Assembly (NCBI GenBank): GCA_944349735.1
Contig: CALVNM010000009.1
Span: forward strand, 1-47,315
Length of the DNA: 47,315 nucleotides
Origin: an uncultured Clostridia bacterium
GTDB taxonomy: Bacteria; Bacillota; Clostridia; Christensenellales; DTU072
Direction of reading: 5' to 3'
In this document: piece by piece, positions 1 through 47,315 of the stretch
How the letters are laid out: every line of letters begins with the position of its first letter
Numbering within the stretch: the first letter of the stretch is position 1
Notes under the pieces: generated by a model
What the model was told of the DNA's origin: nothing
Database searches by the model: none
What the model saw: only the letters and a program-made list of their open reading frames with translations
Translations under genes and position numbers: made by a program

Positions 1-257
1 ATATACGGTCCGTGAATGACGTCGATACCGAAAAGTTCGGAGATCTGCGTCGCGGTGATAAGTCCGGAAACGACCGTTACGAGCGTACTGACGCCGAACG
101 CACTGCCGCCGAAGCAGAGAATCTCTTTGAGATTCATGTATCTGCCCTTGGGCGGCTCTTTCCAGAACTTCTTGATCCAATCAATGATCCCGTTGACTTT
201 ATCTTTGAACTTGTTGGGGTTCGGCGCGGTGCCGGCGCTCTTGCTCTCGTTATCCAT
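1..257 (-). CDS. Membrane transporter, probable MFS type (N-terminal part only)
   Basis: Only the first ~85 codons are in the window; the gene runs off the left edge. The start at 257 follows an AGGAGG site by three bases. The visible protein has a hydrophilic, Lys/Asn-rich head, then WKEPPKGRYMNLKEI and a Gly/Ser/Val-rich hydrophobic stretch that looks like a first membrane helix. A short basic head with PPKGRY just before helix one is something I associate with clostridial MFS or sugar-cation symporter proteins. This is inference from a short fragment; any polytopic membrane protein is possible. Confidence 0.4.
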   Translation of the reverse strand, partial: MDNESKSAGTAPNPNKFKDKVNGIIDWIKKFWKEPPKGRYMNLKEILCFGGSAFGVSTLVTVVSGLITATQISELFGIDVIHGPY

Positions 258-327
258 ATGCCTCCTCTTGCGGCTTACGCCGCGCTCCCTTGCGCGCAAA
301 TACCCACGCACGTTATATACGGATAAT

Positions 328-356
328 AGTATAGCATACGGCGTGCGCACAGTCAA
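328..356 (-). promoter_or_regulatory. Sigma-A type promoter for the transporter
   Basis: On the minus strand TTGACT (351-356) and TATACT (328-333) are separated by 17 nt. It points at the start at 257 and leaves a leader of about 65 nt. The match is seen directly; activity is inferred. Confidence 0.7.
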
Positions 357-445
357 TATAAGTTTTATATAAAATCCCCTCATAAACCGCGAAAAAAATC
401 AGTCCTTCGCGCGTCGCTCCGGTAACGCAAAGGAGCGCGGTTTAC

Positions 446-472
446 GGAAAAACGGACGACTTCCGTCGTCCG
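446..472 (-). terminator. Intrinsic terminator after the MoeB/ThiF-like gene
   Basis: On the minus strand a 7-bp stem GGACGAC/GTCGTCC with a four-base loop is followed by G and five T. It lies about 36 nt after the stop codon at 508, so it separates this gene from the transporter, which has its own promoter. Confidence 0.75.
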
Positions 473-507
473 CATCCGTCTTGCTTTATATTGCATAATA
501 TATTTGT

Positions 508-1299
508 TCAGGTATCCGTTTCTACTATTACGGTTTCCGTTTCAACGTTATTCTCCTCATTCCTGCGACCTCTGCCGAAGCGCCTTTTGCGCGAGCCGGC
601 TCGCTTGACGTTGACGAATTTCTTCGGCTGCTCCGCGAGCGGCAGCACTCTCGCCATCATTCCGTTGAGATCGACGATCAGAAGCTTGCCGCGAAGCCCC
701 GGTCTTCCGAGCAGTACCTTGACCGCTTCCGCAGCCTGGTTGCAACCTATCACGCCCGCGGCGAAACACACCACGCTCGGTTTGCTTTCCTCCTTTGCGT
801 CGCCGTATATTTTTTTCAAGGTGTCGTCGCCCGGGTATATCGTCGATACGTGTCCGTGCCAGTGGCTTACGCCTCCCGTTATCATCGGGATACCTGCTTT
901 TTTACAGGCATGCTGAAGATCGTATCTCGCGCGGATATTGTCGAGCGCGTCCACGACGAGATCGCATCCCGCGATAAGCGTATGCGCGTTCACTGCGTTG
1001 ATACGCTCCGTGTACGCTTCCACTTCGCACCGCGCGTCCTCCTCGAACAGCTCCGCTATGCCTTCCGCCTTGTTCTTCCCCATAGTCCTTCCTATGCAGA
1101 AAACCTGTCGGTTATAATTGCTTTCCTCGAATTTATCGTAGTCGCACAGCACCAGTTTGCCTATCCCTATGCGGCTCAGCATCTCCGCGACGAATCCGCC
1201 CAGTCCTCCGCAGCCTGCGATAAAGACTGTTTTTTTGAGTAACGTCGCCTGTTCCTCCGGCGTTATTGCGCCGAGATTTCTTATAAACCTCGCGTCCAT
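508..1299 (-). CDS. MoeB/ThiF/HesA-family E1-like adenylyltransferase
   Basis: 263 residues. Enzymes of this family adenylate the C-terminal Gly-Gly of a ubiquitin-like sulfur carrier such as MoaD or ThiS. The nucleotide-binding loop GCGGLGGFVAEML lies near residues 30-42, followed by an acidic residue closing strand two (CDYDKFEESNYNRQ, the family's D-x-D...N-x-x-R-Q pattern). A VVDALDN motif sits near residue 115 and the usual hydrophobic helix (AAGVIGCNQAAEAVKVLLG) near 185-200. The paired zinc CxxC motifs of classical MoeB are not evident. The basic and acidic tail is low-complexity. The start at 1299 has a GAGGGA site. The neighbouring MoaD-like gene makes molybdopterin sulfur transfer the likely role; ThiF-like or tRNA TcdA-like alternatives are less supported. 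Confidence 0.8.
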   Translation of the reverse strand: MDARFIRNLGAITPEEQATLLKKTVFIAGCGGLGGFVAEMLSRIGIGKLVLCDYDKFEESNYNRQVFCIGRTMGKNKAEGIAELFEEDARCEVEAYTERINAVNAHTLIAGCDLVVDALDNIRARYDLQHACKKAGIPMITGGVSHWHGHVSTIYPGDDTLKKIYGDAKEESKPSVVCFAAGVIGCNQAAEAVKVLLGRPGLRGKLLIVDLNGMMARVLPLAEQPKKFVNVKRAGSRKRRFGRGRRNEENNVETETVIVETDT

Positions 1300-1344
1300 A
1301 TATCCCTCTCGGATCGAAAATCACGCAGATGCGCGTGCGACTAT

Positions 1345-1373
1345 ATTTTATGCCCGTAACGCACTTTTGTCAA
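1345..1373 (-). promoter_or_regulatory. Promoter of the MoeB/ThiF-like gene
   Basis: On the minus strand TTGACA (1368-1373), a 17-nt spacer and TAAAAT (1345-1350), 46 nt upstream of the start codon. It is divergent from the AOR operon promoter. Confidence 0.75.
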
Positions 1374-1579
1374 TACGCGCCATTCCGTCAAAGGTAAAAT
1401 AATCGAAGCTTCACGAACGATCACAGCGCGTTTACTGTACGGGAACACGGGAATAGACACTCGCGGTATTTTTTGTCCTTTTCGCGCGGTTGTCTGCGTC
1501 AAGGCAAAAAATTTATCGGTTATGACTATCCTCGGACAAGCAAAACGGAAAAGCCGCTCCTCCGCCGAGCAATTGAGTA

Positions 1580-1608
1580 TTGAACTCTGCGCGCGGGTGT
1601 GTTAAAAT
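1580..1608 (+). promoter_or_regulatory. Promoter of the AOR / pterin cofactor operon
   Basis: TTGAAC (1580-1585), a 17-nt spacer and TAAAAT (1603-1608). The expected start site near 1615 gives a leader of about 43 nt containing a strong hairpin just before the ribosome binding site. That leader is too short for a Moco-type riboswitch. Confidence 0.7.
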
Positions 1609-1626
1609 ATTTTAGTAAAAGAATGA

Positions 1627-1645
1627 TGCGGACGCTTCGTCCGCA
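1627..1645 (+). promoter_or_regulatory. Hairpin just upstream of the AOR ribosome binding site
   Basis: A perfect 8-bp stem, TGCGGACG with CGTCCGCA, closed by a three-base loop, ends three bases before the GGAGGA site at 1649-1654. It is not followed by a T-run, so it is not a terminator. It may stabilise the mRNA 5' end or modulate access to the start; this is inference. Confidence 0.5.
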
Positions 1646-1657
1646 AACGGAGGAACT

Positions 1658-3610
1658 ATGTCGACTTCTTACGGAGCTTATGCCGGAACGGTATTGAAAA
1701 TAGACCTCACGTCGCGTACGGTATCCGATTATCCCGTAAGCGACGAAGACCGCAGGCTTTTCCTCGGCGGGAAAATACTCGCCGCGAGGATAATGAATGA
1801 CTTTATCAAAGGCCCCATGGATCCCTACGGCGAAGAAAACGTCCTCGTCGTGTCGTCCTGCCCTCTCAACGCCACGGGCTGTCCTTCGTCGTCGCGTTTC
1901 AACGTAAGCACCGTTTCTCCGCTTACGGGACTTCTCACGAGCAGTAACTGCGGCGGAAGTTTCGGATGCGCCCTCAAGCGCGCGGGATACGACGCGCTCG
2001 TCATAACCGGAAAAAGCGAATCTCTTATCTATCTCGACATTACGCGCGACGGCGTGGAATTCAAGGACGCGGAGCATCTCAGAGGCAAAAAAACCATGGA
2101 TACCCAGCGTTCCATAGGCGGAAAAAGCAGTAAGCTCGTCATAGGCCCCGCGGGAGAAAATCTCGTAAGATACGCCTGTGCCGTAAGCGACGAACGCGCC
2201 GCGGGACGCGGCGGCGTGGGCGCGGTCATGGGCTCCAAAAACCTCAAAGCCATCGTCGTGACAGGCACGAAAAATCCCGCCGTATATAACGAAAAAGCGC
2301 TTCGCAAGGTAAAAGCCAAATGGACGAAAAGACTTAAATCTCATCCGCTGACCGGAGAGCAGCTCCCGCGTCTCGGCACCGCCGCGCTTATCGCGAGCAT
2401 GCAGCAGAAAAGACTGCTCGCCACCAAAAACTTTACCGACGGAAGATACGAAGGCTACAAATCCATTACCGGAGAAGAGCTTGCCGAAAAATTCCTTATC
2501 CGTAACAAAGGCTGTATTTCCTGCCCTATCCGATGCGCCCGCGTCGTCGAAGTGAACGGCGAATGCGTCAAAGGTCCCGAAGTAGAAATAATGGGACTTA
2601 TGGGCGCCAATATCCTCAACGACGATCTCGGCGACATAATCCGTTGGAATTACGAGATGGACGAACTCGGAATGGACACGATCTCCGCTTCGGGCACGAT
2701 CGCTTTCGCAATGGAACTCAAAGAGAAAGGGATGTGGGACTCGGGACTCGAATTCGGCAAGACCGATAACATTTCCGAAGTGCTCGAAGAGATAGCGTTC
2801 CGCTCGAGCGAACGGGGCAACAGGCTTGCCGAAGGCGCGAAAAGGCTTTCGGACGAATTCGGCGGCGAAGATTTCTGCATACAGGTCAAAGGCATGGAGC
2901 TGTCGGCATACGAACCGCGCGGCGCGGTGGGACAGGGACTGGGTTACTCCGTAGCCAACCGCGGCGGCTGTCACCTCAACGCAGGTTACGAAGTTGTCGT
3001 GGAAGGTCTGGGACTCACGATAAACCCCTACACCACCCACGGCAAAGCCGAAATCGCGGTCATGTTCCAGAATCTTATGGAAGCGGTGAGCGCGGGCGGC
3101 AACTGCCTTTTCACCACTTATGCGTTCTTCCCGTTCTTCCTGTTCAAGCGTCCTAACAGCTTCCTGTCCAAGACCGTAAACAAAGCGCTCCCCTATCTCG
3201 GGGGACCCCTGCACGTCATAAACAAATATCCGCATCTCGCGCATATACATCTTACGGCGATGCTCCCGCACACCAAAGCGCTCGAAGCTGCTACCGGCAT
3301 GAAAATAACCATGGGCGACCTTATGCGCATCGGAGCGCGCGGTTTCAACCTCGAACGAATGATAAACGCGCGCATGGGCGTTTCGGCAAAGGACGACAAG
3401 CTCCCTAAACGCCTTACCGAAGAAGAACAGGTCCCCGGAGATCCTCGCACAAAGGTTCCGCAACCTCTTCTCAAAAAGAAATTCTATTTTGCGCGCGGCT
3501 GGGACGAGGACGGCAAGGTCAAGCCGAAGACCGCGAAGTACTATTCCCTGGACGCGCTCGACGACATCGGCGCACGCCGCTCGGACGCGGAGGCAAATAT
3601 CGGTAAATAA
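1658..3610 (+). CDS. aor: Aldehyde:ferredoxin oxidoreductase family, tungsten enzyme
   Basis: 650 residues, normal length for the family, which oxidises aldehydes with ferredoxin using a tungsten bis-pterin centre and one [4Fe-4S] cluster. Visible hallmarks are the pterin-binding N-domain with GGSFGCALKRAGYDALVITG (~99-118) and RAAGRGGVGAVMGSKNLKAI (~180-199). The cluster ligands are C286-x2-C289-x3-C293, with a candidate fourth ligand C483. The start has a GGAGGA site four bases upstream. It is the first gene of the cofactor operon, and its stop overlaps the MoaD-like gene. The substrate cannot be read from sequence. Placement with a tungstate transporter and cofactor genes supports tungsten rather than molybdenum. 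Members with other names (GOR, FOR, WOR) cannot be excluded. Confidence 0.93.
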   Translation: MSTSYGAYAGTVLKIDLTSRTVSDYPVSDEDRRLFLGGKILAARIMNDFIKGPMDPYGEENVLVVSSCPLNATGCPSSSRFNVSTVSPLTGLLTSSNCGGSFGCALKRAGYDALVITGKSESLIYLDITRDGVEFKDAEHLRGKKTMDTQRSIGGKSSKLVIGPAGENLVRYACAVSDERAAGRGGVGAVMGSKNLKAIVVTGTKNPAVYNEKALRKVKAKWTKRLKSHPLTGEQLPRLGTAALIASMQQKRLLATKNFTDGRYEGYKSITGEELAEKFLIRNKGCISCPIRCARVVEVNGECVKGPEVEIMGLMGANILNDDLGDIIRWNYEMDELGMDTISASGTIAFAMELKEKGMWDSGLEFGKTDNISEVLEEIAFRSSERGNRLAEGAKRLSDEFGGEDFCIQVKGMELSAYEPRGAVGQGLGYSVANRGGCHLNAGYEVVVEGLGLTINPYTTHGKAEIAVMFQNLMEAVSAGGNCLFTTYAFFPFFLFKRPNSFLSKTVNKALPYLGGPLHVINKYPHLAHIHLTAMLPHTKALEAATGMKITMGDLMRIGARGFNLERMINARMGVSAKDDKLPKRLTEEEQVPGDPRTKVPQPLLKKKFYFARGWDEDGKVKPKTAKYYSLDALDDIGARRSDAEANIGK

Positions 3611-3858
3611 TGGTAACCGTAGAGTTTTTCGGTCTGTACCGACTTAATTATCATATGAAAAGCGTCGAGGTGGAAGCTTCCACCGTAAAAGAGCTGTTCA
3701 AAAAACTCTACGAAATAAACCCCTTCTACTCCGTTAAAGAACTGAAACATTCCATAGTCATAGTTAACGACGTGAATTTCAACGACCTCAAGAAGTACCG
3801 TACGCCTTTGAAAGACGGCGATCGCGTACTTATAATGAGTCCCGCGTCGGGAGGATGA
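3610..3858 (+). CDS. moaD: MoaD/ThiS-like ubiquitin-fold sulfur carrier
   Basis: 82 residues. It has the beta-grasp pattern with a central VKELFKKLYEINPF helix and the tail DGDRVLIMSPASGG, ending in the Gly-Gly that is adenylated and thiocarboxylated in this family. The start is the ATG within TAATG, sharing one base with the AOR stop, so the two are translationally coupled. The MoeB/ThiF-like protein encoded divergently upstream is the natural activating enzyme. MoaD donates sulfur to the pterin within molybdopterin synthase, but the MoaE partner is not in this window. MoaD-like genes beside AOR genes are common in tungsten-enzyme clusters. Confidence 0.88.
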   Translation: MVTVEFFGLYRLNYHMKSVEVEASTVKELFKKLYEINPFYSVKELKHSIVIVNDVNFNDLKKYRTPLKDGDRVLIMSPASGG

Positions 3859-3859
3859 T

Positions 3860-4345
3860 ATGTATACAGCCGCAATACTTACGATGAGCGACGCCTGTTA
3901 CGCAGGCAGACGGGAAGACGGCGCTACGCCCGAAGTCGGTAAACTTCTCCTTTCTTCCGGTTTCGAAGTCAGGGAAACGGGACTTCTGCCCGACGAAAAA
4001 GACCTCATCGTCTCCGAACTTAGAAGTTTAGCCGCTAAAGGTTACGATTTGATCGTCACGACGGGCGGAACGGGATTCTCGGAACGCGACGTGACGCCCG
4101 AAGCGACACTCGCGCTCGGAGGAAGAAACGTCCCCGGAGTCGCGGAAGCCATGCGATCAAACTCCGCGAAATTCACCCCGCGCGCCATGCTCAGCCGCGG
4201 CATATGCGTGATATTCGGCAAAAGCGTTATAATAAACCTTCCCGGCTCTCCGAAAGCGTGCGTCGAAAATCTCTCGTTCGTTCTCGAGCCGCTCAAACAC
4301 GGCATCGACGCCTTGAAAGGCACCGTTACGGAGTGCGCGAGATGA
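3860..4345 (+). CDS. mogA: MogA/MoaB-type molybdopterin adenylyltransferase
   Basis: 161 residues, typical length. The family adenylates molybdopterin before metal insertion. It shows VTTGGTGFSERDVTPEATL (residues ~72-90), the MPT-binding loop with the conserved Asp, and the later INLPGSPKAC motif (~124-133). The start at 3860 follows GAGGA after the moaD stop. The gene overlaps the next one by four bases (ATGA). MoaB and MogA are close relatives and cannot be separated with certainty by eye, but the presence of moeA next door fits the MogA role. Confidence 0.88.
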   Translation: MYTAAILTMSDACYAGRREDGATPEVGKLLLSSGFEVRETGLLPDEKDLIVSELRSLAAKGYDLIVTTGGTGFSERDVTPEATLALGGRNVPGVAEAMRSNSAKFTPRAMLSRGICVIFGKSVIINLPGSPKACVENLSFVLEPLKHGIDALKGTVTECAR

Positions 4346-5544
4346 TGAACGTTATCCCCTACGAAAAATCCGTCGCTCTGCTTGCCGATGCCTTCCGCGA
4401 GATCCTTTCCGTCGAAAAGGTAGCGGTCAAGGACGCATACGGTCTGATTTCCGCTCGAGACGTATTCGCTGTAGGCTCGATTCCTCCCTTCGCTCGCTCT
4501 ACCGTAGACGGTTACGCATTGTCCTATAGGGACGCCTCCGCGGCTTCCCCGTCGGTACCGTCGCTGCTTACTCTCAAAGGCGAGGTACGCATGGGCGAAG
4601 TCAACGCCTTATCTCTCGAATCCGGAGAATGCTGTTACGTTCCCACCGGCGGCATGCTGCCCGCGGGCGCGGATTCCGTACTGATGATCGAAGACGCCGA
4701 AGTACTGAACGGCGAAGTTTACGTTTCGCGCGCCCTTCGTAAAGGCGAAAACGTCCTCGACCGAGGCGCTGACGTCAAAGAAGGAGATGCGGTGCTTCGC
4801 TCGGGATGTCGGATCTCTTCCGCCGTCATAGGCGTGCTGCTCTCCATCGGCATCACTACGATAGACGTATTCAAGCCGCTTACTTACTACGTGGTTTCTA
4901 CGGGAGACGAGTTGGTATCGCCCTACGACGAATGCCCGTTAGGCAAAATCAGGGATACCAATACCTCGATATTGGTATCCGAATTATCGAAAATAGGAAC
5001 TGTCTCCGGTTCGGTTCTCGTCCGCGACGACTATCCCGCGCTGCAAGAAGCGGTGCGCCACGCGCTGTCTTGCGCAGACGTAGTCATACTCAGCGGAGGA
5101 AGCTCCGTGGGCAAATCCGACTTTACTTCCGACCTCTTCCGCGAATTCGGTTCGATACTTTTCGGCGGAGTCGCCGTAAAACCCGGCAAACCCACCCTCG
5201 CCGCATGCGCGAAAGGCAAATTGCTCGTAGGGCTTCCCGGTCATCCCATGGCGGCATATGCCTCCTGCCGACTTATCCTCGTGCGCGCTTTATTCAAAGC
5301 CTGCGGCTCCGACCTTCCCGCTCCTATAGTCTGCCGCGCTTCCAAAAATTTCCCCGGAGGCAAAGGAAGGACGGCGGTGATCCCAGTGAAGTTACGTAAT
5401 TCCCCCGAATACACCGGAGCAGAACCTCTCTTCTATCAGTCCGGTATGCTGTCCGTGATAAGCTCCGCGGACGGCTTCGTTCTTCTTCCCGATCACGCAG
5501 AGGGCGTCGACAAGGACGCTCCCGTGGAGGTTTATTTAATATGA
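4342..5544 (+). CDS. moeA: MoeA, molybdopterin molybdenum/tungsten transferase
   Basis: 400 residues from the ATG at 4342, which overlaps the mogA stop as ATGA; an in-frame upstream start would lie deep inside mogA and lacks a site. MoeA inserts the oxyanion into adenylated pterin. Diagnostic motifs in order: STVDGYAL near residue 53, the GDELV loop, then IRDTNTSIL, SGGSSVGKSDFTSD, and the LPGHPMAAY motif of domain III, with a C-terminal domain IV. It is one of two MoeA-type proteins in the operon; the second carries an extra domain. Such pairs occur where both molybdenum and tungsten are handled, though assigning metals here would be speculation. Confidence 0.92.
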   Translation: MMNVIPYEKSVALLADAFREILSVEKVAVKDAYGLISARDVFAVGSIPPFARSTVDGYALSYRDASAASPSVPSLLTLKGEVRMGEVNALSLESGECCYVPTGGMLPAGADSVLMIEDAEVLNGEVYVSRALRKGENVLDRGADVKEGDAVLRSGCRISSAVIGVLLSIGITTIDVFKPLTYYVVSTGDELVSPYDECPLGKIRDTNTSILVSELSKIGTVSGSVLVRDDYPALQEAVRHALSCADVVILSGGSSVGKSDFTSDLFREFGSILFGGVAVKPGKPTLAACAKGKLLVGLPGHPMAAYASCRLILVRALFKACGSDLPAPIVCRASKNFPGGKGRTAVIPVKLRNSPEYTGAEPLFYQSGMLSVISSADGFVLLPDHAEGVDKDAPVEVYLI

Positions 5545-7424
5545 GAGACAGATACATATCCAACAATCCGCTCGAGAAAATAGAAGATTATCTCGCCCTT
5601 TTCCGCGGCAGAACCGCGGGCGTCGAGATCATACCCACCGAAGACGCGCTCGGAAGAGTATTGAGCCGCGCGGTCTACGCCAAACTTTGCGATCCCGTAT
5701 ACAATGCCGCCGCCATGGACGGCATAGCCGTTTCCTCGGAAGCTACCGCCGCGGCAAGCGAAAAAAATCCTCTCGTCCTTAAAGAAAACGAGGACTTCGT
5801 CTATGTCAATACCGGCAATTCCGTGCCCTCACGTTTCGACGCGGTGATAATGATAGAGGACGTTATCGATATCGGATGCGGCAAGGTAGAGATCACCTCT
5901 CCCGCAGGCTCCTGGCAGCACGTCCGCGTAAAAGGCGAAAGCATCGTCGCGGGCGAAATGATACTCCCTTCCCGCCGCAGGATACGCCCCGAAGATCTCG
6001 CCGCTATATATGCGGGCGGCAATACGGAAGTAGAAGTTTTCCGCATTCCCTGCGTAGGCGTCATCACCACGGGAGACGAGATGGTACCGCGCCCCGAAGA
6101 CGTAGGCGAAGGCAAGCTTCTCGAGAGCAATTCCAAACTTTTCTCCGCATTGATAAAGGAATGCGGAGGTCGCGCGAAAGTTTACCCCACCGTAAGCGAC
6201 GATCCCGACGCGCTCACCGCGGCTATAAATAAAGCCGTCGACGAATGCGACGCGGTCATAGTCAATGCCGGAAGTTCGGCAGGAACGAAAGACTTCGCCG
6301 GGAAAGCCGTCTCCGCTCTCGGAGAAATATATCTCCACGGTCTCGCCGCAAAGCCGGGAAAGCCGACAATACTCGCTACCGTACGCGGTAAGCCCGTCGT
6401 GGGCATACCGGGGTATCCGGTATCGGCGTACATCGCGTTCGGTCTGACGGTTAAGCCCGTCGTCGAAGCGATGACGGGATGCTCCGCCGAAAAAGAAGAG
6501 CGCACGACGGAAGCGATCCTCACGCGCAACGTGGTAAGCTCTCTCAAAAACACCGAATTCGTCCGCGTATCCGTAGGAAAGGTAAACGGTAAACTCGTCG
6601 CCACCCCTCTCGAGCGCGGTGCCGCCCAGATAATGAGTCTCGTAAAAGCTGACGGGTTCCTGACCGTAGACCGCTATTCCGAGGGTTACGCCGGCGGCAG
6701 CAAGGTGGAAATAGCCCTGCGCAAGCCGCTAGGAGAAATCGAAAAGAATCTCGTCGTCATAGGCAGTAACGATCTTATTATAGACGTTATCGGAGAGCAC
6801 GTGCCTCTGACCTCGGCGCATGTGGGAAGCATGGGCGGAATAGTCGCCATGCAGAAAGGAGAATGCCACATCGCGCCGATACATCTTTTGGATCCCGAGA
6901 CCGGAGAATACAATATTCCCGCCGTCAGAAAATACTTCCCGAACGAAAAAATGGTCCTGATCAAAGGCGTAGGCCGCACTCAGGGTCTCATGCTTCCCAA
7001 AGGAAACCCCTTAGGCATAACCTCTTTCGAGGACGCGGTAATGCGCAGATTAAGGTTTGCCAACCGTCAGCGCGGAGCGGGCACTCGTATACTGACCGAT
7101 TATCTTCTCGCGGGACTCGGTAAGGACGGAGCCGCGCTCAAGGGCTACGACAAGGAATTCTCCACCCATCTTGCCGTCGGCATGGCGGTAGAGAGCGGCG
7201 CCGCCGATTTCGGCATGGGAGTAGGTTCCGCCGCGAATACTCTCGCACTCGATTTCATACCCGTGTACGACGAGGAATACGACTTCCTCGTACGCGAATC
7301 CGACCTCGGAGACGAGCGCGTACGAAAATTTGCCGATTACATCGTAAGCGCGGATTTCCTCGCCAAGCTCAAAGAGTTCGGAGATTATACGGCTCCGCGC
7401 ATAGGAGAGATCGTCAGGTGTTAG
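5541..7424 (+). CDS. MoeA fused to a periplasmic-binding-protein-like domain
   Basis: 627 residues, much longer than plain MoeA (~400). The first ~400 residues carry the MoeA pattern: AAMDGIAV near residue 57, GDEMVPRPED, NAGSSAGTKDF and IPGYPVSAYIAF. The last ~220 residues start at VVIGSNDLIIDVIGEH and form a binding-protein-like unit (HVGSMGGIVAMQKGE, then GAGTRILTDYLL and FGMGVGSAANTLALDFIPV). This resembles the PBP-like domain found fused to MoeA or to ModE-type regulators. No signal peptide is present, so it is cytoplasmic and may sense oxyanion or cofactor precursor. It overlaps moeA by four bases (ATGA) and the next gene by seven. Confidence 0.88.
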   Translation: MRDRYISNNPLEKIEDYLALFRGRTAGVEIIPTEDALGRVLSRAVYAKLCDPVYNAAAMDGIAVSSEATAAASEKNPLVLKENEDFVYVNTGNSVPSRFDAVIMIEDVIDIGCGKVEITSPAGSWQHVRVKGESIVAGEMILPSRRRIRPEDLAAIYAGGNTEVEVFRIPCVGVITTGDEMVPRPEDVGEGKLLESNSKLFSALIKECGGRAKVYPTVSDDPDALTAAINKAVDECDAVIVNAGSSAGTKDFAGKAVSALGEIYLHGLAAKPGKPTILATVRGKPVVGIPGYPVSAYIAFGLTVKPVVEAMTGCSAEKEERTTEAILTRNVVSSLKNTEFVRVSVGKVNGKLVATPLERGAAQIMSLVKADGFLTVDRYSEGYAGGSKVEIALRKPLGEIEKNLVVIGSNDLIIDVIGEHVPLTSAHVGSMGGIVAMQKGECHIAPIHLLDPETGEYNIPAVRKYFPNEKMVLIKGVGRTQGLMLPKGNPLGITSFEDAVMRRLRFANRQRGAGTRILTDYLLAGLGKDGAALKGYDKEFSTHLAVGMAVESGAADFGMGVGSAANTLALDFIPVYDEEYDFLVRESDLGDERVRKFADYIVSADFLAKLKEFGDYTAPRIGEIVRC

Positions 7425-8338
7425 ACGGATACGGAAGAAACATACGATACGCACGCATTTCGGTAACGGATCTGTGCAATCTGAAATGCCGATATTGCAA
7501 ACCCCGTCCCGTCCCCAAACTCAGGCACGAAGACCTCTTGAGCGTGGACGAGATAATCACCCTCGGGACGGACCTTTGCAACAAAGCGGGTTTTACCAAG
7601 ATCCGCCTTACGGGCGGCGAGCCGCTCGTGAGGAAAGGGATCGTGCCGATAGTACGCGGAATATGCGCCGTATGCCCAGATGTGGGCATTACGACCAACG
7701 GCATACTGCTTGCGACATACGCGGAAGAACTGCGCGACGCGGGTATCCGGCGCGTCAACGTAAGTCTGGACACGACGGACGAAAACGTCTACCGTGCAGT
7801 CACTGGCGGCGATCTCCGTAGCGCTCTCGCGGGCATAGAAGCCGCGCGGGCGGCGGGACTCGGACTGAAGCTGAACGCCGTACTGCAACGCGGCGTGAAC
7901 GACGATCCCCTGCCGCTCATGGAATACGCGGAGTCCGTCGGCGCGGAGCTCAGAATGATAGAGATGATGCCTTTCGCTTCCACTCTCCGCTATGCGGGCG
8001 AACGGGCGCTGAACGCGGAAGAATGGGCGCGTTCGCTCGGTATGGAGCCTTCGGGCGTCGACGGCAAGGTGCGGAAATACTCTTATCGCGGGCACGAAAT
8101 AGGTATCATCGCGGCGCTGAGCCGTAACTTCTGCGCCGAATGCAATCGCATACGCATCACCTGCACGGGCATGCTGCTGCCCTGCTTACACGGCGCGCAG
8201 GCGTATCCGTTGCGCGACAGGATAGGCACGGAAGACTTTAAGGAATATCTGCGTTACGTACTCGCGCTCAAGCCGTCCTCTCACGGTCTCGGCGAAGGCA
8301 ATTATCAGAAAATAGATATGGGAAGCATAGGAGGATAA
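7418..8338 (+). CDS. moaA: MoaA, GTP 3',8-cyclase (radical SAM)
   Basis: 305 residues, slightly short for MoaA. It opens the cofactor pathway from GTP together with MoaC. The radical-SAM cluster motif is C20-x3-C24-x2-C27 (CNLKCRYC), followed by RLTGGEPLVR. The second [4Fe-4S] cluster motif CAEC-x13-C lies near residue 240, and the chain ends SIGG, the C-terminal Gly-Gly needed in MoaA. The start is a GTG at 7418, seven bases inside the preceding gene, preceded by AGGAGAG. The ATA/TTG alternatives nearby are not better placed. Confidence 0.93.
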   Translation: MLDGYGRNIRYARISVTDLCNLKCRYCKPRPVPKLRHEDLLSVDEIITLGTDLCNKAGFTKIRLTGGEPLVRKGIVPIVRGICAVCPDVGITTNGILLATYAEELRDAGIRRVNVSLDTTDENVYRAVTGGDLRSALAGIEAARAAGLGLKLNAVLQRGVNDDPLPLMEYAESVGAELRMIEMMPFASTLRYAGERALNAEEWARSLGMEPSGVDGKVRKYSYRGHEIGIIAALSRNFCAECNRIRITCTGMLLPCLHGAQAYPLRDRIGTEDFKEYLRYVLALKPSSHGLGEGNYQKIDMGSIGG

Positions 8339-8803
8339 ATGGAACTCAATCATTTCGACAATAACGGCAACGCCCGCATGGCGGACGTAAGCGGTAAAGA
8401 CGTCACGTTACGCGAAGCGGTGGCAAAGGGAAGGATAAAGATAAGCCCCGCCGCTCTCGCGCTCATCGGGGGCGGCAATAAAAAAGGCAACGTACTCACC
8501 ACGGCTACGGTAGCGGGAGTACTCGCCGCGAAGCGTACCTTCGAAGTTATACCGATGTGCCACGTCGTGGCACTCGACAACGTGGAAATAAACTACGAGC
8601 TTCGTGCGGATTCGATAGAGATAACGGCAAAGACGGTCTGCCACGGCAGGACGGGAGCGGAAATGGAAGCGCTCCATGCCGTAAGCGTGGCGGCGCTTAC
8701 GATATACGACATGCTGAAAGCCGCCGACAAAAGCATGACGATAGAAAACGTAAGGCTCGTGTCGAAAACGGGCGGCAAAAGCGGCGACGTGTTCAACATA
8801 TAG
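8339..8803 (+). CDS. moaC: MoaC, cyclic pyranopterin monophosphate synthase
   Basis: 154 residues, normal length. It converts the MoaA product to cPMP. Conserved features are the VSGKDVTLREAVAKGRIKI entry, the PMCHVVALDNVEINY catalytic segment (residues ~64-78), and GRTGAEMEALHAVSVAALTI followed by YDMLKAADK with the conserved Asp and Lys. The ATG directly abuts the moaA stop, with AGGAGGA upstream inside moaA, so the pair should be translated together. Confidence 0.94.
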   Translation: MELNHFDNNGNARMADVSGKDVTLREAVAKGRIKISPAALALIGGGNKKGNVLTTATVAGVLAAKRTFEVIPMCHVVALDNVEINYELRADSIEITAKTVCHGRTGAEMEALHAVSVAALTIYDMLKAADKSMTIENVRLVSKTGGKSGDVFNI

Positions 8804-8827
8804 AAACCGATAAAAAAGGAGAACTCC

Positions 8828-9292
8828 ATGGAAAAAGCAACGGTCATCGCCGTAAACGTCAGCGAAATAAAAGGCACTTCCAAGCACACCGTACCTTATG
8901 CGGAATGTCTCGTGAACTACGGTATAGCGGGCGACGCGCACGCGGGACCCGGCAAACGGCAGATAAGTTTACTCGGCGTCGAGAGTATCGAGAACTTCAA
9001 ACGCGACAAAAAAGACGCGGTGGGTCTATGCGAAGGGAAATTCGCGGAAAATCTCACCACGCGCGGGATATGTCTCTATAAACTTCCCGTAGGCACCGTC
9101 CTGCGCATCGGAACGGCCGTACTCAAAGTGAGTCAGATAGGTAAGAAATGTCACGCGGACGAAGGCTGCGAAATAGCGCGCAAATACGGTATCTGCGCGA
9201 TGCCGAGAGAAGGTATATTCTGTACCGTCGAGGAAGCGGGCGTCATCCGCGCCGGCGACGAAATAACAGTCGAAAATTCCGTCAGCCGTTGA
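8828..9292 (+). CDS. MOSC domain protein
   Basis: 154 residues, a stand-alone MOSC domain. MOSC domains bind molybdenum or tungsten cofactor and move sulfur via a conserved Cys; here it is likely the Cys in IGKKCHADEGCEI (residues ~100-112). Other signs are NYGIAGDAHAGPGKRQISLL near residues 30-50 and the ENLTTRGICLY segment. It follows moaC by 24 nt with AAAAAGGAGAA as binding site and closes the operon. It may store, carry or mature the pterin cofactor for the AOR. Its 3' end overlaps the converging tupC-like gene by 11 bases. Confidence 0.9.
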   Translation: MEKATVIAVNVSEIKGTSKHTVPYAECLVNYGIAGDAHAGPGKRQISLLGVESIENFKRDKKDAVGLCEGKFAENLTTRGICLYKLPVGTVLRIGTAVLKVSQIGKKCHADEGCEIARKYGICAMPREGIFCTVEEAGVIRAGDEITVENSVSR

Positions 9293-9953
9293 CGGAAAGA
9301 AACTTTTTAAGTTTGTCCGAACGGGGATTTCCGAACGCTTCCGCGACGCTCCCCTTTTCTTCGACCCTGCCTTCGTCAAGGAATATCACTTCGTCGGCGA
9401 GCCTTCTCGCCTGCGCGGGCGAGTGTGTGACTATCACTATCGCGGGACGCGATCTTACAAAATAATCTTTCAAAAATTTCTCCGCTTTTTCGACGGCGTT
9501 CACGTCCATGGCGGCGGTGGGTTCGTCGAGGATAAGCAATTCGTGCTCCTCCATCATAAGTCTTGCGAGCGCGAGCTTTTGCGTTTCGCCTCCTGATAAC
9601 TTCTTAGCGTTCTTCTTACTCATTTCTCCTAACCCGAAATCTGCAAGGAGTCGCCGCGCCTTATCCCTTATCGCTTTCCTTCCGCGCAAAGGCTGCCCGA
9701 GAAGCATATTTGCCGTCAGAGACATATCGAAAGCAAAACTTTTCTGCGGCATATATCCGGTTTCGGGTTTCTTGCCGTCGTATATTATTTCTCCGTCGCC
9801 TTTCAGGACACCGGCAAGTATTCCGGCAAACGTCGATTTACCGCTGCCGTTACTTCCCATAACGGCGTATACCTTACCCCTTTCGAAACGCAGTTTATCA
9901 ACGTCGAGCACCGTGCGTTCGCCGTATTTTTTCGTGACGGATACTTCAACCAT
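9282..9953 (-). CDS. tupC: Tungstate ABC transporter ATP-binding protein
   Basis: 223 residues. Walker A is GSNGSGKST (residues ~33-41), the signature LSGGETQKLALARLM, and Walker B LLILDEPTAAMD, followed by a switch His (VTHS). It lacks the extra regulatory domain of ModC or PotA-type ATPases, as expected for TupC. It overlaps the permease gene by eight bases, with start at 9953. Substrate assignment rests on the TupA/TupB neighbours and the cofactor operon. Confidence 0.9.
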   Translation of the reverse strand: MVEVSVTKKYGERTVLDVDKLRFERGKVYAVMGSNGSGKSTFAGILAGVLKGDGEIIYDGKKPETGYMPQKSFAFDMSLTANMLLGQPLRGRKAIRDKARRLLADFGLGEMSKKNAKKLSGGETQKLALARLMMEEHELLILDEPTAAMDVNAVEKAEKFLKDYFVRSRPAIVIVTHSPAQARRLADEVIFLDEGRVEEKGSVAEAFGNPRSDKLKKFLSVNG

Positions 9954-10653
9954 TTCTTTTTTTCAACCCCGCCTGAAGCGCCGAAGCGATAACGTTAAGT
10001 CCGAGCACTATAAGCATGAGGATAATGCCCAGAGCGAGCGCCAGAGAAAATTGTCCCATATTGTAATTCAAGGCTATGGCTGTAGTCATGACGCGCGTTT
10101 TGTGTAGAATGTTGCCGCCCACTATCTGTACCGCGCCCACTTCCGCGATACTGCGCGAAAACGCGAAAAGATATGTGGCGACGAGCTGATATTTGGTCTC
10201 GTTCACGGCAAGCAACGCAATTTTCGCCTTATTTAGTCCCATTCCGGCGGCGGTGTCGCGCATGGCGTCGTATGCGGGAGCAACGGCAGTCTCGGTGAAA
10301 CCCGCGACGACGGGGGTTATGAGTATGACCTGGGCTATCACCATAAGTTCAACCGAATACATCAAGCCGAGCTTGCCGAAAGGTCCCGTTCCAGAAAAAA
10401 GCAGATATACGAGTATTCCCACCGCTACGGCGGGAAGCCCCATGAGCGTTCGCATTATCAGCACTACTATGCGCCGTCCCGGGAAGCGCGCCACTCCCAC
10501 GAGCGCACCTATCGGCACTCCTATGAGCATGGCGTACAGCGAGCTTTGCACGCTCATTTCCATCGTCGTCGCCACTATCTCGTTGAGCAACGTATTGCCT
10601 TCGCCCATCAGGGCGAAGGCTTTCTCGAATGCGGCGGTCACGTTACTCCACAT
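9946..10653 (-). CDS. tupB: Tungstate ABC transporter permease
   Basis: 235 residues with about five to six membrane helices. The cytoplasmic coupling loop is near AYDAMRDTAAGMGLNKAK, and the family segment FSRSIAEVGAVQIVGGNI is seen near residues 165-182. It starts three bases after the tupA stop and overlaps tupC, so it is one transcription unit. ModB-like permeases share the fold; the neighbours favour TupB. Confidence 0.9.
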   Translation of the reverse strand: MWSNVTAAFEKAFALMGEGNTLLNEIVATTMEMSVQSSLYAMLIGVPIGALVGVARFPGRRIVVLIMRTLMGLPAVAVGILVYLLFSGTGPFGKLGLMYSVELMVIAQVILITPVVAGFTETAVAPAYDAMRDTAAGMGLNKAKIALLAVNETKYQLVATYLFAFSRSIAEVGAVQIVGGNILHKTRVMTTAIALNYNMGQFSLALALGIILMLIVLGLNVIASALQAGLKKRNG

Positions 10654-10656
10654 AAA

Positions 10657-11694
10657 TTATGCGGCTTTGGTAAGGCTCTCGTTAGCCATAGTAAGACAGG
10701 CACCCATACCCTGCCCCGCGGAAATATACCAGTTCCCTTCGGGGGCTTCGGAGGTCTTGCCGCCGGTAATGTCTATCGAGACCAATTTAAGTCCGGTAGC
10801 CTTCCAGAGATTGACTTCGGCGGTGTGCGTGCCCGACGCGTCTCCGCGGGACACGAAGTTGTATCCGCCCGCGGCTATGGCTTTGAATGCGTCGGTGATG
10901 TTCGCGGCGTTCTTTACGCCTGCAGGATCGGAAGCGGGTCCTATCAATACGAAATAGTTATACATAAAACTTATGCGCGCGGGATATACGGCGTCGTACG
11001 CTTCGCCGCTGAGTCCGGCTACTTCTCTTGCGTATCCCTCGTCGATGAAGGCTTTTTCCTGAGAAGCGGAATGCACGAGCAGAAGGTCGGCGTTACCGTC
11101 TTTCGCCGCGCTGATCGCGGCGCCGGTGCCCGCCGAGGACACCTCGATATTCCAACCCGTAGCTTCCTCGAATTGCCCTTCGAGATAGCCTAAGAGTCCG
11201 GTATCGTTCACGGAAGTCGTGGTCGAAATGCTTATGACGTTATCGCCCGTACCGGAATAGGCAAGCGCGCTCGCCTCGCCTTCGTAAACCTTCGCGCCGT
11301 CGATGAGATAGAAAAGCGCTTCGTTATAGTCGGCTTTGCCGAAATCAGCTATCAACGCGCGAGTAGAGGGCATGCTCATCCATTTGATAAAAGCGTCTGC
11401 TCCCGCCTCATTGATAACGACGTCCGTACCGGCAAACGCCTCGGCGTCGCCGTCCACCGCTATCATCGAATATGTATTCTTCAGTGCGTCGTCCTGTTCG
11501 TACAGAAGGGTAAGATTGGGTATCTTGTCGCCTTCGGCGTTTCTTTTGAACGAAAGGTATGTGCCTTTGTCGCTCAGAACGTAAGCGCCGTATGACGTCG
11601 CGCCGTCATCGTTATCCTTACACGCGGCGAGCGCCGCCACTGCCGTACAGAGGACGGCAAGGCACAACAAAACTGTAATAAATTTCTTTTTCAT
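10657..11694 (-). CDS. tupA: Tungstate-binding lipoprotein, apparently circularly permuted TupA
   Basis: 345 residues with a signal peptide and lipobox ALAAC (Cys25). The order of the two TupA halves is reversed. Residues ~35-140 (YVLSDKGTYLSF, LKNTYSMIAV, ADFGKADYNEALF) match what normally ends TupA. Residues ~153-345 match what normally begins it: TTTSVNDTGLLGYL at 158-171, the GNADLLLVH segment at 200-208, MYNYFVLIGPASDPAG, SRGDASGTH at 282-290, and WYISAGQGMG at 322-331. The chain stops at the point where canonical TupA would continue into its Y-T-L-T-D-R-G-T-Y-L-A-like segment. All oxyanion-contact motifs appear to be kept, so it should bind tungstate. A strong GGAAAGGAG site lies in the riboswitch stem. 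Confidence 0.88.
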   Translation of the reverse strand: MKKKFITVLLCLAVLCTAVAALAACKDNDDGATSYGAYVLSDKGTYLSFKRNAEGDKIPNLTLLYEQDDALKNTYSMIAVDGDAEAFAGTDVVINEAGADAFIKWMSMPSTRALIADFGKADYNEALFYLIDGAKVYEGEASALAYSGTGDNVISISTTTSVNDTGLLGYLEGQFEEATGWNIEVSSAGTGAAISAAKDGNADLLLVHSASQEKAFIDEGYAREVAGLSGEAYDAVYPARISFMYNYFVLIGPASDPAGVKNAANITDAFKAIAAGGYNFVSRGDASGTHTAEVNLWKATGLKLVSIDITGGKTSEAPEGNWYISAGQGMGACLTMANESLTKAA

Positions 11695-11700
11695 GGCTCT

Positions 11701-11793
11701 CTCCTTTCCACAACGGGAGGCTCCGCGGTTTCCCGCGAAACCCCGGTCGGCACGCCATAGCCGCCGCCTTAGGCAAGCCGACTCGGATAGATC
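11701..11793 (-). ncRNA. Moco/Tuco-type riboswitch in the tupA leader
   Basis: Read on the minus strand, a six-base P1 strand CTATCC (11790-11785) can pair, with one A-A mismatch, with GGAAAG (11709-11704), which is part of the tupA Shine-Dalgarno. Inside are a GTCGGC/GCCGAC helix carrying the 11-nt tetraloop receptor (CCTAAG near 11772-11767 with TATGG near 11758-11754) and a CGCGG-GAAA-CCGCG hairpin whose GAAA loop could dock into it. This tetraloop/receptor layout, the location before tungstate transport genes and the cofactor island agree with the Moco RNA family (RF01055) or its Tuco variant. Ligand binding would close P1 and hide the ribosome site. I could not run a covariance model. 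Confidence 0.68.
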
Positions 11794-11825
11794 ATCGGAA
11801 TGTAAAAGATTTTCCGATTATTAAA

Positions 11826-11854
11826 ATGATAGCATAATCGCTCTCGTTTGACAA
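11826..11854 (-). promoter_or_regulatory. Promoter of the tup operon
   Basis: On the minus strand TTGTCA (11849-11854), a 17-nt spacer and TATCAT (11826-11831). Transcription from about 11819 gives a leader of ~125 nt that includes the riboswitch. The -35 box is just after the upstream gene's stop. Confidence 0.72.
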
Positions 11855-11861
11855 TACCCCT

Positions 11862-12983
11862 CTAAATCAGACGGAACGTAAACTTCACGGGATTGTGATC
11901 GGAATACGCAAATCCGGTATCCACGTTCTCTATAGATACGGTCGCCACGTTGTCGGACACTATGAATCCGTCCAGTACGGTAAGATAATTCACACCGGGA
12001 GTATAAGGTATCTCCGCCGCGCGGCAAGTGCCCGTTCCTTCTTTCGACGCTACCACGCGGAAGTTCTCGCCCACCATATCGCTCGTGAGCGGATATGCCC
12101 AAGTAGGCGTTTTCTGCTCGGTGGGGAAGGTGCCCAAACTGTCGGCAAGCTCGTGATTGAAGTCGCCGCCTACGATAACGTAATTCCCCTTCGCGTATTC
12201 CGCCGCCATGAATTCTTTCAGCATCTCCAGTTGCTGTTCGCGTATCGTGCCGCCCTCGTCGTAAGCCGACATGTGGCTGTTGACGAGCACCAGTTCGCCG
12301 CCTCCTTCGACCGCGATCCTGTTGACAGCGAAGCAGCGGTCGAGATCGAAAAACTTGGCGAATCCCGTATCGAGCGGATAACTCCTTCTCACTGCGGAAG
12401 TAACGGCATACTTCGAATAGGTAGCCAGTCCCGCGGTGCTTTTTCCGTGATGGTCGTTAAGAGGATACATAAGATACGCCGAATGGAAATTGACCGCGAA
12501 ACTACGGCAGTAATTCCCAGTCAAACCGGAATTGATCATATCGTATTCGTTAACGTGATAACTTCTGTCCGCCTCGGTATCTACTTCCTGCACGAGTATG
12601 AAATCGGCGTTCACCGCATTCAATACTCCTATCGCTCCGTTCACGTCGTCGAGAACGTGTTGCTTGTCGATCGCCTTCCCGTATTTACCCGTCACCACCG
12701 TGCCGTCGAGCATTTCGCCCGAATCCATAAAGAAAGAAAAATCGGGAGAATAGGCTCCGAAACCTATATTATAAGTTACCGCAACATAATCTTTATTGAC
12801 GACAAGCTGCGTAGGCAATCCCGAGACGTTCTCCACCTCGAGAGTAAGGTTGTCCTCTATCCTGTCGTACTCGAATACCACGTACAGTACGTATCCCGCA
12901 CCCGCAAGCACTACCAGCAACACGACGGCGAGTAAGGTTATCCCCGTTATTTTCAAAGCCTTCCTGACATTCGCTTTTTCCAT
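11862..12983 (-). CDS. Endonuclease/exonuclease/phosphatase-fold membrane-anchored protein
   Basis: 373 residues. A membrane segment at residues ~11-35 anchors the N-terminus, with the catalytic domain outside. The EEP superfamily pattern is complete: TYNIGFG (strand with Asn), ILVQEVDTE with the metal-binding Glu, NSHMSAYDEGG with the catalytic His, GGDFNHEL with Asp-x-Asn, and the final YSDHNPVKF. Such proteins hydrolyse phosphodiesters in nucleic acids, phospholipids or inositol phosphates; the substrate here is unknown. A GGAGG site precedes the start by six bases. It is transcribed toward the tup operon, but tup has its own promoter, so joint function is not implied. Confidence 0.85.
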   Translation of the reverse strand: MEKANVRKALKITGITLLAVVLLVVLAGAGYVLYVVFEYDRIEDNLTLEVENVSGLPTQLVVNKDYVAVTYNIGFGAYSPDFSFFMDSGEMLDGTVVTGKYGKAIDKQHVLDDVNGAIGVLNAVNADFILVQEVDTEADRSYHVNEYDMINSGLTGNYCRSFAVNFHSAYLMYPLNDHHGKSTAGLATYSKYAVTSAVRRSYPLDTGFAKFFDLDRCFAVNRIAVEGGGELVLVNSHMSAYDEGGTIREQQLEMLKEFMAAEYAKGNYVIVGGDFNHELADSLGTFPTEQKTPTWAYPLTSDMVGENFRVVASKEGTGTCRAAEIPYTPGVNYLTVLDGFIVSDNVATVSIENVDTGFAYSDHNPVKFTFRLI

Positions 12984-13016
12984 ACAGACCTCCGGCGACG
13001 ATATTCTTACTTAATG

Positions 13017-13045
13017 ATTATAACATCAACGGCGCACGTTTACAA
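13017..13045 (-). promoter_or_regulatory. Promoter of the EEP-fold gene
   Basis: On the minus strand TTGTAA (13040-13045), a 17-nt spacer and TATAAT (13017-13022). It is back to back with the symporter promoter. Confidence 0.75.
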
Positions 13046-13085
13046 CGGGGGTTTTCATTTCCGCGCGCGCATATCCTCAAATCGT

Positions 13086-13115
13086 TTGCATACGGGGGCG
13101 ATTTGGGTTTATAAT
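13086..13115 (+). promoter_or_regulatory. Promoter of the NSS symporter gene
   Basis: TTGCAT (13086-13091), an 18-nt spacer and a perfect TATAAT (13110-13115), 30 nt before the start codon. Confidence 0.72.
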
Positions 13116-13144
13116 ATCGAAAAACTATCGAGAGGCATCGATTT

Positions 13145-14530
13145 ATGACCCATCCCGAAGACAATCTCACGTTGAAGCGCTCCAATCACACCTGGTCCGG
13201 AAGATTCGGCTTCCTTATGGCGGCGGTAGGCTCCGCCGTGGGACTCGGCAATATCTGGCGTTTCCCTTACCTCGCGGGGCAGCAAGGCGGAGCCATTTTC
13301 CTCATAGCTTACGTCATTATGGTCGTCGTAATAGGATTTTCGCTTATGATAGCGGAATTCACTATCGGAAGACACGCCTCCCGCAACGTCATAGACGCGT
13401 ACTCCGTTGCCGGCAAGAAATGGGGGTTCACGGGCGTCATAAGCTGTATAGCTTCTTTCGTGATCGTCTCTTACTACAGCGTCATAGGAGGTTGGATAAT
13501 CCGTTACGCCGTGGGATATATGGACGGAGGAAGTTTCGTGGCGGGCGGCGATTACAACCAAGTATTTTCGTCTTTCATCTCCAATCCCTGGATGCCTGTC
13601 GTCTTCCTTATCGTATTCATGGCGATTTGCCTTACCATAATATTGCTCGGAGTAAAGAACGGCATCGAGCGCGTCAATAAAATACTTATGCCCCTCCTCT
13701 TTGTCATGCTCGTATTTGTCATGATCGTCGCTCTTACCATGAAGGGCGCCGTCGAGGGAGTCAAATTTTTCATAATTCCCGACTTCGGCAGGATAGACGC
13801 TTCGGGCGGTATAATCGGTATTTTCTTGGCGGCTCTCGGTCAGGCGTTCTACTCGCTTTCGATAGGACTGGGCATAGGCACTACCTACGGAAGCTACGCA
13901 AGCAAAGAAATAAGCCTTACGAAAAACACTCTCCTCATCTGCGTGTCCGACACCATAGTGGCTATGGTAGCGGGATTTGCGATACTACCCGCAGTATTCG
14001 CGGCGGGTGAAGAACCTACGGCGGGCGCGGGACTGGTATTCGTGGTACTGCCCGCGGTATTCAACGCCATGCCTGCCGTACTCGGCAGTATAGTGGGAGT
14101 GGTATTCTTCCTGCTCGTACTTTTCGCGGCGGTCACATCGGCTATCGCTCTTATAGAAGTCAACGTGGCGGTGGTCGTGGAAAAATTCAAACTGAACCGC
14201 AAACTCGCCGCGGTGATAGTAGTCGGCGCGGCTACTCTTGTGGGCGTGCTGGTCTCGCTCTCGCAGGGAGGACTTTTCGGAAAAGCCGATCTTCTTACCA
14301 TATTCGATACTTTCTCCAATACCTTCCTCCTCCCTCTCGTAGGCATACTCACTTGCATCTACGTGGGTTATATATGGAAACCCGCCAACGCGGTCAAGGA
14401 ACTCGCGGCACACGATCCCGCATCGGCGCGTCCCTCGTTCGTTGCGGTCTGGTCCGCCAATATCAGATACGTCTGCCCTGTGCTTATAGCCGTTCTCTTC
14501 GTTTACGGCATAGTGGATCTGTTCATCTGA
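13145..14530 (+). CDS. Sodium-dependent neurotransmitter:sodium symporter family transporter
   Basis: 461 residues, typical of bacterial NSS (LeuT-fold) proteins that import amino acids with sodium. The first helix signature VGSAVGLGNIWRFPYLAG (residues ~29-46) with the unwound Asn-Ile-Trp-Arg-Phe-Pro motif is diagnostic, followed by about ten further helices. The start at 13145 has a GAGAGG site. It is monocistronic, with its own promoter and a strong terminator. The substrate cannot be read; tryptophan, tyrosine and other amino acids are known for relatives. Confidence 0.93.
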   Translation: MTHPEDNLTLKRSNHTWSGRFGFLMAAVGSAVGLGNIWRFPYLAGQQGGAIFLIAYVIMVVVIGFSLMIAEFTIGRHASRNVIDAYSVAGKKWGFTGVISCIASFVIVSYYSVIGGWIIRYAVGYMDGGSFVAGGDYNQVFSSFISNPWMPVVFLIVFMAICLTIILLGVKNGIERVNKILMPLLFVMLVFVMIVALTMKGAVEGVKFFIIPDFGRIDASGGIIGIFLAALGQAFYSLSIGLGIGTTYGSYASKEISLTKNTLLICVSDTIVAMVAGFAILPAVFAAGEEPTAGAGLVFVVLPAVFNAMPAVLGSIVGVVFFLLVLFAAVTSAIALIEVNVAVVVEKFKLNRKLAAVIVVGAATLVGVLVSLSQGGLFGKADLLTIFDTFSNTFLLPLVGILTCIYVGYIWKPANAVKELAAHDPASARPSFVAVWSANIRYVCPVLIAVLFVYGIVDLFI

Positions 14531-14548
14531 ACCGAGATACCCGTCTTA

Positions 14549-14577
14549 CCCGGAAGCTTTCCGCTTCCGGGTTTTTT
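14549..14577 (+). terminator. Terminator after the NSS symporter
   Basis: A 9-bp perfect stem CCCGGAAGC/GCTTCCGGG with a five-base loop and six T, starting 18 nt after the stop codon. Confidence 0.92.
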
Positions 14578-14798
14578 ATTTTACTTATTCCGCTCCTCTC
14601 GGAGCTGCTCTGCGGAAAGACGCCTTTTATTTCCTCGCCGTATCTCCGTCAAGCGTACAGCGTCGCTTAAAGTATACACCGCCCCTCCCGAGGCGCATTA
14701 TTCCGCGCCCGCGCGCAGTCGCTCGAGCACTTTTCTTCGTTACCCGTAACGCGACGCCGTAAAGCGTTAAACGAGTTATCTTATCGGTTAGAAGCATG
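14578..14798. other. Intergenic stretch with no gene
   Basis: About 220 bases between two converging terminators. The two short readable frames have no ribosome site and poor composition. I see no RNA structure I recognise. Confidence 0.5.
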
Positions 14799-14825
14799 AA
14801 AAAGGACTCCCTTACAGGAGTCCTT
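14799..14825 (-). terminator. Terminator after the propeller-like lipoprotein
   Basis: On the minus strand the stem AAGGACTCC/GGAGTCCTT (14817-14825 with 14802-14810) with a six-base loop runs into five T, 24 nt past the stop codon. Confidence 0.88.
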
Positions 14826-14848
14826 CATGTCACTTACGTTAAGGATCG

Positions 14849-16291
14849 CTATTCCTCGGTCGCCGACTCGAGCATCGCTATATTGTCGTCGTTGGAGAAC
14901 TTGCCGAGCTGAGAAGCCGTCTGAGAGTTGGAATTATGCGGTTGAACCTTATTGAGATCGAGATAATAGGTATTGTCCTTTACGTCGGAATTGAAGAAAT
15001 AGATGCAACCGAGCACTTTATCGAGCTTCTGCCACGTCGTGTTATAAGTGGTGCCGTAAAGAGATACGGCGCTGTTTATCTTGACGTTATAAGCTCCGTT
15101 TCCGTCGGACTCGAGCACGTCGATCTTATAAAGCGCGTTGCTCACGGTGTAATATACGGTAACCACGCCGTCATTGACGGCAACGTCCGCAACGCTCACG
15201 GAAGAACCTTCTATCACCACGTCGGTCACCCATTTGCCCTCTGCGTTCTTGCGCAGATAATCGACGGAATCGGAATCGATGGCGAGGATGTTGTCGGCGT
15301 CTATATATTTGATGCCCGTATAAGTTATGCCGGTGGTGTAACGTACTTCCTTTGCGGAATCGAACGCGAAACCGTCGGTGAAATCGTAGGCATACACGCC
15401 TTTGGATTTAGTATTGCTGCCGCTGTCGGTCTTGGTATATACGAGCCTTATGCCCTCTCCTCCTACGAAATAGCTGTCGAGAAGGGTTATCGAATATCCG
15501 CCGGGATGCGCAAGACTTGCGGCAGGATAGGACGAAAGACCGTCTATCGCTTTCACGGGAGAGCCGCCCGCTCTGTATGCCCATACGGTATTGTTGGTGG
15601 CGTAGCTGTTCTCCGCGGCCTTTGTGTAGAATACGGTATTTTGCATCGCGTTGGCGTTGTCGGCGTAATCGGCGAAAGTATACGCGACAAGTTCTTTGTC
15701 GACGAGAGAATCGTTGAACTTCTTGCTGTTGAGATCGATGACGTGAAGCTCGCTGTCGCTGTTTACGTAAGCGATATAATCGCCGCACACTCTGTATACG
15801 GGAGTATAGTCCTTGAATTCGGCTATGACCTGCGTGCCGGTGCCGTCGAGACGGGTGCGCATGAGATCCATTTCCGAAGTCTTGGCATTACCGCTGCCGT
15901 CCTGATCGATCGAAGGGGTGGTATAATAAATATACTCGCCGGACACGACGATACCTATATCCGCATTCGTGTTATATACGTTTTTGGGGACTATCGTCTT
16001 GAGAGTCGAAGTAACGGGAACGCCCGAAGCGTCCAGTTCCACGCGCATTATGGCGCCTTTCACGACTTTACCGAATTCGTTAAGTCCGTCCTGTCCCGCG
16101 TATCCGTTGATGAAATACAGATATTTACCCGCTTTGACAGCCAATCCTCCGTTGGAAACGACGTTGTCTATACCGTTGAAATCCGTTTCCACGGCGTCCT
16201 GCTTATAATTCTCCTTGCAGCCGACAAGGGCGAGGCACATAACCGCGCACATTATCACGCAAACGACTGCAAAAAACGCTTTTTTCTTCAT
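14849..16291 (-). CDS. Lipoprotein with beta-propeller-like repeats, unknown function
   Basis: 480 residues. Signal peptide with lipobox ALVGC (Cys25), so exported and lipid-anchored. The rest is beta-rich with repeated short units of the type G-x-Y-I/L-Y-x-x followed by a turn and a D-L-x-x or R-x-x-L-D-G-T-G unit (KYLYFINGY, EYIYYTTPS, DLMRTRLDGTGTQVI, DYIAYVNSDSELHVIDLNS). This is the look of DUF5050/TolB-like propellers, which read as YIYY/R-x-D-x-D-G-T repeats. No catalytic motif is visible. The start follows CGGAGA by five bases. It has its own promoter and terminator. Confidence 0.8.
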   Translation of the reverse strand: MKKKAFFAVVCVIMCAVMCLALVGCKENYKQDAVETDFNGIDNVVSNGGLAVKAGKYLYFINGYAGQDGLNEFGKVVKGAIMRVELDASGVPVTSTLKTIVPKNVYNTNADIGIVVSGEYIYYTTPSIDQDGSGNAKTSEMDLMRTRLDGTGTQVIAEFKDYTPVYRVCGDYIAYVNSDSELHVIDLNSKKFNDSLVDKELVAYTFADYADNANAMQNTVFYTKAAENSYATNNTVWAYRAGGSPVKAIDGLSSYPAASLAHPGGYSITLLDSYFVGGEGIRLVYTKTDSGSNTKSKGVYAYDFTDGFAFDSAKEVRYTTGITYTGIKYIDADNILAIDSDSVDYLRKNAEGKWVTDVVIEGSSVSVADVAVNDGVVTVYYTVSNALYKIDVLESDGNGAYNVKINSAVSLYGTTYNTTWQKLDKVLGCIYFFNSDVKDNTYYLDLNKVQPHNSNSQTASQLGKFSNDDNIAMLESATEE

Positions 16292-16324
16292 AATATCTCC
16301 GTTGAAGATTGATTTCGTTTTTTA

Positions 16325-16353
16325 ATTATATAATAAAGGGCAGCTATTTGCAA
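16325..16353 (-). promoter_or_regulatory. Promoter of the propeller-like lipoprotein
   Basis: On the minus strand TTGCAA (16348-16353), a 17-nt spacer and TATAAT (16325-16330). It sits just after the stop of the HAD gene. Confidence 0.78.
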
Positions 16354-16363
16354 CCCTTTTTCG

Positions 16364-17143
16364 CTATTCGCCGATCAACTCGCATACCGAACCCATGGCA
16401 TAGGTGGGACGTATATCGCTTGCAGCGAGCATTTCGGGCGTAGTTTCGCCGGTAAATACGGCTACCGAAACGAATCCGTTATTCACTCCGAAAAGTATGT
16501 CCGTATAAAGTCTGTCCCCTACCATGGCTATGCGTTCGGCGGGTACGTCGTAGAGATGCTTCACTATCTCCGCCATGGCGGCATAAGGTTTACCGCAGTA
16601 CACGGATACCTTTTTACCCGAAGAACACTCCAATAGCGCCGCCAGAGAACCCACGTCGGGCATGTCGCCTTTGTCCGAAGGACATATTTTGTCGGGATGA
16701 GTGGCTATGAATTCGCTTCCCTTGCCGAGAAGCACGTTGGCATGCCAGAATTTATCGTAAGTAATGCCGGTATCGAACGCGAGCAAAACTATATCGGCAT
16801 TCTCTTCGTCAACGGTTATGCCCGCCTCCCGCACAGCCCTTTCGAAGGTGGGAGTCCCGATCGGATATACGCTTTTGCCCGCGCGCTCGGTCGTAAGGAA
16901 ATGTACGGTCGCGGTAGCGGAAGTAACGATCTGCTCCGCTTTAGCCGGATACCCCATCGACGTCAGTTTCTCCACGTATTCGGCGGGGTCTTTAGAGCTG
17001 TTATTGGTCAGAAAGCAAACTTTTTTGCCCGCTTCTTCGAGCGATTTCAAAGCGTCTATCGCGCCGGGCACCGGCGTGTCGCCGAGATAAACGGTGCCGT
17101 CGAGATCAAATAAAAACAAATCGGCGTCTACGGTAACTTTCAT
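16364..17143 (-). CDS. HAD-superfamily IIA phosphatase, NagD-like
   Basis: 259 residues. HAD motif I is DLDGTVYLGD with nucleophile D13 and acid D15, motif II FLTNNSS (residues ~45-51), motif III the Lys in YCGKPY, and motif IV MVGDRLYTDI. Order and length fit the NagD/p-nitrophenyl phosphatase/pyridoxal phosphatase group, general sugar- or nucleotide-phosphate phosphatases. The substrate is unknown. The start at 17143 follows a GAGGTT site. It lies 29 nt after the preceding gene and may be co-transcribed with it. Confidence 0.9.
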   Translation of the reverse strand: MKVTVDADLFLFDLDGTVYLGDTPVPGAIDALKSLEEAGKKVCFLTNNSSKDPAEYVEKLTSMGYPAKAEQIVTSATATVHFLTTERAGKSVYPIGTPTFERAVREAGITVDEENADIVLLAFDTGITYDKFWHANVLLGKGSEFIATHPDKICPSDKGDMPDVGSLAALLECSSGKKVSVYCGKPYAAMAEIVKHLYDVPAERIAMVGDRLYTDILFGVNNGFVSVAVFTGETTPEMLAASDIRPTYAMGSVCELIGE

Positions 17144-17172
17144 ATTAACCTCGTCTTATGTATGGGGCTTGG

Positions 17173-18192
17173 TCACCCTGTTTCGTCAGTTAATGCGTCT
17201 ATAAACCCGCTCCTAGCAAGGAGCGCGGCAAAACCCGAGTCGCCTTCCGTCATGTCTGCGGCAAGCACGAGATCGTTGAGCAACATGTCGAGGCTCGCTC
17301 TCGCCCCTCCCGACTCTACCAGGTAGCGGTCGAGTACGGCTTTGAGATCGCTTTCCGACGGCGCATATCTCGCCGTCAGCGTACGGTAAGAATCGAGATT
17401 GGGTACGCCCGAAGCACTCCCGCCTTTTCGCTTAAGTCCCGTCTTTTCGGCGAGAATACGCGCGCGCACCTCGTCTTTCCCTAACAATATACTACAAAAG
17501 CCGAAGTTTGTAAATCGTATAGTCAGGAAAACGATTATATAGCACAGGAAAAAATATGCCCCTAGAGGTCGCGTGTCCTTCTCCTCGGGATATAACCCGG
17601 CAGCCGTACGTAAAAATCCCCTGTCGCCCTCGTTAAGGCGGGCTTTGATGTCTGCCGTACGCAATATGAGATCCTCCGCCGAGATCTCCAGAAAAAGGTT
17701 GTCGCGGGCGTCTTTGAGAAGCTCCCTTGCTGTAGTCTCGTTGGGACCGCGACGAGCCGAACACGACCTGTTGAGCGCCTCGGCGTAAGAACCGAAAGCG
17801 CCTGCAAAAGCCGACGCGTATAAATATCCGCAATCTCCCGATACGTCATAAAATATCGCTTCAGGGTATCCGCATTTTATATTCAGGTTACCCGATATTA
17901 TAGTATCTTCAAAAGCGCAACCGTAAGCGAAATCGATTGCGGCAACGACGGGAAGTTCCTTGGCGATAGTTCTTATAAGCCTGAACTCCCTTTCTTTCCC
18001 GGAACAGACGAACATCCTTACGCTCTCGTCGGGAGCGCTTTTCTCTACGTCCACAACGGTATTGCCCACCGCTGCGAGAGCTTCGCCGAGTCCTCCGCAG
18101 CCGTCCGCTATGCCCACTTTGCCGCGCGGATACTTGCGCGCGACGTATTCTGCCGCGTCGCGTACGGCATGCCGAGAAAAGTATATTTCCAT
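17173..18192 (-). CDS. Unrecognised protein, possible remote metal-dependent dehydrogenase relative
   Basis: 339 residues. I do not recognise it firmly. The first half has a Rossmann-like start (GKVGIADGCGGLGEALAAVG) and PVVAAIDFAYGCAFEDT, then EAIFYDVSG and an SYAEALNRS segment. This loosely recalls the layout of iron-containing alcohol or glycerol-1-phosphate dehydrogenases, but the metal-ligand His residues are not evident. Near residues 220-250 there is a hydrophobic stretch (GAYFFLCYIIVFLTIRF). The C-terminal third is alpha-helical. The start has no clear Shine-Dalgarno; a TATAAT box ends six bases before the ATG (see findings). The function is not assigned. Confidence 0.6.
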   Translation of the reverse strand: MEIYFSRHAVRDAAEYVARKYPRGKVGIADGCGGLGEALAAVGNTVVDVEKSAPDESVRMFVCSGKEREFRLIRTIAKELPVVAAIDFAYGCAFEDTIISGNLNIKCGYPEAIFYDVSGDCGYLYASAFAGAFGSYAEALNRSCSARRGPNETTARELLKDARDNLFLEISAEDLILRTADIKARLNEGDRGFLRTAAGLYPEEKDTRPLGAYFFLCYIIVFLTIRFTNFGFCSILLGKDEVRARILAEKTGLKRKGGSASGVPNLDSYRTLTARYAPSESDLKAVLDRYLVESGGARASLDMLLNDLVLAADMTEGDSGFAALLARSGFIDALTDETG

Positions 18193-18198
18193 AACGGA

Positions 18199-18204
18199 AT
18201 TATA
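18199..18204 (-). promoter_or_regulatory. TATAAT box six bases before a start codon
   Basis: On the minus strand TATAAT is followed by TCCGTT and the ATG at 18192. A weak TTTTTG sits 17 nt upstream. If active, transcription would start at or next to the ATG. Confidence 0.45.
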
Positions 18205-18232
18205 CTTCGGCTGAGCATGCGCAAAAAGGCGA

Positions 18233-19288
18233 TTATTCGCTGTTTTTGATTTCTTTGGGCTTACGTCTCAGTACGACGGAAGCGAGGTTATAGACGAACG
18301 CCGCTACAGGTACTCCGAGGACCAACCCCCAGAATCCGAAAAGTCCTCCGCCTACGACTACCGCGAGCAACACGTAAAAGCTCTTCAGTCCGACGTATTT
18401 ACCCACTATCGCGGGATACGTCGTGACCTGCTCGATCTGCTGCAGCACAACTACTATCGCAAGGAAAACGAGCGCTTTACCGGGAGATACGGTAAGGACT
18501 ATGAGGAAACCCGCCGCCCCGCCTATATATCCGCCCAACATGGGTACGAGATTCCCCGCCGCGACGACTACCGCTACGAGCAAAGCATACGGCACCTTGA
18601 ATGCCAGAAAAGCTAGATAACATGCTACGCCGAATATGAGCGCTTCTACTGCCTGTCCCGCGAGAAAGCGCGAAAACTTATCCGCGGCGGCTCTCAGGGC
18701 GCCTTTGACAAGGGCGGCTTTGCTTTCGTCGAATATCCTGTCGACGATCGCGTACAGACTGCCGGCAAGGCTTTCCTTGGACGCCAGCATCATGACTCCG
18801 AGCGCTGCGCCTATGAAGAGATATAACGCTTCTTTCAATGTGTTTACGGCTATCTCCGCTATGTCGGGAAGCTTCTCCGACAGGAATTTTTCGCCTTCGG
18901 CAACGAGCTTGGACAATACGCCGTCCACGGAATTGCCGAATATAGGAGCATCTCCTTCGGTAAAACTTTTAAGCCCTTCTTCGAGCTTGGAAAAACTTTC
19001 TTTAAGCTCCGGTAGCGCAAGATAAGCCACGGCCGCCGCCGTTCCCGCAAATAAGAAAAGCGTGATAGCAAGCGACAGCGGCCTGCGGATTTTATTCAGC
19101 ATAGGCGAGCTGAGCAGAGTCTTTTCGAAAAATTTAAGCGGCGCGTTAAGCAGCAACGCGAAGACTACGCCCACGAATACGGGATATGCCGCCTCGGTCA
19201 CAGCTTGCGCCAGCGATCGCGTGCTGTTGAGATCGGCGGCGAAAAGAATCAGCACGACAGCGGCAAGCAAAATGAATTTTTTGTTCAT
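18233..19288 (-). CDS. AI-2E / PerM family membrane transporter
   Basis: 351 residues with about seven to eight membrane segments: two at the N-terminus (residues ~5-45), one at ~65-85, a soluble Glu/Lys/Leu/Ser-rich periplasmic region (~95-150), then a C-terminal cluster. The family's conserved tail QQIEQVTTYPAIVGKYVGL followed by a Gly-rich helix and WGLVLGVPVAAF is present. Relatives are putative exporters of autoinducer-2 or Na+/H+ antiporters; activity is not known here. The ribosome site is weak. It lies just beyond the terminator of the first giant gene and ahead of two close same-strand genes. Confidence 0.88.
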   Translation of the reverse strand: MNKKFILLAAVVLILFAADLNSTRSLAQAVTEAAYPVFVGVVFALLLNAPLKFFEKTLLSSPMLNKIRRPLSLAITLFLFAGTAAAVAYLALPELKESFSKLEEGLKSFTEGDAPIFGNSVDGVLSKLVAEGEKFLSEKLPDIAEIAVNTLKEALYLFIGAALGVMMLASKESLAGSLYAIVDRIFDESKAALVKGALRAAADKFSRFLAGQAVEALIFGVACYLAFLAFKVPYALLVAVVVAAGNLVPMLGGYIGGAAGFLIVLTVSPGKALVFLAIVVVLQQIEQVTTYPAIVGKYVGLKSFYVLLAVVVGGGLFGFWGLVLGVPVAAFVYNLASVVLRRKPKEIKNSE

Positions 19289-19339
19289 AGTGAATTTACT
19301 TTAGTATGCGTACCGTGAAAATAATTATCGCCGCACATC

Positions 19340-19373
19340 AAAAAAAAACGCCTTCCCTCCCGGAAAGGCGTTT
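19340..19373 (-). terminator. Terminator after the first giant lipoprotein
   Basis: On the minus strand the stem AACGCCTT/AAGGCGTT (19365-19372 with 19347-19354) with a ten-base loop is followed by about nine T. It lies 17 nt past the stop. Confidence 0.9.
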
Positions 19374-19389
19374 CGACCTCAAATGAGTC

Positions 19390-20110
19390 TCACTCGTCCG
19401 ACCATCCTTCGAACGTGACCGCGTTCTCTCGGAAATCGTTCTGCACACGGATGTCGTTGCGTAACGGCGTATTGGTCTTAATGGCGATGTTGTTTAGCAG
19501 GAATTCGTTGCCGAATATAGATACTTCGGAATCGAAAGAGCCGATATATACCGCCGCGCCGCGCGTATTGCGGAAACTGTTGTCGTTGAGAGTTATGTCT
19601 CCTGTAGCCGCATTGACTCCCATATTGTTGTAGTAGAATTCGGAATCGGATATGTTTACGGCTCCGGATTCGAGATAGACCGCCGTGGAATAATAACGGA
19701 ATACCGACTCCTTGATCTCTATCACTCCGGAATATCCGGTTCTTGCCCTGATACCCACGGAATCAACGATGATATTGGTACCGGAACCGATAAACTCGGC
19801 GCGCGAGACCGTGACGGAACCCGCGCCGGAACCTACGCTTACGGAAGCTGAGGAAGCCTTGGGCGCGAAGGATACTATATCCAGAGTCACGTCGCCGGCA
19901 TTAACGGTTACCGAGCCGAATACCACGGCTATCTTCTCTTCCTGCGCGGTAAGATCGTATGAGCCTATAATAGCCACGGAAGCGTTCTTCGTAACGGTTA
20001 TGTCTCCGTAATTACCCGCCATAAGATACCAACGTACCGTGTCGCCGTCCTTCAGTGTAGCGAGCGCCGCGTCGAGAGCGGCTTTATCGGAGATGACCAA
20101 GGCTCCTGCG
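19390..20110 (-). repeat. Parallel beta-helix region at the C-terminus of giant A
   Basis: Encodes the last ~240 residues. Short coils of ~22 residues repeat with N/D-x-S/F-x-x-N and small hydrophobic positions (IEIKESVFRYYSTAVYLESG, NISDSEFYYNN, TLNDNSFRNTRGAAVYI, SIFGNEFLLNNIAI). It follows a helix-rich cap (SDKAALDAALATLKDGDTV). This is typical of polysaccharide-binding or lyase-like NosD/pectate-lyase folds. Confidence 0.75.
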
Positions 20111-23100
20111 CTGCGCGCCACTATCTCGTACGTGCCGTTTACGACGGTGATGTGGTAATTCTTGTTGGAAGGTATCGCATTGAACCTGAGGTCGTAGCTG
20201 CCTACCATGTGCTTATAAGTCAGCTCGCCGCCCGTCCAGCCTATGTCGAGATCTCCGAAAATGGCGATCGTGTCGGTACCTACCAATCCCGGCTCGGACG
20301 GATCGACGGTCCAAGTCACGGTCACGGAAGAGTCGAAAGGCTTGAGCTGTTCGAGATATTCCGACTCAACCTTATTGATATTGACGGTTATCTCGCGCGG
20401 CGTGATGATCACTTCGCGTTCTATAAGCGTTCCGAGAGTGGGCACTCCGGGTTCTCCGGTATTGTAGCTGGGCCAGTTGTTGCCGCCGTAGACCTTGACG
20501 GTTACGAGATAAGTACCCGCGTCGCGTATCTTGGAACCTACGGGCAGCTGCTCGCCGCTCTGAGTCTTATATATAAATTCAAAGCGTATGTCGGTATTGG
20601 TCACAGGCTCGTCCCCTATCACCACTATGGCGTCGCGGTAAGTTCCGTTATATTCCATCTCGCCCTTCACCGAATACTGTATCTCGGGTTTGACTATATG
20701 GATGACTATCGTGAACTGCATTCCGGCGTCCATGGTATAGTTGCGCTGATCTTCCACGAAAGTCATTCTCATTATATAGTGACCGACGTTGATGGGACGC
20801 AGTACGGGATTATACGCGGGATTGGTGTTTTCGGGATCGTACGAAGCGTAGATAAGTTCGTAACTCGCGCCCTGCGGCACTCCGCCGATCATCGGAGAAT
20901 GCTCGTTGCCGTCGTAGGTGTAAGTCACCTGCTTGACCATTACGGAGCTTTCTCCGCCCGATCCGTTGACGTAGGTATATTCGCTTTCCGTTATCGGCAC
21001 GTCGTCGCCGGTATGGAAATAAATATCCTCTGCGTAAATGACGCATTTGTTGATCCTGAGAATGTATGTCACCGAACCGGTTATGTTGTAATCGTCGCCC
21101 TCCGCTACGGTGATACGGATACGGTAATCGGGCGCGCCGTCGAGCTTGACCGCGACGGGTTGCTCGTTCTGCCAGCTGAGACCTCCGTCGATACTGTACT
21201 GGATCGAATATCCCTGGAGCGGTCCGTAATTTCCGTCCTCTCTAAGGAAGTTGCCGATCGTGAAGTACTTGGTCACATCGAGAGTCTCGCCGGTATAAAC
21301 GCGGTTGAGGAAGTTGACGCCGTCCTGAGTCGTCCAGGTTATGTCTTCTTCGGTTATGGCTTTCTTCTCGAATATCACCGTCATGCTTCCGGTCACTATC
21401 TCTCCGTAAGCGTTCTTGAAGCTGCATGTCACTACATATTCGCCGGCACGGTTCTGATTTACGTTCTGCATCGCCCAGAGCGGCTGTATGCCGTTGACGG
21501 TGGCAGGCATATTGCTCGAAGTGATCGTCTGCCCGAGCGGGAAACGTACGGTCGCCATCGAGAAATCCGCCGTACGCGCTTCGATGGAAGTATAATCGTA
21601 AGTGCGTATCGGTACGGTGAAGGTCATTTCCATCTTGTCGGAATCGGGACCGTTGCCTTCGGCGTCGCCGCTGAGGTAGGGACTGTCGGAGAAGGAGAGG
21701 AAGGTATAGTTGCAGCGGAATACTGCGACCATATTCGCGAGATCGTATTCGACTCCGAGTACGTTCATATATGCTCCGTCAGCGGTGACTATGACCTTAT
21801 CCGGCAATGTGGAAGTCTCGGGGCCCGCGACGTACTGTCCCGCCCTGTTTACGCCCACGGGTATGTAATCGTAATAGAAACCGCCGTTGGTGTACTTGAC
21901 CACGGTCGTGGTAACGTTGCCCACGGTCACGCTGCTCGTCTCCTCGTTGACGGCGTATAGCTTGGGATCTATAACGATTATCGTGAAATAGATGTTGTCG
22001 AGGTCGACCGTACCGAGCGTGCCTCTCACGTTGGTATAGGTCATACCCGCTTCCACGTTGTCGATATTCGGCAGGTTGGCCGCCGTGAACGACAACGGCA
22101 CCGCCGCTATCTGACTGGTGTTGTCTGCATAATCGAAGCGGTAATAGAGCTGCGTGGGAAGCTGTTCCTCTATAGGTACGCCCTTACGCACGTACAGCGT
22201 TCCGCCGCTCAGAGGCTCCGTCGTCTCCTGTCCGTCGGGAGTTATGACCGTTATGTCGATATTTCTCGCCTTGATGGTAAACTGGATGTCCAGTTTGGTA
22301 CCGTAGACCTGCATCGAAGCGGTCACGAACATAAACTCTTCGCCTATCTTACCGGAAATTACGTCCGTTCTCTCGAGATACGTTTCGTCGTACTCCCATA
22401 CGATGTCGTGATAATTCTCCTCTATCGAGCTTCCGGTAAATTTGACGGATATGGACTCCGGGAATTTGATGTCGTACGGGTCGATGTAAAACTCGTCAAA
22501 CGCTTTCTGATAATCGATGTCGGAGCCTTCGGGTACCGCGGAAATACTCGTATATTCCACTCTGCGGTCGGTAGTCGACATCAGGAGATTGTATTGCGTG
22601 CCGAGTACTCCTGCGTCGGCGAAGAAATCGTAAGGCTCAGAGGTGTACGTTTCGCCGTTATACTCGTAACTTACTCTGAAACTTCTGATCCTTGCCGTGA
22701 TGTTACCGGTATTGGTGAGCGTTATGTCGCGCGAAAGCAACCATTTTACCTCGCTGAGATAGAGTTCGTTGCCGAGCTTAGCCGCGCCTTCCGCTTCCGT
22801 CGAACCAACGGAATAATCGTTGGCGAAAGTCACTTTGAGCGTGGAAGGCAGTTTGTAGCTCGTAAGCGCGGGATCTCCGCCAGCCACTTCATACCAGGCG
22901 TTCGCGCCTTCAGGTACGTATAGATTGGAGTTGATCGGGTCTATGGTGAGATAGTTGTTGCGTATCACGCCGGTACCGCTGACGGTAGTCAGCATAAGAG
23001 TGAAATAATTGTCCACCGGAGTGGCTGCCGTCGTAAAGCCGCGTTCCGTAGTGTAGATCGCCTGCGGCGTGCGGTCGAGATATATGACCTGTACAACTAT

Positions 23101-26100
23101 CTCCGCGCTTACTCCGGCTTTGGAGACCGTAGCGGAAACGCTGCGTCTATCTCCGGCAAGCGGCAGATCGTATACGGCGTCTTCCCATACCACGTCCACT
23201 TCCTCGAGATCCACTATTTCGCCGCTGCCGGTAAGTATTTTGCCTCTGGCGAGCGCTTTGTCGGGGATGACGGGATTAAGCGGATCGATGACCAGTTCCA
23301 CCTGACCGCTTACCGCATATCCCACGCCGTAACCGAAGCTTATCTCGTCTATACCTATCTGCTGCGTGTCGAGAGTATAGATCTTATCTGTGGTCACGCG
23401 GTTGGACTCCGCAGTCTTAGAGAAATTGACGAAGCTCACCGAAGAGGTTTCGTTACTGCTCCAATCCGTCTTGTTGAATATGATGACCGTTCTGAGTTCC
23501 TCGTCGGTAGCCGCATAATTTTCGGGATAGAACGTTATCACGCGGAAAGTCGAACCGGAAGAACCGTACACGCGGAATTCCACCTCGAAGGAAGTAGCTA
23601 TGCTCGTGTAAGTATACGGATTGAATTCGATAACGAAATCGTTGATTCCGTTGATCTCGAAGAACTCCCAACGGTCTGCCGTGAGCGTAGTGGAAACCGT
23701 CTGCCCTTCTGTCGAATATCCGCCTTCACCGTATCCCAATATGCCGAGTACGGGGATCATAAACCCGCCGAGCACGCTTATGTCGTCGTCCGTAAGCGGC
23801 TCGAATTCTCCGCTGCCGAATTCTCCGATCTCCTTATACCACGTGATGGAGGGAATCACCGGAGCGGATACCGCGAGATAATCGGAATACAAAGCGACCG
23901 TCGCGCTGTCCGTACCGAAGGAATCGGCGTCGTACACGAGGTTGACCGAAGAAGCGGAGGAATTGGAGACGATCTCTTCCATTTCCGCCAGCGCGTCCGC
24001 AGATACTCCTCTGACGGTGTCGAGCGGCAGGAAGTGTCCTTCGTCAAGCTCCGAGGGAATATCTTTCACTAGTGCGGTGAAGGGATTGTCTATGGGATAT
24101 AAAGTTTTGCTGATTTCATCCGGCAAGGCGTGAATGCTTCTGTTAAGGACGATGACGTGAAGCACGAGATACTGTTCTTCGTCGCCGTCGTCGAAGCTCT
24201 TGAGCACGGTATAGAATAGGTATTCGTCGCCGCCGTAGCCGCCGCCGTTATATCTGTACGAGCCGTCCGCCTGCGCCGTAAACGCGCCCTCCGCTCTTAC
24301 TCCGTAAGGGATCCAGGTCACGGTCTTGTCCACGCCCTCGTAAGCTCCCTGATACATGATCCTCGCGCTTAGCGGTAGATTATATGTCGCCGCGTCGTAA
24401 GGATCGATATAGTACTTGCCCTCGATATATCCGTCGGCTCCCGTATTGCTCTTGTTGAGATATTCGGCGCCGGTAGCCAGTCTGTCCGGGAATACCACTA
24501 CGAGGTTTACTCCGTTGTTGCCGTCGGGAAGAGTTATTACGAGATACAGTTCCGCCGTGGAATCGCCGAATTCGCTTCCCATCGTATGTCCGCGGTTGTT
24601 ATAAGTGAGTTCCGTGACCTCGGTCAGCCCATCGGACATATCGCGCAATTCGTATTTGATGTCGGAATCGGCGGAGAATTGATAGAATACCGAACCGAAA
24701 GACACTTTGATGTCCTTGGGCAACGTGAGCGTACCGTTGTTGGCGTCGTCGGAATACTGATCGAATACAAGTCTGTTGGCAACGATCTCGTAATCCTCGT
24801 GCGTTACCTGCCCGCCGTCGAGAGCGACCACTTCGATATAAAGATTGATCGTCTGTACCTCTCCGTTATATCCGCGTATCTCGGCGGTAGCGAACAACTG
24901 CCTCACGGCGCCTGCGGAAGTGATGGTGCCGCGTATTTTATCCGTAGAGAAGTTGCCGTTTCCGTCATCGAATTCCGGAGCAGGTTTCCAACCGTTTACG
25001 AGCGTGAAAGCTATGGAATAAGGCGATTCGTACTGAGTCGTCTGCTTCGGTATTATGACGTTAGCAAGCTTACCGGGTATTTCCTCGACGGGCATGACGT
25101 CGTATACGTTTTCGATAACGAGAGTGCCGTCGGTTATCTTATACAATCCTTCGTCGGCAGTCGAGTACCCCGTAAGTCCCACGTTCTTCTTATAGAATAC
25201 GAGCCTGAACGTGATCACCTGTCCGCCCGGCAAGGTGGTTTCCAAGGTAATGTTCCTGCCCGAAGAGAAGCGGAAGAATTCGTATTTGATGCTCGTCACG
25301 ACCTGACCCGCGCTGATGAAAACTCCGTTTGCACCCGTTTCCGCATTCGCCGCGCGCCATACGAGATTGTCGTATTCGACTTCGCCGCTGCGGAGATAGC
25401 GCACGGTAAACGCGGTGGGCAGGACATAACCGTCCTGAGTCTCGTAGAGCGGGTTGCCGTTCTCGTCGAAAGTCTCTATGCCGAGCGAGTAATCCGTCTC
25501 GGCGAGCACGTCTCTAAGGAAATTGAGCGTTACGGAGAAGCTCTGAACGCAGCTTCCTTCGGTGAGTTTCTCCACCGTGAATCGTATGGTGATGTAGTTA
25601 TCGGTGACCGTTATATCGGTGTCCGAAGCCGAAGGCGATTTCCTGCCGTAGACGAAGTCGTCGAAATCGTCGCGCAACGTGTACACGGCGGGATTGACCA
25701 TCGAAGAATCGGAGAAGGACAGCGATATGGCTCCGAACAGATAATTCACATATTGCGAAGGAGTGCAGAGTCCGGTGACCTCGGAACCGTTTTCGTCATA
25801 ATAAGTGCCGCGCAAAGTGTAGAACTTATTGAAAGTGATATTAATCGCGTTGGTTCCGTTCGTAACGAGTTTACCGTCCTCTCCGATCGAATAACGCACG
25901 ATCTCGATATTGGAATCGACGGGTATCACTCCCGACGCGTCGGGCTTGGTGAAGTCTGAGGAAAGCTTATTGAAATTCATTCCCGTTATGACTCTTGCCG
26001 CGATGCGGAAGCCGAGACTTACTTCCTGCTCGAGCGGAGTGCCTTTCTCGATTACTCCGCGCAAGATGATTATGCCGCCTTCGTATTTCCCGGCATTGTA

Positions 26101-29100
26101 ATATTCGGAGCTGCCGAGAGGACTGGCAAGCGCGTTGCAGAATTCTTCGAGATTAAGCCAGTCTATCCTGACGCCCGTACTCATGGAGCCGTCGCGGAAA
26201 CCTATGCCTACGGTAGTCACGCCGGCGATCAGCTTATCGTATAGCTCGCTGCTCTCGGGGGTATAAGTATCGACGTCCACATACGGCAGCTTTGTACCGT
26301 CCGGCAAAGTGTATGTGGGTATGGAGCCGGTATCGGCGTCCGCATACAGACCGTAGATCCTGTCGTTCACTACCGTCTTCTCGTCGAATACGAGGTAAAG
26401 TTCGATGATCTGGTCGAGCATTCCGGTATCGGACTCGCCCATTATGCCTGTCTGCACGATATACGTGCCGCCTCCGGGATTAGGAGTAAATTGGGATGCC
26501 GGAACGCCGTCAGGGGTATACCAATCCGCATTATACGTACTGTCGGGGATACCGCTGTCTTCCGCGAATTCGAGCGTGAGCCTTGCGGGAAGCTTAAGCT
26601 CATCGTAAGGATTGAGGTTCTCTATATAATATCTCTTGTACGCTACCGGAGTCTCGGTATCGTCGTCGGCTATCGGGTTGCCCTCCTCGTCGTATTTATA
26701 GACGGTTATCCCTTCGAAGGGGGTATCGTCGTCGTTGAGCATCACTACGTTCTCGTAGGAACCGGAACGGTTGAGGATAAGCATCGTAAGAGTCTGGGTA
26801 AGTTCGCCGTCGCCTATCACGCCGTAAACCGTGAGGTAGGTTTCCTCCGCAAACGCGTTGAGTATCCTGCCGTCTCCGGATATTATGTTGTCGTTCGCGC
26901 CGTTGCGTCCTGTCAGCCAACTTACGGGATATTCTCTCATGACCGTCACGCCCTGATATTCCACTTCGACGAAAACGCTCCCGGGAAGATACAGATTGGA
27001 GACTGCTTCCGAATAAGGATCGAAATAGAAGTAACTGCCTTCGACGGTACCGTTCGCCGTAAAGCTGGCGAGAGAAGCCCTGATCGGATTAGTTACCGAT
27101 TCGACGATATTGCCGTCGTTGTCGGTACGCACGTAAGTCACCGCGATAACGGCGTCGGAACGCGTTCCGATAATTCTCTTGGGACATATCACGTGTACCG
27201 AGACCGCCTGCTTGCCCACGATATTATCGCCGAAATACGCCGTGGCGAATTCGTCCCTTCCGTTATTGAGAGGCCACGAGCCGTCTAAGGAGACATAGTT
27301 CGCTACGGGATAATTCCATTCGAGAGGTATATTGTAATATCCGTCGCACAAAGGATCGGTAGAGGCTCCTTCCTGCGGCTCGGAGCCGATTATACGGTAA
27401 TGCCCGCTCTTGAAGTAGATGCGTACTTCGTTCTCCGCAGTCGTGGATGTGGGGATCGTATAAGTCGAAGTGACCAGCGCGTCCACGGTATAATATCCGT
27501 TATTCTCGGAATTTATCTTGATGTAATCGACTTCTTTGGCTAAAACCGTGACCACGAGTGCGATCTTTAGCGTCTGATACTCGGCTACCACCACGTATTC
27601 TCCGCCTTTTGCCGTGATGAGCTTTTCTTCGAAGCCCCATTCAAATTCGGGGAGCGTTATCGTCTCCGTGGAATTACTGCCCGGGTAAGAATAGAACGTA
27701 ATGTATAACGCGGACGACTCGTCTATATCCGCAGTCGCTGGGTCGTCCTCGCGGTAACGTATAGGATAATAATTGCCGCCGGCTGCTTCCGCCGCCGTCT
27801 TACGGAGAGAATATTCGTAAGGATCTATGGTCACGCGCGCAACGATCGGTATCTCGTTGTAATAGTCGCCCGCGTTCACCTTGATCACTCTTCCGAGGAC
27901 GGTCATATTGATCTCGAAACGGGTCTCGGCTATACTTCCCTTGCCTATAACGAGATAATATGCCGCCGGCGCAAGTCCCTGCAAAAGCTGACTTACGTTA
28001 GAATTGTTATACGGGAACGCCGTGCCGTCCTTGTATTCCAGCACATAAGGCAACGCGCCGTATTTTCCGTTATTGTATATGACGGAGACCGTATCCGCAA
28101 AAGGCTTCTCCTTAGAAGGATCCACGGTAAACGAATAGCTCTCGAGAGCGGAAACGACGCTCGTTCCGTTCACGTTGTCGGTGAACTGCATCGTATAGGT
28201 CACGGTCTGACCGAACAAACTCGCCACGGGATGATATTCGTAAACGCCGGTAACGAGGGTCACGGACTCTTCGCTGTAAGTAAGCTTCATTATAAGCGTG
28301 TTGCCGCCTATCGTCACCGCCGCGCTGTCATACCAAACCGCCTCGTATATGCTATTCCAGACCGCGTTGTCCACCTTACCGCCGGATACGGGATTGTAGA
28401 CGACAACGGCGGGCACGGAGTATTCGGACGCGTCGAGAGTAAGTTCGGGAGCCTCGAAACCTATGCGGAGCCTGAGTCCCGCGCTTATCGATTCGAGATT
28501 GAACAGATCCAGTAAAGGATTGCTATTGTCGTCGTCCTTCTGCGATACGAGTCTGACCGAAATGTATCCGTTCTCCAGCGAGACGCTTGCGTCCGCAGAT
28601 ACTAACTCGTATATTTCGGCAATCGACGAGCCGTCCCATACGTCGGTTCCGGTAAGCGCGCTCGCTCCGTCAAGCAGGACTTCGCGGGCGATAACGTATT
28701 TTATACCGAGCGCTTTATAGTCCACGTATATCTTCCCGGCGTCCGCAGGATCGGACACTACCGTAAGATAAGGCGTACCGTTGATGGCGAAATCTATGGC
28801 GAAATAAACCTCGCCTCCCGTCTCGTACACATATCCGTTCATGTTGAGAACGTCGCTGACTTTGAGAGTACAGGCGGTATTTTTGCCCGTGACGTCACCG
28901 ATGAATATACCCATGAACGCCGAAATATCGTTGAATTCCTTGCCTTGCGCGTTGAATTCGCCGCTTACTTCCACAAGCACGGTATCGGGGACCACGGGAT
29001 TCCTGTATTGAGCCAGTTCCGCTTCGGACGGAAGCTCTATGTTAAGTCCGGATTCGGGTACGGAATTGATCGTGAGATCCATGGAAAGCACCTCTTCTCC

Positions 29101-30717
29101 GGCGCTGTACAATACCGCCCCTATCCCTTTATTGACGGTATCGAACGCAAGCTCCAAAGCCAGATCGTCCGCAAGTCCGAGTTCGAGTATCTCGTCAATG
29201 AAAGTGCTGTCCACACCGAGCATCGTGGCGATATAATCCACTATCTCGCTAGAACCGGAACCTATCACTTCCGACAGGAATTCGGAGTCTACCGTCACAT
29301 AGAATACCCCGTTCTCGGAACGTATCTTATCGAGAAGCACTTTCCATCCGTTGTCGTCGTCCGTATCGGTGTCGTCGTCCTCGCCGAAATCGGGAAGCTC
29401 TATACCTGCCGCGAGCGACGTCACTATGTCGGAGACGATTTTGCCGAGTTCAGACGCAAGATCGACCCCTTCGTAAACTGTCTTGGGCAAGCCTATCGCG
29501 TTGAAATCGGCTATATTCCCGAGATAACCGTCGATAAGACCTTCTATATCGATGTAAAGCTTGCCGTTGTAATAATAATTTGCCGCAACCACTGCGTCGC
29601 CGCCTTTACGGTCGGTAAGCACTACTGCGTATTTATTGAGGGAATTGTCGAGGGTATTAAGGTCTCCCTTCGCCTCCAGATAGAATTCGGCGTTGAGCTT
29701 AGGTACGTTGACGGTACCCGTCAGATGTATCTGCCCGTACCGCTCGGAATCGTAATCCGTATTGAGAGAAGGATCCACCTCGGCGGGGATCTGTATTTTA
29801 CCGTTTCCTTCTTCGGATACGTAACTGACAGACAGATAATATGTACTTATGTTGTTGGTCTGCGTGCCGTCGAACACTATGTCGAATTCACTTACGGCAG
29901 AAGTATTCTCGTCGAGCTTGTCGAGTACCACCATGAGTTTGGTCGCGTTGAAAAGACCGATCTCGACTTTACCCAGATCGCTGACATTAAACCCGAAGAA
30001 AAGGCTGCTTAAAGCGTCGAGTTTGGTACCCAAAGACGTAATGTTATTCGTTATGTATTCGTTGACGGTGCCTTTGAGACGGTCGAGATTTATATCTCTT
30101 ACGGTGATGTTCTCGGTATTCTCGTCGAGCGCATAGCGCGTGATGTTGGCGGATTCCGCTAGCGTCGAGAGGCTCTCGATATCCCCCGCGAAGTCCTCGT
30201 TGTAGAAGGTTCCCGCCATATCGAAGAAGGTGATTATCTCATAGAACATGTCGAAGCTCGACGTACTGCCGAAGCCGGGCATTTCTACCCTTTTACCGCC
30301 CACTGCGTAATAGAGCGTTTTATCCTTATAATATACGAAAACGGCATTCTCCTCATGGAAATGGTCGTATGCCGAGAGCATTATCTCCGAATCCTCGGGA
30401 CGCGCTATATCGTAATTGGCGTCGTAACGGACATTGACGTTGACATTATCTACTCTGAGCGTGTACTCGGAGGTTACATGACGAGTACCGGCGCTCATGC
30501 CGGTTATACGGTTGCCGGCATTGATAAGTCCGTTCTTGATGTCAGCAAATATAACGCTCTTGTTGATCGTGGGAGTATCGATCTCGGAGCCATTGCCTCC
30601 GCCGTCGTCGGGCGTATTGTTATCGGTATTCTCCTTAGAGGTGCATGCCACCGCCGCCGTCAGCGCAATGGCGACGATCAGTAGCAGCAGTACGAGCCTT
30701 ATAAGTTTATTATGCAT
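19390..30717 (-). CDS. Giant surface lipoprotein A (3775 residues) with I-D-P-Y repeats and C-terminal beta-helix
   Basis: Signal peptide with lipobox AAVAC (Cys25), then an acidic Asn/Asp/Gly linker. Residues ~50-900 form an N-terminal module shared with the next giant protein (YYNGKLYIDIEGL, IGLPKTVYEGVDLASEL near 390-426). From ~960 to ~2950 there are many degenerate beta-rich units of roughly 100-130 residues, each with a hydrophobic-(D/N)-P-(Y/F/L/I) motif, then L/I-P-x-x-(V/I)-x-(V/L)-x-F and Y-x-V-x-W. Residues ~3100-3530 resemble MBG/YDG-type bacterial Ig-like domains. Residues ~3530-3775 are a right-handed parallel beta-helix (VYLESGAVNISDSEFYYNN, DNSFRNTRGAAVYIGS). No sortase, SLH or LysM signal is visible. 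The GGAGG site is six bases before the start. Likely an extracellular adhesin or binding protein; the function is unknown. Confidence 0.88.
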   Translation of the reverse strand: MHNKLIRLVLLLLIVAIALTAAVACTSKENTDNNTPDDGGGNGSEIDTPTINKSVIFADIKNGLINAGNRITGMSAGTRHVTSEYTLRVDNVNVNVRYDANYDIARPEDSEIMLSAYDHFHEENAVFVYYKDKTLYYAVGGKRVEMPGFGSTSSFDMFYEIITFFDMAGTFYNEDFAGDIESLSTLAESANITRYALDENTENITVRDINLDRLKGTVNEYITNNITSLGTKLDALSSLFFGFNVSDLGKVEIGLFNATKLMVVLDKLDENTSAVSEFDIVFDGTQTNNISTYYLSVSYVSEEGNGKIQIPAEVDPSLNTDYDSERYGQIHLTGTVNVPKLNAEFYLEAKGDLNTLDNSLNKYAVVLTDRKGGDAVVAANYYYNGKLYIDIEGLIDGYLGNIADFNAIGLPKTVYEGVDLASELGKIVSDIVTSLAAGIELPDFGEDDDTDTDDDNGWKVLLDKIRSENGVFYVTVDSEFLSEVIGSGSSEIVDYIATMLGVDSTFIDEILELGLADDLALELAFDTVNKGIGAVLYSAGEEVLSMDLTINSVPESGLNIELPSEAELAQYRNPVVPDTVLVEVSGEFNAQGKEFNDISAFMGIFIGDVTGKNTACTLKVSDVLNMNGYVYETGGEVYFAIDFAINGTPYLTVVSDPADAGKIYVDYKALGIKYVIAREVLLDGASALTGTDVWDGSSIAEIYELVSADASVSLENGYISVRLVSQKDDDNSNPLLDLFNLESISAGLRLRIGFEAPELTLDASEYSVPAVVVYNPVSGGKVDNAVWNSIYEAVWYDSAAVTIGGNTLIMKLTYSEESVTLVTGVYEYHPVASLFGQTVTYTMQFTDNVNGTSVVSALESYSFTVDPSKEKPFADTVSVIYNNGKYGALPYVLEYKDGTAFPYNNSNVSQLLQGLAPAAYYLVIGKGSIAETRFEINMTVLGRVIKVNAGDYYNEIPIVARVTIDPYEYSLRKTAAEAAGGNYYPIRYREDDPATADIDESSALYITFYSYPGSNSTETITLPEFEWGFEEKLITAKGGEYVVVAEYQTLKIALVVTVLAKEVDYIKINSENNGYYTVDALVTSTYTIPTSTTAENEVRIYFKSGHYRIIGSEPQEGASTDPLCDGYYNIPLEWNYPVANYVSLDGSWPLNNGRDEFATAYFGDNIVGKQAVSVHVICPKRIIGTRSDAVIAVTYVRTDNDGNIVESVTNPIRASLASFTANGTVEGSYFYFDPYSEAVSNLYLPGSVFVEVEYQGVTVMREYPVSWLTGRNGANDNIISGDGRILNAFAEETYLTVYGVIGDGELTQTLTMLILNRSGSYENVVMLNDDDTPFEGITVYKYDEEGNPIADDDTETPVAYKRYYIENLNPYDELKLPARLTLEFAEDSGIPDSTYNADWYTPDGVPASQFTPNPGGGTYIVQTGIMGESDTGMLDQIIELYLVFDEKTVVNDRIYGLYADADTGSIPTYTLPDGTKLPYVDVDTYTPESSELYDKLIAGVTTVGIGFRDGSMSTGVRIDWLNLEEFCNALASPLGSSEYYNAGKYEGGIIILRGVIEKGTPLEQEVSLGFRIAARVITGMNFNKLSSDFTKPDASGVIPVDSNIEIVRYSIGEDGKLVTNGTNAINITFNKFYTLRGTYYDENGSEVTGLCTPSQYVNYLFGAISLSFSDSSMVNPAVYTLRDDFDDFVYGRKSPSASDTDITVTDNYITIRFTVEKLTEGSCVQSFSVTLNFLRDVLAETDYSLGIETFDENGNPLYETQDGYVLPTAFTVRYLRSGEVEYDNLVWRAANAETGANGVFISAGQVVTSIKYEFFRFSSGRNITLETTLPGGQVITFRLVFYKKNVGLTGYSTADEGLYKITDGTLVIENVYDVMPVEEIPGKLANVIIPKQTTQYESPYSIAFTLVNGWKPAPEFDDGNGNFSTDKIRGTITSAGAVRQLFATAEIRGYNGEVQTINLYIEVVALDGGQVTHEDYEIVANRLVFDQYSDDANNGTLTLPKDIKVSFGSVFYQFSADSDIKYELRDMSDGLTEVTELTYNNRGHTMGSEFGDSTAELYLVITLPDGNNGVNLVVVFPDRLATGAEYLNKSNTGADGYIEGKYYIDPYDAATYNLPLSARIMYQGAYEGVDKTVTWIPYGVRAEGAFTAQADGSYRYNGGGYGGDEYLFYTVLKSFDDGDEEQYLVLHVIVLNRSIHALPDEISKTLYPIDNPFTALVKDIPSELDEGHFLPLDTVRGVSADALAEMEEIVSNSSASSVNLVYDADSFGTDSATVALYSDYLAVSAPVIPSITWYKEIGEFGSGEFEPLTDDDISVLGGFMIPVLGILGYGEGGYSTEGQTVSTTLTADRWEFFEINGINDFVIEFNPYTYTSIATSFEVEFRVYGSSGSTFRVITFYPENYAATDEELRTVIIFNKTDWSSNETSSVSFVNFSKTAESNRVTTDKIYTLDTQQIGIDEISFGYGVGYAVSGQVELVIDPLNPVIPDKALARGKILTGSGEIVDLEEVDVVWEDAVYDLPLAGDRRSVSATVSKAGVSAEIVVQVIYLDRTPQAIYTTERGFTTAATPVDNYFTLMLTTVSGTGVIRNNYLTIDPINSNLYVPEGANAWYEVAGGDPALTSYKLPSTLKVTFANDYSVGSTEAEGAAKLGNELYLSEVKWLLSRDITLTNTGNITARIRSFRVSYEYNGETYTSEPYDFFADAGVLGTQYNLLMSTTDRRVEYTSISAVPEGSDIDYQKAFDEFYIDPYDIKFPESISVKFTGSSIEENYHDIVWEYDETYLERTDVISGKIGEEFMFVTASMQVYGTKLDIQFTIKARNIDITVITPDGQETTEPLSGGTLYVRKGVPIEEQLPTQLYYRFDYADNTSQIAAVPLSFTAANLPNIDNVEAGMTYTNVRGTLGTVDLDNIYFTIIVIDPKLYAVNEETSSVTVGNVTTTVVKYTNGGFYYDYIPVGVNRAGQYVAGPETSTLPDKVIVTADGAYMNVLGVEYDLANMVAVFRCNYTFLSFSDSPYLSGDAEGNGPDSDKMEMTFTVPIRTYDYTSIEARTADFSMATVRFPLGQTITSSNMPATVNGIQPLWAMQNVNQNRAGEYVVTCSFKNAYGEIVTGSMTVIFEKKAITEEDITWTTQDGVNFLNRVYTGETLDVTKYFTIGNFLREDGNYGPLQGYSIQYSIDGGLSWQNEQPVAVKLDGAPDYRIRITVAEGDDYNITGSVTYILRINKCVIYAEDIYFHTGDDVPITESEYTYVNGSGGESSVMVKQVTYTYDGNEHSPMIGGVPQGASYELIYASYDPENTNPAYNPVLRPINVGHYIMRMTFVEDQRNYTMDAGMQFTIVIHIVKPEIQYSVKGEMEYNGTYRDAIVVIGDEPVTNTDIRFEFIYKTQSGEQLPVGSKIRDAGTYLVTVKVYGGNNWPSYNTGEPGVPTLGTLIEREVIITPREITVNINKVESEYLEQLKPFDSSVTVTWTVDPSEPGLVGTDTIAIFGDLDIGWTGGELTYKHMVGSYDLRFNAIPSNKNYHITVVNGTYEIVARSAGALVISDKAALDAALATLKDGDTVRWYLMAGNYGDITVTKNASVAIIGSYDLTAQEEKIAVVFGSVTVNAGDVTLDIVSFAPKASSASVSVGSGAGSVTVSRAEFIGSGTNIIVDSVGIRARTGYSGVIEIKESVFRYYSTAVYLESGAVNISDSEFYYNNMGVNAATGDITLNDNSFRNTRGAAVYIGSFDSEVSIFGNEFLLNNIAIKTNTPLRNDIRVQNDFRENAVTFEGWSDE
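20130..21345 (-). repeat. MBG/YDG-like Ig repeats in giant A
   Basis: Four successive ~90-residue units with Y-D/N-G or T-G-E-T motifs and a Y-x-I-x-x-x-x-G-x-x-x-Y ending (VYTGETLDV, TYDGNEHSPMI, EYNGTYRDAIV, and SEYLEQLKPFDSSVTVTW ending in NYHITVVNGTYEIV). These agree with the MBG domain pattern of bacterial surface proteins. Confidence 0.65.
21960..27835 (-). repeat. I-D-P-Y repeat array in giant A
   Basis: Recognisable copies of the motif are at about 27825 (TIDPYE), 27015 (YFDPYS), 26615 (NLNPYD), 24405 (YIDPYD), 23280 (VIDPLN), 22940 (TIDPIN), 22480 (YIDPYD) and 21970 (VIDPKL), with weaker units between. Each is usually followed by a proline-containing strand, an aromatic-x-V-x-W strand and a closing V-x-V-L/Y-L/N-R/K strand. 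Confidence 0.75.
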
Positions 30718-30809
30718 TGTAACCTCCCGGGGTAGCCCCCTTCCGATTTGTCTTGACCGGCGAAGCCGGGGACGCGCCCGCCGCGCACATGCGCGGGCGC
30801 TCTATTGGT
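30718..30809 (-). other. 92-bp spacer between the giant genes with GC-rich hairpins
   Basis: On the minus strand a CGCCCGC/GCGGGCG hairpin is followed by a small CCGGC/GCCGG hairpin, neither with a T-run. A GGGAGG site then precedes the downstream start. No promoter match is seen, so the two giants may be one transcript. Confidence 0.5.
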
Positions 30810-33800
30810 TTATTGTATTTCGCGTACGATGCCGTCGCATTCGTACCTGCCTATTTCGGTATTACCGTTCTCGTCGCTCACCACTATGTAATGAGAGCGC
30901 GATACGGTGACCTCTCCCGCAACTTCGGGTTCGCGCCACGTATCCACGTAATAGGTGTACTTGGTGGCGTCCACGTTGTACTTGGTGACCGCGGATCTCA
31001 GCGCGTCTTTGACCGAAGCGTATCTGTCGCCGTACGGATTTTCCTTACCCGCATAAGCGGTATCGTCGTAAGCCACTCGCGGAAGAGCCGTCACTCTGAA
31101 AGTATCCGTATACGACGTCCTGTCCGCGGGAAGCATATCGAGCATCACGAGCATGATATTGACTACCTGCGTATAGACGACGTCGGCGCCGTTTATGACT
31201 TTCACGACCACTTTCCAATAGTCGATGTAACCGCCCTTGAGGTATCTGCCTTCGAAAGCGAAGGAGCTGCCCGACGTAGCTTCGTCCCACCATATAACTT
31301 CGAAGGTAAAGCCTGTGGCATTGATGTCGGCTCCGTTATAGGTGCCGGTCACGGATACCGGCGTGAGAACGAAATCTCCGGGAACGAGCGGATTAACTAC
31401 GTAAATGATCCTTCTGTCTCCCGCTTCGAGTGCGTTCTGGCTCTCTTTCTGATCGTAATCGGCGGAATCGATGCCCGCTCCGAATCCGAGATCGAGTCCC
31501 GTTATATCGTAAGAAGCGTTCCACTGTCTGTAAACGATATTGGTCGCATACGATCTGCCGTTAACGGTCACTTGCTTCGAATATTGCGTACGAGTGCCCG
31601 CGTTATTATATATCGCGCTGTCCCATTCGGTCACGTCGTAAGTGAATGTGGCTCCCTCGAGTCCCAAGTCTCTCACCGCGGTATTGAGTACGTTATCGGT
31701 GACGCCGTCTCTCGTGACCTGCACGTTTATGAGGTGCGTGAGGTACACGTCCTTATATGGGTTGGTAGCAGCGCCGTAATAGGTAGCGGCGTTGTAATTT
31801 GTCTTTACCCTTGCCGAAGTAAGCCTGTTCGCATACTGGTTGTTTATATATGTCGTAGGCGACATGTCGAGTAGGACGAGCATCACGTCGAAGCTCTGGG
31901 TATATACGAAATCGGGATCGTCGGGATTGGTGAGCTGCACCGTTACGGTAAAGTCGCGGATGACTCCTCCCGCAAGATACGCCGAAGTTATCCTTTGGAT
32001 ACTAGAGGTATTCCAAAGTATTTTAGCGACGAGTCCGGCATCGTTGAGCGATACGTCGTACTCATTGTTGTAAGTACCCCAGGCAAGCACTTCGCGCTCG
32101 TTGAAGTCGGGATCGAAGGGGTTAACCACGTATATGGCGTTCTGCTGCGTTCCCTTGCCGTAACCGAAGTCGAGCTGAAGAACGTTGGGCATTTCGTACT
32201 GATAAATACAGCTGCCGACAGTCACTATGTCGGAACGCGTCACGTTACCGAAATAGAACGGACCTTTGGCTTCGCCGAGCCTGGAAGCCTCGTTCAACGC
32301 GGCTCTGTTCCAATAGAGACGATATGCGTACGTCGCCGAGTCGAACGAAGGATCTACCGAAGCGGGATCGATACCCTCGGGTACAAACATGAGCGGACGT
32401 ATTACTTTGGTCGCGGTCTCGGTCTCGGGATCGATATGCATCACGTCGAAGTCCACCATATAATGGTCGATCGAAGAATATCCGGTGATCGCGGAGATCA
32501 CGAAACGCAGCGAATCGCCTTCCATTATGATATATCCGCCGTCAGCGGTAGGTTTACGTATCGCGGCGTAAGTGAAGGAATCTATATATACCTTGATCGC
32601 TACGGGCTGACCGCGATCGGAGTTGTACACGTGACCTTCCACGAGGATATATCTCACGTTACCGTTCGCGTCCACCGTGCCGGTAGCTACGATGTCGGCG
32701 TCGGCGAAATTCCATATCAGCGCATAATCCACGCCGCCGTTATAGAGAACGGAGCCGGGAAGTTCGGAAGCTTTGGCAGTAAACACGTCGTCGTACAGGT
32801 GATACGCGTTGACATCGGGATCGTACGTTCCCGAAGCGGCGTCATAGCGGTCTTCCTTACCTGCAACGAGTTCGTAAGTATCCATTACCCTGTCGTAGAC
32901 TTTGACCATATAAAGGAGATCCACGGACGCGAGTCCCGAGAATCCTCCGAGTACTCCCGTGAACGGGAAGTATTTGGCAGGATCGCTTCCGAATACTCTT
33001 CTGTAAGTATCGTACATTACCTCGAAGTCCGAGGGTATATTCCACGCGACGTTATAAACGAGATCTTCGCCTTCGGTAAATTTAAGAGTTACCGCCGAAG
33101 GCACGTTTATCTCCTCGCTGTACGGATCTATCCACAACGTATTGACGTAGGAGTCGTGGTCGATAGCCGAAGTGATGTCCGTAACGGTCTTATCGAGGAA
33201 GTGTATCCTTATCTTGAGGAGCTGACCGTCTCTCAGCGTCGCGGTCAGGTATACGTCCCTATCCGTATCTGCGGGGAGTACGTCGGTCGCGGGCAGCGCG
33301 GTGAGCTTGTGCCCGTTCAGATCGTAGCCTATCGCGCTTATCTGCGTACCGTCGCTGCGGTAATACGTAAGGTTATTGTAAGTAAACACGTGATTGACCG
33401 TTACGTAGCCGTCTCCTACGCGTTTGTCTTCGGCATAGCTGAGCTTGATGGACCCGGGTATGACGAAGTTACCGGCATAAGTGTAGTTGTGATAGGCGTC
33501 GACGTTGACGGTTATGATGCCGTCGTCGTCGCGGAGTTTGCTCGTGAAGTGACGCGCCGAGTCGACGTTGGCGTTATCGTATATAAGCCTGTCGACGTCG
33601 CAAGGCAGTACTTTGAGGTACAGAGTAACTTCCTGACCGGTGATCGTGGCTTTCGCAAGCGGTATCGAGATCACGTTGCCGTCCTCGTCCACGGTACCTC
33701 TGTAATCGATCGCGTCGAGCTGCTCGGTCGTAGCGATCCTGGTCCATACGATGTTGGTCTTGATTATCTTTTCGCCGTAGTACTCGCCGAGCGCTATGCG

Positions 33801-36800
33801 CGTGGAGAGCGTAGCGGGGGTAACGTAACTGCCGAGGCGGTAGTTATCGTAGATATTCTGAATGGTGATCGTACCGTAAACGATCTTGAAGGGCGACACG
33901 TCGTCCTCGGCGCTGTGGAATCTGTTGCCTATGGGCGAAACTTCGCTCGCAAAGTAGAAATACACGCGCGAGCTGTTGTCGAGCATCGCGGAGACCCATA
34001 TTCCGCCGCCGAGCATTATTCTTTCCCAGCTTATGCGGTCGAGCTGTTCGTAAGGCGTAAGCTCCGGCATACGGTTGGCGGCGGTAGCGTCGGCCCAGAA
34101 GTTATTCTCCGTCTCGGCATCGGGGCAAGCCACCGACCACAGCTCGGGCAGCGGCAAGCCGTCGCCGCCGTATTTAACGGGCTCTAAGCCGTCCGCATAC
34201 TGTACCCAGAACTGCAATTCGTCTTTGAATACGTAGCCGTCGGGATACTTGGGCGTGTTGTCGGCGTTATACGCTTCGATCGTTATATAGTCTATGACCG
34301 CGGACTGTCCTTCGCCGAAATCCACGCCGGGGCGATAGCTGTCGTCCTCGAATCCGAGCTCGATGATCACGGTGAAATCGTGAGCGCCTTTCTCCTGACC
34401 GATATAGATGTCGATACCCTGTCCGTACGCCGCGGTATATGCCTCTATCAACTTCTGAGTGTCGAGAGTACCGAATACGGGAAGAGCCGCCTGAACGACC
34501 GCGTCGGTTATCTTTCTCGGATTAAAGCCCGAGAAAGATGCGGTGATGTCGTCGAAGAACCATACGAAGAAGTCGTACGGCGTATAGATCGTGCCGCCCA
34601 TGTCGATAAGACCTTCGGCATTTAGCTTGAGTCCTTCGAGCCTGATTGTATTCGCGGTCACGTCGGCGCTGACTGTGGCTCCTTCGGGAAGTTCTCCCGC
34701 ATGAGCAAAGACGAGTTCGGTAAGCTCTTTCTGTCTGATCGAATACGCAAGCGTGATATGCGAAGTGAGCGAATTGCCTGCGCCGAGAGCGGCGTCGACC
34801 TCGGGAACGGTATTCTGTACCCAAGGCGCGTGATCGTTCCAACGCGCTTCGTACACGCGCACCGTACCGTCGGCAAACGTGATTTTCAGTTCCTCGGGTA
34901 TATTGAAACGCGCGTACGTATCTACGTAATATACGTAGGAATTAAGCTGATACGGATTTTCGGCAAGTTCTTCATCGGTAGCGGGCGTCGAAGTTATGCG
35001 TTCGTCTATCTCTGTGTCGTCGGGATGCAGGAAGAGCGGTTCGCCGTCCGCAAGCGTGAATTCCACGTCACGCGCGTAACCCGACATATTGTAGACCATG
35101 ATCTCGATAGTCAAAGTATTGGTACCTTCGCCTATCTCCGCTTCGAGGAAATAATACGAGGACTCGTAAGTCACGCCTCTCAGGTAATACACGCCGTTGA
35201 TCACGTCGAAGTGTACCGCGTTGTCTCCCTCTTTATTGCGCCACTCGACCGTATACGGATAAGCGTCGTAGGTGCCGGCTGTCATTCCGTCGAAGTGCGC
35301 GTAGATAGCCGTAGGCAATATCCAAGTACCGCTGTCGTACGGATCCACGAAGAATATTCCCCAGCTCGACATGTCTCTGCCTTCGTCGTAGTAATCGGCT
35401 ACCTGAATATTCCTTACGGAAACCGTTTCGGGCACGGGATCGGCAGCGCCCACCGCTACGCTGTAATCTCTCGAACCGATGACTTTATCGGGCGCGAGTA
35501 CGGTGAGCGAAATGGTCTCCACGAAGAACCAGCCTTCCTGCGAATCGCCCGTATAATACCAGTTGCGGTAAATATCCATATAGTTGGCTAGATCGAAGAA
35601 GGAAGTCGTCACGTTGGTGTCGGAATCCTTGAAGGGATATACATTGCCGTCCTCATCAACGTTGACCAGTTTGATATTGTCCGCCACGGGATTTGTCCAC
35701 TTGATAACGCTGAGACCTCCCTCGCACGCGAGCTGACGGAAAGTGCCGAGAGGTACCGAAGCGAATCCCTCGTGCAGCGTGGACAGCAACGCGGGTATCG
35801 CCGTAGAAGTCCCGTCGCCGTTATCGTATGCGAATCCGGCGTTGAAGTCGTCGAAGTCGAGCGCGTAACGGGATCCGTCCGCTCCTTCGAAGATGTACAC
35901 GGGATCCGTGGGAAGCGTATAAGTGGATTCCTTGAGCGCGTCCACGGTATACGTATTGGCTTCGGTCTCGTTCTCGAACCATATTTCGAGAAGCTTCCTC
36001 GGCGAGATCTCCACCGAAAGCGCGATCACCTGATTATGGAAAACGGTATAAAGATACGTTAACTTCTTTTCGCTTCCGATATGTCTGTTATTGATGTCGT
36101 ATTCGGAATATATTTCCATTCCGTCGGAGGTATCGTCGAATTGCCACAGGAAACTGCCTACCTCGTCCGGAGTATTCTCGTCGGGTTCGCCCTCCACTAC
36201 GTCGTATATCTTCGTGAAGGTGAATGTGACGTCGTTGTAATGCTCGAAGAACCAGGTCACGAAACCTTTCTCGAGTTCCGAGGGCGAGAGATTATACGAA
36301 AGCGTGTTCATGTAATACGCTTTGTAGAGGAGATAGATATACGGGTCTATCTCTATCGAATCCGCCACGGGAGCGACCACGGAACCGTCGGGAGTAAGGA
36401 TATTGACGTATTTGTCGGTGTCGATCTCACGGTTGAGAACCTTGACTTTGACGTTCTTGCGGAAAGTCGCCATCTTGCCTTCGCCTATCACCACGTACGC
36501 GATGAAGATGCCGCCGTTGATGGTCATGTCTTCCCAGTCCATATCCGTCCACTCGAGGGATTCGAATATATCGTCGTTCCAGTCTATTTTATCGTAATAT
36601 TCGCCGTCCCAGTCGATAAGGGTATAAGGTTCGGCGTCCCAATCGAGCCATGCCGGCACGTCGATACGGGTGGAACCCACCAATTCGCTTATTATAAGTT
36701 TGTCGGCGTAATCGCGGATATAGAAGTAATTGTCGACGCTGTAGTACAAGACGTCGTAAGTCTTGGTCTCGCCGCTTACCTCGTCCTCGATAACGAAGCG

Positions 36801-39800
36801 GTGGGCATAGAAACCGGACATTACGTCGAACACGAAGTTCGTTCCGTTGATGTCGATTGTACGCGTATAAATGGTGGCGTCAACCAGTTCCGTTTCGGTT
36901 ATATAGTCGTCGGGATCGGAAGTGGACTCGTCGGGAACTCGGACTTCTACTTCCTTCTGCCCGAATTTTTCGTCAAGAAGTTTCTGCCTGATCTCGTCGG
37001 ATTCCACGATATAGAAGTCTCCGTCGGCGTTATAGAGTATCTTTTCCTCCCTGCCTTCCTCTTTGACGGTGTACCAGCCGGGAACCCGCATGCCGAGATC
37101 GTATGACACGTTGACGTTACCGGTATTCACGTACTCTTTGTAATAATATTTTACGTCTTCGTTAAGGAATTCGAAGGCTTTGTCGTATTTCGCCTGAGAT
37201 CCTAGACCGATTATGTATATATCGTTCTCGAGATCGTAGACCACTTCGTAGCCGAGATCGTTGAGGACCGTATAATACTTCGAATCGCGGTCGTAAACGG
37301 CGTGAAGCTTGAATTCCGCGTTGTAGTAATTGGTGAAATTGGATTCGCCGTAATAAGCCGCCACCGTGGTCGGCACAGGCTCCAACGGTTCCCAGTCGTC
37401 ATAGTACGACGTAACGAGACCGTTGATCTTCTGCCTGCCCATATCGGTAAGAACGTGGACGTTATAATCCCTCATCACGCCCATGAACAACCCTTTCGTA
37501 CTGGGCATATAGTAGATCTGATCGTTGACGACGGCTATGCTGTTCTCGTCGTACAGGAAATAGAAATCGCGCGCCTCGACGCGGGTGCCGAAGTCGAAGT
37601 AAACGGGTATGGTGTCGTGCAGTTCGATGTCGTACACGCTGTCGCCCGCTATGTCCTCGAGTTCGCCCACGGTGTACATGGCAAACGTTACTTCGAGCTG
37701 ATCGATGTCGAAGACGCGCTGCTTGAAGCCGATCTGGATCGCTATCGTACCGATAAGCTCGTCGACGCGGAAGAAATTCTTGATGGTCTCGTTGGAAGTA
37801 GTGACGCGGATGACGTCGGGTTCGAAGGTAGCCCAGGAATCTTCCATAAGCGCCTGAACGATGTCGGTAAGACCCATCACGATGTCTTCGTCCTCGTTAT
37901 CGAAGTCGTAACCCATGTAATTATAGAAGCCCTTGATGAAGTGATCTTCACGGACCTTGAATTTCGGCATACCCTCGATGCAGATGTAATCGAGCCACAC
38001 GTAACCGAGTTCCTCGACGGGATCCGCCGTGTTGAGGCTGACGTCGTTGGCATAAACGCGCGCGAGCGGAGTTACCTGATCCTGAACTACCATATAGAGG
38101 TAGAGGCTGAACGCGCTTCTCGATTTTCTCGTCCATCTTCCGTTGTCGAGGATCTGTTCGCGTATGTACTGGTCATAGTACAACGTGAAATAAATATCCG
38201 CTGCCGGCGGCAGGATGAACGGAGTGTTGAGTCCGCTCTCGTCGCCCATGAACGAGCCTAAAAGCTTGGAAAGATCGACTTCTTCGGTCGCCGCGAAAAT
38301 GAACTGCCCTTCGAGATAACCGGAATAAGTCATTACGTCTTCGAGCGGTTTGAAGCCGTCGAAGCTCGGGAATACGATCTTGACGTATTCGCCGATGTGC
38401 TGAGGATAGAGGTCGAGACGCATGATGAGTTTGGGTCCGTCGTGTTCGATCTCGTCCTCGGTCATTTCCGCGGTCGTGTAAACTTCGAGACGGATACTGT
38501 ATGCGTCGACGTCGTATGTGAGATAGAAATACGATTTTTCCAGCAATTCTTCCACGCTCAGACCGAATATCGCCGCTATGCTCTCGATGTCGATATTGAA
38601 CTGCTGATTGACCAGAAGGATAAGCTGTTCCGTGGTATAATCCACGCCCGTTTCGCTCGTAAGCGAAAGAATCGTTCTTATAAGCTCGAAGTCTACCTTG
38701 ATCTGGATCGTGGCGCGCGACGAGGGATCGTTCTCGTCTTTCATGGTCGACTCCATATTGGCGATTATTGTCCTGGTGATGCTCTCGTACTGGCTTTCCC
38801 CGTCGGCGGACGATTCGCCGTACAGGATATTGTCGACCGCGATTACTATGTAGGTATCCACGAAATCGAAAAGTTGGGCGAGAGTATCCGCGAGATCGAA
38901 GCCTCCGCGGTAGGCTTTAGGCAAGCCGATGTCCTCTATCTTGACGCCTCCGTACAGATCCTGCAATCCCTGCACGTCCACATAAGTGAGTTCGTTGGCA
39001 TAATAAAGTCCGATGATGAGATCGTCCGTCGCAAGGTCACGGCACTGCATGAACACTTTGTTGATCGAGTTGTCTACCTCGTTCATGTCTGTACGAAGAA
39101 GGACGTCGAGTTTAAGGTCGAGCATCGGTATGTACATGTCGCCCGTATATTCGTAATTACCGTAATCGTAAACGGTGTATCCCTCTTTGTCGAAGACGAT
39201 ATTAGTGGAAACGCGCACCGAATACTCGGCGGCGATATGCGCCGTATAAGGAACGGTCTCACGCACGGTACCGAGAACGGGATCGGTACGCGACACTTCG
39301 GAATCGCCCGAAACGTCGAGTATAAGAGCGGTCATGATCTCTTTGTCTATGTTCTCGTCGGGAGTCATGACGAATTCCATATCGGAATTTATCGTGGTGA
39401 ACGAGGTGTTGCCGAGGGTGGAAATGAGGAAACCGAGATACTTGTTGCTCAGAGGGTCGAGTTTGTCTTCGTAAGGGCTGAAGATGCTCTGGACGAATTC
39501 GGTGACGTCGTCTCTCAGGGTATTGAGGCTGACGTTATTGAAGAAGATGGTGGCGTCGTCGCCGTTAAGAGTCTGCTTGTAGTTGGTCGTTATCGCAAGA
39601 TCGAGCGCGTCGCGCAAAGACTGGAAGGAAGAATCGGCGGTACCGTCTTCGGAAGCGGAACCTATCACGGTCTCGAGATTGAAATGCGTTATAAGCCTTA
39701 TAAGCTGTTGATAAAGGACGGAATCGCCGAAATCCTCGAATATCCTCTTGCTGCCCTGAAGATTGAGATAAAGATCGTTGCCCGCGTCGGCGCTGTTGGG

Positions 39801-40307
39801 ATTGATACCGTCGAAATAGAAGCCTATGAGCATCTCGTTGGTGGATCCGTCGTACCACTCGAGGATAACGTCGGAATAACGGATGAGATCGTTATGTTTG
39901 GCGAGTGCTACTTCGTCCACCAAGGGAAGTCCCGTTTCGGGATCGAGGATGACGTTGCCGTTCTCGTCCTTTATTTCGTAAGGGTAAGTATAGAGATTGG
40001 CTTTAAGATTGAGAATGAAAGCGGAACCGTTCTCCGTATTTATCGTGACGTTGGACCCTACGTAATATCCCGTCGTGGAGACGACGTCGGAATCGAGGTG
40101 CGTAAGGAGATTTTCCATGCTGTCGACCGCCCTGTCGATAGCCTGATCTTTGGTGGTGTGATCTTTATTGATCTCGTTGTCGGTATTGTCGAGTATCGGA
40201 TATTTATCCTGGTACTGCGTTTCCACCGGGTCGCACGCCGCAAGCACGCATACGAGAAGCGCGGCGAAAACTACGAGTATCAATAATTTTTTGAGGTGAC
40301 GGGACAT
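30810..40307 (-). CDS. Giant surface lipoprotein B (3165 residues) with I-D-P-Y repeats
   Basis: Signal peptide and lipobox LAAC (Cys25). Residues ~40-1000 are an N-terminal region whose part near 380-480 aligns by eye with giant A: Y-T-G, P-x-L, D-N-S-x-N-K, YYANELTYVDVQGLQDLYGG, then IGLPKAYRGGFDLADTL. A second shared point is LLGSFMGDESGLNTPF. From ~1300 to the end come degenerate beta-rich units with the motif at IEIDPYIY, FFVDPYDS, YYVDTYAR, LWIDPYSE, IYVVNPFD and IYVVNPLV, each followed by P-strand and x-W-strand elements. The C-terminus simply stops (YECDGIVREIQ), with no anchor or beta-helix. A plausible promoter is ~200 nt upstream. It is exported and lipid-anchored; the ligand is unknown. 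It is probably a tandem paralogue of giant A. Confidence 0.87.
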   Translation of the reverse strand: MSRHLKKLLILVVFAALLVCVLAACDPVETQYQDKYPILDNTDNEINKDHTTKDQAIDRAVDSMENLLTHLDSDVVSTTGYYVGSNVTINTENGSAFILNLKANLYTYPYEIKDENGNVILDPETGLPLVDEVALAKHNDLIRYSDVILEWYDGSTNEMLIGFYFDGINPNSADAGNDLYLNLQGSKRIFEDFGDSVLYQQLIRLITHFNLETVIGSASEDGTADSSFQSLRDALDLAITTNYKQTLNGDDATIFFNNVSLNTLRDDVTEFVQSIFSPYEDKLDPLSNKYLGFLISTLGNTSFTTINSDMEFVMTPDENIDKEIMTALILDVSGDSEVSRTDPVLGTVRETVPYTAHIAAEYSVRVSTNIVFDKEGYTVYDYGNYEYTGDMYIPMLDLKLDVLLRTDMNEVDNSINKVFMQCRDLATDDLIIGLYYANELTYVDVQGLQDLYGGVKIEDIGLPKAYRGGFDLADTLAQLFDFVDTYIVIAVDNILYGESSADGESQYESITRTIIANMESTMKDENDPSSRATIQIKVDFELIRTILSLTSETGVDYTTEQLILLVNQQFNIDIESIAAIFGLSVEELLEKSYFYLTYDVDAYSIRLEVYTTAEMTEDEIEHDGPKLIMRLDLYPQHIGEYVKIVFPSFDGFKPLEDVMTYSGYLEGQFIFAATEEVDLSKLLGSFMGDESGLNTPFILPPAADIYFTLYYDQYIREQILDNGRWTRKSRSAFSLYLYMVVQDQVTPLARVYANDVSLNTADPVEELGYVWLDYICIEGMPKFKVREDHFIKGFYNYMGYDFDNEDEDIVMGLTDIVQALMEDSWATFEPDVIRVTTSNETIKNFFRVDELIGTIAIQIGFKQRVFDIDQLEVTFAMYTVGELEDIAGDSVYDIELHDTIPVYFDFGTRVEARDFYFLYDENSIAVVNDQIYYMPSTKGLFMGVMRDYNVHVLTDMGRQKINGLVTSYYDDWEPLEPVPTTVAAYYGESNFTNYYNAEFKLHAVYDRDSKYYTVLNDLGYEVVYDLENDIYIIGLGSQAKYDKAFEFLNEDVKYYYKEYVNTGNVNVSYDLGMRVPGWYTVKEEGREEKILYNADGDFYIVESDEIRQKLLDEKFGQKEVEVRVPDESTSDPDDYITETELVDATIYTRTIDINGTNFVFDVMSGFYAHRFVIEDEVSGETKTYDVLYYSVDNYFYIRDYADKLIISELVGSTRIDVPAWLDWDAEPYTLIDWDGEYYDKIDWNDDIFESLEWTDMDWEDMTINGGIFIAYVVIGEGKMATFRKNVKVKVLNREIDTDKYVNILTPDGSVVAPVADSIEIDPYIYLLYKAYYMNTLSYNLSPSELEKGFVTWFFEHYNDVTFTFTKIYDVVEGEPDENTPDEVGSFLWQFDDTSDGMEIYSEYDINNRHIGSEKKLTYLYTVFHNQVIALSVEISPRKLLEIWFENETEANTYTVDALKESTYTLPTDPVYIFEGADGSRYALDFDDFNAGFAYDNGDGTSTAIPALLSTLHEGFASVPLGTFRQLACEGGLSVIKWTNPVADNIKLVNVDEDGNVYPFKDSDTNVTTSFFDLANYMDIYRNWYYTGDSQEGWFFVETISLTVLAPDKVIGSRDYSVAVGAADPVPETVSVRNIQVADYYDEGRDMSSWGIFFVDPYDSGTWILPTAIYAHFDGMTAGTYDAYPYTVEWRNKEGDNAVHFDVINGVYYLRGVTYESSYYFLEAEIGEGTNTLTIEIMVYNMSGYARDVEFTLADGEPLFLHPDDTEIDERITSTPATDEELAENPYQLNSYVYYVDTYARFNIPEELKITFADGTVRVYEARWNDHAPWVQNTVPEVDAALGAGNSLTSHITLAYSIRQKELTELVFAHAGELPEGATVSADVTANTIRLEGLKLNAEGLIDMGGTIYTPYDFFVWFFDDITASFSGFNPRKITDAVVQAALPVFGTLDTQKLIEAYTAAYGQGIDIYIGQEKGAHDFTVIIELGFEDDSYRPGVDFGEGQSAVIDYITIEAYNADNTPKYPDGYVFKDELQFWVQYADGLEPVKYGGDGLPLPELWSVACPDAETENNFWADATAANRMPELTPYEQLDRISWERIMLGGGIWVSAMLDNSSRVYFYFASEVSPIGNRFHSAEDDVSPFKIVYGTITIQNIYDNYRLGSYVTPATLSTRIALGEYYGEKIIKTNIVWTRIATTEQLDAIDYRGTVDEDGNVISIPLAKATITGQEVTLYLKVLPCDVDRLIYDNANVDSARHFTSKLRDDDGIITVNVDAYHNYTYAGNFVIPGSIKLSYAEDKRVGDGYVTVNHVFTYNNLTYYRSDGTQISAIGYDLNGHKLTALPATDVLPADTDRDVYLTATLRDGQLLKIRIHFLDKTVTDITSAIDHDSYVNTLWIDPYSEEINVPSAVTLKFTEGEDLVYNVAWNIPSDFEVMYDTYRRVFGSDPAKYFPFTGVLGGFSGLASVDLLYMVKVYDRVMDTYELVAGKEDRYDAASGTYDPDVNAYHLYDDVFTAKASELPGSVLYNGGVDYALIWNFADADIVATGTVDANGNVRYILVEGHVYNSDRGQPVAIKVYIDSFTYAAIRKPTADGGYIIMEGDSLRFVISAITGYSSIDHYMVDFDVMHIDPETETATKVIRPLMFVPEGIDPASVDPSFDSATYAYRLYWNRAALNEASRLGEAKGPFYFGNVTRSDIVTVGSCIYQYEMPNVLQLDFGYGKGTQQNAIYVVNPFDPDFNEREVLAWGTYNNEYDVSLNDAGLVAKILWNTSSIQRITSAYLAGGVIRDFTVTVQLTNPDDPDFVYTQSFDVMLVLLDMSPTTYINNQYANRLTSARVKTNYNAATYYGAATNPYKDVYLTHLINVQVTRDGVTDNVLNTAVRDLGLEGATFTYDVTEWDSAIYNNAGTRTQYSKQVTVNGRSYATNIVYRQWNASYDITGLDLGFGAGIDSADYDQKESQNALEAGDRRIIYVVNPLVPGDFVLTPVSVTGTYNGADINATGFTFEVIWWDEATSGSSFAFEGRYLKGGYIDYWKVVVKVINGADVVYTQVVNIMLVMLDMLPADRTSYTDTFRVTALPRVAYDDTAYAGKENPYGDRYASVKDALRSAVTKYNVDATKYTYYVDTWREPEVAGEVTVSRSHYIVVSDENGNTEIGRYECDGIVREIQ
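31130..32175 (-). repeat. Two recently duplicated terminal units in giant B
   Basis: The units near 31860-32175 and 31130-31450 are much more alike than the rest. Both have L-x-F-G-x-G, IYVVNP, a T-Y-N-G/N stretch, a W-x-x strand, a Y-T-Q-x-V/F-x-x-M-L-V-x-L-D-M strand and then NPY-x-D-x-Y. They look like a late tandem duplication at the 3' end. Confidence 0.65.
33110..36360 (-). repeat. I-D-P-Y repeat array in giant B
   Basis: Clear copies are at about 36350 (EIDPYI), 35345 (FVDPYD), 34930 (YVDTYA) and 33125 (WIDPYS), with more divergent units between them. Closing strands such as KVLNRE, MVYNMS and FLDKTV mark unit ends. Confidence 0.7.
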
Positions 40308-40507
40308 TTTTACCCTCCGTGTGCGCGCGGGCGGTCACGCGCTTTTACGCCGCGCAATGCGACGATGCCCGAATAATTAAATTTTATTTTCGCGCTCTCG
40401 CGCGTATAATATAGCGCAGAATCTGGCGTTCCCGGACCGGGGCGCGCGTCGCGCGTATGATCCGCTTCGGCGAGCGCAAAATAACGCCCTACCCGCGCGT
40501 TAAATAT

Positions 40508-40536
40508 AATATATTATATATTAAAGGGGAAGTCAA
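40508..40536 (-). promoter_or_regulatory. Promoter upstream of giant lipoprotein B
   Basis: On the minus strand TTGACT (40531-40536), a 17-nt spacer and TATATT (40508-40513). The predicted leader is about 195 nt, long for this window, GC-rich and rich in CGCG palindromes. Confidence 0.65.
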
Positions 40537-41222
40537 TACCCGATTCGTAAAATTATAGAAAAAATACCCCTTGCGCTTATTGCCGGAAGAACGAGAAAAA
40601 CGCTTTTATCGTCGTTTTGCCGTGCCGTCCGCTCCGGTGGCGGCGCCCTCTCGAAAGAAAAGCCCGACCGATCGTCCGTTTGAATAATATTGGTGTTTAT
40701 GCTCCCGATAGGCGCAAAACGGTATCCGTAATTTATATTTTTTGCAACAATTTTACCGCCTGCGCCATTATATAAAATAACGGGAGCTTATTCGCGCGCA
40801 CAGAAGGTTTGGGAGATTGTTTTTTTTGATTTTATACTTTTATTTTACCGAGTTTTGCGTTCGATCGGAAAAGCCCGCCGGCTTCTCGGCGCTTCCGTTA
40901 TGCCGTGCGGTTTCGTGTACGGCGCGCAAAGACGCGCGGCACCGTAAGCTCTTACGCGCGTGCGAGAGCTAAATGCGCCTGTGAAACTTATGGGGCTACG
41001 CTCTTGCCGAGACTTTACGGAACGCTCCTTAAACGTGCCCGGATTGCGCGCTACGCCTATTCGCTCTCGCGTCGTACCGCACTCGGCCGAAAATGCAGTA
41101 GAGGGGCGGCTCTTCCTTACGTAAGTTATCCCGTTGCCGCAGCGCGTATTGCGCGTCTGAGCGTGTATTTTATTTCCGCTCGGCACCTTATCTGCTCGTT
41201 ACCTTTGCATAATATAAATATT
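40537..41222. other. Long gene-free stretch
   Basis: About 685 bases. Two short open frames exist (one on each strand, near 40845-41312), but neither has a ribosome site and both read as Arg/Ser-rich nonsense. The left part is AT-rich, the right part GC-rich. I see no tRNA, rRNA, 6S or tmRNA hallmark. It may be decayed sequence or hold an unrecognised small RNA. Confidence 0.45.
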
Positions 41223-41256
41223 AAAGCCGGCACGTATCGCTACATGCCGGCTTTTT
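41223..41256 (-). terminator. Terminator after the 873-residue lipoprotein (bidirectional shape)
   Basis: A 10-bp stem AAAGCCGGCA/TGCCGGCTTT with an inner GTA/TAC pairing. T-runs exist on both sides, longer on the plus strand. It lies 41 nt past the stop at 41297. Confidence 0.85.
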
Positions 41257-41296
41257 CAGTGAGGTCTTACGACCTATCGTTCCTTAAAGCTTCGGA

Positions 41297-43918
41297 TTAT
41301 TCTTCGGCGTAGCCGATCTGGAAGCTCGGGGGAAGTACCGCGTTTGCAAGCTCTTTAAGGTCGTTATAGAGCTTGTTCGCATTAAGGTTGTTGGTGTTTT
41401 CATCGCGTCCTGCGGTGGTCTGAGCGCCGGTCCAATCGATATCGGGAACGGTGATGTCAGCCGCGTTGATTATGTCGAAGCCGATACCGAAGGAGATGGT
41501 ATTACTGCCCTGAGAGAGCGCGATGCCCGCTCTGAAGCCGTCGCCCATCGTGATTCTCGCGTCAAGCTCTATTCCGTCGTAGAGGCTGCCGTCTTCCGCG
41601 GGAACGGTGAATCCGACCATTGCGAAGAGGTCTGCGATCTCGGTTGCGGTGACAGCCGCGTCGGTCGCAAGGAACGCCTCGTAGGTCTTACCGGCAGCGA
41701 CTACCGCATTGTAAGCTCTTTCATTATAAGCCTCGTCGGTTTCTTCCGGACCTTTGGCATTTTCGTTTTTCCAGGCGGCTATATCTTTCTCGAGGTTGCT
41801 CTCATAGATAAGGGAGTTGACAAGAGTGTTGATGTGTCCGAGCACGTCATCGCCCTTGAGGAGTTCCGCGAGGGTGTATGCGGCTTTTTCGTTAGCGGTG
41901 CCGGTGTAGAGGTCGAAGGTGGTCGCGTCGTCGCCGGACTGAAGCATTCCGCCGATGAGACCGTCGGTAGCAAGGAGCTTGCCCATGAGGGCGTCGAGGG
42001 CAACGACAACGCCGTATTCCTCATAGTCTTTCTCGGTAAGCTCGAAGAGAGCAGTATCCTTCAAGAGCGCGGTAAGTTTGTCGAGCAGTCCGCCGTCGTT
42101 GATGACCGCGTTCGCTATCTTACCTATCTGAGCCATAAGGTTCGCCGTACTGCTGTCCGCGATGATGGAACCTACGGAACCGATGATGGTGTCGATCTCG
42201 TTACCGGCGGCGTTCATGGGCGCTGCGGTCGCGGAAGTCCAGGTATTGTCGGCGAGAACGAGATATTTACCGTCTTTCTGCTGCGCTTCGGCATAAGCTC
42301 TCGCATTGTCCTCGGCAGCGGCTTTCCAGCCTTCCTGAGCTCTCTTTTCGTAATCGGCGTCTTCCTCGGTCACCTTTCCGTCATCGTCGGTATACTTGGG
42401 ATTTGCGTTTTTCCAGTCGCCAATGGTATAAGCCGGGAGTCCGCCGAGAGCCGCGCCTTTTCCTTCAACGTATGCCGCGGAGAAAATATCGCGTTCCGCT
42501 ACGTCGTCGATCCAGTTGTCGTACATGGTCTGCGCGTCGAGCGGGATATAGTATTTGCCGAGCGTAACGCTGCCGTCTACGAGACCGGCAAGAGGAGCGA
42601 GGTCGACATAGAATCCGGGTTGATCGCCGGTAGCTATGTATTCCGCTATAGGAGTAACCGTACCGTCGATGGTTATGGTCGCATATCCGGTCAAGCCTTC
42701 GAAGTCTACCTTGAAGTAACCGTCTCTCGCGTTACCGTCTTTGCCATAGAAGCCGAGGGTAACGGCGGGTTTTACGTAAACGTCGATGACCGCTTTCTCT
42801 GCGGCAAGGTCCGCGCCTGCGGGAACGCTCGCGTCGATGGAGAGTTTAAGAGCGAATTCTTCGGGATCTCCGGTGTAGGGCGTGGGAGCCGCGGAGGAAG
42901 TTGCGGCGAGAGCTACGTCTTTAAGACCGAACGCAACGTTTACCTTTCCGCCGTCCTCAAGATCTTTGGCATAAGAGATGCCGAGACCGGAGAACATGTC
43001 GTTATCCACGTCAACGGTGAGGTCGATAACGGGCAACACCGCGTCGGTGGGATCCCAGGTTCCGTCTATCATGCCGGAAAGAGGTCCGCCGAGAAGGATG
43101 TTGGTACCGAGGTCGATGAGATCCATATAAGGCCCGATCGCGGAAAGAAGACTTTCGAGCAAGCCGCCGGCGTCTTTAATGAAGCTTCCGAGGCCGCCTA
43201 CGTTGAGGGAAAGAGCATACCCGCCGTCTACAGCGAAATCGGCATTGTCGCCTACGGGCGAGAATATACTGCCGCCGAACAGACCGAGCGTACCGACTAT
43301 GGTATTGACGATCTCGATGTTATTGAGGATACCGGCTTCGAGATCACCTTCGGTGTCGCTGCTTATGCCTGCGATAGCCTTGACGATCTCGGGAACGAGT
43401 TTGCCTTCGATGAGACCCGCGTCTTTAGCCTGAGAAAGCTTCGACCACTTGAAAGTGGAAGCCGTCAGCGGCTGACCGAGATACAGATACTCGCCGTCGC
43501 TCTCGGAGACTGCGTAGAGCGATACTACGTTCTTGTTGAGAGCGGAATCCTTCACCTCTATCAGCGCCCAGTTCTTCGCGGAGGCGGAACCGTCCATGCT
43601 CGCGGAGAGTTTTACTTCGAGACCGATGTCGAGATCGTCGTCGGTACCGGTAGTTTTGGCGTTGAGGAAGATGGTGGCGGACACGCTCGCCGCATTGTCG
43701 ATGTCGACTATGACCTTGGCAAGCTCGTTGACCGAAGCCACGATACCTTCCAGCGCCGCGTCGATCTTAGGTTCGTCTGTCGGCTCTTGGGGACCGGGTT
43801 TAGTCCCGCCGTTGCCGCCGTTGTCGGTAGGTCCTTTTTTCTTACAGGCGAACGCGGTGAAAGCGAGAACGCCTACAAGCAGAAGCACCAACAACACTAT
43901 CAGTGTTTTCTTTTTCAT
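41297..43918 (-). CDS. Large surface lipoprotein C (873 residues), unknown function
   Basis: The start was chosen at 43918 because GGAGGT lies five bases upstream; the ATG 12 nt earlier would put that site inside the gene. Signal peptide and lipobox TAFAC (Cys25), then a Gly/Asn/Pro linker. The N-terminal ~400 residues are beta-rich with alternating hydrophobic positions (VSATIFLNAKTTGTD, DLDIGLEVKLSASMDG, VNVAFGLKDVALA), recalling the N-terminal modules of the giants in style but not clearly in sequence. Two short helical inserts share the pattern W-K-N-x-N-x-K ... E-x-D-x-x-Y-x-x-R-A (near residues 495-540 and 745-785). No enzyme motif, no sortase signal. It has its own consensus promoter and terminator. 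Confidence 0.82.
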   Translation of the reverse strand: MKKKTLIVLLVLLLVGVLAFTAFACKKKGPTDNGGNGGTKPGPQEPTDEPKIDAALEGIVASVNELAKVIVDIDNAASVSATIFLNAKTTGTDDDLDIGLEVKLSASMDGSASAKNWALIEVKDSALNKNVVSLYAVSESDGEYLYLGQPLTASTFKWSKLSQAKDAGLIEGKLVPEIVKAIAGISSDTEGDLEAGILNNIEIVNTIVGTLGLFGGSIFSPVGDNADFAVDGGYALSLNVGGLGSFIKDAGGLLESLLSAIGPYMDLIDLGTNILLGGPLSGMIDGTWDPTDAVLPVIDLTVDVDNDMFSGLGISYAKDLEDGGKVNVAFGLKDVALAATSSAAPTPYTGDPEEFALKLSIDASVPAGADLAAEKAVIDVYVKPAVTLGFYGKDGNARDGYFKVDFEGLTGYATITIDGTVTPIAEYIATGDQPGFYVDLAPLAGLVDGSVTLGKYYIPLDAQTMYDNWIDDVAERDIFSAAYVEGKGAALGGLPAYTIGDWKNANPKYTDDDGKVTEEDADYEKRAQEGWKAAAEDNARAYAEAQQKDGKYLVLADNTWTSATAAPMNAAGNEIDTIIGSVGSIIADSSTANLMAQIGKIANAVINDGGLLDKLTALLKDTALFELTEKDYEEYGVVVALDALMGKLLATDGLIGGMLQSGDDATTFDLYTGTANEKAAYTLAELLKGDDVLGHINTLVNSLIYESNLEKDIAAWKNENAKGPEETDEAYNERAYNAVVAAGKTYEAFLATDAAVTATEIADLFAMVGFTVPAEDGSLYDGIELDARITMGDGFRAGIALSQGSNTISFGIGFDIINAADITVPDIDWTGAQTTAGRDENTNNLNANKLYNDLKELANAVLPPSFQIGYAEE

Positions 43919-43953
43919 AGATACCTCCATGTGAGTTGTCTTTTTGTGCTTTT

Positions 43954-43982
43954 ATTATATTATCCGGCGCGCGCGCTGTCAA
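43954..43982 (-). promoter_or_regulatory. Perfect consensus promoter of lipoprotein C
   Basis: On the minus strand TTGACA (43977-43982), a 17-nt spacer and TATAAT (43954-43959) match the sigma-A consensus exactly. The spacer begins with five GC dinucleotides. The leader is about 30 nt. Confidence 0.88.
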
Positions 43983-44089
43983 TATCTAAAATCCGCGCGC
44001 GCTCCGCACACGGCGGCTTCACACGGTATTCACCGAGACGATTTGCCCGAATTGTGCGTATTTGGGTATCCTTTTCTTATGTTTCGGTA

Positions 44090-44147
44090 TATAAAACAGC
44101 CGCCCGACAAATGAAGCGGCAATTTTTTCCGCTTCGCCGGACGGCTA
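44090..44147 (-). terminator. Terminator after the DUF2804 gene
   Basis: On the minus strand an outer AGCCG-x-CCG/CGG-x-CGGCT stem (44098-44146) encloses an inner GAAGCGG/CCGCTTC hairpin, and TGTTTTATA follows. It lies ~52 nt after the stop codon. Confidence 0.72.
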
Positions 44148-44198
44148 TAGTTTTTACTTTAATTTATTTTTCGGGTTAAGTGTTTCCTTATCTTGCTT

Positions 44199-45251
44199 CT
44201 ACATTCTCGTAGTCTTGTCTTCCCCTATCCCGAACATGCCGTCGACAACGTAAATTTTGCCGTCGGGATCTTTGAGCGTGCCGTAGATCTTGCCGAAAGG
44301 AAGAGCGTAATACACGTCCACCACCAGGAAATGCATGAGCATGAAGAAAGTGGCGTCGATCTCGAAACGGATATTCACCGCGCCATAATCGTCCCGTATC
44401 TCCCAGACGGGAGAGCGGCGCTTTTCTCTGAAAAATCTGACAGGGGGCAGAGGATAAGATTTGCCTTCGACCCAGATAAGATTTTCGTTATAAGCGTCCT
44501 GATCTGTAGACTGGTTGCGGGTAAGGTTGAAGGCGAACGCTTCCCCGTTCAGATACCCCATCGTCGTCAGCCAGTCGTAATGAGCCCTGTACGGATAATA
44601 ACCTTTGTGATCGTCGATTATGCCTACCGAATATTCGTCGGTCACGAATTTTTCGCCGTTGACTTCGACATAGCCTTCGGCTTTCAGAAAATCCTTCTCC
44701 GAATACAGCGGTTTGTTCTCCCCGAAAGGTATCGACACCACCGACGGCGGCGATATGCGGGTCAGCGCCACGTCGAGAGCGAACCTGCCGTTTTTACCTT
44801 CCGTAAAACCTTTCGCATACGCCTTTCCTCTCAGAAGGTCGTTGGTTATCCTGTACTCCGAGTTGTCTGTTTTGAGATAACAATCGTCGTCTATGAGCTG
44901 CGAAGCAACTTTCGCTTTTTTTACCGGCACGACGTTTCGCCATGAAAATATTTTTTTCTTTCTCTTGTCGTACCACACGAATATGGAAAAGCCAATCGGA
45001 CCCGTGTTATAGATAGCGGATACAAGGATACCTTCTTTAAGATTAAGTTCGACGGCTTCCCATTCGGTAAGCCTGGACTTTTTCATACAGTCGGGCATCA
45101 GTCTCCCGCAGGGCTTGTCGCAATCGAGAAGATTGAGCTTGCGGAAAGGCTCCGTGAACGTGCCGAAATGCGCTTTCCCCCCTTCAACTATCGCTTCCGG
45201 CGTAGGCACCGGGATTCTTTTCTCGGATATGTATTCGGGATAATCTGACAT
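44199..45251 (-). CDS. DUF2804 family protein
   Basis: 350 residues. The family has no established reaction. It shows the family pattern: an N-terminal FGTFTEPFRKLNLLD, K-x-x-x-L-T-E-W-E-A-V near residue 60, then YYPYRAHYDWLTTMG (~210-225), FNLTRNQSTD and YNENLIWVEG-x-x-x-PLPPV (~240-270), and a closing V-x-I-R-F-E strand. No signal peptide, so cytoplasmic. A GGAGGA site precedes the start. It is divergent from the oxaloacetate decarboxylase operon. The all-beta, Trp-rich make-up resembles lipocalin-like or hydroxyneurosporene-synthase-like folds, but this is only a guess. Confidence 0.82.
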   Translation of the reverse strand: MSDYPEYISEKRIPVPTPEAIVEGGKAHFGTFTEPFRKLNLLDCDKPCGRLMPDCMKKSRLTEWEAVELNLKEGILVSAIYNTGPIGFSIFVWYDKRKKKIFSWRNVVPVKKAKVASQLIDDDCYLKTDNSEYRITNDLLRGKAYAKGFTEGKNGRFALDVALTRISPPSVVSIPFGENKPLYSEKDFLKAEGYVEVNGEKFVTDEYSVGIIDDHKGYYPYRAHYDWLTTMGYLNGEAFAFNLTRNQSTDQDAYNENLIWVEGKSYPLPPVRFFREKRRSPVWEIRDDYGAVNIRFEIDATFFMLMHFLVVDVYYALPFGKIYGTLKDPDGKIYVVDGMFGIGEDKTTRM

Positions 45252-45281
45252 ATTTCGTCCTCCGTTCGTTTTAATATATTC

Positions 45282-45317
45282 ATTTTAACATTATAAAGCG
45301 TCGTTATCAAGAGCCAA
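45282..45317 (-). promoter_or_regulatory. Promoter(s) of the DUF2804 gene
   Basis: Two overlapping minus-strand matches: TTGATA-17 nt-TAAAAT (45310-45282) and TTGGCT-16 nt-TATAAT (45317-45290). Either gives a leader of ~25-35 nt. Confidence 0.6.
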
Positions 45318-45411
45318 TTTCGCACCGACGACAATATTCCGCTTACGCGCGCTTACGCGCTCCGCGCGCACCGCCCGACAAATATATTTTGCGCCTGTGC
45401 GTTTTTTTTGC

Positions 45412-45446
45412 TTGCGATACGTTGCACTTTTGTGCTATGCTATACT
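45412..45446 (+). promoter_or_regulatory. Extended -10 promoter of the oxaloacetate decarboxylase operon
   Basis: Two overlapping extended -10 boxes, TGCTATGCT and TGCTATACT (45433-45446), with a weak TTGCGA 18 nt upstream of the first. The start codon is ~50 nt away with an AGGAGGT site. Confidence 0.55.
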
Positions 45447-45497
45447 CAAGGTAATTTGGCATTATTATTGCTTGACCAATAGCTTTAGGAGGTATAA

Positions 45498-46886
45498 ATG
45501 AAAGTTCAATTCACCGAAACCGTTTTGCGCGACGCCAATCAGTCGCTTATCGCAACACGTTTGCCTTTCGAGAAATTCGAAGGCATTTTGAGTACAATGG
45601 ACAAAGCGGGTTATTACTCGGTGGAATGCTGGGGAGGAGCCACCTTCGATTCCTGCCTCAGGTTCCTTAACGAGGATCCTTGGGAAAGACTGCGCAAGAT
45701 AAGAGCCGCCATGCCCAACACCAAACTTCAGATGCTTCTGCGCGGGCAGAATCTGCTCGGATACAAGCATTATCCCGACGACGTGGTACGTAAATTCGTC
45801 GAGAGAAGCATAGCCAACGGCATCGATATAATAAGGATATTCGACGCACTCAACGACCTCCGCAATCTCGAAGTCGCCGTCGACGAGACCAACAAAAACA
45901 ACGGTCACGCTTCGATAGCCATTTCTTATACCACCAGTCCCGTCCATACCATCAAGAAATTCGCAGCCATGGTGAAAGATATGGAGAAAATGGGCGCGAA
46001 GTCGATCTGCATCAAGGATATGGCGGGCGTCATGAGCCCTCAGGAAGCCACAGACCTCGTCAAAGCAATCAAGGACGCCTGCTCGCTTCCCCTCGTACTC
46101 CACACCCACTGCACTACGGGACTCGCGTTCATGACCTGCCTTAAAGCGGTCGAAGCGGGCGCGGACGTCATCGACACGGCTATCTCATGCTTCTCCGGCG
46201 GCACTTCCCAGCCCGCTACCGAGACCCTCGTCTACGCGCTGAAGCAGATGGGATACGAAACCGACATCGACGAAAAAGTGCTCGTCGACATCAACAACTA
46301 CTTCAAACCTATCCGCGACGAATATCTCGCCTCGGGACTTCTCGATCCGAAAGTCATGGCGACCGACACGCAGGCTCTTAATTATAAGATCCCCGGCGGC
46401 ATGCTCTCCAACCTTATCTCCCAGCTCAAGATGCAGAACGCTATCGACAAGCTCGACGAAGTTCTGCTCGAAACTCCTAGAGTGCGCGAAGACCTCGGTT
46501 ATCCCCCTCTCGTCACGCCCATGAGCCAGATGGTCGGCGTGCAGGCGGCGAACAACGTACTGCTCGGCGAGCGCTACAAGAATATCGGTAAGGAAGTCAA
46601 GGCTTACTGCCGCGGCGAATACGGTCAGGCTCCCGGCAAGCTCAATCCCGAACTCGTGAAAAAAGCTCTCGGCGACGAGAAGCCCATTACGGGACGTTTT
46701 GCCGACACGCTCGAACCTCAGTTCGATAAGACCAAAGCGGAGCTCGGCGATACCGCCCGTTCCGACGAAGACGTACTGAGTTACATCGCCTTCCCGCAGA
46801 TCGCCGAAAAATTCTTCGCGGCGCGCAAGGCGGAAGAAGAAAAGCACGTGAAGTACACCATCGAGCCTTTGAAGGAGGATAAATGA
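45498..46886 (+). CDS. oadA: Oxaloacetate decarboxylase alpha subunit (carboxyltransferase)
   Basis: 462 residues. It transfers carboxyl from oxaloacetate to biotin on a partner protein, feeding a sodium-pumping decarboxylase, or acts as a pyruvate carboxylase B-type subunit. The TIM-barrel signatures are TVLRDANQSLIATR with the catalytic Asp (residues ~7-20), ECWGGATFD (~37-45), RGQNLLGY, the carbamylated-Lys region ICIKDMAGVMSP (~172-183) and the LHTHCTTGLA metal-ligand His pair. It lacks the C-terminal biotin domain, consistent with the separate carrier gene downstream. The start has AGGAGG six bases upstream. It overlaps the next gene by four bases. Confidence 0.93.
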   Translation: MKVQFTETVLRDANQSLIATRLPFEKFEGILSTMDKAGYYSVECWGGATFDSCLRFLNEDPWERLRKIRAAMPNTKLQMLLRGQNLLGYKHYPDDVVRKFVERSIANGIDIIRIFDALNDLRNLEVAVDETNKNNGHASIAISYTTSPVHTIKKFAAMVKDMEKMGAKSICIKDMAGVMSPQEATDLVKAIKDACSLPLVLHTHCTTGLAFMTCLKAVEAGADVIDTAISCFSGGTSQPATETLVYALKQMGYETDIDEKVLVDINNYFKPIRDEYLASGLLDPKVMATDTQALNYKIPGGMLSNLISQLKMQNAIDKLDEVLLETPRVREDLGYPPLVTPMSQMVGVQAANNVLLGERYKNIGKEVKAYCRGEYGQAPGKLNPELVKKALGDEKPITGRFADTLEPQFDKTKAELGDTARSDEDVLSYIAFPQIAEKFFAARKAEEEKHVKYTIEPLKEDK

Positions 46887-47239
46887 TGTTAGGAGCCGTT
46901 GAATCCATTTCGATAGGCGAAAGTTTCGCTCTTTCCGGCGTGTCGATAGGCATCATAATGGGCGTACTCGCCTGCATCATGTTGCTTATATATCTTATGT
47001 CCTGGCTGTTCCGCCGCTTCGACGAATGGAACTCCAAGAGGAAAGGCAAGATCCCGCCCGTAACGGTAGACGCCACGGCGGCGGAGCCGGTAGCCAAAGC
47101 CCCCGGCAGTTGCGGCGATCTCGTTCTCATCGACACCACCGAGCGCGAAGCCGCCATGATAATGGCGATCGTAGCCGACAGCACCGAAACCCCTCTCAAC
47201 GAGTTGCGTTTCATCTCCATCAAGCAAATCAAGGAATAA
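46883..47239 (+). CDS. OadG-type small membrane subunit of the decarboxylase
   Basis: 118 residues. One membrane helix (IGIIMGVLACIMLLIYLMSWLF, residues ~22-43), then a basic turn, a Pro/Ala-rich linker and a short soluble tail. Size, topology and position between oadA and a biotin carrier fit the gamma subunit that anchors the sodium-pump complex. The start ATGATG overlaps the oadA stop; an AAGGAGGA site precedes it. Sequence conservation in this family is low, so the call leans on context. Confidence 0.75.
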   Translation: MMLGAVESISIGESFALSGVSIGIIMGVLACIMLLIYLMSWLFRRFDEWNSKRKGKIPPVTVDATAAEPVAKAPGSCGDLVLIDTTEREAAMIMAIVADSTETPLNELRFISIKQIKE

Positions 47240-47254
47240 AAGGAGCTTTCTTCT

Positions 47255-47315
47255 ATGAAATATAAAGTTACGTTAAACGGAAAGATATACGAAGTCGAAG
47301 TCGAGAAAGGCGAAG
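47255..47315 (+). CDS. Biotin carboxyl carrier protein (N-terminal part only)
   Basis: The first ~20 codons, MKYKVTLNGKIYEVEVEKGE, are in the window; the gene runs off the right edge. The K-x-x-V-x-x-N-G-x-x-Y-x-V-x-V-E opening is the usual first strands of a biotinyl domain in the decarboxylase/glutaconyl-CoA decarboxylase group. AAAGGAG precedes the start by nine bases. The biotin Lys motif itself is outside the window. Confidence 0.8.
   Translation, partial: MKYKVTLNGKIYEVEVEKGE

Follow-up and report, generated by a model that had tools for sequence, protein, structure and literature searches.

The tupA locus

The window, by which we mean the whole 47,315-nucleotide stretch of Clostridia DNA analysed, carries a tupABC operon on the reverse strand, headed by a permuted tupA gene (345 aa; 10657..11694, -) that was recognized from sequence, structure and profile matches. 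The permease gene tupB (9946..10653, -) and the ATPase gene tupC (9282..9953, -) lie directly downstream. TupB matches NF038017 above its cut-off and the TupB family NF041773 at 135 bits, below the cut-off of 320, and the name TupC was given by position. A predicted molybdenum/tungsten cofactor riboswitch (RF01055; 11685..11800, -; 67.5 bits, E 3e-14) overlaps the tupA start.

Convergent to tupABC is a set of cofactor synthesis genes (5541..9292, +) consisting of a moeA-PBP fusion, moaA, moaC and a MOSC gene. An aldehyde:ferredoxin oxidoreductase (AOR) gene (1658..3610, +; PF01314) lies about 7 kb from tupA and is the sole AFOR_C (PF01314) match in the source genome, a draft of 114 contigs that is 83% complete. 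The cofactor genes and the sole AOR are convergent neighbours of the operon, and a search of the incomplete (83%) genome for PF00384 gave no match; the AOR is therefore a likely tungsten user, and the transporter likely serves to supply it. Read by eye, this tungsten island (1658-9292) also contains a moeA-like frame ending at 5544, as well as frames 3610-3858 and 3860-4345, which we take to be MoaD-like and MogA-like. Elsewhere in the window, two very long open frames of 3775 and 3165 aa are adjacent to each other (19390-30717 and 30810-40307, both -).

Order of the parts in the window TupA

The tupA gene is a single open frame encoding a TupA in which the C-terminal part precedes the N-terminal part. 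The first-pass annotation had read the halves as reversed, and the database searches bear this out. Using phmmer against the Desulfovibrio alaskensis TupA structure 5my5, residues 146-338 aligned to chain positions 20-184 (i-E 8e-27) and residues 32-119 to positions 183-262 (i-E 9e-7), so that the two pieces are out of order and together span nearly the whole canonical protein. The same swapped order was obtained with 3lr1, 3muq and 3kn3, although the second piece on its own then matches weakly (i-E 2.2, 0.07 and 0.004, respectively). In a profile scan of the source genome, profile positions 178-253 were found upstream of positions 13-175 in one frame. The best Pfam and NCBIfam matches both fall on the second half of the protein; for the NCBIfam TupA model NF041772, the better of two stretches pairs residues 150-339 with profile positions 13-174. 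The score of 145.5 bits against this model is under its 400-bit equivalog cut-off, a threshold that is uninformative here because no genome attained it in three genome scans (0/396, 0/391 and 0/398). A full-length colinear match to a canonical TupA was not seen; the order test therefore classes the protein as a permuted variant and not as a plain member of the family. A protein search of the source genome gave this single TupA match.

The chain can be divided into four sections. A lipoprotein signal peptide read from the sequence (residues 1-25; 11620..11694, -) ends with the lipobox LAAC at residues 22-25, and its retention in front of the permuted chain agrees with the earlier annotation. 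The canonical C-terminal part follows (residues ~37-129; 11308..11586, -) and includes D42, the equivalent of binding-site D170. A joining segment (residues ~130-153; 11236..11307, -) then leads from the old C-terminus to the old N-terminus; this segment, which had not been pointed out before, is foreign to both canonical halves. The canonical N-terminal part comes last (residues ~154-345; 10660..11235, -), with TTTS at residues 158-161, H208, R283, T289 and GQGMG at residues 327-331. As had been noted, the TTTS segment starts at residue 158, and the chain ends soon after GQGMG, 14 residues further on. Taken together, these observations confirm the swapped order and support the reading of the window gene as a naturally occurring, circularly permuted tupA.

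Predicted structure, binding site and selection

The AlphaFold2 model of the window protein reached a mean pLDDT of 85.6 and a pTM of 0.78; it was built from an alignment of 18 rows, ten of which represent half of a canonical protein. A canonical relative (L023), modelled from 5 rows, reached 73.3 and 0.69. In the permuted model, helices and strands follow the order of the canonical model, circularly shifted. Sequential Foldseek alignment to 3lr1 covered 196 columns for the permuted model (TMt 0.58) and 271 columns for the canonical relative (TMt 0.81), and a shorter sequential alignment is what would be expected of a permutant. Judged from confidence scores and element order, the fold may close.

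In D. alaskensis TupA, the oxyanion site is formed by T9-T11, S12, H59, R118, T124 and D170, as published (PMC5517513). The window protein retains all of these residues (TTTS and the equivalents of H59, R118, T124 and D170). D42, the D170 equivalent, comes from the transplanted part; therefore, a working site needs both parts. All eight site residues are kept in 25 of the 27 permuted proteins described below, the exceptions being the protein of genome G371 and a sequence cut before D170.

We estimated dN/dS with our own NG86 script for the window gene and five relatives. Although many dS values are near saturation, the ratios are low for the first part (residues 37-136: 0.037, 0.067, 0.063 and 0.086, the fifth pair being saturated) and for the second part (residues 154-345: 0.038, 0.14, 0.10, 0.11 and 0.13), and both are under purifying selection. 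Segment 137-153 is under weaker constraint than either part (0.14-1.7). The operon, the riboswitch, the nearby AOR gene, the selection and the full site make the window gene look functional. The protein probably binds tungstate; its sequence does not tell a preference for tungstate over molybdate. Decay of the gene is a conceivable alternative, as one permuted relative, that of G371, has lost the residues equivalent to S12 and H59 and is not accompanied by a tupBC match. For the window gene, low dN/dS, the full site, the operon, the riboswitch and its standing as the sole TupA found in the genome make decay very improbable.

Distribution and break points

The first-pass annotation had proposed a search for other permuted members, which would show whether the order is a lineage feature. 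Loci were fetched as best matches, not as a random sample, and six genomes of the class sample were chosen as suspicious. The 125 distinct TupA frames in these loci divide into 92 canonical, 27 permuted and 6 partial ones; the permutation is thus a lineage feature, and the chain has been opened in several places. That as many as 27 distinct proteins, encoded in separate assemblies, show the permuted order within a single frame also rules out an assembly chimera or a frame artefact, an explanation that the fragmented and incomplete state of the source genome might have invited and that we now regard as extremely improbable.

In the genus of the window, a permuted TupA is present in 4 of 13 genomes; 8 others have no match, and 1 matched at the signal peptide only. 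For the family, the figure is 8 of 40 (7 of type I and 1 of type II, as defined below), with 1 canonical TupA, 2 matches at the N-terminus only and 29 genomes without a match; 6 further family genomes show the order of the window protein at 67-88% identity. The 18 strong matches in the taxonomic order of G598 comprise 1 permuted TupA, 15 canonical ones and 2 pieces at contig ends that keep the canonical order. The class sample gave matches in 50 of 391 genomes, at least 4 of them permuted (G000, G444, G598 and G755), and the phylum sample in 188 of 398, which, among the matches listed, are near full-length single pieces; permuted forms may also occur elsewhere.

Positioned on a canonical TupA profile (281 positions, from 71 canonical sequences), the break points fall in three successive loops, a result that is new relative to the single permutant described before. 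Type I proteins (n=7, all of family f1, the window included) break at profile positions 193-196. Type II proteins (n=17; ten from f11, two from f3 and one each from f1, f34, f58, f107 and a Lachnospiraceae record) break at about 209-214, apart from two ragged starts (201 and 204) and one end lost at a contig edge. Type III proteins (n=3, from a single f3 genus) break at 236-239. Mapped through the 5my5 alignment to D. alaskensis numbering, with lobe limits from PMC5517513, types I (~162-165) and II (~183-185) open in lobe B, and type III (~208-212) opens in lobe A, just past the return crossing at Y201. In the window model, the type I loop precedes strand 38-42, the type II loop runs from helix 43-50 to strand 62-65, and the type III loop from strand 72-80 to helix 96-106. 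In several type II proteins (L036, L037, L205 and L019), the lipobox and the first strand are separated by low-complexity sequence with a high content of Ala, Pro, Glu, Thr or Ser.

tupB and tupC follow tupA in the permuted loci checked for neighbours, with the exceptions of G371, which has neither, and of L201 and L206, which lie at contig ends. The lone permuted TupA of G371 (L046/L123/L203) has a long branch and Ala/Asp at the S12/H59 positions, and is possibly repurposed or decaying. A riboswitch match was obtained in 13 of the 18 permuted loci scanned and in both canonical loci scanned; in one of the 13 (L116), the riboswitch heads a moaC-moaA-MOSC-tupABC run. The other five permuted loci (L019, L117, L118, L124 and L202) gave no match, some of the operon heads possibly lying outside the locus.

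Joining segment and phylogeny

Canonical TupAs stop 2 to 17 residues past the LF motif (one pattern artefact aside), whereas permuted ones continue through the joining segment. Segments from 23 of the 27 permuted proteins were cut to 19-24 residues and compared with shuffles; L008 and L032, which duplicate other sequences, L046 (pattern not found) and L201 were not included. Likeness is clear for type I against type III (z 6.3) and for outlying against core type II (z 10.3), moderate for core type II against types I (z 4.2) and III (z 3.5), and weak for type III against outlying type II (z 1.8). The type I segment shows no likeness (z 0.7) to that of outlying type II, a set of three proteins. 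Looser trimming gave z 7.3 for III-I, 4.4 for III-II and 5.0 for I-II. This likeness favours few joinings, perhaps one.

TupA trees were built from 25 of the 27 permuted rows (without L046, a long branch, and L201, cut short) and a chosen subset of far canonical rows; one row set was additionally without L047, L119 and one L135 row, and clade tests were run without L207, which falls with family f16. All 25 permuted rows lie on one side of a branch with weak support (71/56), inner nodes are weak, three rival groupings were not rejected (p-AU 0.28-0.46), and parsimony requires a single change between canonical and permuted order. The TupB and TupB+TupC trees included 23 of the 27 permuted loci (L008, L046, L197 and L201 were not entered). 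In the TupB+TupC tree, core type II (11 rows) stands outside a group of 19 (support 100/99) made up of near canonical rows, types I and III and outlying type II, and parsimony requires three changes. A single clade of permuted carriers was rejected by TupB (p-AU 0.01) and by TupB+TupC (p-AU 0.0008), and a single type II clade by TupB+TupC (p-AU 9e-9); a single clade of near canonical rows was not rejected by TupB+TupC (p-AU 0.14). The canonical L021 is placed differently by the TupA and TupB+TupC trees, the TupA data giving a p-AU of 0.053 under the L021+L038 grouping. Since canonical TupAs branch within the permuted ones in the TupB+TupC tree, the origins may be one or several. The conflict between the trees would mean either that the order changed more than once, that tupA alone moved between operons, or that canonical order returned.

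It is possible, if doubtful, that core type II, outlying type II and types I/III were permuted separately from canonical ancestors. The rejection of a single permuted clade and of a single type II clade, the three changes on the TupB+TupC tree, and outlying type II segments that are unlike those of type I and only weakly like those of type III would all be expected from such a history. It is harder to reconcile with the likeness of segments between outlying and core type II, between types I and III and between core type II and both of these, or with the TupA tree, which groups the 25 permuted rows, albeit weakly, and needs one change. A single joining followed by re-opening at other loops, the near canonical group reflecting either a putative return to canonical order or the exchange of tupA alone between operons, is a serious candidate that we would place a little below even. 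It would account for the likeness of the joining segments, for the nesting of the near canonical group among permuted carriers in the transporter trees and for the discordant placement of L021; against it, the TupA tree is poorly supported at its inner nodes, and a near canonical clade survives the TupB+TupC test.

As for the mechanism, tandem duplication followed by loss of the outer halves had been suggested as the simplest route. The idea is plausible but unproven, as no fused dimer, tandem A-B-A-B gene or partly trimmed intermediate occurs among the 125 TupA frames. Shared segments whose ends differ could be explained by a tandem-fused ancestor that every lineage resolved in its own way, although no such gene was found. 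Separate canonical tupA-like frames do occur as near neighbours, two in one genome (L103, L113, L115 and L135). Fission followed by fusion was rejected, as the fetched loci contain no separate half-genes except for a broken canonical gene, namely the canonical-order tupA of the draft genome G1299 (L177), which is in two frames, and contig-end pieces (L025, L152, L153 and L206). In the class sample, split or partial matches also came from G700, where two neighbouring frames keep the canonical order, from G461, where the match is spread over two contigs, and from G575, where it is partial.

Discussion

Taken as a whole, the best explanation, and one we hold with high confidence, is that the window tupA encodes a working, lipid-anchored tungstate receptor with a circularly permuted chain. 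The old termini would be bridged by the short segment, the new termini would lie in the lobe B loop before the Y-x-L-S-D-K-G-T-Y strand, and both parts probably fold as one two-lobed binding protein. Tungstate would be held by TTTS, H208, R283 and T289 of the second part and D42 of the first, then handed to TupB/TupC, and the metal would most likely be used by the nearby AOR. The molybdenum/tungsten riboswitch presumably governs expression. The permutation would alter which lobe is continuous and may place the lipid anchor on lobe B instead of lobe A, and its origin may have been a tandem duplication with subsequent trimming.

Among the open-licence PMC papers listed in our searches, none described a circularly permuted TupA, in line with the first-pass annotation. 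The novelty is limited by TpMglB-2 (Tp0684), a permuted ABC-transporter binding protein already published in another family, a Type I glucose-binding lipoprotein for which a 'Type Ic / Cluster Bc' was proposed (PMC4990184). The window protein falls outside this group, which has a Type I sugar-binding fold, since its best hits are Pfam PBP_like_2 for the sequence and TupA structures for the model. According to the available part of that paper, the permuted part of TpMglB-2 is too divergent to align well (13% identity), its authors allow for an origin from another gene, and one topology is described; by contrast, both parts of the permuted TupA are plainly TupA-homologous, and three openings exist. 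The same authors suggest that permutation is perhaps linked to membrane tethering (PMC4990184). Types I and II would fit this idea because the anchor shifts to lobe B, whereas type III would not because its chain starts in lobe A. With canonical TupA (5my5, 3lr1; PMC5517513), the window protein shares the sequence of both parts, the oxyanion-site residues and the operon; it differs in that its parts are swapped, its chain opens in lobe B, a joining segment is present and the anchor sits on the opposite lobe. A permutation-by-duplication model has also been applied to the permutants of swaposin and DNA methyltransferases; intermediates are stated to be documented for the methyltransferases (PMC3320104), whereas none was found for the permuted TupA.

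One could imagine, as a tentative reading, that a single joining made tupA readable as a circle, that Clostridia opened this circle at three successive loops, and that at least one lineage went back to canonical order, so that the chain ends would still be moving around one working protein. Most of the natural circular permutations known are isolated events of ancient date. Here, canonical order and three openings occur in related, selected, operon-encoded TupAs, providing a natural experiment on how a chain can be re-cut without loss of function. These proteins allow direct tests of the order of events, of the cost of new termini and of the role of the anchored lobe. They are also split by order-bound profiles, and permuted binding proteins are natural scaffolds for tungstate sensors.
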